Shown in pieces: positions 1 to 64,000 of a stretch of 64,000 nt of DNA. Under the pieces are notes generated by a model. That model searched no databases, was not told the DNA's origin, and saw nothing but the letters and a program-made list of their open reading frames with translations. Numbering within the stretch: the stretch's first letter is position 1; each line of letters begins with the position of its first letter. The position numbers were made by a program, and so were the translations under genes. This stretch comes from Veillonella criceti (lineage in GTDB: Bacteria > Bacillota > Negativicutes > Veillonellales > Veillonellaceae): assembly GCF_900460315.1 (NCBI RefSeq), contig NZ_UHIO01000001.1:1765501-1829500 (forward strand), in the 5' to 3' direction.

Positions 1-68
1 CCTATCAAACAAATCCATATGCCGCTTCACAAGATGATTTAGAAAATCTATTATTGATGATTATGTAA
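1..68 (+). CDS. C-terminal tail of an unidentified upstream gene (partial)
   Basis: An open frame enters from the left edge and stops with TAA at 66-68. The last 21 residues end in LENLLLMIM. The stop lies 10 nt before the ATG of the aquaglyceroporin gene, with that gene's ribosome binding site (aaggag) overlapping the stop, which is typical of genes in one operon. Too little is visible to name a family. The following genes (diffusion facilitator, EutS/PduU shell, EutP/PduV) suggest it belongs to a propanediol or ethanolamine type catabolic locus, but that is inference from context only. Confidence 0.5.
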   Translation, partial: YQTNPYAASQDDLENLLLMIM

Positions 69-78
69 GGAGTCACCT

Positions 79-804
79 ATGGATACGACACAAGTCCTAA
101 TTAGTGAATTTATTGGCACTGCCGTATTGATGGCTTTTGGTAGCGGTACTAATGCATCTGTTTTACTAAAAAACACCTTGGCTAAAGCATTCAATCCAAA
201 CTGGATGACAATTATGTTTGGCTGGGCCTTTGGCGTTGCTTTTGCGGTGTATATTGGTATTGCCTTAGGCGGTCCCGCTCATTTGAATCCTGCGTTGACA
301 GTGGCATTAGCTGCTGGTGGTATGTTCCCTTGGGAGCATGTAATTCCTGTAAGCCTAGCACAAATTGCAGGCGCTTTCGTAGGGTCAGCGCTTGTTATGA
401 TTCATTATTACCCTCATTTTAAACAGACAAAAGAAGATGAGGGCAATGTAGTTGGTATTTTTGCTACAGCACCAACAAGTGATAATCGTTTATTAAATGT
501 AATTTCTGAAATTATTGCTACCTTTATGTTTGCCTTAGCTATTTTATGTTTAGGTAAAATGGGGGATGGTTTATTTCCTTTTATCGTAGGGGTATTAGTA
601 GCGGCTATTGGTTTATCGTTTGGCTCTACAACAGGATTTGCCTTAAATCCAGCTCGTGATTTTGGACCGCGTTTAGCGTATACGATTCTACCTGTCCCTA
701 ATCGAGGGGCTACGAATTGGGCTTATGCTTGGGTACCTGTTATAGGGCCAATTATTGGAGCTAGTGCAGCGGTAGGGCTATTTTTAGCTATTGCTCCTAA
801 ATAG
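79..804 (+). CDS. MIP-family aquaglyceroporin (glycerol/propanediol diffusion facilitator)
   Basis: A 241-residue channel protein of the major intrinsic protein family, expected to sit in the inner membrane and let small polyols pass passively. Both hallmark half-helix motifs are present: NPA at about residues 70-72 and NPAR at about 190-193. The Asp directly after the second NPAR is typical of glycerol-conducting rather than water-only members. Length is close to that of GlpF/PduF. The start ATG is preceded by aaggag. It lies upstream of eutS-like and eutP-like genes, so the substrate may be glycerol or 1,2-propanediol feeding a microcompartment pathway (PduF role). The substrate is inferred from context. 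Confidence 0.9.
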   Translation: MDTTQVLISEFIGTAVLMAFGSGTNASVLLKNTLAKAFNPNWMTIMFGWAFGVAFAVYIGIALGGPAHLNPALTVALAAGGMFPWEHVIPVSLAQIAGAFVGSALVMIHYYPHFKQTKEDEGNVVGIFATAPTSDNRLLNVISEIIATFMFALAILCLGKMGDGLFPFIVGVLVAAIGLSFGSTTGFALNPARDFGPRLAYTILPVPNRGATNWAYAWVPVIGPIIGASAAVGLFLAIAPK

Positions 805-865
805 GGTAGTAATAGACCGTGTTAATAGGTGAAACTATTAACAGATGTCTATGACTATATATAAT

Positions 866-932
866 TGATGGTTCTGTAATATGACCTCCCAAAATTAGCG
901 TTTTAGGCTAAGCCCTATATTACAGACCATCA
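866..932 (+). repeat. Long near-perfect inverted repeat between the facilitator and eutS
   Basis: Arms of 16-17 bases (TGATGGTTCTGTAATAT on the left, ATATTACAGACCATCA on the right) differ by a single one-base bulge and enclose about 34 bases, which contain a smaller TTAG...CTAA stem. There is no T-run after it, so it is not a standard intrinsic terminator. As RNA it could be a processing or stability element separating expression of the facilitator from the shell gene. As DNA it could be an old insertion end. Confidence 0.6.
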
Positions 933-974
933 TATTAGTCCCTATGGTGAGTTATGGGCAGAAAGGATATATGT

Positions 975-1337
975 ATGGACTTTTTAGAGGCTGTTGAAAA
1001 TAAACAACGGATTATTCAAGAATTTGTGCCAGGTAAGCAAGTTACGATTGCACATATTATTGCTAATCCTAAACCAGAATTATTTCGTAAAATGGGGCTA
1101 GAGGAAAAACAACGGAGCGCTATAGGGATTTTAACGATTACACCAGGGGAAGGAACTATCATCGCAGCTGATATTGCCACTAAAGCGGCTGGAATTGAAC
1201 TCGGTTTTGTGGATCGTTTTTCGGGCGCGTTATTAATTACTGGTGATGTGTCGAGTGTAGAGTCAGCTATGAAAGGTGTCATTGATGGACTCGATAAGAT
1301 TTTAGGATTTTTTCCTACTAAGATTACACGGACTTAA
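975..1337 (+). CDS. eutS: EutS/PduU-type bacterial microcompartment shell protein
   Basis: A small BMC-domain protein of the circularly permuted EutS/PduU class, which forms hexameric tiles in the shell of ethanolamine or propanediol microcompartments. The sequence follows E. coli EutS nearly throughout: [17 protein letters not shown] near the N-terminus, then [16 protein letters not shown] and [16 protein letters not shown] place the start at 975 rather than the upstream ATG at 954 because an aaagga ribosome binding site sits about 7 nt before 975. The next gene is the EutP/PduV GTPase that usually accompanies this shell protein. No other shell gene is present, so the rest of the locus must lie to the left of the window. 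Confidence 0.92.
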
Positions 1338-1511
1338 TGATAGGCGAATAAGCAGTTAAAGAGACTTATTTTACCCGTTAATTAACACTACTATAAACGT
1401 TGCTAGTTAGTGAATTATGTGTACTTTGCAATAGGTATTCATAGTGATTCTGTAGTATAATAAGAAAGTAACCTAAGTGACTTAATGAAACTTAGATTGT
1501 GAGGTGATTAG

Positions 1512-1958
1512 ATGGAACAGGCTTTAAAGACAGTGATTATGGTGGGCCGTACCGAAGTAGGTAAAACTACCTTAGCGAATACCTTAATGTATGGTAGTCC
1601 AGAGGCCTTAAAAACACAATCTATTGGTCGCATTGGTTCGATTATTGATACGCCTGGTGAATTCATAGAAAATCCCATTTATTATCGTGCGATTTTATTG
1701 AGTGCTTATGATGCGGATGTGGTATTATTTCTTAATGAAGCCAATGAATCGGAAAGCATTTTTCCACCTAACTTTGCCGCTTCTTTTAATCGGGAAGTCA
1801 TAGGAGTTATTACTAAAATTGATTTAGGTGGCGATGTAACGAGAGCCCGTAAAAATTTACAGGCGGCTGGCGTAAGTCAAATCTTTGAGATATCTGTACA
1901 TGATGCAGAATCGGTTCAACGTTTACGTGATTATATTTCTCGTGAAAGGCCTTTATAA
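1512..1958 (+). CDS. eutP: EutP/PduV-family small GTPase
   Basis: A 148-residue P-loop protein with the motif GRTEVGKTT at about residues 12-20, a DTPGEF switch-II-like segment at about 46-51 and a TKID guanine-specificity motif (NKxD class). Family members (EutP, PduV) are encoded with BMC shell proteins. PduV has been linked to microcompartment association, and EutP has also been reported to have acetate kinase activity. It follows the eutS-like gene by 174 nt on the same strand, with a gaggtgat ribosome binding site. It probably helps position or service the microcompartment; the exact role is not visible from sequence. Confidence 0.88.
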   Translation: MEQALKTVIMVGRTEVGKTTLANTLMYGSPEALKTQSIGRIGSIIDTPGEFIENPIYYRAILLSAYDADVVLFLNEANESESIFPPNFAASFNREVIGVITKIDLGGDVTRARKNLQAAGVSQIFEISVHDAESVQRLRDYISRERPL

Positions 1959-2016
1959 ATCGTTAGATAGTTGGCGAAGCGAGATGTCTTAGTAGTGAAT
2001 ATAATGGTGATATAGG

Positions 2017-2505
2017 ATGAATTTTAAACAAAACTTAGCTAGTGTATTGGCTGGTGCATACAAATTAGAGTATCGCTGGCTCCATATTAAACAAGGTGAG
2101 ATTTTTATTTATAAAGATGTGAACGACCAAGCAGAAACACCGTTAGCTTTACATTTTGATCCTAGCTTTAATCAAGACGTAATTGCTTTATGTAAGGACA
2201 CGGTTGGTTCTATTAGTGAACCGATTTTAATTAATACAATTTTGGATGCTCATTGTGCAACTGAAGCTCATGAGATTTATTATGATGAAACTTTATATGC
2301 GCAAAAGGCAGTAGCCATTCGTCATAAACCGAATGAATTGACCGCTATTTGCGAAACGGGTGAGCGGTATTTGTTAACTTTGAATGGTGTTGTTAAAACA
2401 AATCCTGGTGATTGGGTAATTCGTGGGGTGAATGGGGAAGAATATCCTTGTGACCCTGAGATTTTTAAAATGTTATATGATGTGATGGAAGATACTCATA
2501 AATAA
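2017..2505 (+). CDS. Hypothetical protein with a C-terminal PGDW-type module
   Basis: A 162-residue soluble protein of unknown function, last gene of the microcompartment-type cluster and followed by a terminator. The C-terminal third (ETGERYLLTLNG...NPGDWVIRGVNGEEYPCDPEIF) resembles a small module that I associate with phage and prophage hypothetical proteins (PGDxxIxGxxGExYPCxPxIF). The N-terminal two thirds are unfamiliar. No signal peptide or membrane segment is visible. The function cannot be assigned; position suggests an accessory role in the cluster. Confidence 0.7.
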   Translation: MNFKQNLASVLAGAYKLEYRWLHIKQGEIFIYKDVNDQAETPLALHFDPSFNQDVIALCKDTVGSISEPILINTILDAHCATEAHEIYYDETLYAQKAVAIRHKPNELTAICETGERYLLTLNGVVKTNPGDWVIRGVNGEEYPCDPEIFKMLYDVMEDTHK

Positions 2506-2527
2506 TGAGTTTTAAATAGGAAGATTC

Positions 2528-2560
2528 AGGCACTGGCTGTAAAGGCGAGTGCCTTTTTTA
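2528..2560 (+). terminator. Intrinsic terminator of the microcompartment-type cluster
   Basis: A stem AGGCACT...AGTGCCT with a 13-base loop is followed directly by a run of T. It lies 23 nt after the stop of the hypothetical gene. The remaining sequence up to the alcohol dehydrogenase (about 310 bases) is AT-rich and holds no gene. Confidence 0.8.
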
Positions 2561-2820
2561 GTTGTTTGTTAGGTTTTTTAGACAAAGTTAGCTGGTGTGT
2601 AATATGATTTATAAAATCAAATTTTAGTTGATTATTAGTGCTATGATTTTAAACGTTACGATACATATAAATGCTTACCTTATTTGGTTTAATGGAGATT
2701 TTATCAGTGAATTAATCTTGAAAAAACAGGTATGCATATAAGTGATATAAGAGGGTAAAATAAGGGGGTATTTTTTAAAAAAGTTAATTGATTTTTTAGT
2801 ATTATTAATATATAGTTAAG

Positions 2821-2836
2821 TTAGCTCAAATGCTAA
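2821..2836 (+). promoter_or_regulatory. Small inverted repeat upstream of adh, possible operator
   Basis: TTAGC-TCAAAT-GCTAA is a short perfect inverted repeat about 34 nt before the adh start, in AT-rich DNA where the promoter should lie. It could bind a regulator of the adh-COG0523 operon. No protein is assigned and chance is not excluded. Confidence 0.3.
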
Positions 2837-2869
2837 ATTAGAATATTTATTATGTTAGGAGGTAATGTT

Positions 2870-3931
2870 ATGAAAGGCTATGCAATGCTTAAAATCGGTG
2901 AATCTGGTTGGATTGAAAAAGAGCGTCCTACTTGTGGGCCCTTGGATGCGATTTGTAAACCTTTAGCCGTAGCGATTTGTACATCTGATGTTCATACCCT
3001 TTGGGAAGGGGCTATTGGAGAACGTCATAATATGATTCTTGGCCATGAATGCTGTGCTGAAGTGGTTGAAGTGGGCGAATTGGTTAAAGATTTTAAACCA
3101 GGTGACCGTGTGTTAGTGCCGGCGATTACACCTGATTGGAATTCTTTAGAAGCGCAAGCTGGCTATGCTATGCATTCTGGTGGTATGTTAGCTGGCTGGA
3201 AATTCTCTAACTTCAAGGATGGCGTTTTTTCAGAATTTTTCCACGTAAATGATGCGGATGGCAATTTAGCATTATTACCTCCGAACATTAACTCTGTAGA
3301 TGCTTGTATGCTATCTGATATGGTTCCAACGGGTTTTCATGGGGTGGAACTAGCTGATGTACAATTTGGTGATACAGTACTCGTTATCGGTATTGGCCCA
3401 GTAGGTCTTATGGCGGTAGCTGGATCGAATTTGCGCGGTGCTTCGCGAATTATTGCTGTAGGTACGCGTAAAAATTGTGTAGAAGTAGCTAAAGGCTATG
3501 GCGCTGTCGATTTTGTAAGTTATAAAAATGGCACTATTGAAGAACAAGTATTAGCGTTGACCGATGGTCAAGGGGTCGATAAAGTTGTTATTGCTGGTGG
3601 TAGCGTAGAAACTTTTGAATCGGCTGTGAAATGTTTAAAACCAGGTGGCAAAATTGGTAACGTTAACTACTTAGGTAGTGGTACCTATATTACCATTCCG
3701 CGTGTTGAATGGGGCGTAGGTATGGGGCATAAGCAAATTAATGGTGGTTTGATGCCAGGGGGTCGCTTGCGTATGGAAAAACTTGGTGCGTTAGTGGCTG
3801 CAGGAAAACTTGATGTAAGTCCATTGGCTAGCCATGTATTTGAAGGTTGGGACCACTTGGAAGAAGCATTATTTATGATGCGTGACAAACCAGCTGATTT
3901 AATTAAACCTGTTGTGAAACTAGCTGATTAA
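2870..3931 (+). CDS. adh: NADP-dependent zinc secondary alcohol dehydrogenase
   Basis: A 353-residue medium-chain dehydrogenase closely following the Thermoanaerobacter/Clostridium beijerinckii secondary alcohol dehydrogenase throughout. The catalytic zinc ligands are all in the expected places (Cys37, His59 with Glu60, Asp150), and the Rossmann GIGPVG motif is present. An Arg shortly after the second Rossmann strand (VGTR) favours NADP. It should interconvert ketones or aldehydes with secondary or primary alcohols. The start at 2870 is chosen because AGGAGG lies just upstream; an earlier in-frame ATG at 2852 overlaps that site. Its stop is 2 nt before the COG0523 GTPase gene, so the two are co-translated. 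Confidence 0.93.
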   Translation: MKGYAMLKIGESGWIEKERPTCGPLDAICKPLAVAICTSDVHTLWEGAIGERHNMILGHECCAEVVEVGELVKDFKPGDRVLVPAITPDWNSLEAQAGYAMHSGGMLAGWKFSNFKDGVFSEFFHVNDADGNLALLPPNINSVDACMLSDMVPTGFHGVELADVQFGDTVLVIGIGPVGLMAVAGSNLRGASRIIAVGTRKNCVEVAKGYGAVDFVSYKNGTIEEQVLALTDGQGVDKVVIAGGSVETFESAVKCLKPGGKIGNVNYLGSGTYITIPRVEWGVGMGHKQINGGLMPGGRLRMEKLGALVAAGKLDVSPLASHVFEGWDHLEEALFMMRDKPADLIKPVVKLAD

Positions 3932-3933
3932 TT

Positions 3934-5001
3934 ATGAAAATTTTAGTCATATCTGGTTTTTTAGGAGCTGGCAAGACTACGTTTATTCAGGAACTTGTGA
4001 AACGAACAAAGCGTGATTTTGCTATTATGGAAAATGAATACGGTGCTATCGGTGTCGATGGGGATTTATTAGAACAATCTGATGGTTCCATAAATATATG
4101 GGAAATGACCGAAGGCTGTATTTGTTGTACGCGTAAAGCTGACTTTGCCTCATCAATTTTGACAATCGCTAATACGATTGATCCTGAAATTCTTTTGGTA
4201 GAACCAACTGGTGTCGGCGAATTAAGTAAGCTTTTAGAGAATATTAGCCAAATTGAATACGAGCGGATAAGCCTTTTAGAACCGTTAACTATCGTTGATG
4301 GTAGTCATTTTGAACAGACATTGGCAAAGTTTCCGGAGCTTTGCATGGATCAAATTCAGGCTGCGGGCACTGTGATTGTGTCAAAATTAGAGGGTGCTAG
4401 TGAGGCCGAGTTGACTGAAATAGAGGCACGGATTCGAACTATTAATAGAACGAGTGATATTAGTAGTTTACATTACAGCAAACAACCTGATAGTTGGTGG
4501 GCTATGCTATTAGAACGGCCTTTATTAGTTAGTTCATCGAATCAGTCTGAAGAGGGCTCAGCCCCATTAGAGGATCGTATGATAGAGAATACCTCTGTTA
4601 AGAATGAGCCCAGTGTAGCTGATGAAACGGTGGATAGTGTGGCTCTAACATCAATTTCATTGCGTTATGAGCAAGAGCTAATCCTGTTTTTACAAGGTCT
4701 TACGGCTGGTGTATTTGGCGATATTGTACGGGCCAAAGGCTTTTTACCTATTGGTAATGGCGATGTATGGCTACAGTTTAGTGTAGTTAATGGTACCTAT
4801 TCAGTGACGGGCTTTAATCATCCATCAGAAGTGACTGAACTTGAAGCGAAAGGAATTTTTATCGGTACGCGTATAAAGCGTAGTTGGCTTCGCGAAGTTT
4901 TGCAAAAATCATTGTATTGCCATCCAGATACGATTAAAGAAGCAGCTAAGCAAAATAAATTAAAAATAGGTAAATTAAGGGGCACTAAACGAGTGTCATA
5001 A
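3934..5001 (+). CDS. COG0523 / CobW-like G3E GTPase, putative metallochaperone
   Basis: A 355-residue G3E-family P-loop GTPase with Walker A (GFLGAGKTT, residues 8-16), the family metal-binding GCICC motif (61-65) and an EPTGVG segment after the Walker B strand. The normal NKxD base-recognition motif appears as SKLEG, an unusual form. The C-terminal CobW_C-like half is present, with an extra acidic and Ser-rich linker at about residues 199-240. It begins 2 nt after the zinc alcohol dehydrogenase stop. Members of this family deliver or manage zinc, cobalt, nickel or iron. A role in metallating the neighbouring ADH, or in cobalamin or metal supply for the upstream pathway, is inference. Confidence 0.85.
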   Translation: MKILVISGFLGAGKTTFIQELVKRTKRDFAIMENEYGAIGVDGDLLEQSDGSINIWEMTEGCICCTRKADFASSILTIANTIDPEILLVEPTGVGELSKLLENISQIEYERISLLEPLTIVDGSHFEQTLAKFPELCMDQIQAAGTVIVSKLEGASEAELTEIEARIRTINRTSDISSLHYSKQPDSWWAMLLERPLLVSSSNQSEEGSAPLEDRMIENTSVKNEPSVADETVDSVALTSISLRYEQELILFLQGLTAGVFGDIVRAKGFLPIGNGDVWLQFSVVNGTYSVTGFNHPSEVTELEAKGIFIGTRIKRSWLREVLQKSLYCHPDTIKEAAKQNKLKIGKLRGTKRVS

Positions 5002-5008
5002 AGACTAT

Positions 5009-5090
5009 AAAAAACAGCCAACGAATTCTCGCATTGTTAGGCTATGTACGGCTAACAATGTATGTGATGAGAATCCGTTGGCTGTTTTAT
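5009..5090. terminator. Bidirectional terminator between convergent genes
   Basis: A long imperfect stem (AAAACAGCCAACG paired with CGTTGGCTGTTTT, and further inside GCATTGTTAG with CTAACAATG) sits between the COG0523 gene on + and mobA on -. It has an A-run on the left and a T-run on the right, so it can stop transcription from both sides. Confidence 0.85.
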
Positions 5091-5095
5091 TTTAT

Positions 5096-5752
5096 TTATT
5101 CTTCTGGCTTATGTACAAGTACTTTTTCTGTATCGATTTCATGAATCTTATGGAAGTATTCTTGAGCATACTCTAAATCTTCTGGTGTGTTGATATCAAT
5201 GAAAATATCTGCTTCTAACGTATTTTCTTTCAATGGTAGTTGAAGTAATGGTACTTCTTTGTAGAAGGAATGTAGAAGCTTTTCACCAGCTTCGATTTTT
5301 TCTTTCATAATCGGCAAGAGTTGACGATTATAAATAGCGTGCAAGCAAATATCTTTGCCATTGAGCATAGGGACTACAACTTGCGCCACACCTTGGCTTT
5401 CTACCATACGATCTAGCACAACTAGTGATAAGAATGGCATATCAACGCCAATTACGAAGAGGTTGTCCGCATCACAATAATCAAACGCTGTAGCAACAGC
5501 ACCTAAGGTATTATGACCAGGATACTTATCTTCGACTACATTTGCGTCTTTTAGTGGTTCAAAACGGTCGAAGAGGGTCTTATTATCAGTTACAATAATG
5601 GGATCCTTTTCAAAGGAAAATGCTAGCATGGTATAAATCGTTTCAATTAATGTTTGATCGCCAAATTTGGCAAATACTTTGTTATAGCCCATGCGGGAAC
5701 TGTTATGACCAGCCAAGATAACTGGTTGTAAACTTGCTAATCTTTCATACAT
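5096..5752 (-). CDS. mobA: MobA-like molybdenum cofactor guanylyltransferase family protein
   Basis: A 218-residue protein of the NTP_transf_3/MobA class. The N-terminal nucleotide-binding signature reads LAGHNSSRMGYNK, close to the family LAGGxSxRMGxDK but with His for the second Gly and Asn for Asp. A metal-binding-type VDMPFLS segment follows at about residue 122. MobA joins GMP to molybdopterin to make the bis-MGD cofactor; relatives act on other nucleotides, so the substrate is likely rather than certain. It is a single gene on the - strand with a GGGGGTT-type ribosome binding site, and ends at a shared bidirectional terminator. Confidence 0.75.
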   Translation of the reverse strand: MYERLASLQPVILAGHNSSRMGYNKVFAKFGDQTLIETIYTMLAFSFEKDPIIVTDNKTLFDRFEPLKDANVVEDKYPGHNTLGAVATAFDYCDADNLFVIGVDMPFLSLVVLDRMVESQGVAQVVVPMLNGKDICLHAIYNRQLLPIMKEKIEAGEKLLHSFYKEVPLLQLPLKENTLEADIFIDINTPEDLEYAQEYFHKIHEIDTEKVLVHKPEE

Positions 5753-5964
5753 AAGATAACCCCCTTTTAGATTGTGTCTCTATATTAATAATATCATAAT
5801 CGCATAATTAAAATAAAGAAAAATCATGATAAAATTATATTTCACCGTATAAATTTTGCATAATAGCCCGCACAATCAGGGGGTTATATGAGAATAAGGC
5901 ATACTCGAATTATGAAGCTGAAAATCACTTCTGATTACTCACAAGGTATGGTAAGATAAGTTTC

Positions 5965-7665
5965 TTATTTTTCTGTGTTTTTAAAGCGGAGTGTAAAGGT
6001 AGTCCCTTCACCAGGTTCACTTTTCACGGCTACAGAACCGCTATGGATTTCCATGATGTGTTTTACTAAAGCAAGTCCTAGGCCACTACCTTCTCGTTTA
6101 CTGTTACGGCTTGGGTCAGCTTGATAGAAACGCTCAAATATACGACTTTGTTTGTCTTTAGGAATGCCCACACCTTCATCGGTAATGTTAACAATATGGA
6201 AGCCTTCTTTTAAGTCCATGTGAACAGTAATATGGTTGTCTATGCCACGACTAAATTTAATTGCATTGTCAAAGAGATTGATAAATACCTCTTCAACGAG
6301 TTTTGGTGACATTAAAAATACAGGGCTGCTACCTGTCATGGCAAGGGTAATATTTTTGCCTTGCCGTTTGGTCGCTAATTGTTGCCAAGCTGTGTTTATA
6401 ATAGAACGAAGGGAGGTTCTTTCAAATAATACTTCTGACACACCGTCTTCAATACGAGAGAGTTTTAAAATTGTATCGATGAGCTCTTGCATATGAAGGG
6501 CCGCTGTATGGATATGACCGCCGAGCACTGTGGCTTCTTCCTTATTAGGATACATACCTTTGGCGAGAATTTCAGCGTAGCCACTAATTGTGGTGAGTGG
6601 AGTCTTTAATTCATGGGATACATTAGAGGTAAACTCATGCCGTCGCTGTTGCTCTAGATAACTTTGTGTAATGTCTGAAATGATGATCAGTAGACGACCT
6701 TTATACCGATCGTCCTCTGTAATATGGAACACAATGTGGAAGTGTTGATTATCTTTGTGTAAGAGATACTCCCCACCTTGATGTTTGCGCATAGCATTAA
6801 TTACATGTTTACGCCAATCTACATCATCAGATAGAAGTAATAAGGACTCACCGTGTAATTCGGACTTATGATTTAAAAATTCTTTTAAATGTTCATTATA
6901 GGTGATGATTGTGCCATCTAATTCCGCCAATAATAAACCTTCGGCCATTTCCTCCATAATAGAACGGAGGGTATTTTTTTCAGCTTGGAGACGAACAATC
7001 ATCGCTTCCAGTTCATTTTTCTGAAACGATAGTCGTGATAGCAAAGGGGTAATTTCATTATAGGCTTCATCAATAACTAATTTGGTATCACCATGAGAAG
7101 TCCAGGCTTTTACAATTTCTTCAATTGGATAAATGGCATCGGCCGTCCAACGACGAGCCAATAAATAACAGCCCCCTGACATGAGGACAAAGAGGGTTAA
7201 AAGGCCTGGAGCGGCATCAATGATTACTTTGTAGACAGTGGAGCCATTGCGAGAGACCCGGAGAATTGAATTGTCGGGCATACGCAAGGCTTCATAGTAG
7301 CTAATTGAATGCAAGGTGGCCGAGTCACGAATGTCACTACCTTCGCCAGTTAAGATGGCTTGGGCTATTTCAGGGCGTTGTAAATGGTTATCCATAGTTT
7401 CCGCATCATGGGACGAATCGTAGAGAACTTTGCCTTCATAGGAAATCCAAGTGATTCGTAGGGTATTATTAGTTGCATTAGTAATCGCTTCTAAATGAGC
7501 TGGTGTGAGAGTGCCTGTAGAGGCGATAATTTTACCTTCTGTATACAGCACTGTGCGAAAGTCAGCTTTCCAATTATTGTAGAATAGATAGCTTAAGATA
7601 ACGGTACTAACTACAAGACTGAGCATACCTAGGCCAAAGAGTGCACGGAAAAACTTTTGTCTCAT
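5965..7665 (-). CDS. phoR: PhoR-type sensor histidine kinase
   Basis: A 566-residue membrane sensor kinase. Order: TM helix about 8-30, extracytoplasmic sensor region 31-150, TM helix about 152-170, HAMP-like linker, PAS-type domain about 235-340, HisKA with phospho-acceptor His351 (SHELKTPLT), and HATPase with DEGVGIP and GSGLGLAL motifs. The gene starts 4 nt inside the end of phoB, so the two are translationally coupled. The pst genes immediately upstream identify it as the phosphate-starvation kinase. The extracytoplasmic domain argues for PhoR of the Bacillus type. The 212 bases between this gene and mobA hold nothing recognisable. Confidence 0.9.
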   Translation of the reverse strand: MRQKFFRALFGLGMLSLVVSTVILSYLFYNNWKADFRTVLYTEGKIIASTGTLTPAHLEAITNATNNTLRITWISYEGKVLYDSSHDAETMDNHLQRPEIAQAILTGEGSDIRDSATLHSISYYEALRMPDNSILRVSRNGSTVYKVIIDAAPGLLTLFVLMSGGCYLLARRWTADAIYPIEEIVKAWTSHGDTKLVIDEAYNEITPLLSRLSFQKNELEAMIVRLQAEKNTLRSIMEEMAEGLLLAELDGTIITYNEHLKEFLNHKSELHGESLLLLSDDVDWRKHVINAMRKHQGGEYLLHKDNQHFHIVFHITEDDRYKGRLLIIISDITQSYLEQQRRHEFTSNVSHELKTPLTTISGYAEILAKGMYPNKEEATVLGGHIHTAALHMQELIDTILKLSRIEDGVSEVLFERTSLRSIINTAWQQLATKRQGKNITLAMTGSSPVFLMSPKLVEEVFINLFDNAIKFSRGIDNHITVHMDLKEGFHIVNITDEGVGIPKDKQSRIFERFYQADPSRNSKREGSGLGLALVKHIMEIHSGSVAVKSEPGEGTTFTLRFKNTEK

Positions 7666-8360
7666 AGGGAAGCCTCCCAGCGGTAACCGATACCACGAAC
7701 GGTTTTAAGGTGACGGCCAGCTGATCCTAGATGTTGACGCAATGTAACCACATGCATATCTACAGTACGAGATTCGCCTTCGTAAGAAAAGCCCCAGACA
7801 ACTTCCATGATGCGTTCACGGGATAAAGCAATCCCTGTATTTTCCATAAAGTAGAGAAGCAGTTCATATTCTTTGAGCGTTAAACTGATAGGTTGTCCAT
7901 CGAGCGTCACGATACGGCTATCTTTATCGAGCACTAAGTTACCACAGGTCAGTGTTGATTTTGGTGGCGGTGCAACTGGCCTGGTGCGACGTAATAGGGC
8001 TTTAATTCGTGAAACGAGTTCCACTACGCCGAACGGTTTTGAAATATAATCATCTGCACCACCATCCAGACCTTGGACTACATCAATTTCAGAAGTTTTG
8101 GCCGTAATCATAATAATAGGGAGATCTTCCGTATCAGGGCGTTCACGTAGTTTGTGCAAGATGGATAAGCCATCCTCCCCTTCAAGCATAATATCGAGTA
8201 AGACAAGTTGAGGTCGGCGTTCTTCTAAGGCTGCCCAAAAAGGACTGCTCGACTCGAAGGTGCCGACCTCAAAGCCCTGCCCGTTTAACACATAGGAGAT
8301 AAGACCCCGGATACTGTCTTCGTCTTCTACACAATAGATTAAAGGGTGGGTTTGTTTCAT
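7662..8360 (-). CDS. phoB: PhoB/PhoP-type response regulator
   Basis: A 232-residue OmpR-class regulator. The receiver domain has the phosphorylated Asp56 (LLDIMLE) and conserved Lys108 (SKPF). The winged-helix Trans_reg_C domain follows at about 130-230, with ENTGIALSRERIME and a VDMHVVTLRQHL recognition helix. It overlaps phoR by 4 nt. An intrinsic terminator separates it from pstB upstream, so it probably has its own promoter in addition to readthrough; a good AAGGAG site precedes the ATG. It is expected to bind the TTTACA repeats before pstS. Confidence 0.9.
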   Translation of the reverse strand: MKQTHPLIYCVEDEDSIRGLISYVLNGQGFEVGTFESSSPFWAALEERRPQLVLLDIMLEGEDGLSILHKLRERPDTEDLPIIMITAKTSEIDVVQGLDGGADDYISKPFGVVELVSRIKALLRRTRPVAPPPKSTLTCGNLVLDKDSRIVTLDGQPISLTLKEYELLLYFMENTGIALSRERIMEVVWGFSYEGESRTVDMHVVTLRQHLGSAGRHLKTVRGIGYRWEASL

Positions 8361-8381
8361 AGTAATTCTCCTTGTTAAGTT

Positions 8382-8413
8382 AAAAAAGGAACGAACTGCA
8401 TTGAGTTCGTTCC
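8382..8413 (-). terminator. Terminator between pstB and phoB
   Basis: On the - strand, a perfect 10-bp stem (GGAACGAACT / AGTTCGTTCC) with a 6-base loop is followed by TTTTTT. It lies just after pstB and before phoB, so it should lower regulator expression relative to the transporter. Confidence 0.88.
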
Positions 8414-8423
8414 GGGGGAGTCA

Positions 8424-9254
8424 TTAACCGAAGCGACCGTTAATGTAGTCTGCCGTTTTTGGCTGTGCTGGTTCGGTAAAGATAGTCTTTGTTTTATTAT
8501 ATTCTATCAAATCTCCCATTAAGAAGAAAGCTGTTTTATCAGAAATACGAGCAGCTTGTTGCATATTGTGTGTAACAATGACGATAGTATAGTTTTCTTT
8601 TAGTTCTAAAGCCAATTCTTCAATTTTAGCGGTAGAGATAGGATCTAGCGCACTAGTTGGTTCGTCCATAAGAATTACATCAGGACGTGTAGCTAATGTA
8701 CGAGCAATGCAAAGGCGTTGCTGTTGACCACCGGATAAACTAAGCGCACTTTTATGTAAGCGATCTTTTACTTCGTTCCATAAGGAGGCTTGGGTTAAGC
8801 TAGTTTCAACTAATTCATCAAGTTCGCTTGCTTTAGTGATACCTTGTAAACGAGGTCCAAAAGCTACATTATCATATAGACTTTGAGGGAATGGATTAGG
8901 CTGTTGGAATACCATACCTACGCGGTGGCGAAGGACGATAGGCTCCATATCAGCATAAATGTCTTCTCCTTCTAATAAAATTTTACCTTTAACGGTTACA
9001 TCGCCTTCTAAATCGTTCATGCGATTTAAAATACGTAAGAATGTGGATTTACCGCAACCAGATGGTCCGATTAAAGCGGTGATTTCATTCTTTTTGATGT
9101 CCATGTTGATATTTTTTAAAGCGTGGTAGGAACCATAGAAAAAATCAAGATTTTCTACGGTGAAGGCATTGCCTAGACCTTCATTAGCAACGGCCTTTAC
9201 TTGTGTGTTAACAAGTACTTGTGGATTAGGCATTACTACTTCAGAAATTTCCAT
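8424..9254 (-). CDS. pstB: Phosphate ABC transporter ATP-binding protein PstB
   Basis: A 276-residue ABC ATPase with Walker [10 protein letters not shown] at 63-71, signature LSGGQQQR and Walker [14 protein letters not shown], all with PstB-type surroundings ([20 protein letters not shown]). It energises phosphate import through PstA and PstC. The first 30 residues are a non-conserved extension; the ATG used overlaps the pstA stop (TAATG), which supports that start and tight coupling. It is the last gene before the terminator at 8382-8413. Confidence 0.96.
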
Positions 9255-10156
9255 TATTTATTCTCTCCTAAGTTTTTACGATTAAGGTGACGGCTAAGAG
9301 CGCGAGCACCAATACTAAATGTGAATACAAGGGCTAATAGTAAAAGGGCACTTAAATTGGCCATAGCTTCTGCATCAGAGGCTAATGACTCACTGCGCGA
9401 AGCCCAAATTTGTAAGGCTAAGGTTTCACCTGAACGGAATGGGTTGAAGGCATTAGTAGGGGATGTAATATCTGTACTTGCCCAGTTAATATCAGTGCTC
9501 ATACCAGCTGTAAACATGAGGGCCGCTGCTTCACCAAATACGCGACCTGCTGCAAGGATAATCCCTGTAATAATAGCTGGAAAGGCTGCCGGTAATAATA
9601 CCCGGCTAATAGTTTGCCACTTAGTAGCACCTAGACCATAACTCCCTTTGGCATAAGATGGTGGCAAGGCTCGAAGTGCGTCTTCCGTGATGGTAGCAAT
9701 GAGCGGTAAGGTTAAGATTGAAACAGTTAAGGCCCCAGCAAATAAATTCCATTGGGAGTTGGTCATAATGATAAATACGAGATAACCAAACAAACCAAGT
9801 ACGATGGAGGGTAAGGAGGATAAGGTTTCAATAGAAATACGCATAATTCGCTGCGCTTTTCCTTCAGTAGCATATTCAGCCATGTAAATACCACCACCGA
9901 TACCCAGTGGTACACTAATAACTAAGGCTAAAAATACTAAATAAATGGTATTGAATAACTGATTACCAATGCCCGTTGGGGAAAAAGCTAAGAGTTCGAG
10001 CTTGAAATCACTCAAAGCATTCCACGCAATGTGGCCTACAAAGGCTAGTAATAAGAGTAAGACGGCACCAGCTAAGCCGTGGAGGGCTAACGTGATGAAT
10101 CTATCGGTAGATAAGGCCCGCTGCCGAGGAGCGGGAATGGCTTTACTTGCTCTCAC
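9254..10156 (-). CDS. pstA: Phosphate ABC transporter permease PstA
   Basis: A 300-residue inner-membrane permease with about six hydrophobic segments and the cytoplasmic EAA-type loop [20 protein letters not shown], which contacts PstB. It overlaps pstC by 14 nt and pstB by 1 nt, so the operon is read as one translationally coupled unit. The N-terminal 20 residues are basic and precede the first helix. Confidence 0.95.
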
Positions 10157-11051
10157 TGAGGGCGCCTCCTTTAGATGTAATGTAACGAATTAGCAAGATG
10201 AATAGTAAGGAAATGACAAAGAGTAATAGGGCCATAGTCCAAAGGGCCATGTTATATTCACTACCTTCCATAGTACCGCCCATATCAGCAGCGATAGCAC
10301 TGGTAAGGTTAACAGTAGGATCGAGTAGTGAGCTAGGGAAGGCTTTCATTTTGCCGATGACCATAGCTACGGCGAGGGCTTCCCCAAAAGCTCGAGCAAG
10401 ACCTAAGACAACGCCAGCTAAGATACCATGTTTAGCCACTGGTAAAACGATTTTGTAAATAACTTCCCAACGAGTTGCACCTAGACCATAGGCGCCTTGA
10501 CGATATGTTTTTGGTACACTATTAATGGCATTCATCGTTACGGAAGTAATGGTTGGGAATATCATGAGTGCTAAAACGATGGATGCGGCTAATACAGAGA
10601 AACCGCTATGCGCATCGGTGTACTTTTGAATAAAAGGAACAAGAATGGTAAGACCTAACCAACCGTAGATGATTGAAGGAATTCCTACAAAAATTTCAAT
10701 CACTGGTTGCCAGAATTTACGGCCGAGGCTAGGGGTGATTTCTGCCATATAAATGGCAAGAGCAATACTGACTGGCGTAGCCATCAATAATGCTAAGGCA
10801 CAGGTAATAAGAGAGCCGACAATATAAATGCCGGCTCCAACGTGGCCACCCCCGTCGAGTGTATCGGCGGGTTGCCACTGTGTAGAAAATAGGAATTCTG
10901 AAAGACTGTGCCCGTAAAGTGTAAAGGTTCCGGTGCCGCGATAGAGTAAGAAAATCCCTATAGCTGCCGTAACGACTAGCAAGAAGAAACCTGTACCTTT
11001 AATTACGTAACGCCATATTTTATCGGCGCGAAGCGTGCTTTCAATGTTCAT
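10143..11051 (-). CDS. pstC: Phosphate ABC transporter permease PstC
   Basis: A 302-residue inner-membrane permease with about six hydrophobic helices and the EAA loop SVPKTYRQGAYGLGATRWEV. It pairs with PstA to form the phosphate channel. It begins 3 nt after the pstS stop and overlaps pstA. The extracytoplasmic loop near residues 50-70 (YGHSLSEFLFSTQWQP) is typical of PstC. Confidence 0.95.
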   Translation of the reverse strand: MNIESTLRADKIWRYVIKGTGFFLLVVTAAIGIFLLYRGTGTFTLYGHSLSEFLFSTQWQPADTLDGGGHVGAGIYIVGSLITCALALLMATPVSIALAIYMAEITPSLGRKFWQPVIEIFVGIPSIIYGWLGLTILVPFIQKYTDAHSGFSVLAASIVLALMIFPTITSVTMNAINSVPKTYRQGAYGLGATRWEVIYKIVLPVAKHGILAGVVLGLARAFGEALAVAMVIGKMKAFPSSLLDPTVNLTSAIAADMGGTMEGSEYNMALWTMALLLFVISLLFILLIRYITSKGGALSESK

Positions 11052-11054
11052 CTA

Positions 11055-11939
11055 TTATTTCTCCGTTTTCACTTTAGAGGCTACACCGTAACCTTTGGAT
11101 TCTAATACTTTACCGTATTCTTCAGACATAATGAAGTCTAGGTATGCTTTTTGAAGTGCATCAGGGTTTCCTTTGGTGTACATGTGTTCAAAGCCCCATA
11201 CTTTGTAAGAACCGTTGTAGCTATTTTCAAGGGTTGGTGCTACGCCATCGATGGAGATAGCAGCTACACTTGAGTTATTTAAAAGGTAAGGTAAGGCAAC
11301 ATAACCAATAGCGCCTGGTGTGCTGGAGATACTTTGGATAAGAGCACCAGAGTCATCTGTTTCTAAAGATTTGTTAGATGCTTCTTGGTTTTTATCAAGG
11401 GCAAATTCAGAGAAGAGGGCACGAGTACCGGATGTAGAAGGACGAGTTACTAATACTACATTCTGATCAGGACCGCCTACGTCTTTCCAGTTAGTTACTT
11501 TGCCAGTGAAAATGTCAATCAATTGTTGTTTAGTTAAATTTGGTACAGCTTTAGCTACATCTTTGTTAGCTACAGCCGCTACGGTTACAATGGCTACTTT
11601 ATGGTCAACTAATTCAGCAGCTTTTTCTTTAGGTAATTTGCTTTCTGCTGGAACGTCGGAGTTACCAATGTTAACAGTACCATCAGATACTTGTTTTAAG
11701 CCTGTACCAGAACCACCACCATTTAATACGATAGAAACATCAGGATGTTTCTTTTTGAATTCAGCCGCTGCATCTTTAGCAAGTGGTAGCAATGCAGAAG
11801 AACCAGAAGAAGTAATGGTACCTTTTAAAGCTTGTTTTGAGTCTGCTGGTGCTGAACTGCTGTTACCGCATCCTGCTAAACCCAAGGCTAATACGCTTGC
11901 CATAACCATTGCTGTAAGAGCTTTACTTTTGAATTTCAT
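11055..11939 (-). CDS. pstS: Phosphate-binding lipoprotein PstS
   Basis: A 294-residue periplasmic phosphate-binding protein. The lipoprotein signal peptide ends in the lipobox LAGC with the lipidated Cys at residue 24, followed by a Ser-rich linker. Ligand-binding motifs of the family follow (GTITSSGSSALLPL near residue 40, GGGSGTG near 75, RPSTSGTRALF near 167). It captures phosphate and hands it to PstC/PstA. It is the first gene of pstSCAB and follows a Pho-box-like array; GAGG-type ribosome binding site before the ATG. A phoU gene, often at the end of such operons, is absent from this window. Confidence 0.96.
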   Translation of the reverse strand: MKFKSKALTAMVMASVLALGLAGCGNSSSAPADSKQALKGTITSSGSSALLPLAKDAAAEFKKKHPDVSIVLNGGGSGTGLKQVSDGTVNIGNSDVPAESKLPKEKAAELVDHKVAIVTVAAVANKDVAKAVPNLTKQQLIDIFTGKVTNWKDVGGPDQNVVLVTRPSTSGTRALFSEFALDKNQEASNKSLETDDSGALIQSISSTPGAIGYVALPYLLNNSSVAAISIDGVAPTLENSYNGSYKVWGFEHMYTKGNPDALQKAYLDFIMSEEYGKVLESKGYGVASKVKTEK

Positions 11940-11984
11940 GATTGAATTGCCTCCTAATCGATGGACAGATTTACAATTTAGTTT

Positions 11985-11999
11985 GTATACACAGTATAC
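11985..11999. promoter_or_regulatory. GTATAC-ACA-GTATAC palindrome in the pstS promoter
   Basis: Two GTATAC hexamers (each self-complementary) flank ACA, about 45 nt before the pstS start. On the - strand the sequence also offers a TATACT -10-like hexamer just downstream of the Pho-box array, so this is probably the core promoter; the symmetry could additionally be an operator. Confidence 0.45.
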
Positions 12000-12007
12000 A
12001 TAAGGTT

Positions 12008-12047
12008 TGTAAAGTTTATAGTCAGCACTTTGTAAAAGTTTTGTAAA
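12008..12047 (-). promoter_or_regulatory. Pho-box-like array upstream of pstS
   Basis: On the - strand, TTTACA hexamers occur at 12042-12047, 12031-12036 and 12008-12013. Their spacings are 11 and 23 (about two times 11), with a degenerate fourth position (CTGACT) in the gap. Direct TT(A/T)ACA-type repeats with an 11-bp period are the known PhoP/PhoB binding arrangement in Firmicutes. They take the place of a -35 element ahead of the TATACT -10. The binding protein should be the PhoB homologue at 7662-8360. Confidence 0.7.
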
Positions 12048-12236
12048 ATTAAAATTAGATGAGCGAGACCTCTATTTTCTTGGGAAATATACTATATATA
12101 AGTTTTTTATAGCTTGTATTGGAAGGTGAAAATATACAAGGTATTGACAGTGTGTTTTGATGAAAAATGACAATTTGGAAGCGAACAGAGTGTATATTTG
12201 GTGATTTTTTTTATGTATCTATTGGCTGGATTATGC

Positions 12237-12265
12237 TTGAAAAGAGTCATCTTGAGGTATAGAAT
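12237..12265 (+). promoter_or_regulatory. Sigma-A type promoter for alr
   Basis: TTGAAA (12237-12242), a 17-base spacer and TAGAAT (12260-12265) lie about 30 nt before the alr start. The rest of the 11940-12295 gap is AT-rich and non-coding. Confidence 0.6.
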
Positions 12266-12295
12266 AAAGGGTAGTAATTTTTATTGAGGTGACTT

Positions 12296-13405
12296 ATGAG
12301 ACCTACTCACTTAGAAATAGATACGGCGATTATTCGTGAGAATTTGCGTCGCATTAAAGATAGTTTGCCGGAATGGAGTACGAGTACGGCTGTTATTAAA
12401 GCGAATGGCTATGGCCATGGTAGTGTTATGGTCGGTCGAATTGCAGTAGAAGAAGGCTATGAATCGCTAGCGGTTGCATTTCCCGAAGAGGCCTTGCCTT
12501 TGCGGGCGGCGGGTATTATGGTGCCTATTTATTTATTAGGGATTACGTTGCCGCAGTCGTTTGATTTAATTGTTGAAAGCAATTCGCGTCCTGCTATTTG
12601 TGAATCGACTGATTTGGCTGCCTTAGACGCTTGTGCAGCGCGCCATGAAACGATTATTGAATGTTGTATTGCGGTGGATACGGGGATGCATCGAATTGGT
12701 GTACACCCAGATAGAGCTTTAGATTTTATGCAAGAAGTAGAATCGTATCCACATCTTAGTGTTGATGGATTTTTCTCACATATGGCGAGTGCTGATGCAG
12801 CCGATAAAACGAGTGCGCATAAACAAACGGAGTTATTCCGTCATATGGTGGAAATGATTCGCGCTCATCGTTCCGAGCCGTTTCGTTTTTCTATGGCTAA
12901 TAGTGCGGGGCTATTATCTGTAAAAGATAGCTTATTTACTGATGCGCGGCCAGGTATTATTCAATATGGTATTATGCCTTCATTAGATGTGCCTAATCGC
13001 TTAGGATTGCGCCCCGCTTTAAGTTTGCATAGTAAAGTAGTGCATGTGCAGCATTTAAAAGCAGGTGAGCGCATTGGTTATGGTGGAACTTATACTACGG
13101 ATCGTTTGACTACGGTGGCGACAATTCCTGTAGGGTATGCGGATGGATATCCGCGGAGCTTGTCAAATCGAGGGGCCGTATTGATTCATGGACACCGATG
13201 TCCCATCGTGGGGCGTGTTTGTATGGATCAACTGATGGTAGCTATGCCAGAAGGTGTACCCGTTCATCCTGGTGATGAGGTAGTTCTTATTGGTACGCAA
13301 GGCGATGAAAGTATTACCGTTCTTGAAATTGCTACATTGGTAGGAACTATTCCGTATGAAATTTTCTGTGATTTTTCAGAGCGTGTACCAAGGATTTATG
13401 TGTAA
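12296..13405 (+). CDS. alr: Alanine racemase
   Basis: A 369-residue fold-type III PLP enzyme converting L-Ala to D-Ala for peptidoglycan. The PLP lysine is Lys35 in AVIKANGYGHG, and the second catalytic base is Tyr262 in RIGYGGTY. The barrel domain spans about 1-240 and the C-terminal beta domain about 241-369, with GYADGYPR and CMDQ motifs. The start ATG has a GAGGTGA ribosome binding site. It is a single gene with its own promoter and terminator. Confidence 0.97.
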   Translation: MRPTHLEIDTAIIRENLRRIKDSLPEWSTSTAVIKANGYGHGSVMVGRIAVEEGYESLAVAFPEEALPLRAAGIMVPIYLLGITLPQSFDLIVESNSRPAICESTDLAALDACAARHETIIECCIAVDTGMHRIGVHPDRALDFMQEVESYPHLSVDGFFSHMASADAADKTSAHKQTELFRHMVEMIRAHRSEPFRFSMANSAGLLSVKDSLFTDARPGIIQYGIMPSLDVPNRLGLRPALSLHSKVVHVQHLKAGERIGYGGTYTTDRLTTVATIPVGYADGYPRSLSNRGAVLIHGHRCPIVGRVCMDQLMVAMPEGVPVHPGDEVVLIGTQGDESITVLEIATLVGTIPYEIFCDFSERVPRIYV

Positions 13406-13548
13406 AGCTGAAATTGAAGAAATTTATCGGTCTATTTTGTAATTGACATACGGTATGAATTTTACCTTGATTTTTGATTGGTTATAATCTATTTAGTGTA
13501 ATGATATGCATTAAAGTTTTATAAAATAGATTTTTTAATAATGATTAA

Positions 13549-13585
13549 CGTGGTGATAATGAATTTTCGTTATCACCACTTTTCT
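13549..13585 (+). terminator. Terminator after alr
   Basis: A perfect 10-bp stem GTGGTGATAA / TTATCACCAC is followed by TTTTCTT, about 145 nt after alr. The rest of the 13406-13823 gap is AT-rich with no gene visible. Confidence 0.75.
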
Positions 13586-13823
13586 TATATAAAATATTTT
13601 CATTTTGATAGTTGGTTATTTGAGAGTCTATATGTTGTGAAAGATATGAATAAATAAGAGGATGAAGTCATTATACAGTCAGACGGGGAGTGTTCGTAAA
13701 ACTATATTATAAAAATTTATAATAAAATTCAACTTTTGCAATTTTACATAAAAAATTAATAATTATATAATTAGCCACTGTAGCAAGGTTAGTGATTATT
13801 TGTATAAGGAGATGCTTGAGGCT

Positions 13824-15047
13824 ATGGAGGCTAGAAAAGAAAAGTTATGGACGTTACCCTTTGTGTTAGACACCGTTATTAATTTACTGGTATTTTTGAT
13901 TTATTATTTATTAATCGTTATTATTGCTGTTGTGGCTAAAGATTCGTTGCATGCTACCTCAAGTCAAGCGGGCTTGGCCGTTGGAATTTATATTATTGGT
14001 ACGGTGGTTGCGCGTATATTTGCAGGGCGCTTTGTAAGCACATTAGGTGGACGTAAGGTATTATATGTAGGCTTAGGAATCTATTTAATTTCAACGATTT
14101 TGTATTTTTATATTCCTAATTTACTTGTATTGGATACGATTCGTTTTATCAATGGTTTTGCTTATGGGATCACTTCTACCGCTACGAGTACTATTGTAGC
14201 GAGTGTTATTCCTAAAACACGTCGTGGCGAAGGCATTAATTATTATGGTTTGAGCACAAGTTTAGCTGCGGCTATTGGTCCATTTTTAGGGATTTTCTTA
14301 TTGTCGGTGACGAATTTTAATACGATTATTGCTCTTTGTGTGTTCTTAGTTATTCTATGTGTAGTTGGGGCTTTTTTGATGGAGTTTGAAGAACCTAAGC
14401 TTAGTGACGCGTTAATTAAAGAAGAATCAGGGCGTCGCATTTCTGATTATTTAGAACCACGAGTTAATTCTATTACTTTAGTTTCCATATTAGTAGGATT
14501 TGCTTATTCGGGGATTTTAGGATTTATGGCGTCGTATACACGAGATATTGATATGGTACAAGCTGGTACTTGGTTCTTTGTAGTCTATGCCATTATTATT
14601 ACGCTGACTCGTCCGTCTTTAGGTCTTATATTTGATCGCAAGGGCGAAAATTATGTGTTATATCCTTGCTTTATTTCATTGGCTATTGGTATTTTGCTAT
14701 TAGCATTTGCACAGGCTAGTTGGATGATTTTATTATCGGCTCTTTTTGTGGGATTGGGCTACGGTACGTATATGTCAAACGGACAGGCAGTGGTTGTTAA
14801 AATGGTGCCATTTCATCGGATTGGCATTGCTACCTCTACCTATTTTATTGCTCTTGATATTGGTTTGGGTTTTGGCCCCTATGTATTAGGCGGGGTTAAA
14901 GAGCTGATAGGTTTCACGAATATGTTTGTATTAACGGCAATTGTTGCGGTAGTGGCCTTTATTTGTTACCATTTTTTATATGGACGCTTAATTGGTACGC
15001 CCGATGATCCTGCTTTGAAAGCACAAAAAGAAGAACTGGAAATTTGA
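13824..15047 (+). CDS. MFS transporter
   Basis: A 407-residue membrane protein of the major facilitator superfamily with about 12 hydrophobic helices and the loop 2-3 signature GRFVSTLGGRKVLY. It has a short charged N-terminus and hydrophilic C-terminus. Substrate unknown; related proteins include sugar and drug exporters. The start is uncertain: the frame opens at a TTG at 13800, with ATGs at 13812 and 13824. I prefer 13824 because AAGGAG lies 12 nt upstream. It is a single gene, with the EamA-type transporter 84 nt downstream. Confidence 0.88.
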   Translation: MEARKEKLWTLPFVLDTVINLLVFLIYYLLIVIIAVVAKDSLHATSSQAGLAVGIYIIGTVVARIFAGRFVSTLGGRKVLYVGLGIYLISTILYFYIPNLLVLDTIRFINGFAYGITSTATSTIVASVIPKTRRGEGINYYGLSTSLAAAIGPFLGIFLLSVTNFNTIIALCVFLVILCVVGAFLMEFEEPKLSDALIKEESGRRISDYLEPRVNSITLVSILVGFAYSGILGFMASYTRDIDMVQAGTWFFVVYAIIITLTRPSLGLIFDRKGENYVLYPCFISLAIGILLLAFAQASWMILLSALFVGLGYGTYMSNGQAVVVKMVPFHRIGIATSTYFIALDIGLGFGPYVLGGVKELIGFTNMFVLTAIVAVVAFICYHFLYGRLIGTPDDPALKAQKEELEI

Positions 15048-15131
15048 TAAATTCGCTATTTACTTTATGTTTTAAGGGGTATATACTAGTGCGAGTATAT
15101 AATTCTCGTTGTGTGGGAGGATAGGATTAAC

Positions 15132-16040
15132 ATGTCGGTTAAACAAGCTGAAGGGTTAATGTTATTTGTAACATTTGCGTGGAGTTCGTCGTACTTGTTA
15201 ATGAAAATTGCTTTAGAAGGTGTAGAGCCATTTAATTTGATTGCGTTGCGGTTTTGTATTGCTTTTATCTGCGTGAGCATTGTGTTTTTTAAGCTATTCA
15301 AACAGTGTACTTGGTCGACATTTTATAAGGGCGTCGGATTAGGTGCTTTGGTGTGGATTTCGTTGTTTGGGACTGTTACGGGGGTTAAACTTACAACGGC
15401 TTCGGCCGCTGCTTTTTTAGGAACAACGACAGTTGTATTAGTGCCTATTATTGAGGGGATATGGCGCAAAAAATGGCCACCTAAAATAACCGTATTGAGT
15501 ATTGCCTTAGCTTTTTTAGGATTAATCTTATTCACCGTTAAAGAAGGTTTTTCTCTAGATGTAGGGGCTATATATTGCTTGTGGGGCACTTTTGGTTATG
15601 CTAGTTATATTATTATTCTAGGTAATATAGCTAAAGGCAAAGATGGTATTCTTATTAGTATGATTCAATTTGCGGCTATTGGGGTGCTGAGTTTATTGAG
15701 TTCGTTTGTTTTTGAAACGCCTCGTTTGCCACAAACAAATGAGCAATGGGGTGCTGTGCTTATACTGGCTATCGTGTGTAGTGCATTTTGCTTTTTGATG
15801 CAAATGATTGCTCAACGATATATTTCTCCATCTAAAATCGGTCTTATTTATTCTATGGAACCAGTCTTTGCGGCCGTTTTGGCCTATGTATTCTTGCATG
15901 AAGTATTAGGACTACAAGAATATATTGGCGCAACGTTTATTATGATTGCCATTGTTCTTAAAAATATAGTATATCGTAGTAAATATGCTTTATTGCAACG
16001 AAAGCGAAAACATTGGAATCGGAAATTGACTGTGAAATAA
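15132..16040 (+). CDS. EamA/DMT-family transporter
   Basis: A 302-residue inner-membrane protein with ten hydrophobic helices in two EamA repeats (the second begins near IYCLWGTFGYASY). The C-terminal tail is strongly basic. Family members export amino acids or metabolites, and the substrate cannot be told here. The start is set at ATG 15132, which has GGAGGATAGGA upstream, rather than an earlier GTG. Confidence 0.88.
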   Translation: MSVKQAEGLMLFVTFAWSSSYLLMKIALEGVEPFNLIALRFCIAFICVSIVFFKLFKQCTWSTFYKGVGLGALVWISLFGTVTGVKLTTASAAAFLGTTTVVLVPIIEGIWRKKWPPKITVLSIALAFLGLILFTVKEGFSLDVGAIYCLWGTFGYASYIIILGNIAKGKDGILISMIQFAAIGVLSLLSSFVFETPRLPQTNEQWGAVLILAIVCSAFCFLMQMIAQRYISPSKIGLIYSMEPVFAAVLAYVFLHEVLGLQEYIGATFIMIAIVLKNIVYRSKYALLQRKRKHWNRKLTVK

Positions 16041-16070
16041 GACTTCTTAAAATTTAAGTAGTTAATATTT

Positions 16071-16120
16071 GAGGGCTATAGCGTAAAATCGAAATGATTT
16101 AATGCTACACCCTCTTTTCT
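16071..16120 (+). terminator. Probable terminator after the EamA transporter gene
   Basis: An imperfect stem, GAGGGCTATAGC with GCTACACCCTC, contains an inner AAATC/GATTT stem and is followed by TTTTCTATTT. It lies 30-80 nt after the stop and just before the insertion sequence. Confidence 0.5.
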
Positions 16121-16234
16121 ATTTGTTAGATAATATAAAAAGGGGCTGTAACGAAATACAACTCCTGAAATAAATAATGCGGTTTGAAGATATAAAAGTG
16201 TCTTCGAACCGCATTATTTCTATATTTATATAAG

Positions 16235-16260
16235 AAAAAAGGCCCCAAAGGGCCTTTTTT
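16235..16260. terminator. Bidirectional terminator in the IS leader
   Basis: AAAAAAGGCCC-CAAA-GGGCCTTTTTT is a symmetrical stem with A- and T-runs, directly before the transposase promoter. It should shield the transposase gene from readthrough, a known strategy in insertion sequences. Confidence 0.8.
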
Positions 16261-16262
16261 GT

Positions 16263-16271
16263 TGGTATAAT
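16263..16271 (+). promoter_or_regulatory. Extended -10 promoter of the transposase
   Basis: TGGTATAAT is a perfect extended -10 (TGN-TATAAT, the hexamer at 16266-16271). Initiation 6-7 nt downstream would fall on or next to the ATG at 16278, and no ribosome binding site precedes that ATG. The transcript is therefore predicted to be leaderless or nearly so. Confidence 0.6.
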
Positions 16272-16277
16272 TAATTT

Positions 16278-17888
16278 ATGAACAAAAACCATATCCAACA
16301 CGATAATTATACTAAAATTTCAGGTTTTCGCCAAGTAGTTTTATCTTTGGATTATGGCGTTCGGATTGAACCTAATGAGCCGGTGAGATTACTGGATGCT
16401 GTATTGGAGGAACTAGATTATACAAAGTTACAGCATCTCTATTCTTCAAAAGGAAGAAAATCTTTAGTACCACCATCTATTTTGTTTAAAATCTATGTAT
16501 ATGCCATGACCGAAGGCATTGTATCTGTTCGTAAAATTGCAGAACAATGTACTAAAAATGTTCACTATATGTGGTTATTACAGGGGTATCCAACACCCTC
16601 ACATATGGTATTTCATCGATTTTTCAAGCGACTAACTATTGAAGTATTGCAAGATTTGTTTACACAACTAATTGAAACACTGAGCCAAGTAGATAGTATA
16701 GATTTTTCAGAAGTATTTATTGATGGAACTAAATGGGAAGCGTATGCCAATAAATATAGTTTTGTATGGAAAAAAGCGATTCTAAAACATGCGGCTAAAC
16801 TTCCAGAAAAGTTAAACATACTACAGGATAAAGTGGCTACTGAACTTCAATGTGATAAGGTAACATCATTGACTAATGATGAACTTTTAGTCTATCTAGA
16901 GAAAGAAATTATTAGACAACAAATTCAATTTGTACATGGTTCAGGTAAGCGTAAGCATACATTACAACGCTTATTCGAAGAGTGTGTAGCCATTCGTAAC
17001 AAGCGTATGGAGTATGATGAAGCATTACAAATATTAGGGAGTCGAAATAGTTATTCAAAAACAGATGCTGACGCTACCTTTATGCGATTAAAAGAAGACC
17101 ATATGCTAAATGGTCAATTAAAACCTGCGTATAATGTGCAATTAGCCGTTCATAGTGAATACATTGTGGGTGTTGGTGTATTTCCTAATCCTACAGATAC
17201 AAAGACGTTAATCCCGTTTATGAAACAATTAGAATCTCAGTACAAACAGAAATTTCAATATATAGTAGCGGATGCTGGTTATGACAGTAATGAAAATTTA
17301 TCTTGGTTGTTAGCACATGACTACAAAACATGTATAAAACCAAGTAACTACGAACGAAGTAAGACTAAACGATACCGCGAAGACATAGGTCGTGCAGAAA
17401 ATATGGCGTATGATGAGGTAAGTGATAGTTTTACCTGCGCTAAAGGGCGTAAATTACACTTTCAACGTATTAGAAAAAGTAAAAGTAAAACAGGATTTGT
17501 CTATGAAAGTAGAGTCTACTGTTGCGAAACATGCAATTATTGTGGATTACGTAACCAGTGCCAAAAAGCATATTATGGAGTACAACCTAAACGTAACAAA
17601 ACACTTTATATTTCAACAGATTACCAAGCAATGCTAGTAAAAAACAATGAGGTCTTTAACAGCCCGTTAGGAACACGGCTTCGTGTTAATCGCTCCATTC
17701 AAGTTGAAGGCGTATTCGGTGTACTAAAAGAAGATATGATGTACAAACGCTTTCGACATCGAGGGAAAGATAATGTGGAAAAAGATCTTTTACTAATGGC
17801 GTTTGGTTTCAATCTAATGAAGTTACATAACCGAATACAAAAAGGCCGGTTAGGTCAGCGTTTATTTAAATTAAAAAACGTTGCATAA
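16278..17888 (+). CDS. IS1182-family transposase
   Basis: A 536-residue DDE transposase. The N-terminal DUF772-type domain is at about 30-110. The catalytic residues appear as Asp in FIDGTKWEAY (about 155), Asp in VADAGYDS (about 333) and Glu in VEGVFGVLKEDM (about 483). A Cys cluster (CCETCNYCGLRNQC, about 414-427) is present, as in this family. The frame is intact and full length, so the element may still be active. It is flanked by the terminal repeats described for the IS. Confidence 0.93.
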   Translation: MNKNHIQHDNYTKISGFRQVVLSLDYGVRIEPNEPVRLLDAVLEELDYTKLQHLYSSKGRKSLVPPSILFKIYVYAMTEGIVSVRKIAEQCTKNVHYMWLLQGYPTPSHMVFHRFFKRLTIEVLQDLFTQLIETLSQVDSIDFSEVFIDGTKWEAYANKYSFVWKKAILKHAAKLPEKLNILQDKVATELQCDKVTSLTNDELLVYLEKEIIRQQIQFVHGSGKRKHTLQRLFEECVAIRNKRMEYDEALQILGSRNSYSKTDADATFMRLKEDHMLNGQLKPAYNVQLAVHSEYIVGVGVFPNPTDTKTLIPFMKQLESQYKQKFQYIVADAGYDSNENLSWLLAHDYKTCIKPSNYERSKTKRYREDIGRAENMAYDEVSDSFTCAKGRKLHFQRIRKSKSKTGFVYESRVYCCETCNYCGLRNQCQKAYYGVQPKRNKTLYISTDYQAMLVKNNEVFNSPLGTRLRVNRSIQVEGVFGVLKEDMMYKRFRHRGKDNVEKDLLLMAFGFNLMKLHNRIQKGRLGQRLFKLKNVA

Positions 17889-17939
17889 TTATATTTAAAA
17901 TAGCTTTGTTGAAAGCTTATTTAAGTGCGTCTAAAAACT

Positions 17940-17990
17940 AACACCAAGACTTCTTTGAAGACATCAGTATCTCAAAGAAGTCTTGGTGTT
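17940..17990. terminator. Strong hairpin after the transposase gene
   Basis: AACACCAAGACTTCTTTGA pairs with TCAAAGAAGTCTTGGTGTT, a nearly perfect stem of about 19 bp about 50 nt after the stop, inside the right end of the IS. It is followed by AAAAAGAAAA on the + strand, so it is either a processing/terminator structure or a barrier for transcripts entering from the right. Confidence 0.6.
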
Positions 17991-18065
17991 AAAAAGAAAA
18001 AAGGGCTGTAACGTAAATGCCGGATAAAATCCACATTTCGTTACAGCCCCTTGTGTTAATGCTGT

Positions 18066-18095
18066 ATGGAGCGGAATTTGGGAACACCGCTTCAT
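18066..18095. other. Putative attL with 9-bp inverted arms
   Basis: ATGGAGCGG (18066-18074) is identical to the 3' end of the tRNA-Gly gene at 26505-26513, in the same orientation. The next bases also partly match (TGGGA in register). It is followed after 12 bases by CCGCTTCAT, forming an inverted pair. The integrase gene ends 49 nt away, the expected place for an attachment site. The identical core is short, so the call is tentative. Confidence 0.4.
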
Positions 18096-18143
18096 TATTG
18101 CTTTTCTAGCTGTATTTATTAGAAAAGGGCAAAAAAAGGGCAA

Positions 18144-19295
18144 CTATAAATTAATAGTATTTAGTTTTTCTATTATATTTTCTTTCATATGTTCCGTCAC
18201 ATGTGAATATATTTCTAATGTAGTCCGAGGGTTATTGTGGCCAACTCTAGCCATGATAGCTTTAAGGGGGACACCTAATTCACTTAGTAAGCTAATATGA
18301 GTATGTCTAAATACATGTGTTGAAATATGCTTGCCGTTGATGTCTAAACGCTTTAATATCTTATTGATTTGTTGCGTTTCGTAAGGGTGGCCATTCTGAT
18401 TGATGAATATATAGCGTTCTTCTTCTGGTGGCTCACCGAGGCTCATATATTGCCATCTATTGGAGCGTATAAAGAACTCTATAATTTCTTTTGACCTATC
18501 ATTAAGAGGAACTTTTCTATAGCTGTATAGGTTTTTTGGTGTTCCTCTAGTTCTAGTGCTGGCGTCATAGCTACCGTTTACATCAATTGCACCATTGAAG
18601 CGGTTGTAATCACACTCACGGAGCGCTAATAACTCCCCTATGCGTAAGCCTGTAAATGTCATAAATTCTATCAGAAGGCCTATACGCTTATGAATGTTGG
18701 CTAACTGTGCAAAACATAGTTTTAGTTCGTTATGATCCAGAAATTTATTACTTGCTTTTCTAATCTCGGTAATAGTCTTTGGCTTTGCTTTTATAGTAAT
18801 GTCTAAAAAGTCCTGTACATTAGCTATATACCCTTTTCGCCTTGCGTATTGCAGGGCGTTTTTTAGTATGCGTAAAAGGCTACATGTGTATTTATAAGTT
18901 GCACCTTGTACGTGATGAAAATTAACCAATACTTCTTCAATATATATGCTTTTTAGGTCGTATAGTGGTATATCCTCAAATAAGGCTTTTAAGCGATTGA
19001 ATGAAGAATCGTAGGTATTTTGAGTTCTAGGGGATACAGTAGGCTTATAATAGTTTATCCATTCTTCTATTACTTGATACAGTGTTACGGTAGGCGTAAT
19101 AGTCTTAACTTCTAGCGCTTCTTTAGCTTCATTTATTTTGCACATAAGCTTTGTATAGGCTCTTTTCTGGTGCTTAGGGCTATTACCTTCTAGGGTAACA
19201 GATACCCGCTTCATAGTGTTTGTTTTAGGGCATTTGTACCGTTCATAGTAACGGTATACCGTGCCTTTTTGTGTTTGTCGTTCCTCTATCCACAT
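18144..19295 (-). CDS. int: Tyrosine integrase of the island
   Basis: A 383-residue phage-type tyrosine recombinase. An N-terminal AP2-like/arm-binding region is at about 1-60, a core-binding SAM-like domain at about 70-165 and the catalytic domain at about 185-375. The catalytic set is visible: Arg218 (TGLRIGE), His327/Arg330 (HVFRHTH), His353 (VGHNN) and Tyr363 (EIYSHV). I place the start at the internal ATG 19295, which has AGAGAGGA about 9 nt upstream, rather than 36 nt earlier. It should integrate the element at the tRNA-Gly 3' end. Confidence 0.93.
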   Translation of the reverse strand: MWIEERQTQKGTVYRYYERYKCPKTNTMKRVSVTLEGNSPKHQKRAYTKLMCKINEAKEALEVKTITPTVTLYQVIEEWINYYKPTVSPRTQNTYDSSFNRLKALFEDIPLYDLKSIYIEEVLVNFHHVQGATYKYTCSLLRILKNALQYARRKGYIANVQDFLDITIKAKPKTITEIRKASNKFLDHNELKLCFAQLANIHKRIGLLIEFMTFTGLRIGELLALRECDYNRFNGAIDVNGSYDASTRTRGTPKNLYSYRKVPLNDRSKEIIEFFIRSNRWQYMSLGEPPEEERYIFINQNGHPYETQQINKILKRLDINGKHISTHVFRHTHISLLSELGVPLKAIMARVGHNNPRTTLEIYSHVTEHMKENIIEKLNTINL

Positions 19296-19336
19296 GTCTA
19301 TTTGTCCTCTCTTGTGGGCGAGAAATAACAAGCCTA

Positions 19337-19834
19337 TTACAGGTTAACATCTGTTAATAGTGATACTCTTGTTAGAAAAATAAAGGGTTCTAAGTTATAG
19401 TTTTGCTTTTTTCGATAAATTTCTTCTATAGATTCTAAAGTTAGCTCTAATAATATATTTTCATGGTCTTCATAAAATGAACGCCAGTTTTCGAAGTCTG
19501 AATCTTTTATATTAACTACAGGAATTTTATTTTCACTTAGTAAAGTCACATAAAGCGACATTTCTAGAAACTCATCATTATCATAATTAACTATAACTTT
19601 AAAAATATTATTATCCAGTGTTATATCAATATTAAATGGGTAGTAATATAAAAAATCTGTAAAATTTAAATTTAGATATTTACATAGATTGTTAAGATAT
19701 TCAACATTAAGTTGTTGAAATTTATTAGATATTAAATTCTGGATAAAAGTTCTTGAACTGTTAGTTTCAGTTGCTACCCTATAGGCTGTTAAATCTCGTT
19801 CATATAATATATTTTTTAGTGTTGATATTATCAT
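19337..19834 (-). CDS. CI-like repressor of the island (HTH N-terminus, unknown C-terminus)
   Basis: A 165-residue protein. Residues 1-65 form a Cro/CI-type helix-turn-helix (LTAYRVATETNSSRTFIQNLIS, then a LCKYLNL helix typical of this fold). Residues 70-165 are an acidic domain that I do not recognise; there is no LexA-like Ser/Lys protease motif. It is transcribed divergently from the Cro-like gene and just before the integrase. It probably keeps the element silent. Absence of a peptidase domain suggests de-repression by a partner protein rather than by RecA, as in phage satellites. Confidence 0.7.
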   Translation of the reverse strand: MIISTLKNILYERDLTAYRVATETNSSRTFIQNLISNKFQQLNVEYLNNLCKYLNLNFTDFLYYYPFNIDITLDNNIFKVIVNYDNDEFLEMSLYVTLLSENKIPVVNIKDSDFENWRSFYEDHENILLELTLESIEEIYRKKQNYNLEPFIFLTRVSLLTDVNL

Positions 19835-19894
19835 TTATTATCACCTCTAAACATATATTAGCAGAATAAGAGCGGTAATTCAATGATATTTTAA

Positions 19895-19979
19895 ATTATA
19901 TTGTAATTTTATAAAACATTGTATTGACAAAATATAACATTGTGATTTAAAATTTAGTTGTAATTTGAAGTTACAATGA
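19895..19979. promoter_or_regulatory. Divergent control region with TTGTAA operator-like repeats
   Basis: Between the repressor and Cro-like genes, a promoter on + is visible as TTGACA (19924-19929), 18 bases, TAAAAT (19948-19953). The inverted repeat TTGTAA-TTTGAAG-TTACAA lies just downstream (19958-19976), and further TTGTAAT and CATTGT half-sites lie at about 19901, 19917 and 19938. This is the expected layout of a lysogeny switch. Confidence 0.6.
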
Positions 19980-20004
19980 AATTTAAAAGGAGGAAAAGAA
20001 ATAT

Positions 20005-20223
20005 ATGCAGAATAGAATTGAAGTAATGGCGAATGTAAAAGTTCAAATACTTAGAGAATTAATGTTAAAGCATGGTTTATCTTCTAAAGCTTTAGCTAAA
20101 GAAGCGGGAGTAGGTATTGTAACAATATATAATTTGTTACGTGGTAAACCATGCGGAATACCTATTGCTAATAAATTGGCTAAGGCTTTAAATGTTCCTG
20201 TAGACGAATTATTCACAGTGTAA
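20005..20223 (+). CDS. Cro-like XRE-family regulator
   Basis: A 72-residue protein that is essentially one XRE helix-turn-helix (LSSKALAKEAGVGIVTIYNLL, then a LAKALNVPVDELF helix). It is the first gene of the rightward operon and is preceded by AGGAGG and the TTGACA promoter. Position opposite the repressor suggests a Cro role. An alternative ATG 21 nt downstream exists, but the ribosome binding site fits 20005. Confidence 0.82.
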   Translation: MQNRIEVMANVKVQILRELMLKHGLSSKALAKEAGVGIVTIYNLLRGKPCGIPIANKLAKALNVPVDELFTV

Positions 20224-20304
20224 ACCTCAACCTATCATATTATCATCTCTCTAACTGTGAATATTCGTTTGTAAGGCGTTTTTATTAAGAAAGGATGTGT
20301 TTGT

Positions 20305-20520
20305 ATGGAGCTAATACAACAAGAGTATGCAAGACCTAAATTCTTCATGATTAAGTACAATGTCAGCCGAACTACATTGTGGCGGTTATTGCAGAATATG
20401 AAAACACGGCCAAAGTTTAAGAATTCATTTAGACGAACTAGCCCAGGTGTTGAATTAATCAATATTGCAGATTTTGACCGCTTCATGGTAATTCGAACCG
20501 CAGAACTAGAAAGGGTGTGA
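20305..20520 (+). CDS. Small DNA-binding protein, possible excisionase or AlpA-like activator
   Basis: A 71-residue basic protein with a helix-turn-helix-like segment (KYNVSRTTLWRLL, about residues 17-29), then an Arg/Lys-rich wing and a C-terminal helix. Size and place between the Cro-like gene and the helicase gene fit Xis/AlpA proteins of satellites and integrative elements. AAGGATG ribosome binding site. The family is not certain. Confidence 0.6.
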   Translation: MELIQQEYARPKFFMIKYNVSRTTLWRLLQNMKTRPKFKNSFRRTSPGVELINIADFDRFMVIRTAELERV

Positions 20521-20526
20521 TGGATC

Positions 20527-20715
20527 ATGTCAGAAAAAGAAAAAGCCGCTCCATGTGCGCCAACACATGAAGCGGTAAAGGAAAGTAAAGCTAGCAGGCT
20601 TTATACTTCCTTTTTATTATATCAATTCCCCGCAGGGATATCAAATGAAAGGGGGATTATATGTTTAGAAATGGGAAATATTTCAACGGTAGAACATTTT
20701 TACATCAACAATTAG
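20527..20715 (+). CDS. Doubtful 62-residue ORF overlapping two hairpins
   Basis: The frame starts 6 nt after the previous stop and overlaps the helicase start by 55 nt in another frame. Its coding sequence contains the 12-bp-arm hairpin at 20546-20575 and a terminator-like hairpin at 20580-20616. No good ribosome binding site is seen, and the composition is unremarkable. I think this stretch is more likely a regulatory leader than a protein gene, but a short leader peptide cannot be ruled out. Confidence 0.25.
   Translation: MSEKEKAAPCAPTHEAVKESKASRLYTSFLLYQFPAGISNERGIICLEMGNISTVEHFYINN
20546..20575. repeat. Hairpin CCGCTCCATGTG/CACATGAAGCGG
   Basis: Twelve-base arms with one mismatch and a 6-base loop. 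Its outer 9-mers CCGCTCCAT and ATGAAGCGG, with 12 bases between them, are the same two 9-mers found at the putative attL (18066-18095) but in swapped order. This may be an excision or integrase-accessory site, or the 5' half of a transcription-control leader. Confidence 0.55.
20580..20616 (+). terminator. Intrinsic terminator or attenuator before the helicase gene
   Basis: GGAAAGTAAAGC pairs with GCTTTATACTTCC (one bulge) and is followed by TTTTTATT. It lies between the Xis-like and helicase genes and would stop or attenuate transcription into the replication gene. Confidence 0.7.
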
Positions 20716-22025
20716 GTGATGACCTTATAAACGAATTAAAAATTTGCCGTATTAGACAAAATAAATATGAAGAAGACGGTAATATATTTAATCGGGATTT
20801 AATGTTTTATAGTGAAGAATATGGTGTTTATAAAACGCTACCGAGTAAGAAATTGAACGCAGAAATACGAAGGCGAATAAAAAATATTTCTAATAACCGT
20901 CAACGAGAAGTGCGACTGTATATTGAAGATATGGCAGAAATTAAGGATATAAAATTTGAAAACTATATAGCAACTAAAAATGTTATTCTTGATGTTTTTA
21001 ATCGAGCAACATTCAGGTATTCGCCTGATATTATATGCACTCGGTATATACCTACTGAATATAATCGCTTACAGAGTGAATGCTCTATTCTTGATAAGTT
21101 TATGAATACAATTACTTGCGGTAATAAAGATATAGAAAACCTGCTTTACGAATTTATAGGGTATTGCTTATCGCCAACAATATTTATACATCAATTTTTT
21201 ATTATTATTGGTGAGGGTAGCAATGGAAAAAGTACATTTTTTAAGTTGCTAACGGAATTATTAGGGCATTGGAATGTAGGCAATACGCCACTAAATAAAT
21301 ACGGTGGGCGCTTTGAGTTAGCCGGTATGGAATATATAGCTGTTAATATAGGCGATGACATAAGCGATAAGGCGCTATTAGAAACAGATAACCTAAAGAA
21401 ATTAGTTAGTGGTGACCCTGTCAAGGTAGAGCAGAAAGGAAAACAAGGATATGTTATATATCCAACATGTAAGCATATATTTAGTGCGAACACTATGCCT
21501 AGGGTTGTAGATACAAGCGGGGGCATGAAAAGGCGTTTTGTGGCTATTCCATTCAATGCAGATTTTAAAAAGAATGGGGATCCTGAAATTTTAAACAAGA
21601 TAATTGAAGCGGGTGGTCTTACCGTACTTATGAATAGAGCGCTTGAGGGGTTACAGCGATTACGTTCAGCTTATCAATTCACAATGTGCGATGAAGTCTT
21701 ACTCACTACTGAAGAGCATTTGAAAGAAATGAACCCCTTAGCAATATTTAATGACATGTGGCTTAATAATGAGTTTGAACCCTATGAAAGCCCTACTGCT
21801 AAAGAATTTGTTTGTGTACCGATTAATGAAGTGGTGGCTAATCAATATTACAAGTTTTATAAAGACTTTTGTAAGCAATATGGATTTGAGGCGTTAGGAA
21901 TTACTCGATTCAATCGGGAGATGAAACGGCTAGGATATGAAAAAACTAGGTGTTGGAATGGAAATTTACGGGGTAAATATGTATATGCTCTAATGCTCAA
22001 AGAATGCGCTAATTCATCTAAATAA
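20661..22025 (+). CDS. D5/P4-type replication helicase (phage/plasmid primase family C-terminal part)
   Basis: A 454-residue protein with a D5_N-like segment (about 60-170) and a superfamily 3 helicase core: Walker A GEGSNGKST at 184-192, a Walker B-like VNIGDDIS at about 228-235, and sensor-type CKHIFSANTMP at about 271-281. The C-terminal winged-helix-like region is at about 370-450. It lacks the N-terminal primase domain of P4 alpha, so priming must come from elsewhere. The start has GGGGG seven nt upstream. An origin-like repeat cluster follows immediately. Confidence 0.85.
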   Translation: MFRNGKYFNGRTFLHQQLGDDLINELKICRIRQNKYEEDGNIFNRDLMFYSEEYGVYKTLPSKKLNAEIRRRIKNISNNRQREVRLYIEDMAEIKDIKFENYIATKNVILDVFNRATFRYSPDIICTRYIPTEYNRLQSECSILDKFMNTITCGNKDIENLLYEFIGYCLSPTIFIHQFFIIIGEGSNGKSTFFKLLTELLGHWNVGNTPLNKYGGRFELAGMEYIAVNIGDDISDKALLETDNLKKLVSGDPVKVEQKGKQGYVIYPTCKHIFSANTMPRVVDTSGGMKRRFVAIPFNADFKKNGDPEILNKIIEAGGLTVLMNRALEGLQRLRSAYQFTMCDEVLLTTEEHLKEMNPLAIFNDMWLNNEFEPYESPTAKEFVCVPINEVVANQYYKFYKDFCKQYGFEALGITRFNREMKRLGYEKTRCWNGNLRGKYVYALMLKECANSSK

Positions 22026-22027
22026 AA

Positions 22028-22284
22028 TGGTGCATTGAGAATGCAGTATTTATAAGGGTTTATCGGTGAATGCTCTAAATGCTCTAAATATTTTTACATT
22101 ATAAGTATATATAAGTATATAAAGTATATAAAGTATATAAAGTATATAAAGTATATAAAGTATATAATGAGTTAAAAAAATATGGTGCATTTGTTGCAAT
22201 GACTACAAAGCCAGTAAATACAAGGGTTTGTATGCACTTTTTTTATAAATTAAATTGGTGCATGCAATAAATTATGTGGTGCAT
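22028..22284. other. Putative replication origin: TGGTGCAT iterons around an AT-rich 9-bp repeat
   Basis: Four direct copies of TGGTGCAT (22028, 22183, 22256, 22277) and one inverted GTATGCAC (22231-22238) surround a run of seven AAGTATATA units (22103-22166). This lies directly after the helicase gene. P4-type helicases bind GGTG-containing iterons near an AT-rich unwinding region, so the layout fits an origin. No gene occupies 22026-22315. Confidence 0.6.
22103..22166. repeat. Seven copies of the 9-mer AAGTATATA
   Basis: Units start at 22103, 22113, 22122, 22131, 22140, 22149 and 22158, with the last six in exact tandem. The stretch is almost pure A/T and is a candidate DNA-unwinding element. 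Copy number may vary by slippage. Confidence 0.9.
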
Positions 22285-22315
22285 ACAGTAGAACTGAAAG
22301 ATAAGGAGATAAGAT

Positions 22316-22552
22316 ATGTTTAATAAATTAGTTTGGGATGAACAAGAATTTAAAAAAGCGCATATGTGCTATAAGAAGATAGTAAAAATTCAAGATGAAG
22401 TCTTTACTCAGGAAGTGTTAGATAATATAATCAATGTTTTAGTTCTGTTAGATGCATTTAGCCTTGAGAATATCGAAGATGAGGAGCTTAAATTAATGGC
22501 GAGAGTGAAAACTTTATATTTACTAGGCTATATTAACGGTAAGGCAGTGTGA
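22316..22552 (+). CDS. Hypothetical island protein
   Basis: A 78-residue acidic, helical protein with no recognised domain. AAGGAG lies upstream, and the next gene follows after 6 nt, so the two form an operon. Codon use is AT-rich, like the rest of the island. No membrane segment. Confidence 0.65.
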   Translation: MFNKLVWDEQEFKKAHMCYKKIVKIQDEVFTQEVLDNIINVLVLLDAFSLENIEDEELKLMARVKTLYLLGYINGKAV

Positions 22553-22558
22553 TGGCGT

Positions 22559-22813
22559 ATGAATAAAAAGACATCGATTCAAGACAGTACTTTTATAAAA
22601 GCTGTAGAAGTTATGACAGACGCAGTACATAGAAATATTAAAACAGTATTTTTTACGGTGAATACAATGGACGCATTAAATGAAATTTGTGCTAACTTTG
22701 GTTTTTATGACTATAATATCACTCCGTTTACAATGGAATACAACGGAAAGACATTAGCTTGTTACGCTACTAAAGCAGAATATAACCCTAAGAAAGCAAG
22801 TATTAAAGGATAG
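22559..22813 (+). CDS. Hypothetical island protein
   Basis: An 84-residue protein following the previous gene by 6 nt. Predicted mixed alpha/beta with a hydrophobic middle (VFFTVNTMDALNEICANFGF), but no clear transmembrane helix. The family is not recognised. Confidence 0.6.
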   Translation: MNKKTSIQDSTFIKAVEVMTDAVHRNIKTVFFTVNTMDALNEICANFGFYDYNITPFTMEYNGKTLACYATKAEYNPKKASIKG

Positions 22814-22844
22814 AATTTACGTTAAAAAAGTGAGGGTATTTATT

Positions 22845-23069
22845 ATGGAAAATATAAACTTAGTTGAAAATATAACTTGTGAAAATGTAAATGAACTTGA
22901 CGATTTTGATGTTGTTATAGAAATTATGAGAAGTTGCGTTGAAAGCGCTGAAACAGGGCGTAAATGGAATGATGTATTAGCTGAAATGTGTATACGTTGT
23001 TATAGAGAGGGTAAGCGTGCAGGTTTTGACATGAGAAAAGCGTATGATGAAGTAGTAGCGACATTGTAG
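22845..23069 (+). CDS. Hypothetical acidic island protein
   Basis: A 74-residue protein, acidic at the N-terminus and basic at the C-terminus, probably helical. I place the start at ATG 22845 because GAGGG lies upstream, rather than at the GTG at 22830, which overlaps that site. No domain recognised. Confidence 0.6.
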   Translation: MENINLVENITCENVNELDDFDVVIEIMRSCVESAETGRKWNDVLAEMCIRCYREGKRAGFDMRKAYDEVVATL

Positions 23070-23103
23070 CAGGGCCTAATAAAGAACAGCTAGTAGGCCA
23101 ATT

Positions 23104-23145
23104 TAGGGGGCGTTGTGGTTATATCCATAGCGCCTTTACTCTTAT
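23104..23145 (+). terminator. Possible terminator-like hairpin after the small-gene operon
   Basis: An imperfect stem, GGGGCG-TTGTGG with TCCAT-AGCGCCTTT, lies about 40 nt after the last small gene and ends in a weak T-run. It overlaps a 31-codon frame described separately. Confidence 0.35.
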
Positions 23146-23210
23146 TCAAGGTAGGTTCTTCTGGAGCGTATGGAGCAATTACGGCAACTGTGATCGCAAG
23201 CATTAGCTAG
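23115..23210 (+). CDS. Possible 31-residue hydrophobic peptide
   Basis: A GTG-started frame preceded by AGGGGG (4 nt spacing) encodes a small hydrophobic peptide with a PLLLLF core and a Gly/Ala-rich C-terminal half (GAYGAITATVIASIS). It could be a membrane peptide of the lysis or toxin type, or chance. Only the ribosome binding site and composition support it. Confidence 0.25.
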   Translation: MVISIAPLLLFKVGSSGAYGAITATVIASIS

Positions 23211-23236
23211 ATGTAAAAAATAAACTTGCCTTGCTT

Positions 23237-23401
23237 TCGCTCAAAATTAAGCAAAAGTCTAAAAGTCGTGTTTTGCTACTTTTTAATGTGGAATTGTTGA
23301 CAAAAGTTGACATTGAACAGGCTCAAAAAAGAGCAAGTTCAGATGTTGATAAAAGTTGACATTCGCTCAAAATTGAGCAAAAGTTTAAAAGTCGTGTTTT
23401 G
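23237..23401. repeat. Pair of 39-bp direct repeats in the island
   Basis: TCGCTCAAAATT(A/G)AGCAAAAGT(C/T)TAAAAGTCGTGTTTTG occurs at 23237-23275 and 23363-23401, with two differences. Between them AAAAGTTGACATT occurs twice (about 23294 and 23351). The stretch has no good gene. It could be a protein-binding array or a decayed duplicated gene. Confidence 0.75.
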
Positions 23402-23526
23402 TTATATCATTTCAACATGGCCAACATATAAAACTTGAGAAAACTTGAGGTTGAAATGTTAATGTTTGTTAAGGTCAAAACCTTATAAAACCTGATATTT
23501 ATTTTATGTATTAAGGGGGTAACGTT

Positions 23527-23649
23527 TTGCGACACCCTAAAAAAGAGTATAGCGAGATTTGCGAGGCCCTAAAAAAGAGGTATCCTTACATTTCTGACTC
23601 CCTAAAAAAAGAGTATTCGGAGATTTCGGAGGCCCTAAAAAGGAGATGA
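23527..23649 (+). CDS. Forty-residue protein of three 11-residue repeats
   Basis: A TTG start lies 7 nt after AAGGGGG and opens a 40-codon frame. After MRHP it reads as three 11-residue units, KKEYSEICEAL, KKRYPYISDSL and KKEYSEISEAL, then KRR. The DNA shows the matching 33-bp period. An 11-residue repeat with this pattern of Leu, Ile and Tyr suggests one long amphipathic helix or coiled coil. The stop lies 4 nt before the next ATG, whose ribosome binding site is inside this gene, so the two are coupled. Family unknown to me. Confidence 0.55.
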   Translation: MRHPKKEYSEICEALKKRYPYISDSLKKEYSEISEALKRR

Positions 23650-23653
23650 TACA

Positions 23654-23824
23654 ATGATAAAAGCTAAAATTAGTTATAATCCTAAAGAAGATAAATGCAT
23701 AGTAGGTGAAGTGTTGAAACAGTTTTCTGTTGATAAATATCGATTGAAATTTATTTCTAGGCCTGTTAATGGAGAACTTAGGACAATCGCATATATTAAC
23801 CCTAAAATTAAGGGTATAAAGTAG
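23654..23824 (+). CDS. Small hypothetical protein, 56 residues
   Basis: An ATG with AGGAGATG upstream opens a 57-codon frame encoding a basic protein (MIKAKISYNPKEDKCIV at the start, ending INPKIKGIK). It follows the 11-residue-repeat gene by 4 nt. Predicted small beta-rich fold; family not recognised. Confidence 0.6.
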   Translation: MIKAKISYNPKEDKCIVGEVLKQFSVDKYRLKFISRPVNGELRTIAYINPKIKGIK

Positions 23825-23855
23825 CGATAAATGCAGTAATGGCGGTGCTTTTTGC

Positions 23856-23885
23856 TTGTTTATATGCCTTGAAATATGGTATAAT
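23856..23885 (+). promoter_or_regulatory. Promoter upstream of the structured RNA and capsid genes
   Basis: TTGTTT (23856-23861), 18 bases, TATAAT (23880-23885), preceded by TGG as an extended -10. Initiation is expected near 23892. Confidence 0.6.
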
Positions 23886-23891
23886 AAAGAT

Positions 23892-24062
23892 AGTTAAATA
23901 AGCAAAGTACCGCTATTGTAATTGACGAATTATAATGGTAAGGCAAATAAATAAAACTGAACTGGGTTCAATGCGCAAGGGCTTAGGAATGTTGAATAGC
24001 CGTGGGAATAATAAATCTCTTCTGGGTTAGAGGAGTGCTGTTATTTCCTCGGCTTTTTATTT
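23892..24062 (+). ncRNA. Candidate structured RNA ending in a terminator
   Basis: Downstream of a good promoter and with no ORF, the stretch holds TGAAC-TGG-GTTCA, an inner CTCT/AGAG stem and an outer stem AGCCGTGGGAATAA / TTATTTCCTCGGCT that closes onto TTTTTATTTT. That is a multi-stem RNA of about 170 nt with an intrinsic terminator, just before the capsid genes. It may be a free small RNA or a leader regulating late genes. It matches no family that I can name. Confidence 0.5.
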
Positions 24063-24170
24063 TGTCCGTGGGACTTATTTAGCTAGGATACTAAGCATTA
24101 CCTTCTTTTAATGTTGAGTACAACTCTGTTAAAGTGGTTTTGTTTACCTTCGGCAACCACAAACAATATT

Positions 24171-24209
24171 CCCCGCCATAGCTGTAATTAAATTACAGCT
24201 ATGGCGGGG
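24171..24209. repeat. 39-bp near-perfect palindrome before the scaffold gene
   Basis: CCCCGCCATAGCTGTAATT and its exact reverse complement are separated by one base. There is no T-run. The position is 45 nt before the scaffold gene. It could be an operator, an RNA stability element, or part of a packaging (cos/pac) site. A second hairpin, GTGGTT...AACCAC, lies at about 24134-24159. Confidence 0.8.
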
Positions 24210-24253
24210 TGTGTTGTATAACCTTACTTTAGGGATAAAAAGGAGAATGAATT

Positions 24254-24787
24254 ATGAGTAATAACGCAAACCAAAGCGGTAATAATGGGAATGAAAAGCT
24301 GTTTACACAGCAAGAAGTAGATAACATTGTAAAAGATCGTCTTGAACGTGAACGCAAGCGCTACAGTGCAGACGCTGACGCTATGGGCGAATTAAATAGA
24401 CAGGTTGCAAGCCTACAGGCTGAATTATCACAACTAAAAGAAGATAAGGCAGCACAGGCGGAGCAACTAAAGACTGAAAAAATTAAAAATGCAATTATTG
24501 ATGAATTAACCAAAGGTAACGCAATAAATACAGCTAGTTTAGTACATGTATTTAGTGGTGGCGCAAATATTAGTGATGATGGAACTATTATGGTAACAGG
24601 AGAAGATGGGAATGCTGTTTCTGTAAAAGACGGTGTAAAAGCGTGGTTGAAAGAAAATTTATGGGCTGTTAAAAATACATCTCAGCCGGGCGCTGGTAGT
24701 GCCATGGACCCTGGGCGTGCTTATGATAGTGATGCTGTAATGAGTGATTCATTGCGTGAAGCCTTTGGACTAGTTAGAAAGGATTGA
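24254..24787 (+). CDS. Phage capsid scaffolding protein
   Basis: A 177-residue acidic protein with the typical scaffold layout: a disordered Asn/Gly N-terminus, the FTQQEVDNIVKDRLERERKR motif seen in DUF4355-type scaffolds (about 17-36), a coiled coil (about 45-80), and a C-terminal segment ending SLREAFGL that would bind the capsid protein. It lies 7 nt before the major capsid gene with good ribosome binding sites. It guides capsid assembly and sets size. Confidence 0.82.
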   Translation: MSNNANQSGNNGNEKLFTQQEVDNIVKDRLERERKRYSADADAMGELNRQVASLQAELSQLKEDKAAQAEQLKTEKIKNAIIDELTKGNAINTASLVHVFSGGANISDDGTIMVTGEDGNAVSVKDGVKAWLKENLWAVKNTSQPGAGSAMDPGRAYDSDAVMSDSLREAFGLVRKD

Positions 24788-24794
24788 ATATTAT

Positions 24795-25652
24795 ATGGCA
24801 ACGATTGAATTAGCTTCTAAATATGCTTCATTAGTAGATGAGAAATTCACAACGGAAAGTAAAAGCGACTTGTTAACTAATCAAGATTATGATTGGATAG
24901 GTGTTAAGACGGTGCGAATATATAAAGTTAGCACTTCTGAAATGAATGATTATGATCGTGATTTAGAGGGCAAATACGGCGGTAAATCATATTATGGCGA
25001 GGTTAAAACGCTAGACGCAACCACGCAAGAAATGACATTAAGCCGTGACCGTTCATTTACATTTGTAATTGATAGATTAGATGATGAGGAAACAGGAGAT
25101 GCATTAGGTGCAGCGAAAGCTTTAGAACGTCAATTGCGAGAGGTTGCAATTCCTGAATTTGATGAGTACACACTAAATAAGATTTGTACTGAAGCAGGGA
25201 TTAAACCTAAGGCAAAAGCATTGACTGTTGATAATATTGCTACAGAGATTTTAACGGCTACTAATGCGTTAGACAATAAAGAAGTACCAGAAGCAGGGCG
25301 TATTCTTGTTGTAACACCTGATACATACTTCTTAATGAAACAATCTAAAGATATTGTTATGAATACAGAAGTTGGTAGCGATATGCGTATTAAAGGGGTA
25401 ATCAGTAGCTTAGACGGTATGCAAGTATTGAAAGTACCTGCTTCCCGTTTACCAAAGAATTTCGGCTTTATGGTGGTTCACCCTGTAGCCACAGTATGCC
25501 CTCGTAAGCTAAACGATTATAAAATTCATGATAACCCGCCAGGGATTAACGGCTTCTTAGTTGAGGGGCGTTTATGTTATGATGCCTTTATTTTGGATAA
25601 TAAAAAAGACGCTATTTATTATCAACCTATGACCGTTAGCACAAGTGCATAA
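24795..25652 (+). CDS. Phage major capsid protein
   Basis: A 285-residue protein resembling HK97-fold major capsid proteins of siphophages of Firmicutes: N-terminal ELASKYASLVDEKF arm, an E-loop/spine region (RSFTFVIDRLDDEETG), and the A-domain-like segment GRILVVTPDTYFLMKQS. No protease gene or long delta domain is present, consistent with a separate scaffold. Its presence without portal or terminase genes is the unusual feature of this element. Confidence 0.85.
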   Translation: MATIELASKYASLVDEKFTTESKSDLLTNQDYDWIGVKTVRIYKVSTSEMNDYDRDLEGKYGGKSYYGEVKTLDATTQEMTLSRDRSFTFVIDRLDDEETGDALGAAKALERQLREVAIPEFDEYTLNKICTEAGIKPKAKALTVDNIATEILTATNALDNKEVPEAGRILVVTPDTYFLMKQSKDIVMNTEVGSDMRIKGVISSLDGMQVLKVPASRLPKNFGFMVVHPVATVCPRKLNDYKIHDNPPGINGFLVEGRLCYDAFILDNKKDAIYYQPMTVSTSA

Positions 25653-25678
25653 TTCAGATAGAGAGATGATATAGAAAT

Positions 25679-25719
25679 AGCCACAATGGGGAATGATACG
25701 CCTGTTGTGGCTGTTTTAT
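25679..25719 (+). terminator. Terminator after the capsid gene
   Basis: AGCCACAA pairs with TTGTGGCT (18-base loop), followed by GTTTTATT, 27 nt after the capsid stop. Confidence 0.7.
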
Positions 25720-25822
25720 TAGAAAAGTAATTCTCTTATTTGCGCTGTAAGTATAGATAGTTTAGATATAAATACCTTAGGAGATTTTTATTTGTTAGTA
25801 CGGATTAAATGAGGTGGACGGA

Positions 25823-26272
25823 ATGGGATATTATGAAAAGACATTAGAACTTATGCGATTAAATGATAAAATTCATGTGCTAAAAGCTAAACTATATAGC
25901 CTTGATGGGGTAACGGTTAGTTATATATCCAATACACCGAGAGGTAAAGGCCATAAAGGGGATAAAATAGGGCATATCGTGGCTAATAGAGAAGAATTAA
26001 TAGCTGAAATAGCAGCCTTAGAGAAGCAGAGCGAGCCGTATATTAAAGATGTGCGAAAGGCGTTGCGGGCGTGTTGTAATTATGATTTATCGAATAGTAT
26101 AGAATCTCATAGACTTGTTAGTAATGTAATCGTATATAATTACACAGTTGAAGAAGTAAGCGAATTAAGTGGTAAGAAAATTTCACAAATCCAAAGGAAC
26201 ATAAGAACTTATCTTAGTCGCATGAAAGAGCGAGAGGAAAAAGGTACATTAGATATTAAATCATACTATTAA
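25823..26272 (+). CDS. ArpU/RinA-like late regulator
   Basis: A 149-residue protein with an N-terminal coiled coil (about 1-75) and a C-terminal sigma-70 region 4-like helix-turn-helix (VEEVSELSGKKISQIQRNI, about 115-133). This is the plan of the DUF1492/ArpU/RinA regulators that switch on late phage genes. The start is ATG 25823, which has GAGGTGG upstream. Such genes usually precede terminase small subunits; here the element ends instead at the tRNA. Confidence 0.7.
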   Translation: MGYYEKTLELMRLNDKIHVLKAKLYSLDGVTVSYISNTPRGKGHKGDKIGHIVANREELIAEIAALEKQSEPYIKDVRKALRACCNYDLSNSIESHRLVSNVIVYNYTVEEVSELSGKKISQIQRNIRTYLSRMKEREEKGTLDIKSYY

Positions 26273-26335
26273 AAATAGGCGAGCGCATGGCCCGCCTATG
26301 AGAGGTGATAATATGATGTTTCCTATATTTAATTG

Positions 26336-26374
26336 TAGGGGGCAAACGCGTTTTAGGGGGCAAGCCTAGGGGGC
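26336..26374. repeat. Three TAGGGGGC boxes near the right end of the island
   Basis: TAGGGGGC occurs at 26336, 26354 and 26367, and a fourth copy lies at 23104. G5 runs are rare in this AT-rich island. An 18-codon frame begins just upstream (ATG 26312, ribosome binding site AGAGGTG) and covers two of the boxes. They could mark a packaging-recognition site. No gene is otherwise visible in 26273-26505. Confidence 0.5.
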
Positions 26375-26403
26375 GCTTTTAAGGGCAAACATATAATAAA
26401 AAT

Positions 26404-26496
26404 GAAAAAAGAAGAAATACTTCAATCTTGTATAAACCTAGTAACTACCTGAATAGTTGACCTTTTGAAACAAGATGAAATCTTTCTTCTTAGTGT
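26404..26496 (-). terminator. Probable terminator of the tRNA-Gly transcript
   Basis: Read on the - strand, AAGAAGAAAGATTTCATCTTG pairs imperfectly with CAAGATTGAAGTATTTCTTC across about 40 bases and is followed by TTTTTTC. It lies directly downstream of the tRNA 3' end. The same inverted arms could also be integrase or Xis arm sites. Confidence 0.45.
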
Positions 26497-26505
26497 TTTT
26501 AATAA

Positions 26506-26579
26506 TGGAGCGGCCGATGGGAGTCGAACCCACCTCTACGGCTTGGGAAGCCGTCGTTCTACCGATGAACTACGGCCGC
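26506..26579 (-). tRNA. tRNA-Gly (anticodon CCC)
   Basis: On the - strand a full cloverleaf can be drawn: acceptor GCGGCCG/CGGCCGC, D arm with GGTAGAAC, anticodon stem ACGGC/GCCGT with loop TTCCCAA (anticodon CCC), T arm TGGG-TTCGACT-CCCA, discriminator T and encoded CCA. It reads GGG codons. Its 3' end is the right boundary of the island, so it serves as the attachment site (attR) and remains intact. Confidence 0.93.
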
Positions 26580-26637
26580 AATTTATAGTACTCGTTCATT
26601 TTATCAAGTTTAGAAACATTTGTAAATAGTTGAATCT

Positions 26638-27282
26638 TTAAGAATTTAGCCGATTGATGTATTCTATTTTTTCAAGCGGAAATAGGATGGTAGTGACGCC
26701 ATAGGCATAAGCGGAAAGTTCATATGGTTGATAGAGCATACCAATCGCACCATTTCCTAGGAGCACATAATTATCATTGTGCACTTCTACATCAGGGAGT
26801 CCGAATAACTGCTGTGGATAGAGTCGATTTTTCATATCTTGACTATATACTGAAAGCATGCCCGAGCTAACTAACTCTTTTAGTTGCTGATTATTAGCTA
26901 GTTTGACATAATTGTAAGCTGGAATACGTTCGCCGGTATGCTTATTGAATACTAAACCTTGGTGGGTATAGTAGCCATGTGCCGCTTGGCCATTATACCA
27001 GCCTTGTTCAATTGATAAAGATAATACATTTTCATCTTCGTAGGTAATATCGTAGTTCATGACAACTTGATACATTTTTTCTTTATAATACATAGTTTGC
27101 ATACGACCTACATAGGAGGCAATGAGTTGATTCATTGCTTCTTGGGCTGTTTGGTTTTCTACATAAATTAGTGGATACCTTAATTTAAGATTGATGTCAG
27201 TTTGTGTTTTTTCGATAATTTGTCCTTGACTAGAGGCAGTGAAACAACAAAAGGCGAAGACTAGTGCTAGTAGTTTTTTCAT
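26638..27282 (-). CDS. Secreted DUF3298/RsiV-like protein
   Basis: A 214-residue protein with a signal peptide (MKKLLALVFAFCCFTASSQG, cleavage about residue 20). The next part resembles a DUF4163 domain (PLIYVENQTAQEAMNQ, about 35-110) and the C-terminal part a DUF3298 domain (HQGLVFNKHTGERIP, about 125-205). This pair occurs in RsiV and PdaC, which bind lysozyme or peptidoglycan, but here there is no transmembrane anti-sigma part or deacetylase. Probably periplasmic. GGAGGGAT ribosome binding site. Confidence 0.8.
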   Translation of the reverse strand: MKKLLALVFAFCCFTASSQGQIIEKTQTDINLKLRYPLIYVENQTAQEAMNQLIASYVGRMQTMYYKEKMYQVVMNYDITYEDENVLSLSIEQGWYNGQAAHGYYTHQGLVFNKHTGERIPAYNYVKLANNQQLKELVSSGMLSVYSQDMKNRLYPQQLFGLPDVEVHNDNYVLLGNGAIGMLYQPYELSAYAYGVTTILFPLEKIEYINRLNS

Positions 27283-27557
27283 GGGGATCCCTCCTTATGA
27301 ATATGGTGATGTTTTTACATGATACATGTGTATATTATTGTACTCTGTTTATCGAAAAATATAAATTGCCAATGGGGAAACTGTTATACTATAATGTAGT
27401 AGATAGATACAAATGTTAATCAGTAATTATGATATATTGACTAGTAAATCTAATAAAATCTACAGATTAATGATGATTTATATTATATAAAAATATGATG
27501 ATTTGTATTATGTAGAGAGTTTGATTAGATATATGACTAGTGACAGGAGGTTGACCT

Positions 27558-28163
27558 ATGACATTGTTGGATGAAATTTTAAAAGCCAATGAAGCATATG
27601 TAGCAGATATTGTTAAAGAATATGGTGAAGCGGGGATGCCAGCTAATAAGGCTCCACAGCGACACATTGCCATTTTGACATGTATGGATACGCGCTTGGT
27701 GGATTTATTGGAACGCACGATGGGGATTGATCGTGGTGATGCTAATGTCATTCGCGTGGCAGGCAATTGTATTACCGATGTGTTTAGTGATGTAGTGCGT
27801 AGCTTGATAGTAAGTATTTATGAGTTAGGTGCTAAAGAGATTTTTATTGTTGGTCATGAAGATTGTGGCATGGAAAAAACTTGTCCGGATGCACTTTCTA
27901 ATCGTATGATTGAACGTGGTATTTCAGCAGAAGCGATTACAATGATTCGTTGTGAGATGGAACGTTGGGCTAATCATTTTTGTCATTCAGAGCAAAATGT
28001 GGTGAAAGCAGTTGCTCAGCTTCGTCAGAATCCATTAATTCCGGACGATGTTAAAATTCATGGTCTTATGTTGAATCCATATACAAGTAAATTGACGGTT
28101 GTAGTTGATGGCAATAAACCGAACAATCAATTGGATTCGATGGCTGTGTGTACTTGCTGTTAA
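27558..28163 (+). CDS. Beta-class carbonic anhydrase
   Basis: A 201-residue cytoplasmic zinc enzyme interconverting CO2 and bicarbonate. Zinc ligands are visible as Cys42 (TCMDTR, with the Asp44/Arg46 dyad), His99 and Cys102 (GHEDCGM). Length fits the short beta-CA group. AGGAGG lies 9 nt upstream of the ATG. It ends with an unusual CTCC C-terminus. It has its own terminator and stands alone. Confidence 0.93.
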   Translation: MTLLDEILKANEAYVADIVKEYGEAGMPANKAPQRHIAILTCMDTRLVDLLERTMGIDRGDANVIRVAGNCITDVFSDVVRSLIVSIYELGAKEIFIVGHEDCGMEKTCPDALSNRMIERGISAEAITMIRCEMERWANHFCHSEQNVVKAVAQLRQNPLIPDDVKIHGLMLNPYTSKLTVVVDGNKPNNQLDSMAVCTCC

Positions 28164-28172
28164 GTAATAGTG

Positions 28173-28220
28173 AACCGTTATTTTGTTTGACACTAGTGTC
28201 AGATAGATAACGGTTTTCTT
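28173..28220 (+). terminator. Terminator after carbonic anhydrase
   Basis: AACCGTTAT pairs with ATAACGGTT around an inner TGACACTAGTGTCA palindrome, followed by TTTTCTT, about 10 nt after the stop. Confidence 0.8.
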
Positions 28221-28264
28221 ATGCTTAAAATAACAATAATTTTGTTTATATAGGAGGTTTTACT

Positions 28265-29626
28265 TTGCAAATAGAAAAGAATACAAAAGTGTTAATTACG
28301 CTCATGATTGCATCGTTTTTAACCCCGTTTTCTGGGAGCTCGCTTAACTTGTCGATGCCTGACATTGGCCGGGCTTTTCAAGTGGGGACATCAGAACTTA
28401 GTTGGGTAGTTGAAATTTTCTTGATGACATGTGCTATTTTTACAGTACCTATGGGGCAATTGGGCAATCGCATCGGTAAGAAAAAAGTATTCCTTATGGG
28501 AACCATTTTATTCTCGGTGGCTTCCTTTTTGATTTATTTTGCCACCTCGATACATTGGCTCATGATTTTGCGTGCTATACAAGGCATTGCTTCGGCCATG
28601 CTGTTTTCGACAGGTACAGCGATTGTCGCATTGGTATATCCGCCGGCACGTAGAGGTTGGGCCATGGGCATGGTTGTTTCTGTAGTGTATGTGGGATTAG
28701 CGATTGGCCCTGTTGTAGGGGGCTTTTTGAATTATCGCTTTGGTTGGCAAAGCATATTTTATTTTATTGGCCTATTAGGAACTGTTGCTACGATTATGAC
28801 GATTCTTTTTATCAAAGAAGATTGGGTGAATCGAGAGCAAGGTCATTTAGGTGGAATGAGTCTTTTTTTATATGCGACGTCGCTTGTTGCTGGCCTATAT
28901 GGTTTGTCTGAAGTAGCAACGACTTGGTGGGGAAAATATTTGTTGGGGATAGGTGTATTCTTCACTGCCCTGTTTGTTATTCATGAAGCAAAGGTGGCGA
29001 AGCCGTTGCTTCCAGTGAGAATTTTTTTAGAGAATAAAACATTTTCTTTTTCTAGTTTGGCTGCTATGTTGAATTATAGTGCCACATTTGCTGTTGGTTT
29101 TCTGATGTCACTTTATTTGCAGATGATTATGGGATATGATTCTGAAACGGCCGGTTGGTTTTTATTAGTACAATCTATTGTAATGGCTGTTTTATCACCA
29201 TTTATGGGGACGTTGTCAGATCGGTATGGTTCGGCTATCTTAGCGTCTGCTGGTATGGGGGTTATTGCTGTTGGTTTATTCGTTGTATGGCAGGCAATGA
29301 ATATGACTTCGGTGATGGTTATTATTGGGGGATTAATTGTTATGGGGATAGGGTTTGCTATGTTTTCCGCACCTAATAATAATGCGATTATGAGCGCTGT
29401 ACCGCCGGCTTATTTTGGTATGGCAAGTTCTGTTATTAGCACTGTGCGACTTCTTGGGCAAGTGCTTAGCATGGCTATTGTGGCCTCTATTCTTTCGCGG
29501 ATTGATGCAACTAGTGCGAATAGTTTAGAACCTGCTGTATTACTGGCGAATATACAGTATGCATTAGTAGTCTTTATGGGATTTTGTATTGTGGGAATTG
29601 TGCCCTCTATGATTCGTAATAAATGA
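28265..29626 (+). CDS. MFS exporter, DHA2 (EmrB/QacA) type
   Basis: A 453-residue multidrug-type transporter with about 14 hydrophobic helices. Motif A is at about 67-77 (GNRIGKKKVF), and motif C in helix 5 (about GLAIGPVVGGFL) is typical of drug/proton antiporters. The start is a TTG at 28265 with AGGAGG seven nt upstream. It is a single gene; the substrate is unknown. Confidence 0.9.
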   Translation: MQIEKNTKVLITLMIASFLTPFSGSSLNLSMPDIGRAFQVGTSELSWVVEIFLMTCAIFTVPMGQLGNRIGKKKVFLMGTILFSVASFLIYFATSIHWLMILRAIQGIASAMLFSTGTAIVALVYPPARRGWAMGMVVSVVYVGLAIGPVVGGFLNYRFGWQSIFYFIGLLGTVATIMTILFIKEDWVNREQGHLGGMSLFLYATSLVAGLYGLSEVATTWWGKYLLGIGVFFTALFVIHEAKVAKPLLPVRIFLENKTFSFSSLAAMLNYSATFAVGFLMSLYLQMIMGYDSETAGWFLLVQSIVMAVLSPFMGTLSDRYGSAILASAGMGVIAVGLFVVWQAMNMTSVMVIIGGLIVMGIGFAMFSAPNNNAIMSAVPPAYFGMASSVISTVRLLGQVLSMAIVASILSRIDATSANSLEPAVLLANIQYALVVFMGFCIVGIVPSMIRNK

Positions 29627-29686
29627 GTGGTTTCACATGATATAATATTGTTACGTATTGATTAAGCAGAATGAAAAGGAGTTTAT

Positions 29687-30106
29687 ATGAAGTGGTCAGT
29701 TGAAATTTATTCGGAATTACCTGAAACAGCTCGGGAGATTCGACAAGTTGTGTTTGTGGAAGAGCAAGGATTTGAAGAGGAATTTGATGCAGTTGATGCT
29801 ACAGCAGCTCATTTGGTAGGCTTTGTTGATGATGAAGCTGTTTGTACTTGTCGTTTTTTCCGTGAAACAGAAAATTCATCAGTGTTTATCATTGGACGTG
29901 TGGCTGTTTTAAAAACACATAGAGGTCAACAATTAGGCTCTAAATTAATACTTGCTGCTGAAGATTTTATTCGAGTTATGGGTGGTGTAAAAAATAAGTT
30001 AGCGGCTCAAGTAAGAGCTAAAGGGTTTTATGAATCCTTAGGCTATCAGGCTGAAGGAGAGGAATTTGATGAGGAAGGTTGCCCACATGTGTGGATGACA
30101 AAATAA
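29687..30106 (+). CDS. GNAT-family N-acetyltransferase
   Basis: A 139-residue acetyltransferase resembling ElaA/YjcF-type GNATs: IRQVVFVEEQGF at the N-terminus, acetyl-CoA-binding strand and loop IGRVAVLKTHRGQQLGSKL (about 72-90), and the C-terminal AKGFYESLGYQ motif. Acceptor unknown. AAAAGGAG ribosome binding site. Confidence 0.88.
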   Translation: MKWSVEIYSELPETAREIRQVVFVEEQGFEEEFDAVDATAAHLVGFVDDEAVCTCRFFRETENSSVFIIGRVAVLKTHRGQQLGSKLILAAEDFIRVMGGVKNKLAAQVRAKGFYESLGYQAEGEEFDEEGCPHVWMTK

Positions 30107-30160
30107 TAAAATATTAGGGATAGCGTGTAATTAGATACAATTTTAAATATTGAGAGACTG

Positions 30161-30310
30161 AAAGGGGCTGTAACGAAATACAACCTCTAAAACTAATAAT
30201 GCGGATTAAAGATAAGAAAGTGTCTTTAATCCGCATTATTTCTATATTTATATAAGAAGGGGCTGTAACTTAAATAACGGAGAAAATCCGCATTTCGTTA
30301 CAGCCCCTTT
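30161..30310. mobile_element. 150-bp MITE derived from the IS1182-like element
   Basis: Perfect 19-bp terminal inverted repeats AAAGGGGCTGTAACGAAAT (30161-30179) and their complement (30292-30310). Positions 30161-30256 match the IS left end (16139-16234) and 30257-30310 match the IS right end (17999-18053), so this is the IS with its transposase removed. The long hairpin is kept with paired base changes. It lies between the GNAT gene and the giant adhesin. Confidence 0.88.
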
Positions 30311-30953
30311 TATTTTGGGAAGTTGGTAGGAGCGTAAATTACTTTCTTTTTATGAAAATATTATATGAAAAGATTAATATTACATTTAAATTTACTGTGT
30401 GTTAAATTTTCTGTTTTTAGATAAGATTTTTTGCTATCAAAATGAAAAATTAATGGATTAAAAATGAAGTTTGTTAACAGTATGCATTAAGAGTAATGTA
30501 AAAATTGATGGATTAGGTTGTGAAAAATTATGGAATTTAATATTTTGAAATTTATGATTAGAAAAACAAATAAAGTAGATTATAAGTAAACTCAATAATT
30601 CCCTTTGTTTTAATGGGTTATTTGCGGTTTTTGGTAAAATTAAATAAAACGATAAATATAACTATAGTAGTATTGATTTTTTATTGTGATAGATGTAGAA
30701 TAAAAATTGATAATAAGAAATTCATGAAATCCTTATATTTTTGATAGGTGAAAATCAAAGTTTATTTTATAGATATATGAGATTGAATTAGGGATTGATG
30801 AGTAAATTTTCTTATATCTGAATATTTTTACTGTTAATAGTTTTGTTATTCATTGGTTTTTATGTAGTTTTATCTTAGGGGGCTTTGAAACAGTATAGTT
30901 ATAACTTATGTATTGTATCTAATGAGTGGGATAATGGGATAGGAGTAGGTATA
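30311..30953 (+). other. AT-rich non-coding upstream region of the giant adhesin gene
   Basis: About 640 bases with very high A/T content and no credible ORF. A promoter must lie here, but no single -35/-10 pair stands out. The length is unusual for this compact genome and may carry regulatory sites for adhesin expression. Confidence 0.6.
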
Positions 30954-33900
30954 ATGAATAAGATTTACAAAGTTATTTGGAGTAAAACAAAGGGCTGCTA
31001 TGTAGTAGCATCTGAATTTGCAAAACGAGAAGGGAAAGCAGCAAGTTCTCATATGAGTGCATTACGTGCTACATTTGCTACTTTTTGTGTTGCAAGTTTA
31101 TTAACTGGTAGTGTGATGGCGGCTTCGACGGTCATGACACGGGATGATAATTTTAATTTACTCATAGGTGCTAATACGACGGCTGCGTCGGAAAATTCTG
31201 TTGTTGTAGGCGATAATATTACAGTTGGTGAAAAGGCGGATAACTCTGTCGTTCTTGGTGGTTCTTATACAGAAGATGGAAAACGGACAGATACTAATGT
31301 TACAGCCTTGAATTCTGTAGTTATTGGCTTAGGGAATACTGTAAAGGGCTATGCTACCGATATAAAATATAGCGATAAAAAAGATACGAACATATTTAAT
31401 ACTGTCATTGGTACGGGCAATGTTATTGAAGGGGAAAATGTTACTAATAAGGGACAAGTATTTAAAAATGTAGCGATTGGCTATAAGAATAGAGTCGCCA
31501 CTCAAAACGCTGTAGCGCTTGGTAATGAAGCAGAAGTAACGGGTATTTCGTCTGTGGCGATTGGTGATAAAGCAAGAGCTATATCGGGAAATACCTTGGC
31601 TATTGGGCAAGGTGCTACTGCTCAAGATCAACGCTCTATAGCATTAGGGGTTGGGGCTACCACGGAAAAGAGTGATAGTATTGCTATTGCTGCTACAACT
31701 AAGAGCACGTATAGTATTGCTATGGGCTCGTCTGCTAATACGGGTGTGAATGCAAATAACTCGATTGCTATTGGGAAACAGGCTACGGTTAGTGATAATC
31801 TTCCTGATTCTATCGTAATGGGCCGTGAGGCTAAAGCTTCTGGTAATGGGTATCAATCAGTAGCAATCGGCACGCAAGCCAATGTGACGGTTGCGGGTGG
31901 TGTGGCTCTAGGTGATCGATCTGTTGCTTCTGTAACGACTGGTCAAAAAGGATATGATCCAGCTACTAATAAGGCCAGTGTTAATACAGATAAAACTTGG
32001 AAGAGTACATACAGTGCTGTTTCTATTGGTAATGATAGTGCTACTCGACAAATTGTGAATGTAGCAGCCGGCTCTAATGATACGGATGCGGTGAATGTGG
32101 CACAGTTAAAAGCAGTGACTTTGCAGACTACAGCTGATACTAAAACAGCAGGTAGCAATGGGCAAGGAAAAGTAAATCTAGCCACTGAAAAACTAAATAT
32201 TGCTGGTGGTGCTACTGGTACTGCGACAACTGTTAAAAATATTAAAACGTCTTTAACTAGCGATCCTACAAAAATCCAAATCGATTTAGTGAAGGATGTG
32301 AATTTAGGTGCTAATGGTTCTCTAACGACAGGGAACACAGTAGTTAATAATAGCGGGGTAAAAGTAACGAATGGTAGCCAATCGAGCTCTTTGACTGCTA
32401 GTGGTTTAACGGTTACTAATGGTCCGACGATTTCTACGTCTGGTATTGCTATGGGTAATGATCAGATTACACAGTTAGCAAGTGGTTCTGATGGTGAGTC
32501 TAATGGTAAACCGACTTATAATACCCCAACCAATGCAGCGAATATTGGTGACGTAAAGAATATCACGGATGCCGCTACTACAGTGGTTATTAATAACTTG
32601 ACCGCTAAGGGTATGGATTTTGCCGGTAATACGGGTAAAGTGCATCGTGATTTAGGTCAAACTCTTAATGTAGTAGGTGGTCAAAGTGATACAACTAAGC
32701 TATCTGAAGGGGCTAATATTGGCGTAGTTGCTGCAACTACAGGTAATGATGCGAGCTTAACAATTAAACTAGCTAAAGATTTGACTGGTTTAAATACAGT
32801 GACAGCTAGTTCGGCTGTTATAGGTAACCAGAGCGGTACAGTAATTAATTCAGATGGTAGTAAGACGCAAGCACCTAAGGGAAGTTATGTAACTGGTTTA
32901 AGTAATACGTCTTGGGATGTAAAAAATCCTTCCTATGTGTCTGGTCGAGCAGCGACAGAAGATCAATTAAAAGCGGTGTCAGAGGCTCTTAGCCAACAAG
33001 TTGTGGATACAGATGATTATCGTTTAATTCAAAATCCAGCTGCTGGTTCCGATGGGGCATATAAAGTAGCCAATAATAAAGTGACGTTGAAGGTGAAAAA
33101 TGTTAATGACCCTAAGGCTACCGTTGAAGATGTTGTTATTGATGATGTAGCGTCTGCTACTGATTTAGATAAGTTAACGGATCGTGCTGTTAAATATGAT
33201 TTAACGGGCGATACAGTGAATAAAAACCAAGTAACGCTAGAAGGTACTAATGGTACACAAATTAAGAATTTAGCAAGTGGCTCTGATGGCGTTAAGGATG
33301 GAAAACCAACTTATAATACTGATACCAATGCAGCCAATATTGGTGATGTGAAGCATTTTGCTAATGAAGCCGAAGAAAAAGGCTTAAACTTCTCCGCTGA
33401 TTCTGGTGCGGCTGTACATCGTGATCTTGGTGAAACCTTAGCGATTGCTGGTGATGGTCAAAATATTGCAACAACAGCTGATGCTAAAACTGGTAAAGTT
33501 ACTATCTCCTTAACTAACGATATTTCCGTAGGCCAACCAGGCGTACCAGGTAAAGATGGAAAGCCTGGCACACCAGGTAAAGACGGTTCTATTGGTGCTA
33601 AAGGAGCCGATGGCTCTGCTGTCGTACTCAACGGTAAAGATGGTTCTATCGGTTTAACAGGCCCTGCCGGTAAAGATGGTGAACCAGGTACATCTATTAC
33701 AATTAAAGGTGAAAAAGGTCAGCCAGGTTTAAATGGCACTCCAGGTAAAGATGGCATAACTCGAATTGTTTATCAAGAAGGGGAAACAAAGCATGAAGTG
33801 GCAACCCTTGACGACGGCATGGTATACACCGGTGATACGGGTCGCGCAGCGGTTAAGTTGAATAAAACAGTAAATATTACTGGTGGTCAAACTGATGCAA

Positions 33901-36900
33901 CAAAATTAGCAGCAGGTCCTAACATTGGTGTTGTAGCGGCTCAAAATAGTGAAAATGGTAAATTAACCATTCAATTAGCTAAAGACATCAATCTTGGTAA
34001 CGATGGTTCTGTAACAACTGGTAATACTGTAATTAATAATGATGGTTTAACAATCAATAACGGTCCATCTGTAACTAATACAGGCATCAATGCTGGAGAT
34101 GAACAAATTACAGATGTAGCGAGTGGTGCTACTAGTAAGGACAAAGATAATAATCCAATATATGACAATGATACGAATGCAGCCAATATTGGTGATGTGA
34201 AGCATTTTGCTAATGAAGCCGAAGAAAAAGGCTTAAACTTCTCCGCTGATTCTGGTGCGGTTGTACATCGTGACCTTGGTGAAACTTTAGCCATTGCTGG
34301 CGATGCACAAAACATTACGACTACAACAGACCCTACTAATGGTAAAGTTACCATCTCCTTAACTAACGATATTTCCGTAGGTCAACCAGGCGTACCAGGT
34401 AAAGATGGTCAGCCAGGTACACCAGGCAAAGACGGTTCTATTGGAGCTAAAGGGGCAGATGGTTCGGCTGTTGTACTCAATGGTAAAGACGGTTCCATCG
34501 GGTTAACCGGTCCTGCTGGTAAAGATGGTGAACCAGGTAAAACTATCACTATTAAAGGGATTGATGGCCAACCAGGTGTTGATGGTAAAGATGGTATTAC
34601 TCGTATCGTAGTTGATGAGCATGAAGTAGCAACGCTCGAAGACGGCATGGTATACACTGGCGATACAGGTCGCGCAGCCGTTAAATTGAATAAGGTTGTC
34701 AATGTTGCTGGTGGTGAAAAAGAAAGCGCTAGATTATCTTCTGGTAAAAATATTGGCGTAGTAGCTGATCAAGATGGTGAAAATGGTAAGTTAACTATTA
34801 AATTGGCTAAGAATTTAACTGATTTAACTTCCGTACAAATAGGTAATACAACAATTAATACAGATGGCTTAACGATTACAAATGGTCCATCGGTAACAAA
34901 TACAGGTATTGCTGCTGGTGATAAACAAATTACAGATGTAGCGAGTGGTGCTACTGGTAAGGACAAAGCTAATAACCCAATATATGATAACGATACCAAT
35001 GCAGCTAATATTGGTGATGTGAAGCATTTTGCTACTGAAGCCGAAGAAAAAGGCTTAAACTTCTCCGCTGATTCTGGTGAAGTTGTACATCGTGATCTTG
35101 GACAAACTTTAGCGATTGCTGGCGATACACAAAACATTACGACTACAACAGATCCTACTTCTGGCAAAATTATAGTTTCCTTAACCAACGATATTTCCGT
35201 AGGGCAACCAGGCGTACCAGGTAAAGATGGTCAGCCGGGTATCCCAGGCAAAGATGGTTCTATTGGTGCTAAAGGGGCAGATGGTTCTGCTGTCGTACTC
35301 AATGGTAAAGATGGTTCTATCGGTTTAACAGGTCCTGCTGGTAAAGATGGCCAACCAGGTAAAACTATTACCATTAAAGGGATTGATGGCCAACCAGGTG
35401 TTGATGGTAAAGATGGTATTACTCGTATCGTAGTTGATGAGCATGAAGTGGCAACGCTCGAAGACGGCATGGTATATGCTGGTGACCAAGGCAGTGCTGA
35501 TGTTAAGTTAAATAAGAAAGTCACTGTATCTGGTGGTGTAACTAAGAGTGATGCTTTATCTACTGCTGACAATATTGGTGTGGTAGCAACAAAAGATGAA
35601 AAGGGGAATGCGGTTCTTGATGTACGATTAGCCAAAGATATTACAGGTCTTAACTCTGTGACTGCTGGTGGCGTAACTGTTGGTACACAATCGACTACGA
35701 CTGAAGGTGGCGTAACAAAAGACGGTAATTTCGTTACTGGATTGACGAATACAACTTGGAATACAGACGATCCAGATATTGTATCTGGTCGTGGTGCTAC
35801 GGAAGACCAATTGAAAGTGGTGTCTGGTGATTTAACAGAAAAAATTAATGCTAAATCAGATTATCGTTTAATCCAAAATCCAGCTGCTGATTCCAATGGG
35901 GCCTATAAAGTAGCCGATAACAAAGTGACGTTGAAGGTGAAAAATGTTAATGACCCTAATGCTACCGCTGAAGATGTTGTGATTGATGATGTAGCGTCTG
36001 CAGATGATTTAGATAAGCTAACGGATCGTGCTGTTAAATATGATTTGACTGGCGATACTGTGAATAAAAATCAAGTAACGCTAGAAGGTACTAGTGGTAC
36101 ACAAATCAAGAATTTAGCAAGTGGCTCTGATGGTATTAAGGATGGGAAACTAACCTATAATACGGATACCAATGCAGCCAATATTGGTGATGTGAAGCAT
36201 TTTGCGAATGAAGCAGAACAAAAAGGCTTAAATTTCTCTGCTGATTCTGGTGAAGTTGTACATCGTGATCTTGGACAAACTTTAGCGATTGCTGGCGATA
36301 CACAAAACATTACGACTACAACAGATCCTACTTCTGGTAAAATTATAGTTTCCTTAACTAACGATATTTCCGTAGGTCAACCAGGCACACCAGGTAAAGA
36401 TGGTTCTATTGGAGCTAAAGGGGCAGATGGTTCGGCTGTTGTACTCAATGGTAAAGACGGTTCCATCGGGTTAACCGGTCCTGCTGGTAAAGATGGTGAA
36501 CCAGGTAAAACTATCACTATTAAAGGGATTGATGGTAAACCAGGTGTTGATGGCAAAGATGGTATTACTCGTATCGTAGTTGATGAGCATGAAGTGGCAA
36601 CGCTTGAAGACGGCATGGTATACACTGGTGATACGGGTCGTGCAGCTGTTAAATTGAATAAGGTTGTCAATGTTGCTGGCGGTGAAAAAGAAAGCGCTAA
36701 ATTATCTACTGGTAAAAATATTGGCGTAGTAGCTGATCAAGATGGTGAAAATGGTAAGTTAACTATTAAATTGGCTAAGAATTTAACTGATTTAACTTCC
36801 GTACAAATAGGTAATACAACAATTAATACAGATGGCTTAACGATTACAAATGGTCCATCGGTAACAAATACAGGTATTGCTGCTGGTGATAAACAAATTA

Positions 36901-39900
36901 CAGATGTAGCGAGTGGTGCTACTGGTAAGGACAAAGCTAATAACCCAGTATATGATAATGATACCAATGCAGCCAATATTGGTGATGTGAAGCATTTTGC
37001 TACTGAAGCCGAAGAAAAAGGCTTAAACTTCTCCGCTGATTCTGGTGAAGTTGTACATCGTGATCTTGGACAAACTTTAGCGATTGCTGGCGATAAACAA
37101 AATATTGCGACTACAACAGATCCTACTTCTGGCAAAATTATAGTTTCCTTAACTAACGATATTTCCGTAGGTCAACCAGGCGTACCAGGTAAAGATGGTC
37201 AGCCGGGTACACCAGGCAAAGATGGTTCTATTGGAGCTAAAGGGGCAGATGGTTCGGCTGTTGTACTCAATGGTAAAGACGGTTCCATCGGGTTAACCGG
37301 TCCTGCTGGTAAAGATGGTGAACCAGGTAAAACTATCACTATTAAAGGGATTGATGGTCAACCAGGTGTTGATGGCAAAGATGGTATTACTCGTATCGTA
37401 GTTGATGAGCATGAAGTGGCAACGCTTGAAGACGGCATGGTATACACTGGTGATACGGGTCGTGCAGCTGTTAAATTGAATAAGGTTGTCAATGTTGCTG
37501 GCGGTGAAAAAGAAAGCGCTAAATTATCTACTGGTAAAAATATTGGCGTAGTAGCTGATCAAGATGGTGAAAATGGTAAGTTAACTATTAAATTGGCTAA
37601 GAATTTAACTGATTTAACTTCCGTACAAATAGGTAATACAACAATTAATACAGATGGCTTAACGATTACAAATGGTCCATCGGTAACAAATACAGGTATT
37701 GCTGCTGGTGATAAACAAATTACAGATGTAGCGAGTGGTGCTACTGGTAAGGACAAAGCTAATAACCCAGTATATGATAATGATACCAATGCAGCCAATA
37801 TTGGTGATGTGAAGCATTTTGCTACTGAAGCCGAAGAAAAAGGCTTAAACTTCTCCGCTGATTCTGGTGAAGTTGTACATCGTGATCTTGGACAAACTTT
37901 AGCGATTGCTGGCGATAAACAAAATATTGCGACTACAACAGATCCTACTTCTGGCAAAATTATAGTTTCCTTAACTAACGATATTTCCGTAGGTCAACCA
38001 GGCATACCAGGTAAAGATGGTCAGCCAGGTATCCCAGGCAAAGACGGTTCTATTGGTGCTAGAGGAGCAGATGGATCGGCTGTTGTACTCAATGGTAAAG
38101 ACGGTTCTATCGGTTTAACCGGTCCTGCTGGTAAAGATGGTGAACCAGGTAAAACTATCACTATTAAAGGGATTGATGGTCAACCAGGTGTTGATGGCAA
38201 AGATGGTATTACTCGTATCGTAGTTGATGAGCATGAAGTGGCAACGCTCGAAGACGGCATGGTATATGCGGGTGACCAAGGCAGTGCTGATGTTAAGTTA
38301 AATAAGAAAGTCACTGTATCTGGTGGTGTAACTAAGAGTGATGCTTTATCTACTGCTGACAATATTGGTGTGGTAGCAACAAAAGATGAAAAGGGTAATG
38401 CGGTTCTTGATGTACGATTAGCCAAAGATATTACAGGTCTTAACTCTGTGACTGCTGGTGGCGTAACCGTTGGTACACAATCGACTACGACTGAAGGTGG
38501 CGTAACAAAAGACGGTAATTTCGTTACTGGATTGACGAATACAACTTGGAATACAGACGATCCAGATATTGTATCTGGTCGTGGTGCTACGGAAGACCAA
38601 TTGAAAGTGGTGTCTGGTGATTTAACAGAAAAAATTAATGCTAAATCAGATTATCGTTTAATCCAAAATCCAGCTGCTGATTCCAATGGGGCCTATAAAG
38701 TAGCCGATAACAAAGTGACGTTGAAGGTGAAAAATGTTAATGACCCTAATGCTACCGCTGAAGATGTTGTGATTGATGATGTAGCGTCTGCAGATGATTT
38801 AGATAAGCTAACGGATCGTGCTGTTAAATATGATTTGACTGGCGATACTGTGAATAAAAATCAAGTAACGCTAGAAGGTACTAGTGGTACACAAATCAAG
38901 AATTTAGCAAGTGGCTCTGATGGTATTAAGGATGGGAAACCAACCTATAATACTGATACGAATGCAGCTAATATTGGTGATGTGAAGCATTTTGCGAATG
39001 AAGCCGAAGAAAAAGGCTTAAACTTCTCCGCTGATTCTGGTGCGGTTGTACATCGTGACCTTGGTGAAACTTTAGCGATTGCTGGTGATACACAAAACAT
39101 TGCGACTACAACAGATCCTACTTCCGGCAAAATTATAGTATCTTTAACTAACGATATTTCCGTAGGCCAACCAGGCGTACCAGGTAAAGATGGTCAGCCT
39201 GGTATCCCGGGCAAAGACGGTTCTATTGGTGCTAAAGGGGCAGATGGTTCGGCTGTCGTACTCAATGGTAAAGATGGCTCTATCGGGTTAACGGGTCCTG
39301 CTGGTAAAGATGGTGAACCAGGTAAAACCATTACTATTAAAGGGATTGATGGTAAACCAGGTGTTGATGGCAAAGATGGTATTACTCGTATCGTAGTTGA
39401 TGAACATGAAGTAGCAACGCTTGAAGACGGCATGGTATACACCGGTGATACGGGTCGCGCAGCGGTTAAATTGAATAAGGTTGTCAATGTTACTGGTGGT
39501 GAAAAAGAAAGCACCAACCTATCTTCTGGTAAAAATATTGGCGTAGTAGCCGATCAAGATGGTGAAAATGGTAAGTTAACTATTAAATTAGCTAAAGAAT
39601 TAACCGATTTAACTTCTGTACAAACTGGCGATACAACAATTAATACGGATGGCTTAACGATTACGAAGACTGCACCGGTTGAAGGTAGTGAAACTGGTGC
39701 AGAAGGTACTAAGAGTACAACTACTATCGGTGCTAATCAAATCGTTGTAAATGGACAAGATGGTAAAGATGGTGTTGATGGTAAACTGGGTATTGTTATT
39801 GGCAATCAAGATGTTACCCCAATAATTACTAATGCAGATGGTGGAACTAAAGAAGGTAAAATTGAATCTGGTAATTATGTAACTGGTCTTGATAATACAA

Positions 39901-42900
39901 AATGGAATCCTGCTGAAAATGGTATTGTAGAAAATCGTGCCGCTACGGAAGGTCAAGTAAAAGCCGCTGTTGATGGTGTTTCTTCTGATATAACAACTAA
40001 AGGCTTGAATTTCTCTGCTGATTCTGGCGAAGTTGTACATCGTGACCTTGGTGAAACCTTAGCCATTGCTGGCGATACACAAAACATTGCGACTACAACA
40101 GATCCTACTTCTGGCAAAATTATAGTTTCCTTAACCAACGATATTTCCGTAGGTCAACCAGGCGTACCAGGTAAAGATGGTCAGCCAGGTATCCCAGGCA
40201 AAGATGGTTCTATTGGTGCTAAAGGGGCAGATGGTTCTGCTGTTGTACTCAATGGTAAAGATGGTTCCATCGGTTTAACTGGCCCTGCGGGTAAAGATGG
40301 TGAACCAGGTAAAACCATTACCATTAAAGGGATTGATGGTAAACCAGGTGTTGATGGCAAAGATGGTATTACTCGTATCGTAGTTGATGAGCATGAAGTA
40401 GCAACGCTTGAAGACGGTATGGTATATGCTGGTGACCAAGGTAGTGCTGCTGTTAAGTTAAATAAGAAAGTCACTGTATCTGGTGGTGTAACTAAGAGCG
40501 ATACTTTATCTACTGCTGACAATATTGGTGTGGTAGCAACAAAAGATGAAAAGGGTAATGCGGTTCTTGATGTACGATTAGCCAAAGATATTACAGGTCT
40601 TAACTCTGTGACTGCTGGTGGCGTAACTGTTGGTACACAATCGACTACGACTGAAGGTGGCGTAACAAAAGACGGTAATTTCGTTACTGGATTGACGAAT
40701 ACAACTTGGAATACAGACGATCCAGATATTGTATCTGGTCGTGGTGCTACGGAAGACCAATTGAAAGTGGTGTCTGGTGATTTAACAGAAAAAATTAATG
40801 CTAAATCAGATTATCGTTTAATCCAAAATCCAGCTGCTGATTCCAATGGGGCCTATAAAGTAGCCGATAACAAAGTGACGTTGAAGGTGAAAAATGTTAA
40901 TGACCCTAATGCTACCGCTGAAGATGTTGTTATTGATGATGTAGCGTCTGCAGATGATTTAGATAAGCTAACGGATCGTGCTGTTAAATATGATTTGACT
41001 GGCGATACTGTGAATAAAAATCAAGTAACGCTAGAAGGTACTAGTGGTACACAAATCAAGAATTTAGCAAGTGGCTCTGATGGTATTAAGGATGGGAAAC
41101 CAACCTATAATACTGATACGAATGCAGCTAATATTGGTGATGTGAAGCATTTTGCGAATGAAGCCGAAGAAAAAGGCTTAAACTTCTCCGCTGATTCTGG
41201 TGCGGTTGTACATCGTGACCTTGGTGAAACTTTAGCGATTGCTGGTGATACACAAAACATTGCGACTACAACAGATCCTACTTCCGGCAAAATTATAGTA
41301 TCTTTAACTAACGATATTTCCGTAGGCCAACCAGGCGTACCAGGTAAAGATGGTCAGCCAGGCACACCAGGTAAAGATGGTTCCATTGGCGCTAAAGGGG
41401 CTGATGGTTCGGCTGTCGTACTTAATGGTAAAGATGGCTCTATCGGCTTAACCGGCCCTGCAGGTAAAGATGGGGAACCAGGTAAAACTATCACTATTAA
41501 AGGGATTGATGGTAAACCAGGTGTTGATGGGAAAGATGGTATTACTCGCATCGTAGTTGATGAACATGAAGTAGCAACGCTTGAAGACGGCATGGTATAC
41601 ACTGGCGATACAGGTCGCGCAGCCGTTAAATTGAACAAAACAGTAAATATTACTGGTGGTCAGACCGATGCAACAAAATTAGCGGCAGGTCCTAACATTG
41701 GTGTTGTAGCAGCTCAAAATAGTGAAAATGGTAAATTAACCATTCAATTAGCTAAAGACATCAACCTTGGTAATGATGGTTCTGTAACAACTGGTAATAC
41801 TGTAATTAACAATGGTGGTTTAACAATCAATAACGGTCCATCTGTAACAAATACAGGCATCAATGCTGGGGATAAACAAATTACAGACGTAGCGAGTGGC
41901 GCTACTGGTAAGGACAAAGATGATAATCCAATATATGGCAATGATACCAATGCAGCCAATATTGGTGATGTGAAGCATTTTGCTACTGAAGCCGAAGAAA
42001 AAGGCTTGAATTTCTCAGCTGATTCTGGTGAAGTTGTACATCGTGACCTTGGTGAAACCTTAGCGATTGCTGGGGATACACAAAACATTGCGACTACAAC
42101 AGATCCTTCTTCCGGCAAAATTATAGTTTCCTTAACTAACGATATTTCCGTAGGTCAACCAGGCGTACCAGGTAAAGATGGTCAACCAGGTATCCCAGGC
42201 AAAGACGGTTCTATTGGTGCTAAAGGAGCAGATGGTTCTGCTGTTGTACTCAATGGTAAAGACGGTTCCATCGGGTTAACCGGTCCTGCTGGTAAAGATG
42301 GTGAACTAGGTAAAACTATCACTATTAAAGGGATTGATGGTCAACCAGGTGTTGATGGCAAAGATGGTATTACTCGTATCGTAGTCGATGAGCATGAAGT
42401 GGCAACGCTTGAAGACGGCATGGTATATGCTGGTGACCAAGGCAGTGCTGATGTTAAGTTGAATAAGAAAGTCACTGTAGCTGGTGGTGTAACTGAGAGC
42501 GACGCCTTATCTGCTGCTGACAATATTGGTGTGGTAGCGGCAAAAGATGAAAACGGCAATGCAGTTCTTAATGTACGATTAGCTAAAGATATTAACCTTG
42601 GTAATGATGGTTCTGTAACTACAGGTAATACTATTGTAAATAATGATGGTGTAACTATCACTAAAGTAACACCAGATGAAACAGATGCTGTAGATACTAA
42701 GCACAAAACTACTATCGGAGCTAAACAAATTGTTGTAAATAACCAAGAGGGTAAAGCTGGCATTGATAGTAAACCGGGGATTGTTATTGGTAATCAAGAT
42801 GTTACCCCAGTTATTACTAATGCAGATGGCGAGACTAAAGACGGTGAAACTGAAACTGGCAATTATATAACTGGTCTTGATAACACGAAATGGGATCCTA

Positions 42901-45900
42901 CTAAAAAGGGCATTGTAGAAAATCGTGCTGCTACGGAAGGTCAAGTAAAAGCAGCTGTTGATGGCGTCTCTTCCAATGTGACAACTAAAGGCCTGAATTT
43001 CTCTGATGATAAAGGCACTGAAGTACATCGTGATTTGGGAGAAACCCTACAAATTACTGGTGATGGTAAAAATATCGCCACAATAGCTGATGCTGAAAGT
43101 GGCAAAATTAAGGTATCTTTAACCAACGACCTTAGTATTGGTGTAGCAGGTAAAGATGGTGTTGATGGTAAGATTGGTATTAATGGTAAAGATGGCTCTA
43201 GTGTAGTAATTAATGGCAAGGATGGTAGTATTGGAGCTACTGGTGCTGATGGTAAAACGGGTGTAACTATTAATGGTAAAGATGGCTCCATCGGTCTAAC
43301 TGGCCCAGCAGGTAAGGATGGTCAACCTGGCAAGACAATTACAATTAAAGGTCTTGATGGTAAAGATGGCGTTAATGGTGTTGATGGTCAACCAGTGGAC
43401 CGAATTATCGTGAATGACGAAACTGTAGCGACTATGAAAGATGGCATGCAATATGCTGGTGATGATGGTCAAACAAAGAATACTCAGATTATTGCTAAAA
43501 AGCTTAATGGAAAGCTGGACATTATTGGTGGTGCTACGGGTACATTAAGTGATAACAACATTGGCGTTAATAATGTTAACGGTCAATTAAAAGTTCAATT
43601 AGCTGATGAAATTGTTCTGGGTGGCTATGGTAAGAGCGATAGCAAGATTACGGTAGGTGGCAAAAATGGTGGTGCGGTTATTATTGATGGTAGTAAGCGT
43701 TCCATTACATTCCAAGATCCTACCAATGGTGAACGCGCACCGATTAATGTGACTGTAGTTCAGGCTGCAACTGAAGAATCTGTTGGTGGTGAACGTTACT
43801 CTGGAGATACTCGCTTGACTGTAGGAGGCGCGAATGGTGCTGATTACATAGCATATACATCTGATGGTTATGATTATCAAGGTGATATTGGTGAGGGCGC
43901 AGCTGTTGGCCTTAATAGTACTGTTTCTGTAACTGGTGGTATTACTCGTGAAGAGGACCTTGCAAAAGATCCTAATATTGGTGTAATTGCGACATCAGAT
44001 ACTGATGAAAATGGTGATAAGGCTAAATTAGAACTCCGTTTAGCAAAAGACTTGAAAGGTCTTAACAGTGCTGAGTTTGGTACAGTTCTTATTGGCAAGC
44101 AGCCAAATGGTAATAATCCTGCAGACGTTAGAAACTATGTAACGGGTCTTGATAATAAAGAATGGGATAAGGATAATATCGTATCTGGCCGTGCAGCTAC
44201 AGAAGATCAATTAAAGGCAGCTACCGATGCCATTACAAGTTCAAACGATGGTGGTGGTTTTGGCTTAGCAGACCAAAGTGGTGAAACTGTTAAAAAAGAT
44301 CTTGGTCAAACAATCACCATTAAAGGCGGCGCTACTGAAGGCACAACAAGTGATTCTAATGCTGGTGGTGTTTCCAATATTACAACTAAAGTAAAGGATG
44401 GGGCTTTGGAAATTAGTCTTAATAATAAGATTGATTTAGGCAAAGACGGTTCCGTTAAAGTTGGTGAAACTACTATCGATAAAGATGGCATTAAAACTAA
44501 TAATGTAACGGCAGGTAGCGTAAAAGCCGGTTCTGTTGAGACTGGTACGATTACTGTTGGTGATACTATACGTATTACTAAAGATGGTATTAATGCAGGC
44601 GGCACTCAACTTACTAATGTTGACAGTGGTAAATCAGGTACGGATGCTGATGGGAAACCAGTATATAATATAGAAACTAATGGTGCTAACATTGGTGATG
44701 TAAGAAATATTGCTAAGTATGAAGCTCAAGAAGCTGCTGAAGGCGTACGTGCTAAAACTGGTAAAAATATTACAGTGAAACCTGATAATACAGTCAACTT
44801 AAATGACAAAGTAGAAATGGGCGATGGCCAAATTATTATCGATGCTACTGACAAAGGTCTCGTAACTATTGGCAAAGAAAATTCCATTAAGATTGGCTCT
44901 CAGAAAGTATCGCCAATGAAGATGTATCGTGATGTTGGCGATGATGGTACTGAAACAGGAAACTATGTGACAGGCTTAGATAATATAGTTTGGGATCCAG
45001 TTGATCATGGTTATGTGCCAAATCGTGCAGCAACAGAAGCCCAATTAAAATCTGTAGACGATAAAATCGAACGTGGTCGTGTCTTTGCCGGTGATAGTGG
45101 CTCTACAACTGTTGGTCTTGGTGAAACATTGAAAGTACAGGGCGGTATTTCTGATACAAGCAAATTGAGTGATAATAATATTGGGGTTGTAGCGGATGGT
45201 AATCAATTATTGGTTAAATTAGGTAAAGAATTGTCTGGTTTGACTAGTGTTACAACTACTGATGGTACCAATACAACGGTTGTCAATGGTGGCGGTGTAC
45301 GTACTGGAGATGACACACATAATACGACAATCGCTAGTGGTACTGTTACTCTTGCAGAAGGTGATCAAAATACTGTAATCAATGCGAACGGACTTACTAT
45401 CTCTGATGGTCCAACCTTCACACGCAATAAAATTGATGCTGCTGGTAATCAGATTACGGGTGTAGCTGATGGCAAAATTGAACAAGGCTCTAAAGATGCT
45501 ATTAATGGTGGGCAATTATTTGATGCCTTTAACAATGTAGGTGGTGCGATTAATAAACTTGGCAATCGCATTAATCGAGTAGGTGCTGGAGCAGCAGCCT
45601 TGGCTGCTTTACATCCACTTGATTTTGATCCAGATGAAAAATGGGATTTTGCAGGTGGCTATGGTAATTACCGTGGTGCTAATGCGGTGGCTGTTGGTGC
45701 GTTCTATCGTCCGAATGAAGATACACTCTTTAGTGTTGGCGGAAGCTTTGGCGGCGGTGAAAATATGGTAAATGCAGGTGTAAGCTTTAAAGTTGGCCAA
45801 GGAAACCATGTATCAACTAGTCGTGTAGCGATGGCGAAAGAAATTAAAGATCTTCGTCAAGAAGTCGAAATGCTTCGTAAGGGCATGGTAGAAATGTCAC

Positions 45901-46226
45901 AAGGTAAGCAATTAGACCCTACAAAGACCAAGTTATTCCCTGATGTGGATGAAAATCATTGGGCGTATAATGAAATTGCTCAATTGGCTGGTAATGGTAT
46001 TGTTGAAGGCTATCCTGATGGAAACTTTGGTGGTGATCGTATGATGACTCGTTACGAATTTGCTATGATTGTATACCGTCAGATGCAACAAGGTGCTAAG
46101 TTATCTAGTCGCTTGATTAATGAATTTATTCCAGAATTAGAACGCATTCGTGTTGATGTGATTTCTAAAGATAAAGATGGAAATCCAACAATTGAACGTG
46201 TTCGAGTAATTCCTGGTCGTGGTTGA
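30954..46226 (+). CDS. Giant trimeric autotransporter adhesin with collagen-like blocks and C-terminal SLH domain (5090 aa)
   Basis: A type Vc adhesin. Residues 1-24 are the ESPR (MNKIYKVIWSKTKGCYVVAS), with signal cleavage near residue 56 (VMA|AS). A YadA-like head of xSIAIG repeats runs to about 336, and a neck (NVAAGSNDTDAVNVAQLK) follows near 370. The stalk of about 4400 residues holds repeated GIN/coiled-coil modules and eleven Gly-X-Y blocks (GKDGQPGTPGKDG type). The YadA anchor lies near 4870-4960 (INRVGAGAAALAALHPLDF), then a coiled coil, one SLH domain (about 4995-5045, LFPDVDENHWAYNEIAQLAG) and a basic tail. The start at 30954 has AGGAGTAGG upstream. It should be displayed outside the cell for adhesion or biofilm. 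Confidence 0.93.
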   Translation: MNKIYKVIWSKTKGCYVVASEFAKREGKAASSHMSALRATFATFCVASLLTGSVMAASTVMTRDDNFNLLIGANTTAASENSVVVGDNITVGEKADNSVVLGGSYTEDGKRTDTNVTALNSVVIGLGNTVKGYATDIKYSDKKDTNIFNTVIGTGNVIEGENVTNKGQVFKNVAIGYKNRVATQNAVALGNEAEVTGISSVAIGDKARAISGNTLAIGQGATAQDQRSIALGVGATTEKSDSIAIAATTKSTYSIAMGSSANTGVNANNSIAIGKQATVSDNLPDSIVMGREAKASGNGYQSVAIGTQANVTVAGGVALGDRSVASVTTGQKGYDPATNKASVNTDKTWKSTYSAVSIGNDSATRQIVNVAAGSNDTDAVNVAQLKAVTLQTTADTKTAGSNGQGKVNLATEKLNIAGGATGTATTVKNIKTSLTSDPTKIQIDLVKDVNLGANGSLTTGNTVVNNSGVKVTNGSQSSSLTASGLTVTNGPTISTSGIAMGNDQITQLASGSDGESNGKPTYNTPTNAANIGDVKNITDAATTVVINNLTAKGMDFAGNTGKVHRDLGQTLNVVGGQSDTTKLSEGANIGVVAATTGNDASLTIKLAKDLTGLNTVTASSAVIGNQSGTVINSDGSKTQAPKGSYVTGLSNTSWDVKNPSYVSGRAATEDQLKAVSEALSQQVVDTDDYRLIQNPAAGSDGAYKVANNKVTLKVKNVNDPKATVEDVVIDDVASATDLDKLTDRAVKYDLTGDTVNKNQVTLEGTNGTQIKNLASGSDGVKDGKPTYNTDTNAANIGDVKHFANEAEEKGLNFSADSGAAVHRDLGETLAIAGDGQNIATTADAKTGKVTISLTNDISVGQPGVPGKDGKPGTPGKDGSIGAKGADGSAVVLNGKDGSIGLTGPAGKDGEPGTSITIKGEKGQPGLNGTPGKDGITRIVYQEGETKHEVATLDDGMVYTGDTGRAAVKLNKTVNITGGQTDATKLAAGPNIGVVAAQNSENGKLTIQLAKDINLGNDGSVTTGNTVINNDGLTINNGPSVTNTGINAGDEQITDVASGATSKDKDNNPIYDNDTNAANIGDVKHFANEAEEKGLNFSADSGAVVHRDLGETLAIAGDAQNITTTTDPTNGKVTISLTNDISVGQPGVPGKDGQPGTPGKDGSIGAKGADGSAVVLNGKDGSIGLTGPAGKDGEPGKTITIKGIDGQPGVDGKDGITRIVVDEHEVATLEDGMVYTGDTGRAAVKLNKVVNVAGGEKESARLSSGKNIGVVADQDGENGKLTIKLAKNLTDLTSVQIGNTTINTDGLTITNGPSVTNTGIAAGDKQITDVASGATGKDKANNPIYDNDTNAANIGDVKHFATEAEEKGLNFSADSGEVVHRDLGQTLAIAGDTQNITTTTDPTSGKIIVSLTNDISVGQPGVPGKDGQPGIPGKDGSIGAKGADGSAVVLNGKDGSIGLTGPAGKDGQPGKTITIKGIDGQPGVDGKDGITRIVVDEHEVATLEDGMVYAGDQGSADVKLNKKVTVSGGVTKSDALSTADNIGVVATKDEKGNAVLDVRLAKDITGLNSVTAGGVTVGTQSTTTEGGVTKDGNFVTGLTNTTWNTDDPDIVSGRGATEDQLKVVSGDLTEKINAKSDYRLIQNPAADSNGAYKVADNKVTLKVKNVNDPNATAEDVVIDDVASADDLDKLTDRAVKYDLTGDTVNKNQVTLEGTSGTQIKNLASGSDGIKDGKLTYNTDTNAANIGDVKHFANEAEQKGLNFSADSGEVVHRDLGQTLAIAGDTQNITTTTDPTSGKIIVSLTNDISVGQPGTPGKDGSIGAKGADGSAVVLNGKDGSIGLTGPAGKDGEPGKTITIKGIDGKPGVDGKDGITRIVVDEHEVATLEDGMVYTGDTGRAAVKLNKVVNVAGGEKESAKLSTGKNIGVVADQDGENGKLTIKLAKNLTDLTSVQIGNTTINTDGLTITNGPSVTNTGIAAGDKQITDVASGATGKDKANNPVYDNDTNAANIGDVKHFATEAEEKGLNFSADSGEVVHRDLGQTLAIAGDKQNIATTTDPTSGKIIVSLTNDISVGQPGVPGKDGQPGTPGKDGSIGAKGADGSAVVLNGKDGSIGLTGPAGKDGEPGKTITIKGIDGQPGVDGKDGITRIVVDEHEVATLEDGMVYTGDTGRAAVKLNKVVNVAGGEKESAKLSTGKNIGVVADQDGENGKLTIKLAKNLTDLTSVQIGNTTINTDGLTITNGPSVTNTGIAAGDKQITDVASGATGKDKANNPVYDNDTNAANIGDVKHFATEAEEKGLNFSADSGEVVHRDLGQTLAIAGDKQNIATTTDPTSGKIIVSLTNDISVGQPGIPGKDGQPGIPGKDGSIGARGADGSAVVLNGKDGSIGLTGPAGKDGEPGKTITIKGIDGQPGVDGKDGITRIVVDEHEVATLEDGMVYAGDQGSADVKLNKKVTVSGGVTKSDALSTADNIGVVATKDEKGNAVLDVRLAKDITGLNSVTAGGVTVGTQSTTTEGGVTKDGNFVTGLTNTTWNTDDPDIVSGRGATEDQLKVVSGDLTEKINAKSDYRLIQNPAADSNGAYKVADNKVTLKVKNVNDPNATAEDVVIDDVASADDLDKLTDRAVKYDLTGDTVNKNQVTLEGTSGTQIKNLASGSDGIKDGKPTYNTDTNAANIGDVKHFANEAEEKGLNFSADSGAVVHRDLGETLAIAGDTQNIATTTDPTSGKIIVSLTNDISVGQPGVPGKDGQPGIPGKDGSIGAKGADGSAVVLNGKDGSIGLTGPAGKDGEPGKTITIKGIDGKPGVDGKDGITRIVVDEHEVATLEDGMVYTGDTGRAAVKLNKVVNVTGGEKESTNLSSGKNIGVVADQDGENGKLTIKLAKELTDLTSVQTGDTTINTDGLTITKTAPVEGSETGAEGTKSTTTIGANQIVVNGQDGKDGVDGKLGIVIGNQDVTPIITNADGGTKEGKIESGNYVTGLDNTKWNPAENGIVENRAATEGQVKAAVDGVSSDITTKGLNFSADSGEVVHRDLGETLAIAGDTQNIATTTDPTSGKIIVSLTNDISVGQPGVPGKDGQPGIPGKDGSIGAKGADGSAVVLNGKDGSIGLTGPAGKDGEPGKTITIKGIDGKPGVDGKDGITRIVVDEHEVATLEDGMVYAGDQGSAAVKLNKKVTVSGGVTKSDTLSTADNIGVVATKDEKGNAVLDVRLAKDITGLNSVTAGGVTVGTQSTTTEGGVTKDGNFVTGLTNTTWNTDDPDIVSGRGATEDQLKVVSGDLTEKINAKSDYRLIQNPAADSNGAYKVADNKVTLKVKNVNDPNATAEDVVIDDVASADDLDKLTDRAVKYDLTGDTVNKNQVTLEGTSGTQIKNLASGSDGIKDGKPTYNTDTNAANIGDVKHFANEAEEKGLNFSADSGAVVHRDLGETLAIAGDTQNIATTTDPTSGKIIVSLTNDISVGQPGVPGKDGQPGTPGKDGSIGAKGADGSAVVLNGKDGSIGLTGPAGKDGEPGKTITIKGIDGKPGVDGKDGITRIVVDEHEVATLEDGMVYTGDTGRAAVKLNKTVNITGGQTDATKLAAGPNIGVVAAQNSENGKLTIQLAKDINLGNDGSVTTGNTVINNGGLTINNGPSVTNTGINAGDKQITDVASGATGKDKDDNPIYGNDTNAANIGDVKHFATEAEEKGLNFSADSGEVVHRDLGETLAIAGDTQNIATTTDPSSGKIIVSLTNDISVGQPGVPGKDGQPGIPGKDGSIGAKGADGSAVVLNGKDGSIGLTGPAGKDGELGKTITIKGIDGQPGVDGKDGITRIVVDEHEVATLEDGMVYAGDQGSADVKLNKKVTVAGGVTESDALSAADNIGVVAAKDENGNAVLNVRLAKDINLGNDGSVTTGNTIVNNDGVTITKVTPDETDAVDTKHKTTIGAKQIVVNNQEGKAGIDSKPGIVIGNQDVTPVITNADGETKDGETETGNYITGLDNTKWDPTKKGIVENRAATEGQVKAAVDGVSSNVTTKGLNFSDDKGTEVHRDLGETLQITGDGKNIATIADAESGKIKVSLTNDLSIGVAGKDGVDGKIGINGKDGSSVVINGKDGSIGATGADGKTGVTINGKDGSIGLTGPAGKDGQPGKTITIKGLDGKDGVNGVDGQPVDRIIVNDETVATMKDGMQYAGDDGQTKNTQIIAKKLNGKLDIIGGATGTLSDNNIGVNNVNGQLKVQLADEIVLGGYGKSDSKITVGGKNGGAVIIDGSKRSITFQDPTNGERAPINVTVVQAATEESVGGERYSGDTRLTVGGANGADYIAYTSDGYDYQGDIGEGAAVGLNSTVSVTGGITREEDLAKDPNIGVIATSDTDENGDKAKLELRLAKDLKGLNSAEFGTVLIGKQPNGNNPADVRNYVTGLDNKEWDKDNIVSGRAATEDQLKAATDAITSSNDGGGFGLADQSGETVKKDLGQTITIKGGATEGTTSDSNAGGVSNITTKVKDGALEISLNNKIDLGKDGSVKVGETTIDKDGIKTNNVTAGSVKAGSVETGTITVGDTIRITKDGINAGGTQLTNVDSGKSGTDADGKPVYNIETNGANIGDVRNIAKYEAQEAAEGVRAKTGKNITVKPDNTVNLNDKVEMGDGQIIIDATDKGLVTIGKENSIKIGSQKVSPMKMYRDVGDDGTETGNYVTGLDNIVWDPVDHGYVPNRAATEAQLKSVDDKIERGRVFAGDSGSTTVGLGETLKVQGGISDTSKLSDNNIGVVADGNQLLVKLGKELSGLTSVTTTDGTNTTVVNGGGVRTGDDTHNTTIASGTVTLAEGDQNTVINANGLTISDGPTFTRNKIDAAGNQITGVADGKIEQGSKDAINGGQLFDAFNNVGGAINKLGNRINRVGAGAAALAALHPLDFDPDEKWDFAGGYGNYRGANAVAVGAFYRPNEDTLFSVGGSFGGGENMVNAGVSFKVGQGNHVSTSRVAMAKEIKDLRQEVEMLRKGMVEMSQGKQLDPTKTKLFPDVDENHWAYNEIAQLAGNGIVEGYPDGNFGGDRMMTRYEFAMIVYRQMQQGAKLSSRLINEFIPELERIRVDVISKDKDGNPTIERVRVIPGRG
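36390..38033 (+). repeat. Nearly identical 822-bp tandem duplication in the adhesin gene
   Basis: Positions 36390-37211 and 37212-38033 line up at an exact offset of 822 bp (274 codons) with very few differences. The unit contains one collagen-like block and one GEKESAKL...KHFATEAEEKG stalk module. Boundaries are approximate because the flanks are also similar. Confidence 0.85.
38281..41360 (+). repeat. Pair of about 0.9-kb near-identical repeats 2160 bp apart
   Basis: 38281-39200 and 40441-41360 are almost identical at a 2160-bp offset; a third copy of the first part begins at 35491 (2790 bp earlier). They encode the GSADVKLNKKVTVSGGVTK through DVVIDDVASADDLDKL segments. Confidence 0.85.
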
Positions 46227-46287
46227 GGTGAATTTTATTAAGTATAAAATAGAATATTGAGAAGCACTTACGTGTAAGTGATTGATA

Positions 46288-46348
46288 AAGGACTACAACT
46301 ATTATGATTAAGTCGTGAAATAATCTAATGAGTTGTAGTCCTTTTTAT
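46288..46348 (+). terminator. Terminator after the giant adhesin
   Basis: A perfect 13-bp stem AAGGACTACAACT / AGTTGTAGTCCTT with a 30-base loop is followed by TTTATTT. A smaller CACTTAC-GT-GTAAGTG hairpin precedes it at 46265-46280. Confidence 0.82.
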
Positions 46349-46530
46349 TTGTGAAAAAATGGTTTTATAGTGATAATAATAAGTTGTTGAGAAAATATAA
46401 ATATATGAATAGATATTCAGATATTGTAAAAAGTATATAATTGTTTCTATTTATTTACATAAGATAATCCTTTTATTTACTGAGTTTAAATGTATTTTTT
46501 AAGGTTATTATCTATTTTTGAAATATATAG

Positions 46531-46560
46531 TTGACTAAAAAATAACACTTTTGATATACT
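46531..46560 (+). promoter_or_regulatory. Promoter of the second adhesin gene
   Basis: TTGACT (46531-46536), 18 bases and TATACT (46555-46560) lie about 77 nt before the ATG. The remainder of the 46349-46637 gap is AT-rich without a gene. Confidence 0.6.
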
Positions 46561-46637
46561 TTAAAAAGTTATTAAAGAAAGATGAAGAATAATTGATGAA
46601 CGTTTATGTGTAAGATGTGATTTGATTTGGAGGGAAC

Positions 46638-49600
46638 ATGAACAAAGTTTATAAAGTTATATGGAGTCGTACAAAAGGCTGCTATGTAGTGGCATCTGAA
46701 TTTGCTAAAAGACATACAAAATCAAGTGCCACGAGTGTAAGTCGAGTAGCGCTTGCCAGCTTGTTGGTAGCAGGGGTATTGACAAGTAGCGTGTACGCAG
46801 CTGAGGATAATATAGTCGTTGCTGATGGTAAAGTAGGTATTGGTTATACCACTAGTGCGAATGGTAATCAATCTATTGCTATAGGTTCAGAAGCTACGGC
46901 AAGAACTAAAAGCAGTATTGCTATTGGTGAAAAAGCAACGGTAGGGCCAGTGGCTACTAATTCTATTGCTATTGGTGGTGTAGTAGATAGCACTGGTGTC
47001 GGAAATACAGTGAATAGTGCAGAGTCCATTGCTTTAGGTGTGGGGAATATAATCAATTCATATCAGGGGGAAACTCAAGGGACAAGTAATTTAAATAGAG
47101 AAAATATAGCTATTGGTAAAAATAACATTATGAGAGAACATGGGGAACAAGTTAATAATCCAGTTTTTGGTAATGTTGTAATGGGTACAAATAATGTGAT
47201 GTATGGCCAGCAGAGTGTAGCTATTGGATATAAAACAACAGTGAGTAATACATCTTCTGTAGCAATTGGGCATAATACAGAAGCTTTGCGAGCTAATACG
47301 ATTGCAATTGGACAAGCACATGCTAAAAGTACACAATCTATAGCTATAGGTATGAGTTCTACAGTTGAACCTGGCTCAGGCGATGGGATTGCACTTGGTG
47401 CATCGGCTAGAGTAGAACAGGGTGCTGTAGAAAGTATTGCTATAGGACCGAGTGCCCGCGCTCAAGGAAAGAATGGAACGGCCTTAGGTAGTTATGCTTT
47501 CACTTATGCTGATAATGGTGTAGCCATAGGTACAGCCTCTCAGGCAGTACGTTCTGGTGGTACGAGCATTGGTTATGACCCAATGACAGGTAAGAGAGCG
47601 GCGATTACTGGAGATAATCCTACATGGAAAGGTACACATGGTGCCGTATCCGTAGGGGGGACTACGCAAGAGTTTGTAGGTCTTGATGAGAATAATACGC
47701 CTCAGTATAAGCGTACTTATATTACTCGACAGATTACGAATGTTGCAGCTGGTGAATATAATACCGATGCAGTTAATGTAGCCCAGTTGAAACGTGTGGA
47801 TTTGAAAACGACTGCCGATGTAATGAATCCAGCAAACCCTTCAGGTGGCGGGGTTATTTTAAATAGTGAGAGGCTAAAGTTGACCGGTGGTGCTACGGGT
47901 GAAGTGGCAGCTAATAATATTAAAACGACAATTACTAGTGATCGAACCGAAGTAAAAATTGAGTTGGCTAAGGATGTTAATTTAACTGAATCTGGCTCTG
48001 TTTCGTTTGGAGCACCACAAGTAGAGACCAAAGGTCAGTCAACTACGCCAGTGACAGGTTTAAATAAAGATGGCTTAACTATTGTTGGTACAACGACTGA
48101 TAAAGATGGTACAACACAAGCTCTGACTACTACAAAAATTGGTGCTGATAAGATTGTAGTTAATGGCCAAGAGGGTAAAGATGGTAACCCAGCGACTGGT
48201 GTAGTGATTGGTAAACAAGATGTTACACCTTCCATAAAACAAGCTGATGGCATTACTAAACCTGGTGAGGCACAGACTGGTAACTATGTAACTGGTTTAG
48301 ATAATACGAAGTGGAATCCTGAAGAAAAAGGAATCGTTGAAAGTCGTGCCGCTACAGAAGGTCAGTTGAAAGATGCAGTCGATGGTATTGTGGATGGTAC
48401 TGGTGAAAATGCAACTGGTGGGTTTGGTCTTACCGCAGATAACCAAGTTGATGGTAAGCCAGTTGAAGTACGACAAGACTTAGGAAAAACCATTCAAATC
48501 GCTGGTGATGGTCAAAACATTTCCACGACAGCTGATCCGACTAGTGGCAAAATTACAGTGGGCTTAACTAATGATCTATCTATTGGTGGTCCAGCAGGTA
48601 AAGATGGCAAAGATGGCGTTGATGGTAAAATCGGTGTCAAAGGTAAAGATGGTCTTGCAGGGGTAAGTATTAATGGTGCTGATGGTTCCATTGGCTTAAC
48701 TGGCCCTAAAGGTGCTGATGGTAAAGCTGGTGTATCTATTACTATTAAAGGTGAAAAAGGGCAACCTGGTGTAGAGGGTGTAACGGGGCAAAATGGTAAA
48801 GACGGCTTAACTCGTATTGTGTATGAAGACGAAGCAGGTACACCACATCAAGTCGCTACTCTTGAAGATGGCCAAAAATATGCTGGTGATAATGGCCAAA
48901 GTGATGCAACTAAGGTTATCAATAAAAAACTTAATGAACAATTAGACATCATCGGTGGTGCTGACAGCACTAAATTAACAGACAATAATATTGGAGTTAA
49001 TAATGTAGGTGGTAAGCTAAAAATTCAATTAGCTAAAGATATTAATCTTGGTGAAGCTGGTTCGGTTCGCTTTGTTCCTGAAAGTGCGCCATTGGATGAA
49101 AACGGTCAGCCAACAGTACCGGTTACAGGCTTAGATAAAAATGGCTTAACTATTGCAGGCACAACGACTGATAAAGATGGTACAACTCAAGTTCCAACTA
49201 CAACTACAATTGGTGCTGACAAGATTGTGGTAAATGGTCAAGACGGCCAAGATGGTAAACCAGGAACAGGTGTAGTGATTGGTAAACAAGGTGTTACTCC
49301 TTCCATAGAACAGGCTGATGGCACTATTAAACCTGGTGAGACACAGACTGGTAATTATGTAACAGGCCTAGATAATACAGAGTGGAATCCTGAAGAAAAA
49401 GGAATCGTTGAAAGTCGTGCTGCTACAGAAGGTCAGTTAAAGGATGCAGTCGATGGTATCGCGAAGGGTACTGGCGAAAATGCAACTGGTGGCTTTGGTC
49501 TTACCGCAGACAACCAAGTTGATGGTAAGCCAGTTGAAGTACGACAAGACTTAGGAAAAACCATTCAAATCGCTGGTGATGGGCAAAATATTTCCACGAC

Positions 49601-52600
49601 AGCTGATCCGACTAGTGGCAAAATCACTGTGGGCTTAACTAATGATTTATCCATTGGTGGCCCAGCAGGTAAAGATGGCAAAGATGGTATTAATGGTAGC
49701 ATCGGTGTTAATGGTGCGGATGGTAAATCTGGCGTTGGTATTAACGGCAAAGATGGTATTAGCATTAAAGGTGCTGATGGTAAAAACGGCGTAACTATCT
49801 ATGCAAAAGATGGCAAAGACGGCGAAGATGGCGTACCCGGCTCTGAAGGTCATATTGGCTTAACCGGTGCACCAGGTAAAGATGGACAACCTGGCTCTTC
49901 GGCAGATATCCATGTTATTAGAGGGGCTGCTGGTGTAGATGGTGTAACTGGTCAAAATGGCAAAGACGGCTTAACTCGTATTGTGTATGAAGACGAAGCA
50001 GGTACAACCCATCAAGTAGCTACGCTTGAAGATGGTCAAAAATATGCGGGTGACAATGGCCAAGGTGTTGGTAATGAAGCCAATATTATTAAGAAACATC
50101 TTAATGAACAATTAGACATCATCGGTGGTGCTGACAGCACGAAGTTAACGGATAAGAATATTGGTGTTAACAATGTAGATGGCAAGCTGAAAGTTCAATT
50201 AGCTAAAGATGTTAATTTAGGTGAAGTTGGTTCGGTTCGCTTTATGCCAGAAAATACACCATTGGATAAAAACGGTCAGGCAACGGTACCTGTTACAGGC
50301 TTAGATAAAGATGGCTTAACTATTGCAGGCACAACGACGGATAAAGATGGTACAACACAAGTTCCAACTACTACAAAAATTGGCGCTGATAAGATTGTAG
50401 TTAATGGCCAAGAGGGTAAAGATGGTAACCCAGGAACAGGTGTAGTGATTGGTAAACAAGGTGTTACTCCTTCCATAGAACAAGCTGATGGCACTACTAA
50501 ACTTGGTGAGGCACAGACTGGTAACTATGTAACTGGTTTAGATAATACGAAGTGGACTCCAAGCGAAGGCATTGTTGAAAGTCGTGCTGCTACAGAAGGT
50601 CAGTTAAAGGATGCAGTCGACGGTATCGCGAAGGGTACTGGTGAAAACGCAACCGGTGGTTTTGGTCTTACCGCAGATAACCAAGTTGATGGCAAGCCAG
50701 TTGAAGTACGACAAGACTTAGGGAAAACCATTCAAATCGCTGGCGATGGTCAAAATATTTCGACTACAGCCGATCCGACTAGTGGCAAAATTACTGTGGG
50801 CTTAACTAATGATTTATCCATTGGTGGTCCAGCCGGTAAAGACGGTCAAAATGGTAAAGATGGTGTTGATGGTAAAATCGGTGTGAATGGTGCAGATGGT
50901 AAATCTGGCGTTGGTATTGACGGTAAAAATGGCATTAGCATTAAAGGTGCAGATGGTAAAAACGGCATAACTATCTATGCAAAAGATGGCAAAGATGGTG
51001 AAGACGGCGTACCAGGTTCTGAAGGTCATATTGGCTTAACGGGTGCACCAGGTAAAGATGGACAACCTGGTTCTTCGGCAGACATCCATGTTATTAGAGG
51101 GGCTGCCGGTGTAGATGGTGTAACTGGTCAAAATGGCAAAGACGGCTTGACTCGCATTGTATATGAAGATGAAGCAGGTACACCACATCAAGTCGCTACG
51201 CTTGAAGATGGTCAAAAATATGCTGGTGATAATGGTCAAGGTGTTGGCAATGAAGGCAATATTATTAAGAAGCATCTTAATGAACAATTAGATATCGTCG
51301 GTGGTGCTGACAGCGCGAAGTTAACAGATAAGAATATTGGTGTTAACAATGTAGATGGCAAGCTGAAAGTTCAATTAGCTAAAGATATTAATCTTGGTGA
51401 AGCTGGTTCTGTTCGCTTTATGCCAGAAAATACGCCATTGGATGAAAAGGGTCAGCCAACGGCACCTGTTACAGGGTTAAATAAAGATGGTTTAATTGTT
51501 GTGGGTACAACCGCAGGTGAAGATGGTACAACACAAGTTCCAACTACCACAAAAATTGGCGCTGATAAGATTGTAGTTAATGGCCAAGAGGGTAAAGATG
51601 GTAACCCAGCGACTGGTGTAGTGATTGGTAAACAAGATGTTACACCTTCCATAAAACAAGCTGATGGCACTACTAAACCTGGTGAGGCACAGACTGGTAA
51701 CTATGTAACTGGTTTAGATAATACAAAGTGGAATCCTGAAGAAAAAGGAATCGTTGAAAGTCGTGCCGCTACAGAAGGTCAGTTAAAGGATGCAGTCGAT
51801 GGTATCGCGAAGGGTACTGGTGAAAATGCAATTGGTGGGTTTGGTCTTACAGCAGATAATCAAGTTGATGGTAAACCAGTTGAAGTACGACAAGACTTAG
51901 GTAAAACTATTCAAATCGCTGGAGACGGTCAAAATATTTTCACGACAGCAGATCCGACTAGTGGCAAAATCACGATTGGATTAACTAATGACTTATCCAT
52001 TGGTGGTCCAGCTGGTAAAGACGGCCAAGCGGGTCAAGATGGCAAAGATGGTATTAATGGTAATATCGGTGTGAATGGTGCGGATGGTAAATCTGGCGTT
52101 GGCATTAACGGTAAAGATGGCATTAGCATTAAAGGTGCTGATGGTAAAAACGGCGTAACTATCTATGCAAAAGATGGCAAAGATGGTGAAGACGGCGTAC
52201 CAGGCTCTGAAGGTCATATTGGCTTAACGGGTGCACCAGGTAAAGATGGACAACCTGGCTCTTCGGCAGATATCCATGTTATTAGAGGGGCTGCTGGTGT
52301 AGATGGTGTAACTGGTCAAAATGGCAAAGACGGCTTAACTCGTATTGTGTATGAAGACGAAGCAGGTACAACCCATCAAGTAGCTACGCTTGAAGATGGT
52401 CAAAAATATGCGGGTGACAATGGCCAAGGTGTTGGTAATGAAGCCAATATTATTAAGAAACATCTTAATGAACAATTAGACATCATCGGTGGTGCTGACA
52501 GCACGAAGTTAACGGATAAGAATATTGGTGTTAATAATGTAGATGGTAAGCTAAAAGTTCAGTTGGCACAAAATATTGACTTAGGTGCTAAGGGTTCTTT

Positions 52601-54362
52601 GGAAGCTGGGGATGTTAAAGTTGGTTTCCACGAAGGTAACTTAACCACTGTAAGCGGAAATCCAGTTAAAGCTGGTCAATATGTAACCGGTCTAAGCAAT
52701 ATAGATTGGGATATTAAGAATCCAGACATTGTATCTGGACGAGCCGCTACTGAAAATCAATTAAAGACTGTATCTGATGCAATCAAAGGTGTTATAGATG
52801 GCACTGGTGAAAATGCAACTGGCGGTTTTGGCTTAACTGGGGACGATGGCAAAGAACTTAAACAAGACCTTGGCAAAACGATTAAAGTGGTAGGTGGTAT
52901 TACATCAAGTGATACAGCGGAAAGTGATGCAAGTGGTGTTTCCAACATTACAACTAGAGTTAATGGTTCTGCGTTAGAGATTAGCTTAAACAAGGATGTT
53001 CTCTTAGGTTCTGAAGGTTCTGTTACAGCTGGTGAGACATTTATTGATAAAGCAGGCGTTGATACGAATAAAGTAAACACTGGTGAAGTTGCTATTAAAG
53101 AGTCTGATATCAAAATTACTAAAGATGGTATGAATGCAGGCAATAAACAGATTACTAATCTTGCAAGTGGCGCTACTGGCAAAGATGAAAATGATAAACC
53201 GGTATATGGTAATGATACTAATGCCGCTAATATTGGTGATGTTAAAGAGCTTGTAGGGCAGGTTGATAAAAAAATTGCCGGTGGACGTGGTTTTGCTGGT
53301 GACAGTGGAATGACTACGGTTGGTCTTGGTCAAAACTTAGTTGTTAAAGGTGGCATTGCTGATGAAGCTAAATTGGCTGATAATAACATTGGTATTATCG
53401 CTAAAGATGGTTCTTTAAATGTTAAATTAGCTAAAGATTTAACAAATCTTAACAGTGTAACCATTGGAGATAAAGAGGGTGATCATACAAGTATCACTTC
53501 TGATGGTATTGCTATCTCTGGTGGCCCAACGTTTACTCGTAATCAGATTGATGCAGCTGATAATAAGATTACTGGTGTAGCTAAAGGGGATATTAATGAA
53601 AAATCTACGGATGCTATTAATGGTGGTCAGTTGTTTGAGGAATTAGGAAAACGTGATCAGGCTATCGATGGTTTAGGTGGCGCTGTGAATAAGCTTGGTA
53701 ATCAAATTAATCGTGTTGGTGCTGGGGCAGCGGCTTTAGCAGCATTACATCCGCTTGATTTTGATCCGGATGATAAATGGGATGTAGCAGCTGGTTATGG
53801 ACATTATAAAGGCGCTAATGCAGCCGCTATTGGGGCCTACTATCGTCCAAATGAAGATACGATGGTTAGCCTTGGTGGTAGCATCGGCGGTGGTGAAAAT
53901 ATGGTTAACGTTGGCGTAAGTTTAAAATTAGGTCAAGGTAACAATGTATCCCGTGGTCGTGTAGCGATGGCTAAAGAAATGAAAGACATGCGTAAAGAAA
54001 TTGAAGATTTACGTAGTGCGTTAGTGGCCGTATCTGAAGGTCGTCGTTTAGATCCAACCAAAACTAAGTTATTCCCAGATATTCCTAAGAATCATTGGGC
54101 ATACAATGAATTAGCTATTTTAGCAGGTAATGACATTGTAATTGGCTATCCAGATGGTAATTTTGATGGCAATCGAATGATGACTCGTTATGAATTTGCT
54201 ATGATAATTTATCGTGAAATGATGCGTGGCGCTCAGATTAGTGATCGTTTATTTGATGAATTTGAACTTGAATTAGAACGAATTCGTGTTGATGTAATCG
54301 CTAAAGATAAAGATGGTAATCCAACTATTGAACGTGTACGTGTTATTCCTGGTCGTGGTTAA
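46638..54362 (+). CDS. Second trimeric autotransporter adhesin with collagen-like blocks and SLH domain (2574 aa)
   Basis: Same plan as its upstream neighbour at half the length. ESPR and signal peptide with cleavage near residue 54 (VYA|AED); YadA-like head with SIAIG repeats to about 300; neck ITNVAAGEYNTDAVNVAQLK near 360. The stalk has four collagen-like blocks, including GKDGEDGVPGSEGHIGLTG types, in modules of about 1.17 kb. The YadA barrel lies near 2355-2440, then a coiled coil, an SLH domain (LFPDIPKNHWAYNELAILAG, about 2480-2525) and the same ERVRVIPGRG tail. GGAGGG lies upstream of the ATG, and it has its own promoter and terminator. The pair arose by duplication with stalk divergence. 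Confidence 0.93.
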   Translation: MNKVYKVIWSRTKGCYVVASEFAKRHTKSSATSVSRVALASLLVAGVLTSSVYAAEDNIVVADGKVGIGYTTSANGNQSIAIGSEATARTKSSIAIGEKATVGPVATNSIAIGGVVDSTGVGNTVNSAESIALGVGNIINSYQGETQGTSNLNRENIAIGKNNIMREHGEQVNNPVFGNVVMGTNNVMYGQQSVAIGYKTTVSNTSSVAIGHNTEALRANTIAIGQAHAKSTQSIAIGMSSTVEPGSGDGIALGASARVEQGAVESIAIGPSARAQGKNGTALGSYAFTYADNGVAIGTASQAVRSGGTSIGYDPMTGKRAAITGDNPTWKGTHGAVSVGGTTQEFVGLDENNTPQYKRTYITRQITNVAAGEYNTDAVNVAQLKRVDLKTTADVMNPANPSGGGVILNSERLKLTGGATGEVAANNIKTTITSDRTEVKIELAKDVNLTESGSVSFGAPQVETKGQSTTPVTGLNKDGLTIVGTTTDKDGTTQALTTTKIGADKIVVNGQEGKDGNPATGVVIGKQDVTPSIKQADGITKPGEAQTGNYVTGLDNTKWNPEEKGIVESRAATEGQLKDAVDGIVDGTGENATGGFGLTADNQVDGKPVEVRQDLGKTIQIAGDGQNISTTADPTSGKITVGLTNDLSIGGPAGKDGKDGVDGKIGVKGKDGLAGVSINGADGSIGLTGPKGADGKAGVSITIKGEKGQPGVEGVTGQNGKDGLTRIVYEDEAGTPHQVATLEDGQKYAGDNGQSDATKVINKKLNEQLDIIGGADSTKLTDNNIGVNNVGGKLKIQLAKDINLGEAGSVRFVPESAPLDENGQPTVPVTGLDKNGLTIAGTTTDKDGTTQVPTTTTIGADKIVVNGQDGQDGKPGTGVVIGKQGVTPSIEQADGTIKPGETQTGNYVTGLDNTEWNPEEKGIVESRAATEGQLKDAVDGIAKGTGENATGGFGLTADNQVDGKPVEVRQDLGKTIQIAGDGQNISTTADPTSGKITVGLTNDLSIGGPAGKDGKDGINGSIGVNGADGKSGVGINGKDGISIKGADGKNGVTIYAKDGKDGEDGVPGSEGHIGLTGAPGKDGQPGSSADIHVIRGAAGVDGVTGQNGKDGLTRIVYEDEAGTTHQVATLEDGQKYAGDNGQGVGNEANIIKKHLNEQLDIIGGADSTKLTDKNIGVNNVDGKLKVQLAKDVNLGEVGSVRFMPENTPLDKNGQATVPVTGLDKDGLTIAGTTTDKDGTTQVPTTTKIGADKIVVNGQEGKDGNPGTGVVIGKQGVTPSIEQADGTTKLGEAQTGNYVTGLDNTKWTPSEGIVESRAATEGQLKDAVDGIAKGTGENATGGFGLTADNQVDGKPVEVRQDLGKTIQIAGDGQNISTTADPTSGKITVGLTNDLSIGGPAGKDGQNGKDGVDGKIGVNGADGKSGVGIDGKNGISIKGADGKNGITIYAKDGKDGEDGVPGSEGHIGLTGAPGKDGQPGSSADIHVIRGAAGVDGVTGQNGKDGLTRIVYEDEAGTPHQVATLEDGQKYAGDNGQGVGNEGNIIKKHLNEQLDIVGGADSAKLTDKNIGVNNVDGKLKVQLAKDINLGEAGSVRFMPENTPLDEKGQPTAPVTGLNKDGLIVVGTTAGEDGTTQVPTTTKIGADKIVVNGQEGKDGNPATGVVIGKQDVTPSIKQADGTTKPGEAQTGNYVTGLDNTKWNPEEKGIVESRAATEGQLKDAVDGIAKGTGENAIGGFGLTADNQVDGKPVEVRQDLGKTIQIAGDGQNIFTTADPTSGKITIGLTNDLSIGGPAGKDGQAGQDGKDGINGNIGVNGADGKSGVGINGKDGISIKGADGKNGVTIYAKDGKDGEDGVPGSEGHIGLTGAPGKDGQPGSSADIHVIRGAAGVDGVTGQNGKDGLTRIVYEDEAGTTHQVATLEDGQKYAGDNGQGVGNEANIIKKHLNEQLDIIGGADSTKLTDKNIGVNNVDGKLKVQLAQNIDLGAKGSLEAGDVKVGFHEGNLTTVSGNPVKAGQYVTGLSNIDWDIKNPDIVSGRAATENQLKTVSDAIKGVIDGTGENATGGFGLTGDDGKELKQDLGKTIKVVGGITSSDTAESDASGVSNITTRVNGSALEISLNKDVLLGSEGSVTAGETFIDKAGVDTNKVNTGEVAIKESDIKITKDGMNAGNKQITNLASGATGKDENDKPVYGNDTNAANIGDVKELVGQVDKKIAGGRGFAGDSGMTTVGLGQNLVVKGGIADEAKLADNNIGIIAKDGSLNVKLAKDLTNLNSVTIGDKEGDHTSITSDGIAISGGPTFTRNQIDAADNKITGVAKGDINEKSTDAINGGQLFEELGKRDQAIDGLGGAVNKLGNQINRVGAGAAALAALHPLDFDPDDKWDVAAGYGHYKGANAAAIGAYYRPNEDTMVSLGGSIGGGENMVNVGVSLKLGQGNNVSRGRVAMAKEMKDMRKEIEDLRSALVAVSEGRRLDPTKTKLFPDIPKNHWAYNELAILAGNDIVIGYPDGNFDGNRMMTRYEFAMIIYREMMRGAQISDRLFDEFELELERIRVDVIAKDKDGNPTIERVRVIPGRG
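48035..52640 (+). repeat. Four modules of about 1.17 kb in the second adhesin
   Basis: Modules begin near 48035, 49120, 50270 and 51450. Each carries a GLTIxGTTTDKDGTTQ segment, a neck-like AATEGQLKDAVDG segment, a VRQDLGKTIQIAGDGQNI segment and a collagen-like block. The last three are the most alike. Confidence 0.85.
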
Positions 54363-54375
54363 TAGGAAATTATAA

Positions 54376-54419
54376 AAAGAGGCTGTAGCCTAGCGTTTGC
54401 TAAGCTACAGCCTTTTTAG
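54376..54419. terminator. Terminator between the second adhesin and the lipid kinase gene
   Basis: AAAAAGAGGCTGTAGC pairs with GCTACAGCCTTTTT (10-bp GC-containing stem), with A- and T-runs on both sides, between convergent genes. Confidence 0.85.
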
Positions 54420-54443
54420 TTCATTAAGGGGATAGGATAAATA

Positions 54444-55346
54444 TTATTTTTTCTTTTTATCAGGTACATAGACTTGTAAAAAGCCTGGTAATACTTCTAA
54501 GTCAACAGGCATAAGTGGACCTTTGTTGCCATCCATATTAGTAGGCAATTCGATATCGTCTAATAATGTGATGTTGGCTTTTCGGACTTTTAAAATCGTT
54601 ACGTATTTTGATGTGTAAATAGAACCACGTAAAATTAATGGTAATATACGAAGCACATCCATAATAAAATATTCTCGGAAAATGATAATCCGCATATATC
54701 CATCATCTACGGAAGCTACAGGCATAAATTTTTCAAAACTAGAAACTACGTTAGTTAATAAAGCGATAACTAATGGCGATCGAATGGTAAAGTCGTGATC
54801 TTCCGTTTTAATATGAAAACTATAGTCTTTGGTTGTGAAAAGGGCCTGACCACCTTTTACGAAATAGGCTAAAGGACCTAGTAATTGTTTTTCTTTAGGT
54901 GTTACTTCTTCGACGACCTTTGGAATTACACCAGCGGCAATATTATTACAAAAATATTGATCGTTACAGCGACCAATATCTACATGGCGAATTTTACTAT
55001 GTTTTAAAGCCCGTATAGCAGCCAGTGGCTCTAAAGGAATACCAAGTGCTCTAGACATGTCATTGACCGTGCCTACAGGGACAAATCCGAATTTAGATGT
55101 GCCACCACCTTGGGCAATGCCATTAACCGTTTCATTGATGGTACCGTCACCACCCATACAAAATACGGAATGAAAGCCGTTTTCTGTAGCCTCTTTTGCA
55201 AAACGAGTTGCATCTCCCGCTTTGGTTGTAAATTTTACTTCCATATGTTCAAAAAGGGTGCTTAGTTGCCATTGTAATTCCATGGCGTATTGTGTTGCAC
55301 GACCTCCACCCGAGACGGGATTGATAATAATTAAACAGCGACTCAT
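54444..55346 (-). CDS. YegS/DagK-family lipid (diacylglycerol) kinase
   Basis: A 300-residue kinase with the catalytic-domain signature GGDGTINETVNGI (Gly65 onwards) and the N-terminal NPVSGGGRA motif of the DAGK_cat fold. It phosphorylates diacylglycerol or a related lipid at the inner membrane. The C-terminal half forms the lipid-binding beta sandwich (LPTNMDGN near 275). Convergent with the second adhesin. The roughly 300-base gap to the GntR gene is AT-rich with TATA-rich symmetric stretches and no gene. Confidence 0.88.
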   Translation of the reverse strand: MSRCLIIINPVSGGGRATQYAMELQWQLSTLFEHMEVKFTTKAGDATRFAKEATENGFHSVFCMGGDGTINETVNGIAQGGGTSKFGFVPVGTVNDMSRALGIPLEPLAAIRALKHSKIRHVDIGRCNDQYFCNNIAAGVIPKVVEEVTPKEKQLLGPLAYFVKGGQALFTTKDYSFHIKTEDHDFTIRSPLVIALLTNVVSSFEKFMPVASVDDGYMRIIIFREYFIMDVLRILPLILRGSIYTSKYVTILKVRKANITLLDDIELPTNMDGNKGPLMPVDLEVLPGFLQVYVPDKKKK

Positions 55347-55644
55347 GTATATGTTCTCCCGTGTGTATTTTAAGTTGACTCATTCTATCTATTATCTATA
55401 TAATTAAAGTAATGCAGTCTGTAGAATTTTATGCGAGTATGCAAGATTTGATTTCTAAGACAAATATTATACATAATATTTAAATTATAATATATATTAT
55501 GTATATATTATAGTATACTAAAGATTGGCTGTCATTAGAAAGAGTGACATGTAAGATATACATACTTTTATTTTATACCTAAGGTTAGTGTTATTACTAG
55601 CATACGGTTACTATCCCTTCTATCATTGAAAGTTGAGGTCCATT

Positions 55645-56340
55645 ATGGGTAAGCAAGAAGAATATCATCTTAATGCGATTGATTCTATTGGTCGTTTACC
55701 ATTGAGTGAGCAAGTGTATGTAACATTAAAGCAAGCGATTTTAACAGGCGCTTTGAAGCCACAAGTTAAATTGAATGAAGTAAAAATTGCAGAGCAGTTG
55801 AATGTAAGTGCTACTCCTGTTCGTGAAGCCTTTCGTAAATTAGCTAAAGATAATTTAGTGGTTATTAAGCCTTGGAAAGGTGTTACGGTAAAAGGCTATA
55901 CGCCAGAAGAGATTATTGGCATGTATCAGTGCCGTGAAGTGATGGAAGGATTAGGGGCTCGTTTATGTGCTGAAGTTTGTACAGAAGAGCAGATTGAAGA
56001 ATTACAGAGCCTTTGTGACGCGGGGGCTGCTACGACTGATGCCGAAGAACGAGTACAGATTAATAGTCGTTTTCATACATTAATTTCTTTTTTCTCACAG
56101 AATGAGCGCGTGATGGACTATTTAGGTGAGTTCCGTGAAATGGTCAATCGTGATATGTATATTAGTACGATGGATCAGGCCCGGACAGATTCTTGTAATC
56201 AAGAACATGCTGAAATTATGGATGCTATTCGAAATCATAATCCTGAAGCAGCGGAACAAGCTATGCGCAATCATATTCGGAATGCTTTTGTATTTAAGAA
56301 GGCACATGCTGATTTACGAGCTAAAAAATTTGGCGTGTAA
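55645..56340 (+). CDS. GntR-family regulator, FadR/FCD subgroup
   Basis: A 231-residue regulator with an N-terminal winged helix (LNEVKIAEQLNVSATPVREAFRKL, about 46-69) and an all-helical FCD ligand domain (about 90-220) that keeps metal-binding-type Asp/His residues. The effector is unknown, possibly an organic acid. The start is ATG 55645 with TTGAGGT upstream, rather than the TTG at 55633, which overlaps it. The target may be the neighbouring genes, but this is not shown. Confidence 0.88.
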   Translation: MGKQEEYHLNAIDSIGRLPLSEQVYVTLKQAILTGALKPQVKLNEVKIAEQLNVSATPVREAFRKLAKDNLVVIKPWKGVTVKGYTPEEIIGMYQCREVMEGLGARLCAEVCTEEQIEELQSLCDAGAATTDAEERVQINSRFHTLISFFSQNERVMDYLGEFREMVNRDMYISTMDQARTDSCNQEHAEIMDAIRNHNPEAAEQAMRNHIRNAFVFKKAHADLRAKKFGV

Positions 56341-56458
56341 GAGGTTCCTTGTGTAAAGGGATGAAGTTGGAAATGAGTATGTTATAAGGAAAGTGTGTGC
56401 TGAAAAGACATAATGGCAGAGTTTTGCATGAAAAAATGCAAAATTTGCATAAGACCTG

Positions 56459-56487
56459 TTTACATTTTCCTTACAGTTTGCTATAAT
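56459..56487 (+). promoter_or_regulatory. Strong promoter of the 56.5-kb small RNA
   Basis: TTTACA (56459-56464), exactly 17 bases, TATAAT (56482-56487). This is one of the best sigma-A promoters in the window, yet no ORF follows before a terminator. Confidence 0.75.
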
Positions 56488-56493
56488 CATTTC

Positions 56494-56626
56494 AGGATGT
56501 GACCACAGAGTCATATCTCGGGGCACCCCCCAAAGCCCCTAAACATTTGAATGTGATTCAAATGTTCTCTCTCTCTTTTTTCTCAAGCACAAAAGCCTCG
56601 GCAGAAGCCGAGGCTTTTGTGCGTTT
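56494..56626 (+). ncRNA. Candidate small regulatory RNA of about 130 nt
   Basis: Between a strong promoter and a strong terminator lie three hairpins: GATGTGAC/GTCATATC, GGGGC-ACCCCCCAAA-GCCCC and ACATTTGAA/TTCAAATGT. A pyrimidine stretch TCTCTCTCTTTTTTCTC follows. No ORF with a ribosome binding site is present. C-rich loops and CU-rich single strands are typical of small RNAs that pair with Shine-Dalgarno sequences in Firmicutes. It could alternatively be a riboswitch-type leader for the molybdopterin-binding gene that starts 96 nt beyond its end. Confidence 0.6.
56587..56626. terminator. Perfect 16-bp stem terminator of the small RNA
   Basis: GCACAAAAGCCTCGGC-AGAA-GCCGAGGCTTTTGTGC, followed by GTTTTA. 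The inner AAAAGCC/GGCTTTT part makes it efficient. Confidence 0.88.
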
Positions 56627-56721
56627 TAGTAACAATAAATATGAAATACAGTAATACACTTAAAATGTACATTGTAAATGTACATCAATCTTTTGTATAA
56701 ATGGAGTTGTAGGAGGTCAGG

Positions 56722-57711
56722 ATGAAACGAGTTTCTGTAGCAGAGGCCGTAGGTCAAGTATTGGCTCATGATATTGCACGTATTGTTATTGGTGAAGTGA
56801 AAGATACCCCGTTTCGCCGTGGTCATGTAATAAGTTCTGAAGATATAGAGTTATTATTAACGTTAGGTAAAGAACATGTCTTTGTACAAGAAGCGGGCGA
56901 TGAAGAGGCTTTTGCCCATAAATTGCATGAAGAAGATGTCGCACTCGGCTTATATGAAGTATGTGCCCATGAAAGTTTATATGCTTCTGAAATCCGTGAA
57001 GGTAAAATCGAAGCCTTGGCTGCTTGGGACGGTATGCTCAGTATTGATGTTAATCGTTTGAACATGATTAATAGTATTGGTGAATTGACGATTGTCACAA
57101 AGTATAATCATCAAGCTGTGCGTAAAGGGGATAAAGTAGCGGGTATGCGTTGTATTCCTTTATGGCTTGAAGGGGTACAGTTAGAGCAAGCACGAAGGAT
57201 TGGACAAGGGGCACCACTTATGCAGATTAAACCATTTGTGCGTAAGCGTATAGGTTTAGTTACTACTGGTTCGGAGGTAGCTAAGGGACGAATCAAAGAT
57301 GCATTTCGCCCACGTATTGAAGAACGGGCGGCTTCTTTTGGGATGACGGTTATTGCGCAAGAAATTGTCACTGATGATACAGAAGCGATTATGAAGGCCA
57401 TTGAAACGGTAAAGCAGGCTGGTGCTGATATTATATTTTGTACTGGTGGCATGAGTGTTGATCCTGATGATTTAACGCCTGGTGCGATCGCACGAAGTGC
57501 AGCTCAAGTGGTAACATATGGTTTGCCGGTATTGCCTGGTTCCATGGTTTGTATTGCCTATATGGCTGATGGAACTCCGCTTATTGGTTTACCTGGTGGC
57601 GTATTATTTAGTCAACCGACAGCATTTGATATATTGTTACCGCGATTAGCCGCTGATGATCCAATTACCAAAGCTGATTGTGTAGCCTTAGGACATGGTG
57701 GTTTACAATAA
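56722..57711 (+). CDS. Molybdopterin-binding (MoCF domain) protein
   Basis: A 329-residue protein. The N-terminal part resembles a MoeA-like start (VAEAVGQVLAHDIARI), and a MoCF_biosynth domain follows at about 172-310 with VTTGSEV, DDTEAIMKAI and FCTGGMSVDPDD motifs, as in MoeA, MogA and CinA. It is shorter than MoeA and lacks its full domain III/IV set, so it is a relative rather than a typical molybdenum insertase. GGAGG lies upstream. It may work with the MobA-like protein at 5096-5752. Confidence 0.8.
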   Translation: MKRVSVAEAVGQVLAHDIARIVIGEVKDTPFRRGHVISSEDIELLLTLGKEHVFVQEAGDEEAFAHKLHEEDVALGLYEVCAHESLYASEIREGKIEALAAWDGMLSIDVNRLNMINSIGELTIVTKYNHQAVRKGDKVAGMRCIPLWLEGVQLEQARRIGQGAPLMQIKPFVRKRIGLVTTGSEVAKGRIKDAFRPRIEERAASFGMTVIAQEIVTDDTEAIMKAIETVKQAGADIIFCTGGMSVDPDDLTPGAIARSAAQVVTYGLPVLPGSMVCIAYMADGTPLIGLPGGVLFSQPTAFDILLPRLAADDPITKADCVALGHGGLQ

Positions 57712-57718
57712 TGTATGT

Positions 57719-57747
57719 TTGACAGTGTTTCATAGGTAGCGTACAAT
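57719..57747 (+). promoter_or_regulatory. Promoter of the thioesterase-murI genes
   Basis: TTGACA (57719-57724), 17 bases, TACAAT (57742-57747), about 43 nt before the thioesterase ATG. Confidence 0.7.
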
Positions 57748-57789
57748 GAAGGGTGAATTATTTTATAGTAATGTGAGGTGAGATAGAAA

Positions 57790-58209
57790 ATGTTTAGCAC
57801 ATCATTGCAAGTGCGATTTTACGAAACCGATATGATGTCAGTGGCACATCACACTAATCACTTACGATGGTTTGAGCTAGGTCGTGTGGAATTTTTTAGA
57901 GCTTGTGGTATTACCTTATGGGATATGATGAACGATGGGATTGTGTTTCCGATTACAAAAGTAGCTTGCGAATACAAGGAACCAGCCCGTTTTGATGATA
58001 TATTGACAGTAGAAGTGACAGTGGCTAAAATCACACGTGCGCAGTGCGTGTTTACGTATCGAATTGTGCGGGAAGCGGATGGGGCTTTGATTGCTACTGG
58101 TGAAACGCAAAATGTATTTACGGATAAAGCAACAGGCAAGGTAGTCCGTCTAAGTGACACTTACTATGTGCCTATGATGCGGACCATGAAGGAGAGACAG
58201 AGCGTATGA
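57790..58209 (+). CDS. YbgC-type acyl-CoA thioesterase (hot-dog fold)
   Basis: A 139-residue single hot-dog domain protein of the 4HBT family. The catalytic-type Asp is Asp14 in YETDMMSVAHHTNHLRWFE, aligned with the YbgC DxDxxGVVYHxxYLRWFE signature. It hydrolyses an acyl-CoA; the chain length is unknown. It overlaps murI by 4 nt (ATGA), so the two are co-translated from the TTGACA promoter. Confidence 0.88.
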   Translation: MFSTSLQVRFYETDMMSVAHHTNHLRWFELGRVEFFRACGITLWDMMNDGIVFPITKVACEYKEPARFDDILTVEVTVAKITRAQCVFTYRIVREADGALIATGETQNVFTDKATGKVVRLSDTYYVPMMRTMKERQSV

Positions 58210-59024
58210 GTAGACTAGGACCGGCTGAGGTAAAAAAATTGCCTATCGGCGTATTTGATTCTGGTGTAGGTGGCTTGACTGTATTGTCTGTTTTACGGAC
58301 TATGTTTCCTCATGAAGATTTTGTTTATGTAGGCGATAGTGCTAATAATCCAGTAGGTAATCGGCCTAAAGCTGAAATAAGTCAGATTGCTATGAATATC
58401 GGTCATTTTTTAGCAACTGTACCTGTAAAAATGGCAGTTGTTGCTTGTAACACATTCTCTGTAGTGGCCTTAGAGGATTTACAAGCGACCTTTGATTTCC
58501 CCGTGATTGGAGTTAGTAAAGGGGTGCGGACCGCTATTGATATGAGTCAGACTCGTTCGATTGCTATTATGGCAACCAAGGCGACGATTGAGAGTCATAA
58601 ACATAAGGAAGAAGCGCAAGAATTAGATGCTTCTGTAGCCGTGTGGGAACAGGCTTGTCCTGATTTAGCGCATTTAATTGAACAGGGGCATTTGCGCGAT
58701 GAAGTGATTCATTCGTCTACCAATGCATATTTAACACCGATTATCGCGAGTGGTGCAGATACGGTAGTTTTAGGTTGTACACATTTTCCGTTTTTGACGG
58801 AATTGATGCAGGGGTTAGCTGGCCCTAAGATGCAATTTATTGATCCTTCTTATGAAACAGCTCAAGAAGTGAAAGAGGTGTTAACTGCACAACAGTTAAT
58901 GAATCCACAGACTAATCCGGGTACATTAGATATTTGTTTTACTAAAGATTTACCACTAGCGAAACGAATGATTTCGTTGTTGATTCCGCCAGAAGAATTT
59001 ACGCTTCGGCATATTACTTTATAA
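58206..59024 (+). CDS. murI: Glutamate racemase
   Basis: A 272-residue cofactor-independent racemase making D-Glu for peptidoglycan. The catalytic cysteines are visible as Cys81 (ACNTFS) and Cys191 (LGCTHFPF), with the FDSGVGGLTV N-terminal signature at 17-26. About 10 extra N-terminal residues precede the usual start. It overlaps the thioesterase gene and is followed after 11 nt by a membrane-anchored unknown. Confidence 0.95.
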   Translation: MSRLGPAEVKKLPIGVFDSGVGGLTVLSVLRTMFPHEDFVYVGDSANNPVGNRPKAEISQIAMNIGHFLATVPVKMAVVACNTFSVVALEDLQATFDFPVIGVSKGVRTAIDMSQTRSIAIMATKATIESHKHKEEAQELDASVAVWEQACPDLAHLIEQGHLRDEVIHSSTNAYLTPIIASGADTVVLGCTHFPFLTELMQGLAGPKMQFIDPSYETAQEVKEVLTAQQLMNPQTNPGTLDICFTKDLPLAKRMISLLIPPEEFTLRHITL

Positions 59025-59035
59025 GGGAGTGACAT

Positions 59036-59581
59036 ATGGATATGTATTTTTACACCTTAATTAACATAATCGTAACGATTATATTTATTGTGGCCTTGCT
59101 ATTTGTAGCATTCCGTATTTTTGCTTGGAAACAAGGGGACGAACAAATTGTGATGCTACCTAAAAAACGCACACCGTTTGAAGTAGAAGATATTAGTTTC
59201 AATCAAGTGACATTAGTATCTGATATTCCTTTTATCAATAAAGGTCGCCAGAATGGGACAATTATGGATTTATATCCTCGTCATTTATTGCCACAAGAGC
59301 AATTTGATGCAGTGCAAGTCAATTCTTGGACTACAGATGTAGCCGATGAACGTCATGATGGATATTGGAAATCTGTAATTATTGAGCCACGCAAAGGTGG
59401 TACTGTTCGATTGCGATTAATTTTAACCGCTAAAACTGGCAATATTCGCAAAGATTTAGTGGGTTTTCCTGACATGAATATTGATATTGTATATCAGGTT
59501 GTAGGTCGTAGTGATTGGCATATTTCTAAAAATCGTTTAATTTTAACTGCTGAAGAATTACAGCAGGCTATGCGGCAGTAA
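59036..59581 (+). CDS. Hypothetical membrane-anchored protein
   Basis: A 181-residue protein with one N-terminal transmembrane helix (about 8-30) and a soluble, probably beta-rich cytoplasmic or periplasmic domain. No family recognised. It lies between murI and the CofE-like gene with 11-12 nt gaps, so it belongs to the same operon. Ribosome binding site GGGAGTG. Confidence 0.75.
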   Translation: MDMYFYTLINIIVTIIFIVALLFVAFRIFAWKQGDEQIVMLPKKRTPFEVEDISFNQVTLVSDIPFINKGRQNGTIMDLYPRHLLPQEQFDAVQVNSWTTDVADERHDGYWKSVIIEPRKGGTVRLRLILTAKTGNIRKDLVGFPDMNIDIVYQVVGRSDWHISKNRLILTAEELQQAMRQ

Positions 59582-59593
59582 GAGGAGGTAACC

Positions 59594-60247
59594 ATGGCAA
59601 ATTTAGAATTAGTACCGGTTCATACTCGTATACTGACCCATCGAGATGATATTGTAGAAGCTATTATGCATTATGCAGGTGATAATATAGGGCCAGAAGA
59701 TATTGTGTGTGTCGCTGAGTCAGTAGTGGCTATTACTCAGGGGCGGATTACTCGTCCAGAAGATTTACGGCCTACTTGGCAAGCTCGTTTATTATGTCGT
59801 TTTGTACCAGCTGAAGGCTCTATGAGTTCTGTATATGGTATGCAATCGGCCATGGAATTAGATGGCAAATGGAAAGTTTTTGGGGCGTTTATTCTAGGGG
59901 CCATTGCCAAAGCATTCCGTAAGGATGGTGTATTCTATCAAATTTCAAGAGCCGCAGCGTTGACAGATGATGTAACAGGGACTATGCCACCATTTGATAA
60001 ACATATTGTATATGGTCCAAAAGATGCGGATAAGGTAGCAGAACGCATTGTACAACGCACTGGTAGTTATGGGGCTGTTGTGGCTGATGTTAATGATTTG
60101 AAACGAGCGGCTGTATTGGGCCATAGTCGTGGTATGGACCCTAAGCGCATCGCACGTATTTTGATTGATAATCCATTTGGCAATGATGACCAGATGACGC
60201 CAATCGTTATTATTAAAAATTTTGCCTCCATTTCGGAACGGCAATAA
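59594..60247 (+). CDS. CofE-like (F420-0:gamma-glutamyl ligase family) protein
   Basis: A 217-residue protein related to coenzyme F420 gamma-glutamyl ligase: it has an EDIVCVAESVVAITQGR segment and the later ADVNDLKRAAVLGHSRGMD and DNPFGNDDQMTP motifs. Organisms of this group are not known for F420, so the substrate may be another glutamylated molecule. AGAGGAGG lies upstream. It is the last gene before a terminator. Confidence 0.75.
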   Translation: MANLELVPVHTRILTHRDDIVEAIMHYAGDNIGPEDIVCVAESVVAITQGRITRPEDLRPTWQARLLCRFVPAEGSMSSVYGMQSAMELDGKWKVFGAFILGAIAKAFRKDGVFYQISRAAALTDDVTGTMPPFDKHIVYGPKDADKVAERIVQRTGSYGAVVADVNDLKRAAVLGHSRGMDPKRIARILIDNPFGNDDQMTPIVIIKNFASISERQ

Positions 60248-60251
60248 TAAA

Positions 60252-60275
60252 GGAGGCCTGAGGGCCTCTTTTTGT
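60252..60275 (+). terminator. Terminator after the CofE-like gene
   Basis: GAGGCC-TGAG-GGCCTC followed by TTTTTG, just after the stop codon. Confidence 0.8.
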
Positions 60276-60316
60276 TTCTTCAATTGGTTTTAGGGGCTTA
60301 TAGAAAGGAGAATACT

Positions 60317-61993
60317 ATGTTATTAGGTCTTGATGTAGGTGGTACCTTTACAGATGCAGTAGTGATTGATGAAGGGCATATTTTACAAAGTCATAAATGT
60401 CGCACTACAAAGCCTGATTTGATGCAAGGCATTGAAGCGGCTCTGGCTGGGGTGGCAAAGGCCATTGAACCTAGTAAAGTAACACGTATTACCTTGTCGA
60501 CTACAATGGTAACCAATGCGCTAGTAATGAATCAGGTAGAACCAGTAGATTTATATATTATTCCTGGGCCTGGCATGGACATTCGGCCGTTATTGCCAGT
60601 AGACCCAATTGTACTTAGTGGGTATACGGATCATCGTGGTTCTTTAACAGCCCCTTTGAAATCAACGAAATTATCTGAGTTAGCTATGCATAAACAATAT
60701 AAACGAGCGGCCGTTTCTGCTAAATTCGCTGTACGGAATCCTAGTTTAGAACAGACATTAGTGAAAACATTGAATGAGATAGGTTATGAAAGTGTATCAG
60801 CAGGCGCCCAGTTAAGTGGTTCTTTGAATTTTCCGCGTCGAACAATTAGCGCTTATTTTAATAGTGCTGTGCAAAATACGTTTCAAGAGTTTGCTAATGC
60901 TGTAGAAGCTGCTTTAGCTAGATATGGGCTGACAGCGCCGATATACATATTAAAAGCTGATGGTGGTTCATTACCATTAGCCCATATGCAGGCTTGCCCT
61001 GTAGAAACCGCTTTTACAGGACCTGCTGCGAGTGTATTAGGAATGGCCGCGTTACAATCGATGCCAAAAGCTATGACCGTTGCGCTGGATATGGGCGGTA
61101 CGACTACCGATATTTCACTTTGGCAAGCAGGAAAACCGCTTATGGCACGTGGTGGTGCAAGAATTCAAAGTTATTCGAGTGCAGTCCGTTCTTTTGCCGT
61201 TAGTTCAGTAGGCATTGGTGGTGAGTCAGCCGTTATTGTAGATGATGGTGATATACAAGTGGGGCCTCATCGAATGGGACCTTCTATGGCTTTAGGTGGC
61301 GAGATACCTACCTTAGGTGATGCCTTAATTGTATTAGGCCGTGCTTCTTATGGCGAGGAATCAAGGGCCTGGGCAGGATTACGCACATTAGCAGCCAATT
61401 TAAAGGCGTGTAGTGAGTCTTCTATTGAGGATGATTCTGTTATTAGGTTAGCTCAAGATATAGTAGCAAAAGCTGTGGCGGTGATTGTTAAGGGGATTAC
61501 TACATCGGTAAGCCAAGAAAATAAACTCCCTATTTATGTAGTTCGTGATATTGTTGAGCCTGTTGTTTTTAAACCAGAACAATTAGTGGCAGTCGGTGGA
61601 ACTGCTGAGTCATTGGCTCCTTTTGTGGCGCAAGCTTTGCAACTACCACTAGAAATTCCTACTAATGCGCCAGTTGCTAATGCAGTAGGCGCTGCCGTGG
61701 CAAAGGAAACATTAATGATAACACTTCATTTAGATACAGCTAAAGGTATATTAGTTGTACCTGAGTTAGGCATTCATGAAAAGAATCGTTCCCTTCATTC
61801 CGCTGCTGAAGTGGAGCAAATGGCTTTAACATATTTAGCCCAAGAGGGGCAACGTCTAGGTTTACACAATGCAAATGAGGGCCATATTGTGGCCGTAGAA
61901 GATGTTCCGATTATTGAAGGCTGGCAATCCATACATCGTTTAATTACGGTCAAAGCACAGTTAGAACCGGGGGTGAGCTTGTATGTTAAATAA
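60317..61993 (+). CDS. HyuA-like hydantoinase/oxoprolinase family protein
   Basis: A 558-residue protein of the ASKHA-fold hydantoinase A/oxoprolinase family. The N-terminal phosphate-binding motif LGLDVGGTFTDAVV opens the protein, and a second phosphate loop VALDMGGTTTDISLW follows near 258-272. Members use ATP to open cyclic amides such as 5-oxoproline or hydantoins. The partner HyuB subunit is not next to it, and length is shorter than classical HyuA (about 680), so the reaction is uncertain. The start is ATG 60317 with AAAGGAG. It overlaps the next gene by 11 nt. Confidence 0.85.
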   Translation: MLLGLDVGGTFTDAVVIDEGHILQSHKCRTTKPDLMQGIEAALAGVAKAIEPSKVTRITLSTTMVTNALVMNQVEPVDLYIIPGPGMDIRPLLPVDPIVLSGYTDHRGSLTAPLKSTKLSELAMHKQYKRAAVSAKFAVRNPSLEQTLVKTLNEIGYESVSAGAQLSGSLNFPRRTISAYFNSAVQNTFQEFANAVEAALARYGLTAPIYILKADGGSLPLAHMQACPVETAFTGPAASVLGMAALQSMPKAMTVALDMGGTTTDISLWQAGKPLMARGGARIQSYSSAVRSFAVSSVGIGGESAVIVDDGDIQVGPHRMGPSMALGGEIPTLGDALIVLGRASYGEESRAWAGLRTLAANLKACSESSIEDDSVIRLAQDIVAKAVAVIVKGITTSVSQENKLPIYVVRDIVEPVVFKPEQLVAVGGTAESLAPFVAQALQLPLEIPTNAPVANAVGAAVAKETLMITLHLDTAKGILVVPELGIHEKNRSLHSAAEVEQMALTYLAQEGQRLGLHNANEGHIVAVEDVPIIEGWQSIHRLITVKAQLEPGVSLYVK

Positions 61994-63323
61994 GAATAAG
62001 CAAACAGAAGCTAACTTAGGATTAGTCTTTTTTCCTGCTTTTGATTGGAAGATATCGGCAACACATCCTGAACGACAAGAGCGCTTATTATATACGCGTG
62101 ACCAATTATTAGAAGAGGGCCTATTAGAGCATCCTGCTATTCGAGAATATAATCCGCTACTAGCATCGTGGCAAGATATAGAACGCGTTCATGTAGGGGC
62201 ACCGTCTTTACAAAAATGGGTGACAGAAGCTCATCGTGTTTCGGTTGGTGGAGCTATAGCAGCGGCGGAAGCGGTTATGCGTGGTGAAGTGAAACGAGCA
62301 TTCTCCCTTGTGCGACCACCAGGCCATCATGCGATGACTATGGTCCATGGTATTCGTGGGTTTTGTACGGTTAATGTAGAAGCTATTATGATTGCGTATT
62401 TACGTCGTCATTATGGTGTGAAACGAGTGGCAATTGTTGATACAGATGTACATCATGGTGATGGCTCTCAGGATGTGTTTTATCACGATCCGGATACACT
62501 GTTTATATCGTTTCATCAAGATGGCCGTACTTTATATCCAGGGACAGGGTTTATGTATGAATATGGTGGGCCACAAGCAGTAGGAAGCACGGTCAATATT
62601 CCACTGCCACCGGGTACTGGCGATGAAGGAATGCTCAAGGTGTTACAGGAAGTAGTGTTGCCTATGTTAGCTGATTTTCAGCCTGATATTATTATTAATT
62701 CTGCAGGACAAGACAATCATTTCAGTGATCCGTTAGCGAATATGATGGTAACAGCAAAAGGATATGCGCAACTTACTGATTTACTACAGGCTGATATTGC
62801 TGTGCTGGAAGGTGGCTATTCTGTGCAAGAAGCCTTGCCTTATGTAAATACGGGGATTGTGTTATCTATGGCTGGCCTTGATTATAGTCAAGTCATTGAG
62901 CCTGCTTTTGATGCCTATAGTAATCGTCAACGTAATGATGTGACGCAGCGTATTGATGGTATTATAAAACAATGGCAACACCAGTGGCAACGGCGCTATG
63001 AAATGCAAGTTGATGCTTTATTGGGGCTTGGTGACTATTGGCAGGATCAGCATCAAATTTACTATGATGAAACGGGCATTTCAGAGTATCGTAAGGAAAC
63101 AATTAGACTCTATCCTGATAAAGTGGGTTGGCATAGTATTGACTCTCGTAGTGATGGCGGGCCTTTTGGCTCACAACATGTGTTTGCAACCTTTATTCCT
63201 TGGCAAGCTGATGAAATATGTCGCCAAGACGCTTACGATGCCACTTGGATGGCTAAAAAAGAAGGTAAGGCACAACGATATGTAGTGGTAGATCCGATGA
63301 AAGATATACAAGAGGAATTATAG
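61983..63323 (+). CDS. Histone deacetylase-family amidohydrolase
   Basis: A 446-residue zinc hydrolase of the HDAC/acetoin-utilisation/acetylpolyamine family. The catalytic His pair is at 115-116 (RPPGHHAMT), and the charge-relay and zinc ligands are in VDTDVHHGDG (Asp153, Asp155, His157), with a later Asp in SAGQDNHFSDP. The C-terminal 120 residues are an unfamiliar extension. Likely substrates are acetylated polyamines or acetyl-lysine. Coupled by overlap to the HyuA-like gene. Confidence 0.88.
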   Translation: MLNKNKQTEANLGLVFFPAFDWKISATHPERQERLLYTRDQLLEEGLLEHPAIREYNPLLASWQDIERVHVGAPSLQKWVTEAHRVSVGGAIAAAEAVMRGEVKRAFSLVRPPGHHAMTMVHGIRGFCTVNVEAIMIAYLRRHYGVKRVAIVDTDVHHGDGSQDVFYHDPDTLFISFHQDGRTLYPGTGFMYEYGGPQAVGSTVNIPLPPGTGDEGMLKVLQEVVLPMLADFQPDIIINSAGQDNHFSDPLANMMVTAKGYAQLTDLLQADIAVLEGGYSVQEALPYVNTGIVLSMAGLDYSQVIEPAFDAYSNRQRNDVTQRIDGIIKQWQHQWQRRYEMQVDALLGLGDYWQDQHQIYYDETGISEYRKETIRLYPDKVGWHSIDSRSDGGPFGSQHVFATFIPWQADEICRQDAYDATWMAKKEGKAQRYVVVDPMKDIQEEL

Positions 63324-63461
63324 ACATTATATTTTTACCGGCTGTGAATTAGGACGAGATGACCTTTATAAAGTGTGGAAGGAAAAGTAGTTTGTATATT
63401 GAGAAAACTAGGTATCTATATGATATAATAGGAGGGAAGAAAGAATTTAGGAGTGACAACT

Positions 63462-64000
63462 ATGAGAATTGATGGTAGAAATCCAAAGGCTGTACGGCCT
63501 ATTAAAATTACACGTCATTTTACAGCGTATGCCGAAGGGTCTGTATTAATTGAGTTTGGCAATACGAAGGTACTTTGTAATGCATCAGTAGAACCTAAAG
63601 TACCTCGTTTTATGAAAGGCGAAGGTCGTGGTTGGGTGACCGCAGAGTATTCTTTATTGCCGCGTGCAACGCAGACTCGTAATAGTCGTGAAGCCGCAAA
63701 AGGTAAGCAAACGGGTCGGACTGTTGAAATTCAACGCTTGATTGGTCGTGCATTGCGGGCGGTGGTTGATTTAGAGGCTCTCGGAGAAAATACCATTACA
63801 TTAGATTGCGATGTATTACAAGCTGATGGTGGTACACGTACGGCTGCGATTACTGGTTCTTTTGTTGCCTTAGTAGATGCAGTGAACACGCTATTTAAAG
63901 GGACCGGTGTCTATCCAGTACGTGATTATTGTGCCGCTATTTCTGTAGGCATTGGCAGTGAAGGACCTATTACTGATTTATGTTATGAAGAAGACAGCAA
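63462..64000 (+). CDS. rph: Ribonuclease PH (5' part)
   Basis: The first 179 residues of RNase PH, cut by the window edge. The start [16 protein letters not shown] and the segment [19 protein letters not shown] followed by [17 protein letters not shown] are characteristic. The enzyme trims tRNA 3' ends by phosphorolysis. GGAGTGAC precedes the ATG, and a TATAAT (63424-63429) lies upstream. The 138-base gap after the HDAC-family gene has no other feature. Confidence 0.95.

Follow-up and report, generated by a model that had tools for sequence, protein, structure and literature searches.

A probable PICI-type replication origin, with a conserved box in each iteron arm, in an excising phage-satellite-like island of Veillonella criceti

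Background

Capsid-forming PICI carry a capsid set of their own that includes a portal and a terminase. In P4, alpha has a primase fused to it and depends on a separate crr. Work on SaPI includes papers by Ubeda from 2007 and 2012, and for SaPIbov1 the binding of Rep to the iterons alone was reportedly insufficient for melting. In the account of PICI given in the available part of PMC6092414, the origin is located directly 3' of rep and two iteron sets flank an AT-rich region.

We analyzed a 64,000-nucleotide stretch of the Veillonella criceti chromosome (the window). Judged from its sequence, positions 21985-22284 are, with a probability of about 0.85, the replication origin of an integrated 8.4-kb phage-satellite-like island of the PICI type. 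The original prediction of an origin recognized by the adjacent helicase is very probably correct, the layout matching that of PICI origins as described in the same part of PMC6092414 and that of other satellites.

The island and its excised circle

The island spans 18066-26504 (8,439 bp) and is bounded by 9-bp cores, the right one of which overlaps the 3' end of a tRNA-Gly gene. Its features were as follows.

18066..18074, no strand: attL core ATGGAGCGG, common to the left end, the right end and the junction of contig C3
18144..19331, minus strand: tyrosine integrase (Pfam PF00589, 4.4e-24; phrog_1, 2.2e-67)
19337..19834, minus strand: CI-like repressor (PF13443, 2.6e-9)
20005..20223, plus strand: Cro-like regulator, divergent from the CI-like repressor (PF01381, 4e-10)
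20305..20520, plus strand: excisionase-like HTH protein (phrog_904, 1.5e-5, a weak match; no Pfam match)
20661..22025, plus strand: D5/DUF5906 helicase (Rep), 454 aa, without a primase domain, proposed iteron-binding initiator (PF19263, 7.3e-21)
24254..24787, plus strand: head scaffolding protein (phrog_206, 6.3e-7; Pfam Phage_scaffold below the cut-off)
24795..25652, plus strand: major head protein (phrog_422, 2.6e-65)
26505..26513, no strand: attR core ATGGAGCGG, at the tRNA 3' end
26506..26579, minus strand: tRNA-Gly(ccc), the integration site (Rfam RF00005)

The integrase and repressor genes run leftward, and the Cro-like, excisionase-like and helicase genes rightward, followed by the origin, small genes, and the genes for the scaffold and the major head protein. 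The small genes (22316-23069) had no Pfam match, and two of the three also had no PHROG match. The phage head proteins nearest to those of the island, at about 48% identity, were from Streptococcus phages. Comparison of the whole island DNA with plasmids and phages gave no match, and an Rfam scan of the island placed only the tRNA above the gathering score, the remainder being sub-threshold.

Several other structures were observed in and around the island. At 23526-23645 a unit of about 33 nt (CCCTAAAAAAGAG) occurs in four imperfect copies, which are in frame and encode an 11-residue repeat. A strong palindrome (24159-24221) precedes the scaffold gene, and the sub-threshold matches to Rfam microRNA models reflect only its hairpin. 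Immediately to the left of the island is a transposase-like ORF of 536 aa (16278-17888) with inverted repeats at its end, and elsewhere in the window a trimeric-adhesin-like ORF (30885-46226) encodes 5,113 aa with many internal repeats.

A separate contig of the same assembly, C3 (8,413 bp), is the circular island, with the cores fused into attP. It matched the 8,439-bp island at 99.67% identity, with 2 mismatches and 26 gap positions; across its ends the sequence continues as it does at window 22315/22316, with the attP core located at position 4185 of L004. Global alignment with the chromosomal copy gave 22 difference events, 20 of which were in or next to single-base runs under a lenient rule and several of which came from one messy stretch near 18300-18330. 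These differences disrupt the integrase and helicase frames and were taken to be sequencing errors. That the same assembly holds the island as a circle of 8.4 kb, closed at attP and distinct from the chromosome, shows that it excises, and the 9-bp core at tRNA-Gly and the circular C3 correspond to the attachment-site and excision feature of PICI.

Iterons and the least stable DNA after the helicase gene

The helicase gene is followed by a gap of 290 bp (22026-22315), in and beside which the following elements were identified.

21985..22086, no strand: left iteron arm, TRGNGCAT at 21985(-), 22004(-), 22028(+), 22070(-), 22079(-)
22103..22166, plus strand: seven AAGTATATA units, proposed melting site; 22106 is the first base of the 60 bp that are least stable in the island
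22183..22284, no strand: right iteron arm, TGGTGCAT at 22183, 22256, 22277 (+), GTATGCAC at 22230

The four TGGTGCAT octamers (22028, 22183, 22256 and 22277) and the inverted GTATGCAC (22230-22237) that had been described for this gap were all found there. The seven AAGTATATA units between 22103 and 22166, with a first spacing of 10 and then of 9, were likewise present, but the description of this 64-bp tandem run as A/T-only was wrong because each unit holds one G (G at 8 of 67 bases). The least stable 60 bp of the island are within the gap and ranked 6 of 63,940 in the window.

The exact octamer proved too narrow as the recognition unit, and the fuller iteron TRGNGCAT fits more copies. Of its 12 copies on both strands of the island, eight are in 21985-22284, two of them inside the 3' end of the helicase gene, and these eight form two arms, one on either side of the DNA that is least stable in the island (four minus and one plus on the left, three plus on the right). 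None of 5,000 shuffles of 21960-22315 reached eight copies (maximum 2), and in 2,000 dinucleotide shuffles of the same stretch no 8-mer with three or more G/C reached four exact copies (maximum 3). At least four copies of some such 8-mer were present in 25 of 2,404 257-base segments of the window, all at 23401-23561 and 49561-52101, in a scan that left out the adhesin gene and whose 20-base step missed the helicase gap itself. The genome-wide count suggested with the original prediction indicated that the octamer is not rare, with 103 copies (58 + 45) versus 58 (26 + 32) for the reversed pattern; four were in the gap, four in the circular copy of the island and 95 elsewhere in about 2.2 Mb.

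We propose that the integrase and excisionase would release the island as a circle at tRNA-Gly, and that the helicase, whose gene lies immediately upstream, probably acts as initiator by binding TRGNGCAT in the two arms. It would then melt the AAGTATATA block between the arms and load there as a helicase, with primers coming from the host or a helper. The repeats, their arrangement in two arms, the low-stability block, the recurrence of this layout in relatives and known satellites, and the excised circle were observed; protein binding, melting, replication from 21985-22284, helper dependence and the source of primers are inferred.

Relatives of the island and the same layout in other elements

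A close helicase was present in three of seven genomes of the genus, that of the island itself and two others in which identity was 89% and 65%, and a distant 27% match in two genomes; across 61 genomes of the order, the same three carried it at E <= 1e-60. Neither the window protein nor its three-row alignment identified relatives in viral contigs, and genome contigs yielded one.

In the 89% relative, Veillonella sp. R32, eight of the nine TRGNGCAT copies of its island are in the gap, in the same layout, and the low stability of the gap is kept but the 9-bp period is not. The major head protein had no match in R32 (G006). The 65% relative keeps the head protein at 83% identity. Its gap has no TRGNGCAT and shows weak repeats resembling TGTAGCA, with two exact copies and eight that have at most one mismatch; the top exact 8-mer occurs twice, as it did in 831 of 2,000 shuffles, and the AT minimum ranked 23 of 8,241. 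The original prediction had named a relative with the helicase but without these repeats as evidence against an origin, and the 65% relative is such a case to the letter, the exact octamer not being conserved. It does not refute the origin because origins of this type usually have iterons that vary from lineage to lineage.

After D5 and VapE helicase genes, 76 of 99 dereplicated regions had a 7-mer present at least four times, versus 1 of 99 in the helicase body. The PICI arrangement, an AT-rich region flanked by two iteron sets directly behind the gene, was seen in the staphylococcal PICI PI-Sepi-HH2, in Javan61, in Javan120 and in most of the other elements compared; bIL310 was a poor fit. 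The layout is not exclusive to satellites, as the phages Javan385, Javan512, 858 and LincolnB, which have related primase-helicases, also have repeats after the helicase.

A conserved box in each arm

Each arm also holds an 18-bp box, with the consensus CAGTANTAYCAAGGGTTT after an A-tract (A-tract, two bases, CAGTANTAYCAAGGGTTT), which, like the degenerate opposite-strand iterons, had been missed by the original prediction. The two copies flank the AT block at a distance of 168 bp from each other.

22044..22061, plus strand: left conserved box CAGTATTTATAAGGGTTT, 14 of 17
22212..22229, plus strand: right conserved box CAGTAAATACAAGGGTTT, 14 of 17

We scored the box in 460 nt around and after the helicase stop in 99 dereplicated origins of two helicase families (43 D5, 41 VapE and others from the 20 first origins, from some of which the consensus had been read). 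It reached at least 14 of 17 in 40 of these and did not in 59, and the reversed motif did so in 0 of 99. Twenty column permutations gave 0 to 2, the helicase body 0 of 99 and the region 700-1160 nt downstream 0 of 95. In dereplicated loci fetched by helicase protein, a fairer sample than loci chosen by the box, it reached this score in 19 of 43 for D5 and 12 of 41 for VapE, the VapE query proteins having come from loci found with the box and at least six viral contigs being common to the box-selected and protein-selected sets; the reversed motif and another stretch of the same loci each gave 0 of 43 and 0 of 41. The 40 box-positive origins had 28 different top 7-mers among those with at least four copies, some of these being similar iterons read in another register. 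The box was between the outer iterons in 35 of the 40, was not in two, and three were not assessable.

R32 had a score of 14 in one arm and 13 in the other. The 65% relative had 14 in one arm and below 13 in the other, with a further 14 outside the island at L014 17795. Elsewhere in the 64 kb, one further site scored 14 of 17 (43042), as did one for the reversed motif (5692).

Exact CAGTANTAYCAAGGGTTT was found in at least 120 stretches of viral contigs and the reversed pattern in 3. Among the viral matches listed there were 95 distinct exact sites, 40 of which had some 7-mer in four or more copies within 250 bp and 52 of which had neither helicase type in origin position nor iterons; some exact sites were in open frames. 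Four of the 95 listed sites were 0 to 15 nt from a tRNA, though there were only 8 tRNAs in the 884,505 bases, and all three of these that were scanned for domains adjoin an integrase (L111, L131, L143). One exact box was beside a Rep_1 gene (L056). The neighbors had no informative domain at L078, L100 and L062 and an unrelated domain at L058, L089 and L135. In a group of viral contigs (L046, L059, L069, L080) the exact box recurs in comparable surroundings that lack iterons; it follows an ORF of 277 aa, for which L046 gave a weak Toprim match. The VapE origins, the integrase and tRNA sites and the Rep_1 gene rule out the box being part of D5 origins only.

In 199 genomes of the phylum there were 8 exact sites in 6 genomes (reversed, 0); none of their 3-kb loci had either helicase, and one had iterons. 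At one site in a phylum genome (L339, 1501) the box was among 11 TCCGCCA copies, with neither helicase in the locus. Copies were few in near relatives, with 10 within one mismatch in 28 genomes of the family (reversed, 0), and none under that pattern in the genome of the island itself. The arms of the relatives that score below 14, the further sites in the 64 kb and outside the island of the 65% relative, the 59 origins that lack the box, the viral sites with neither helicase nor iterons and the sites in phylum genomes all count against the box.

What the box may be

IHF/HU sites have the consensus WATCAANNNNTTR with an upstream A-tract, and IHF acts at origins and at attachment sites. We tentatively interpret the box as a site for a host DNA-bending protein, a reading favored because the box, like IHF in other bacteria, is found at origins and at attachment sites. 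The box consensus resembles an IHF site in its A-tract, followed by 8 nt, TAYCAA, GGGT, TT and then mostly A or G; in 49 box sites from these origins A made up 73% at -7 and between 79 and 93% across -5 to -3, and in 69% the box was followed by A or G. It differs from an IHF site in that GGGT and CAGTA are conserved beyond the IHF site and that TACCAA variants occur. The collection consensus fits the WATCAANNNNTTR core, and neither window copy fits the TATCAA core. In all seven Veillonella genomes the HU family is represented by a single gene. The single HU-family gene, the departure of the window copies from the IHF core and the 52 of 95 listed viral sites that remain unexplained argue against a bending protein.

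Stated more generally, the box could perhaps be a docking site, long and specific in sequence, at which mobile elements that are unrelated to one another engage a DNA-bending protein of their Bacillota-type hosts. It is conceivable, at a similar level of tentativeness, that such a site serves both origins (D5 or VapE, with any iterons) and integrase attachment sites, as a Gram-positive counterpart of the IHF site.

An unlikelier possibility is that the helicase itself binds the box through a conserved part, the iterons being read by its variable C-terminal domain. The position of the box between the outer iterons in most box-positive origins would suit this, but the box accompanies two helicase families, and exact copies adjoin integrases at tRNA genes as well as a Rep_1 gene. 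It is improbable that the box is a single-strand or rolling-circle signal. Its complement holds CTTGATATTA, which resembles the nick sites of phiX174 and pC194, and the copy in L056 would fit such a signal, but TAC replaces TAT in about a quarter of the copies and most sites are found with SF3-type helicases or integrases rather than with Rep_1.

If the docking-site reading is correct, the box would be the missing element in satellite origins that turns iteron binding into melting. As a host-factor site, it would offer a handle on a host protein needed by these origins, and it could bear on why Rep-iteron binding alone reportedly fails to melt the SaPIbov1 origin. A literature search for the letters of the box gave no phage or origin paper by title and abstract start, and one joining origin, IHF, satellite, iterons, helicase and phage found none. 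The box may be new, its novelty being unproven, as these searches gave no mention of it and the key SaPI origin papers are outside them.

The helicase and other readings of the repeats

A search of the PDB with the helicase profile gave 7ola/7om0 as the sole sequence match (7ola_A, 1.2e-37, profile positions 43-444). We take 7ola, named DNA primase by the search tool, to be SaPI5 Rep. The helicase parts of the two proteins are alike at that score, whereas 7ola has 797 aa, with about 370 residues extra at the N-terminus. An AlphaFold model of the island helicase had a mean pLDDT of 34 and was set aside. As originally proposed, the primase domain is missing: no such domain or homolog was found in the helicase or in the ten other island proteins scanned (11 distinct), and the primase homolog that in PICI is with or fused to rep is thus not seen among them.

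The original prediction had used P4 as its model. SaPI/PICI is the better one because 7ola is the closest solved protein and because P4 alpha is primase-fused and needs crr. A P4-type replicon, in which a P4-alpha-like helicase acts on GGTG-type iterons, is very unlikely. The two helicases belong to the same broad SF3 superfamily and the four octamers have a GGTGCA core, but the PDB profile match was 7ola and not a P4 protein, the 454-aa helicase has no primase part of the kind fused in alpha, and neither R32 nor the 65% relative retains the GGTG core. Least credible is that the repeats are not an origin but operators through which one of the two island HTH regulators controls the genes after 22316: they do precede a gene start and the island does encode two HTH proteins, but the repeats form two arms around the least stable DNA and run into the helicase gene, and the layout recurs behind the helicase genes of elements whose regulators are different.

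Comparison with known systems

The probable origin resembles that of Streptococcus satellite phages (Javan61, Javan260 and others), in which iterons and the least stable DNA occupy a gap, about 210-365 nt long, behind the helicase gene. Javan61 has the same left-end gene order as the island, and several Streptococcus satellites have the box. These satellites differ in having other iteron sequences and mostly an extra gene before the helicase gene, with a primase-type annotation in MissG2.

In comparison with PICI/SaPI, the island has no primase gene among its scanned proteins and has its own scaffold and major head protein. As no portal or terminase was found among those proteins, its head genes fall short of the capsid set of capsid-forming PICI. 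The box is not mentioned in the PICI origin account in the available part of PMC6092414, and a literature search with one phrase (Veillonella and phage satellite) found no paper. Among the shared features, the probable origin is positioned directly after rep, with iteron sets flanking an AT-rich block, as in that part of PMC6092414; the integrase is at the left end, the regulators are divergent, and to their right an excisionase-like gene, albeit identified by a weak match, precedes the replication gene. The plan of the origin is the one already known for PICI/SaPI, of which the island adds another example, and it would extend the PICI-type origin to Veillonella in an element seen both integrated and circular.
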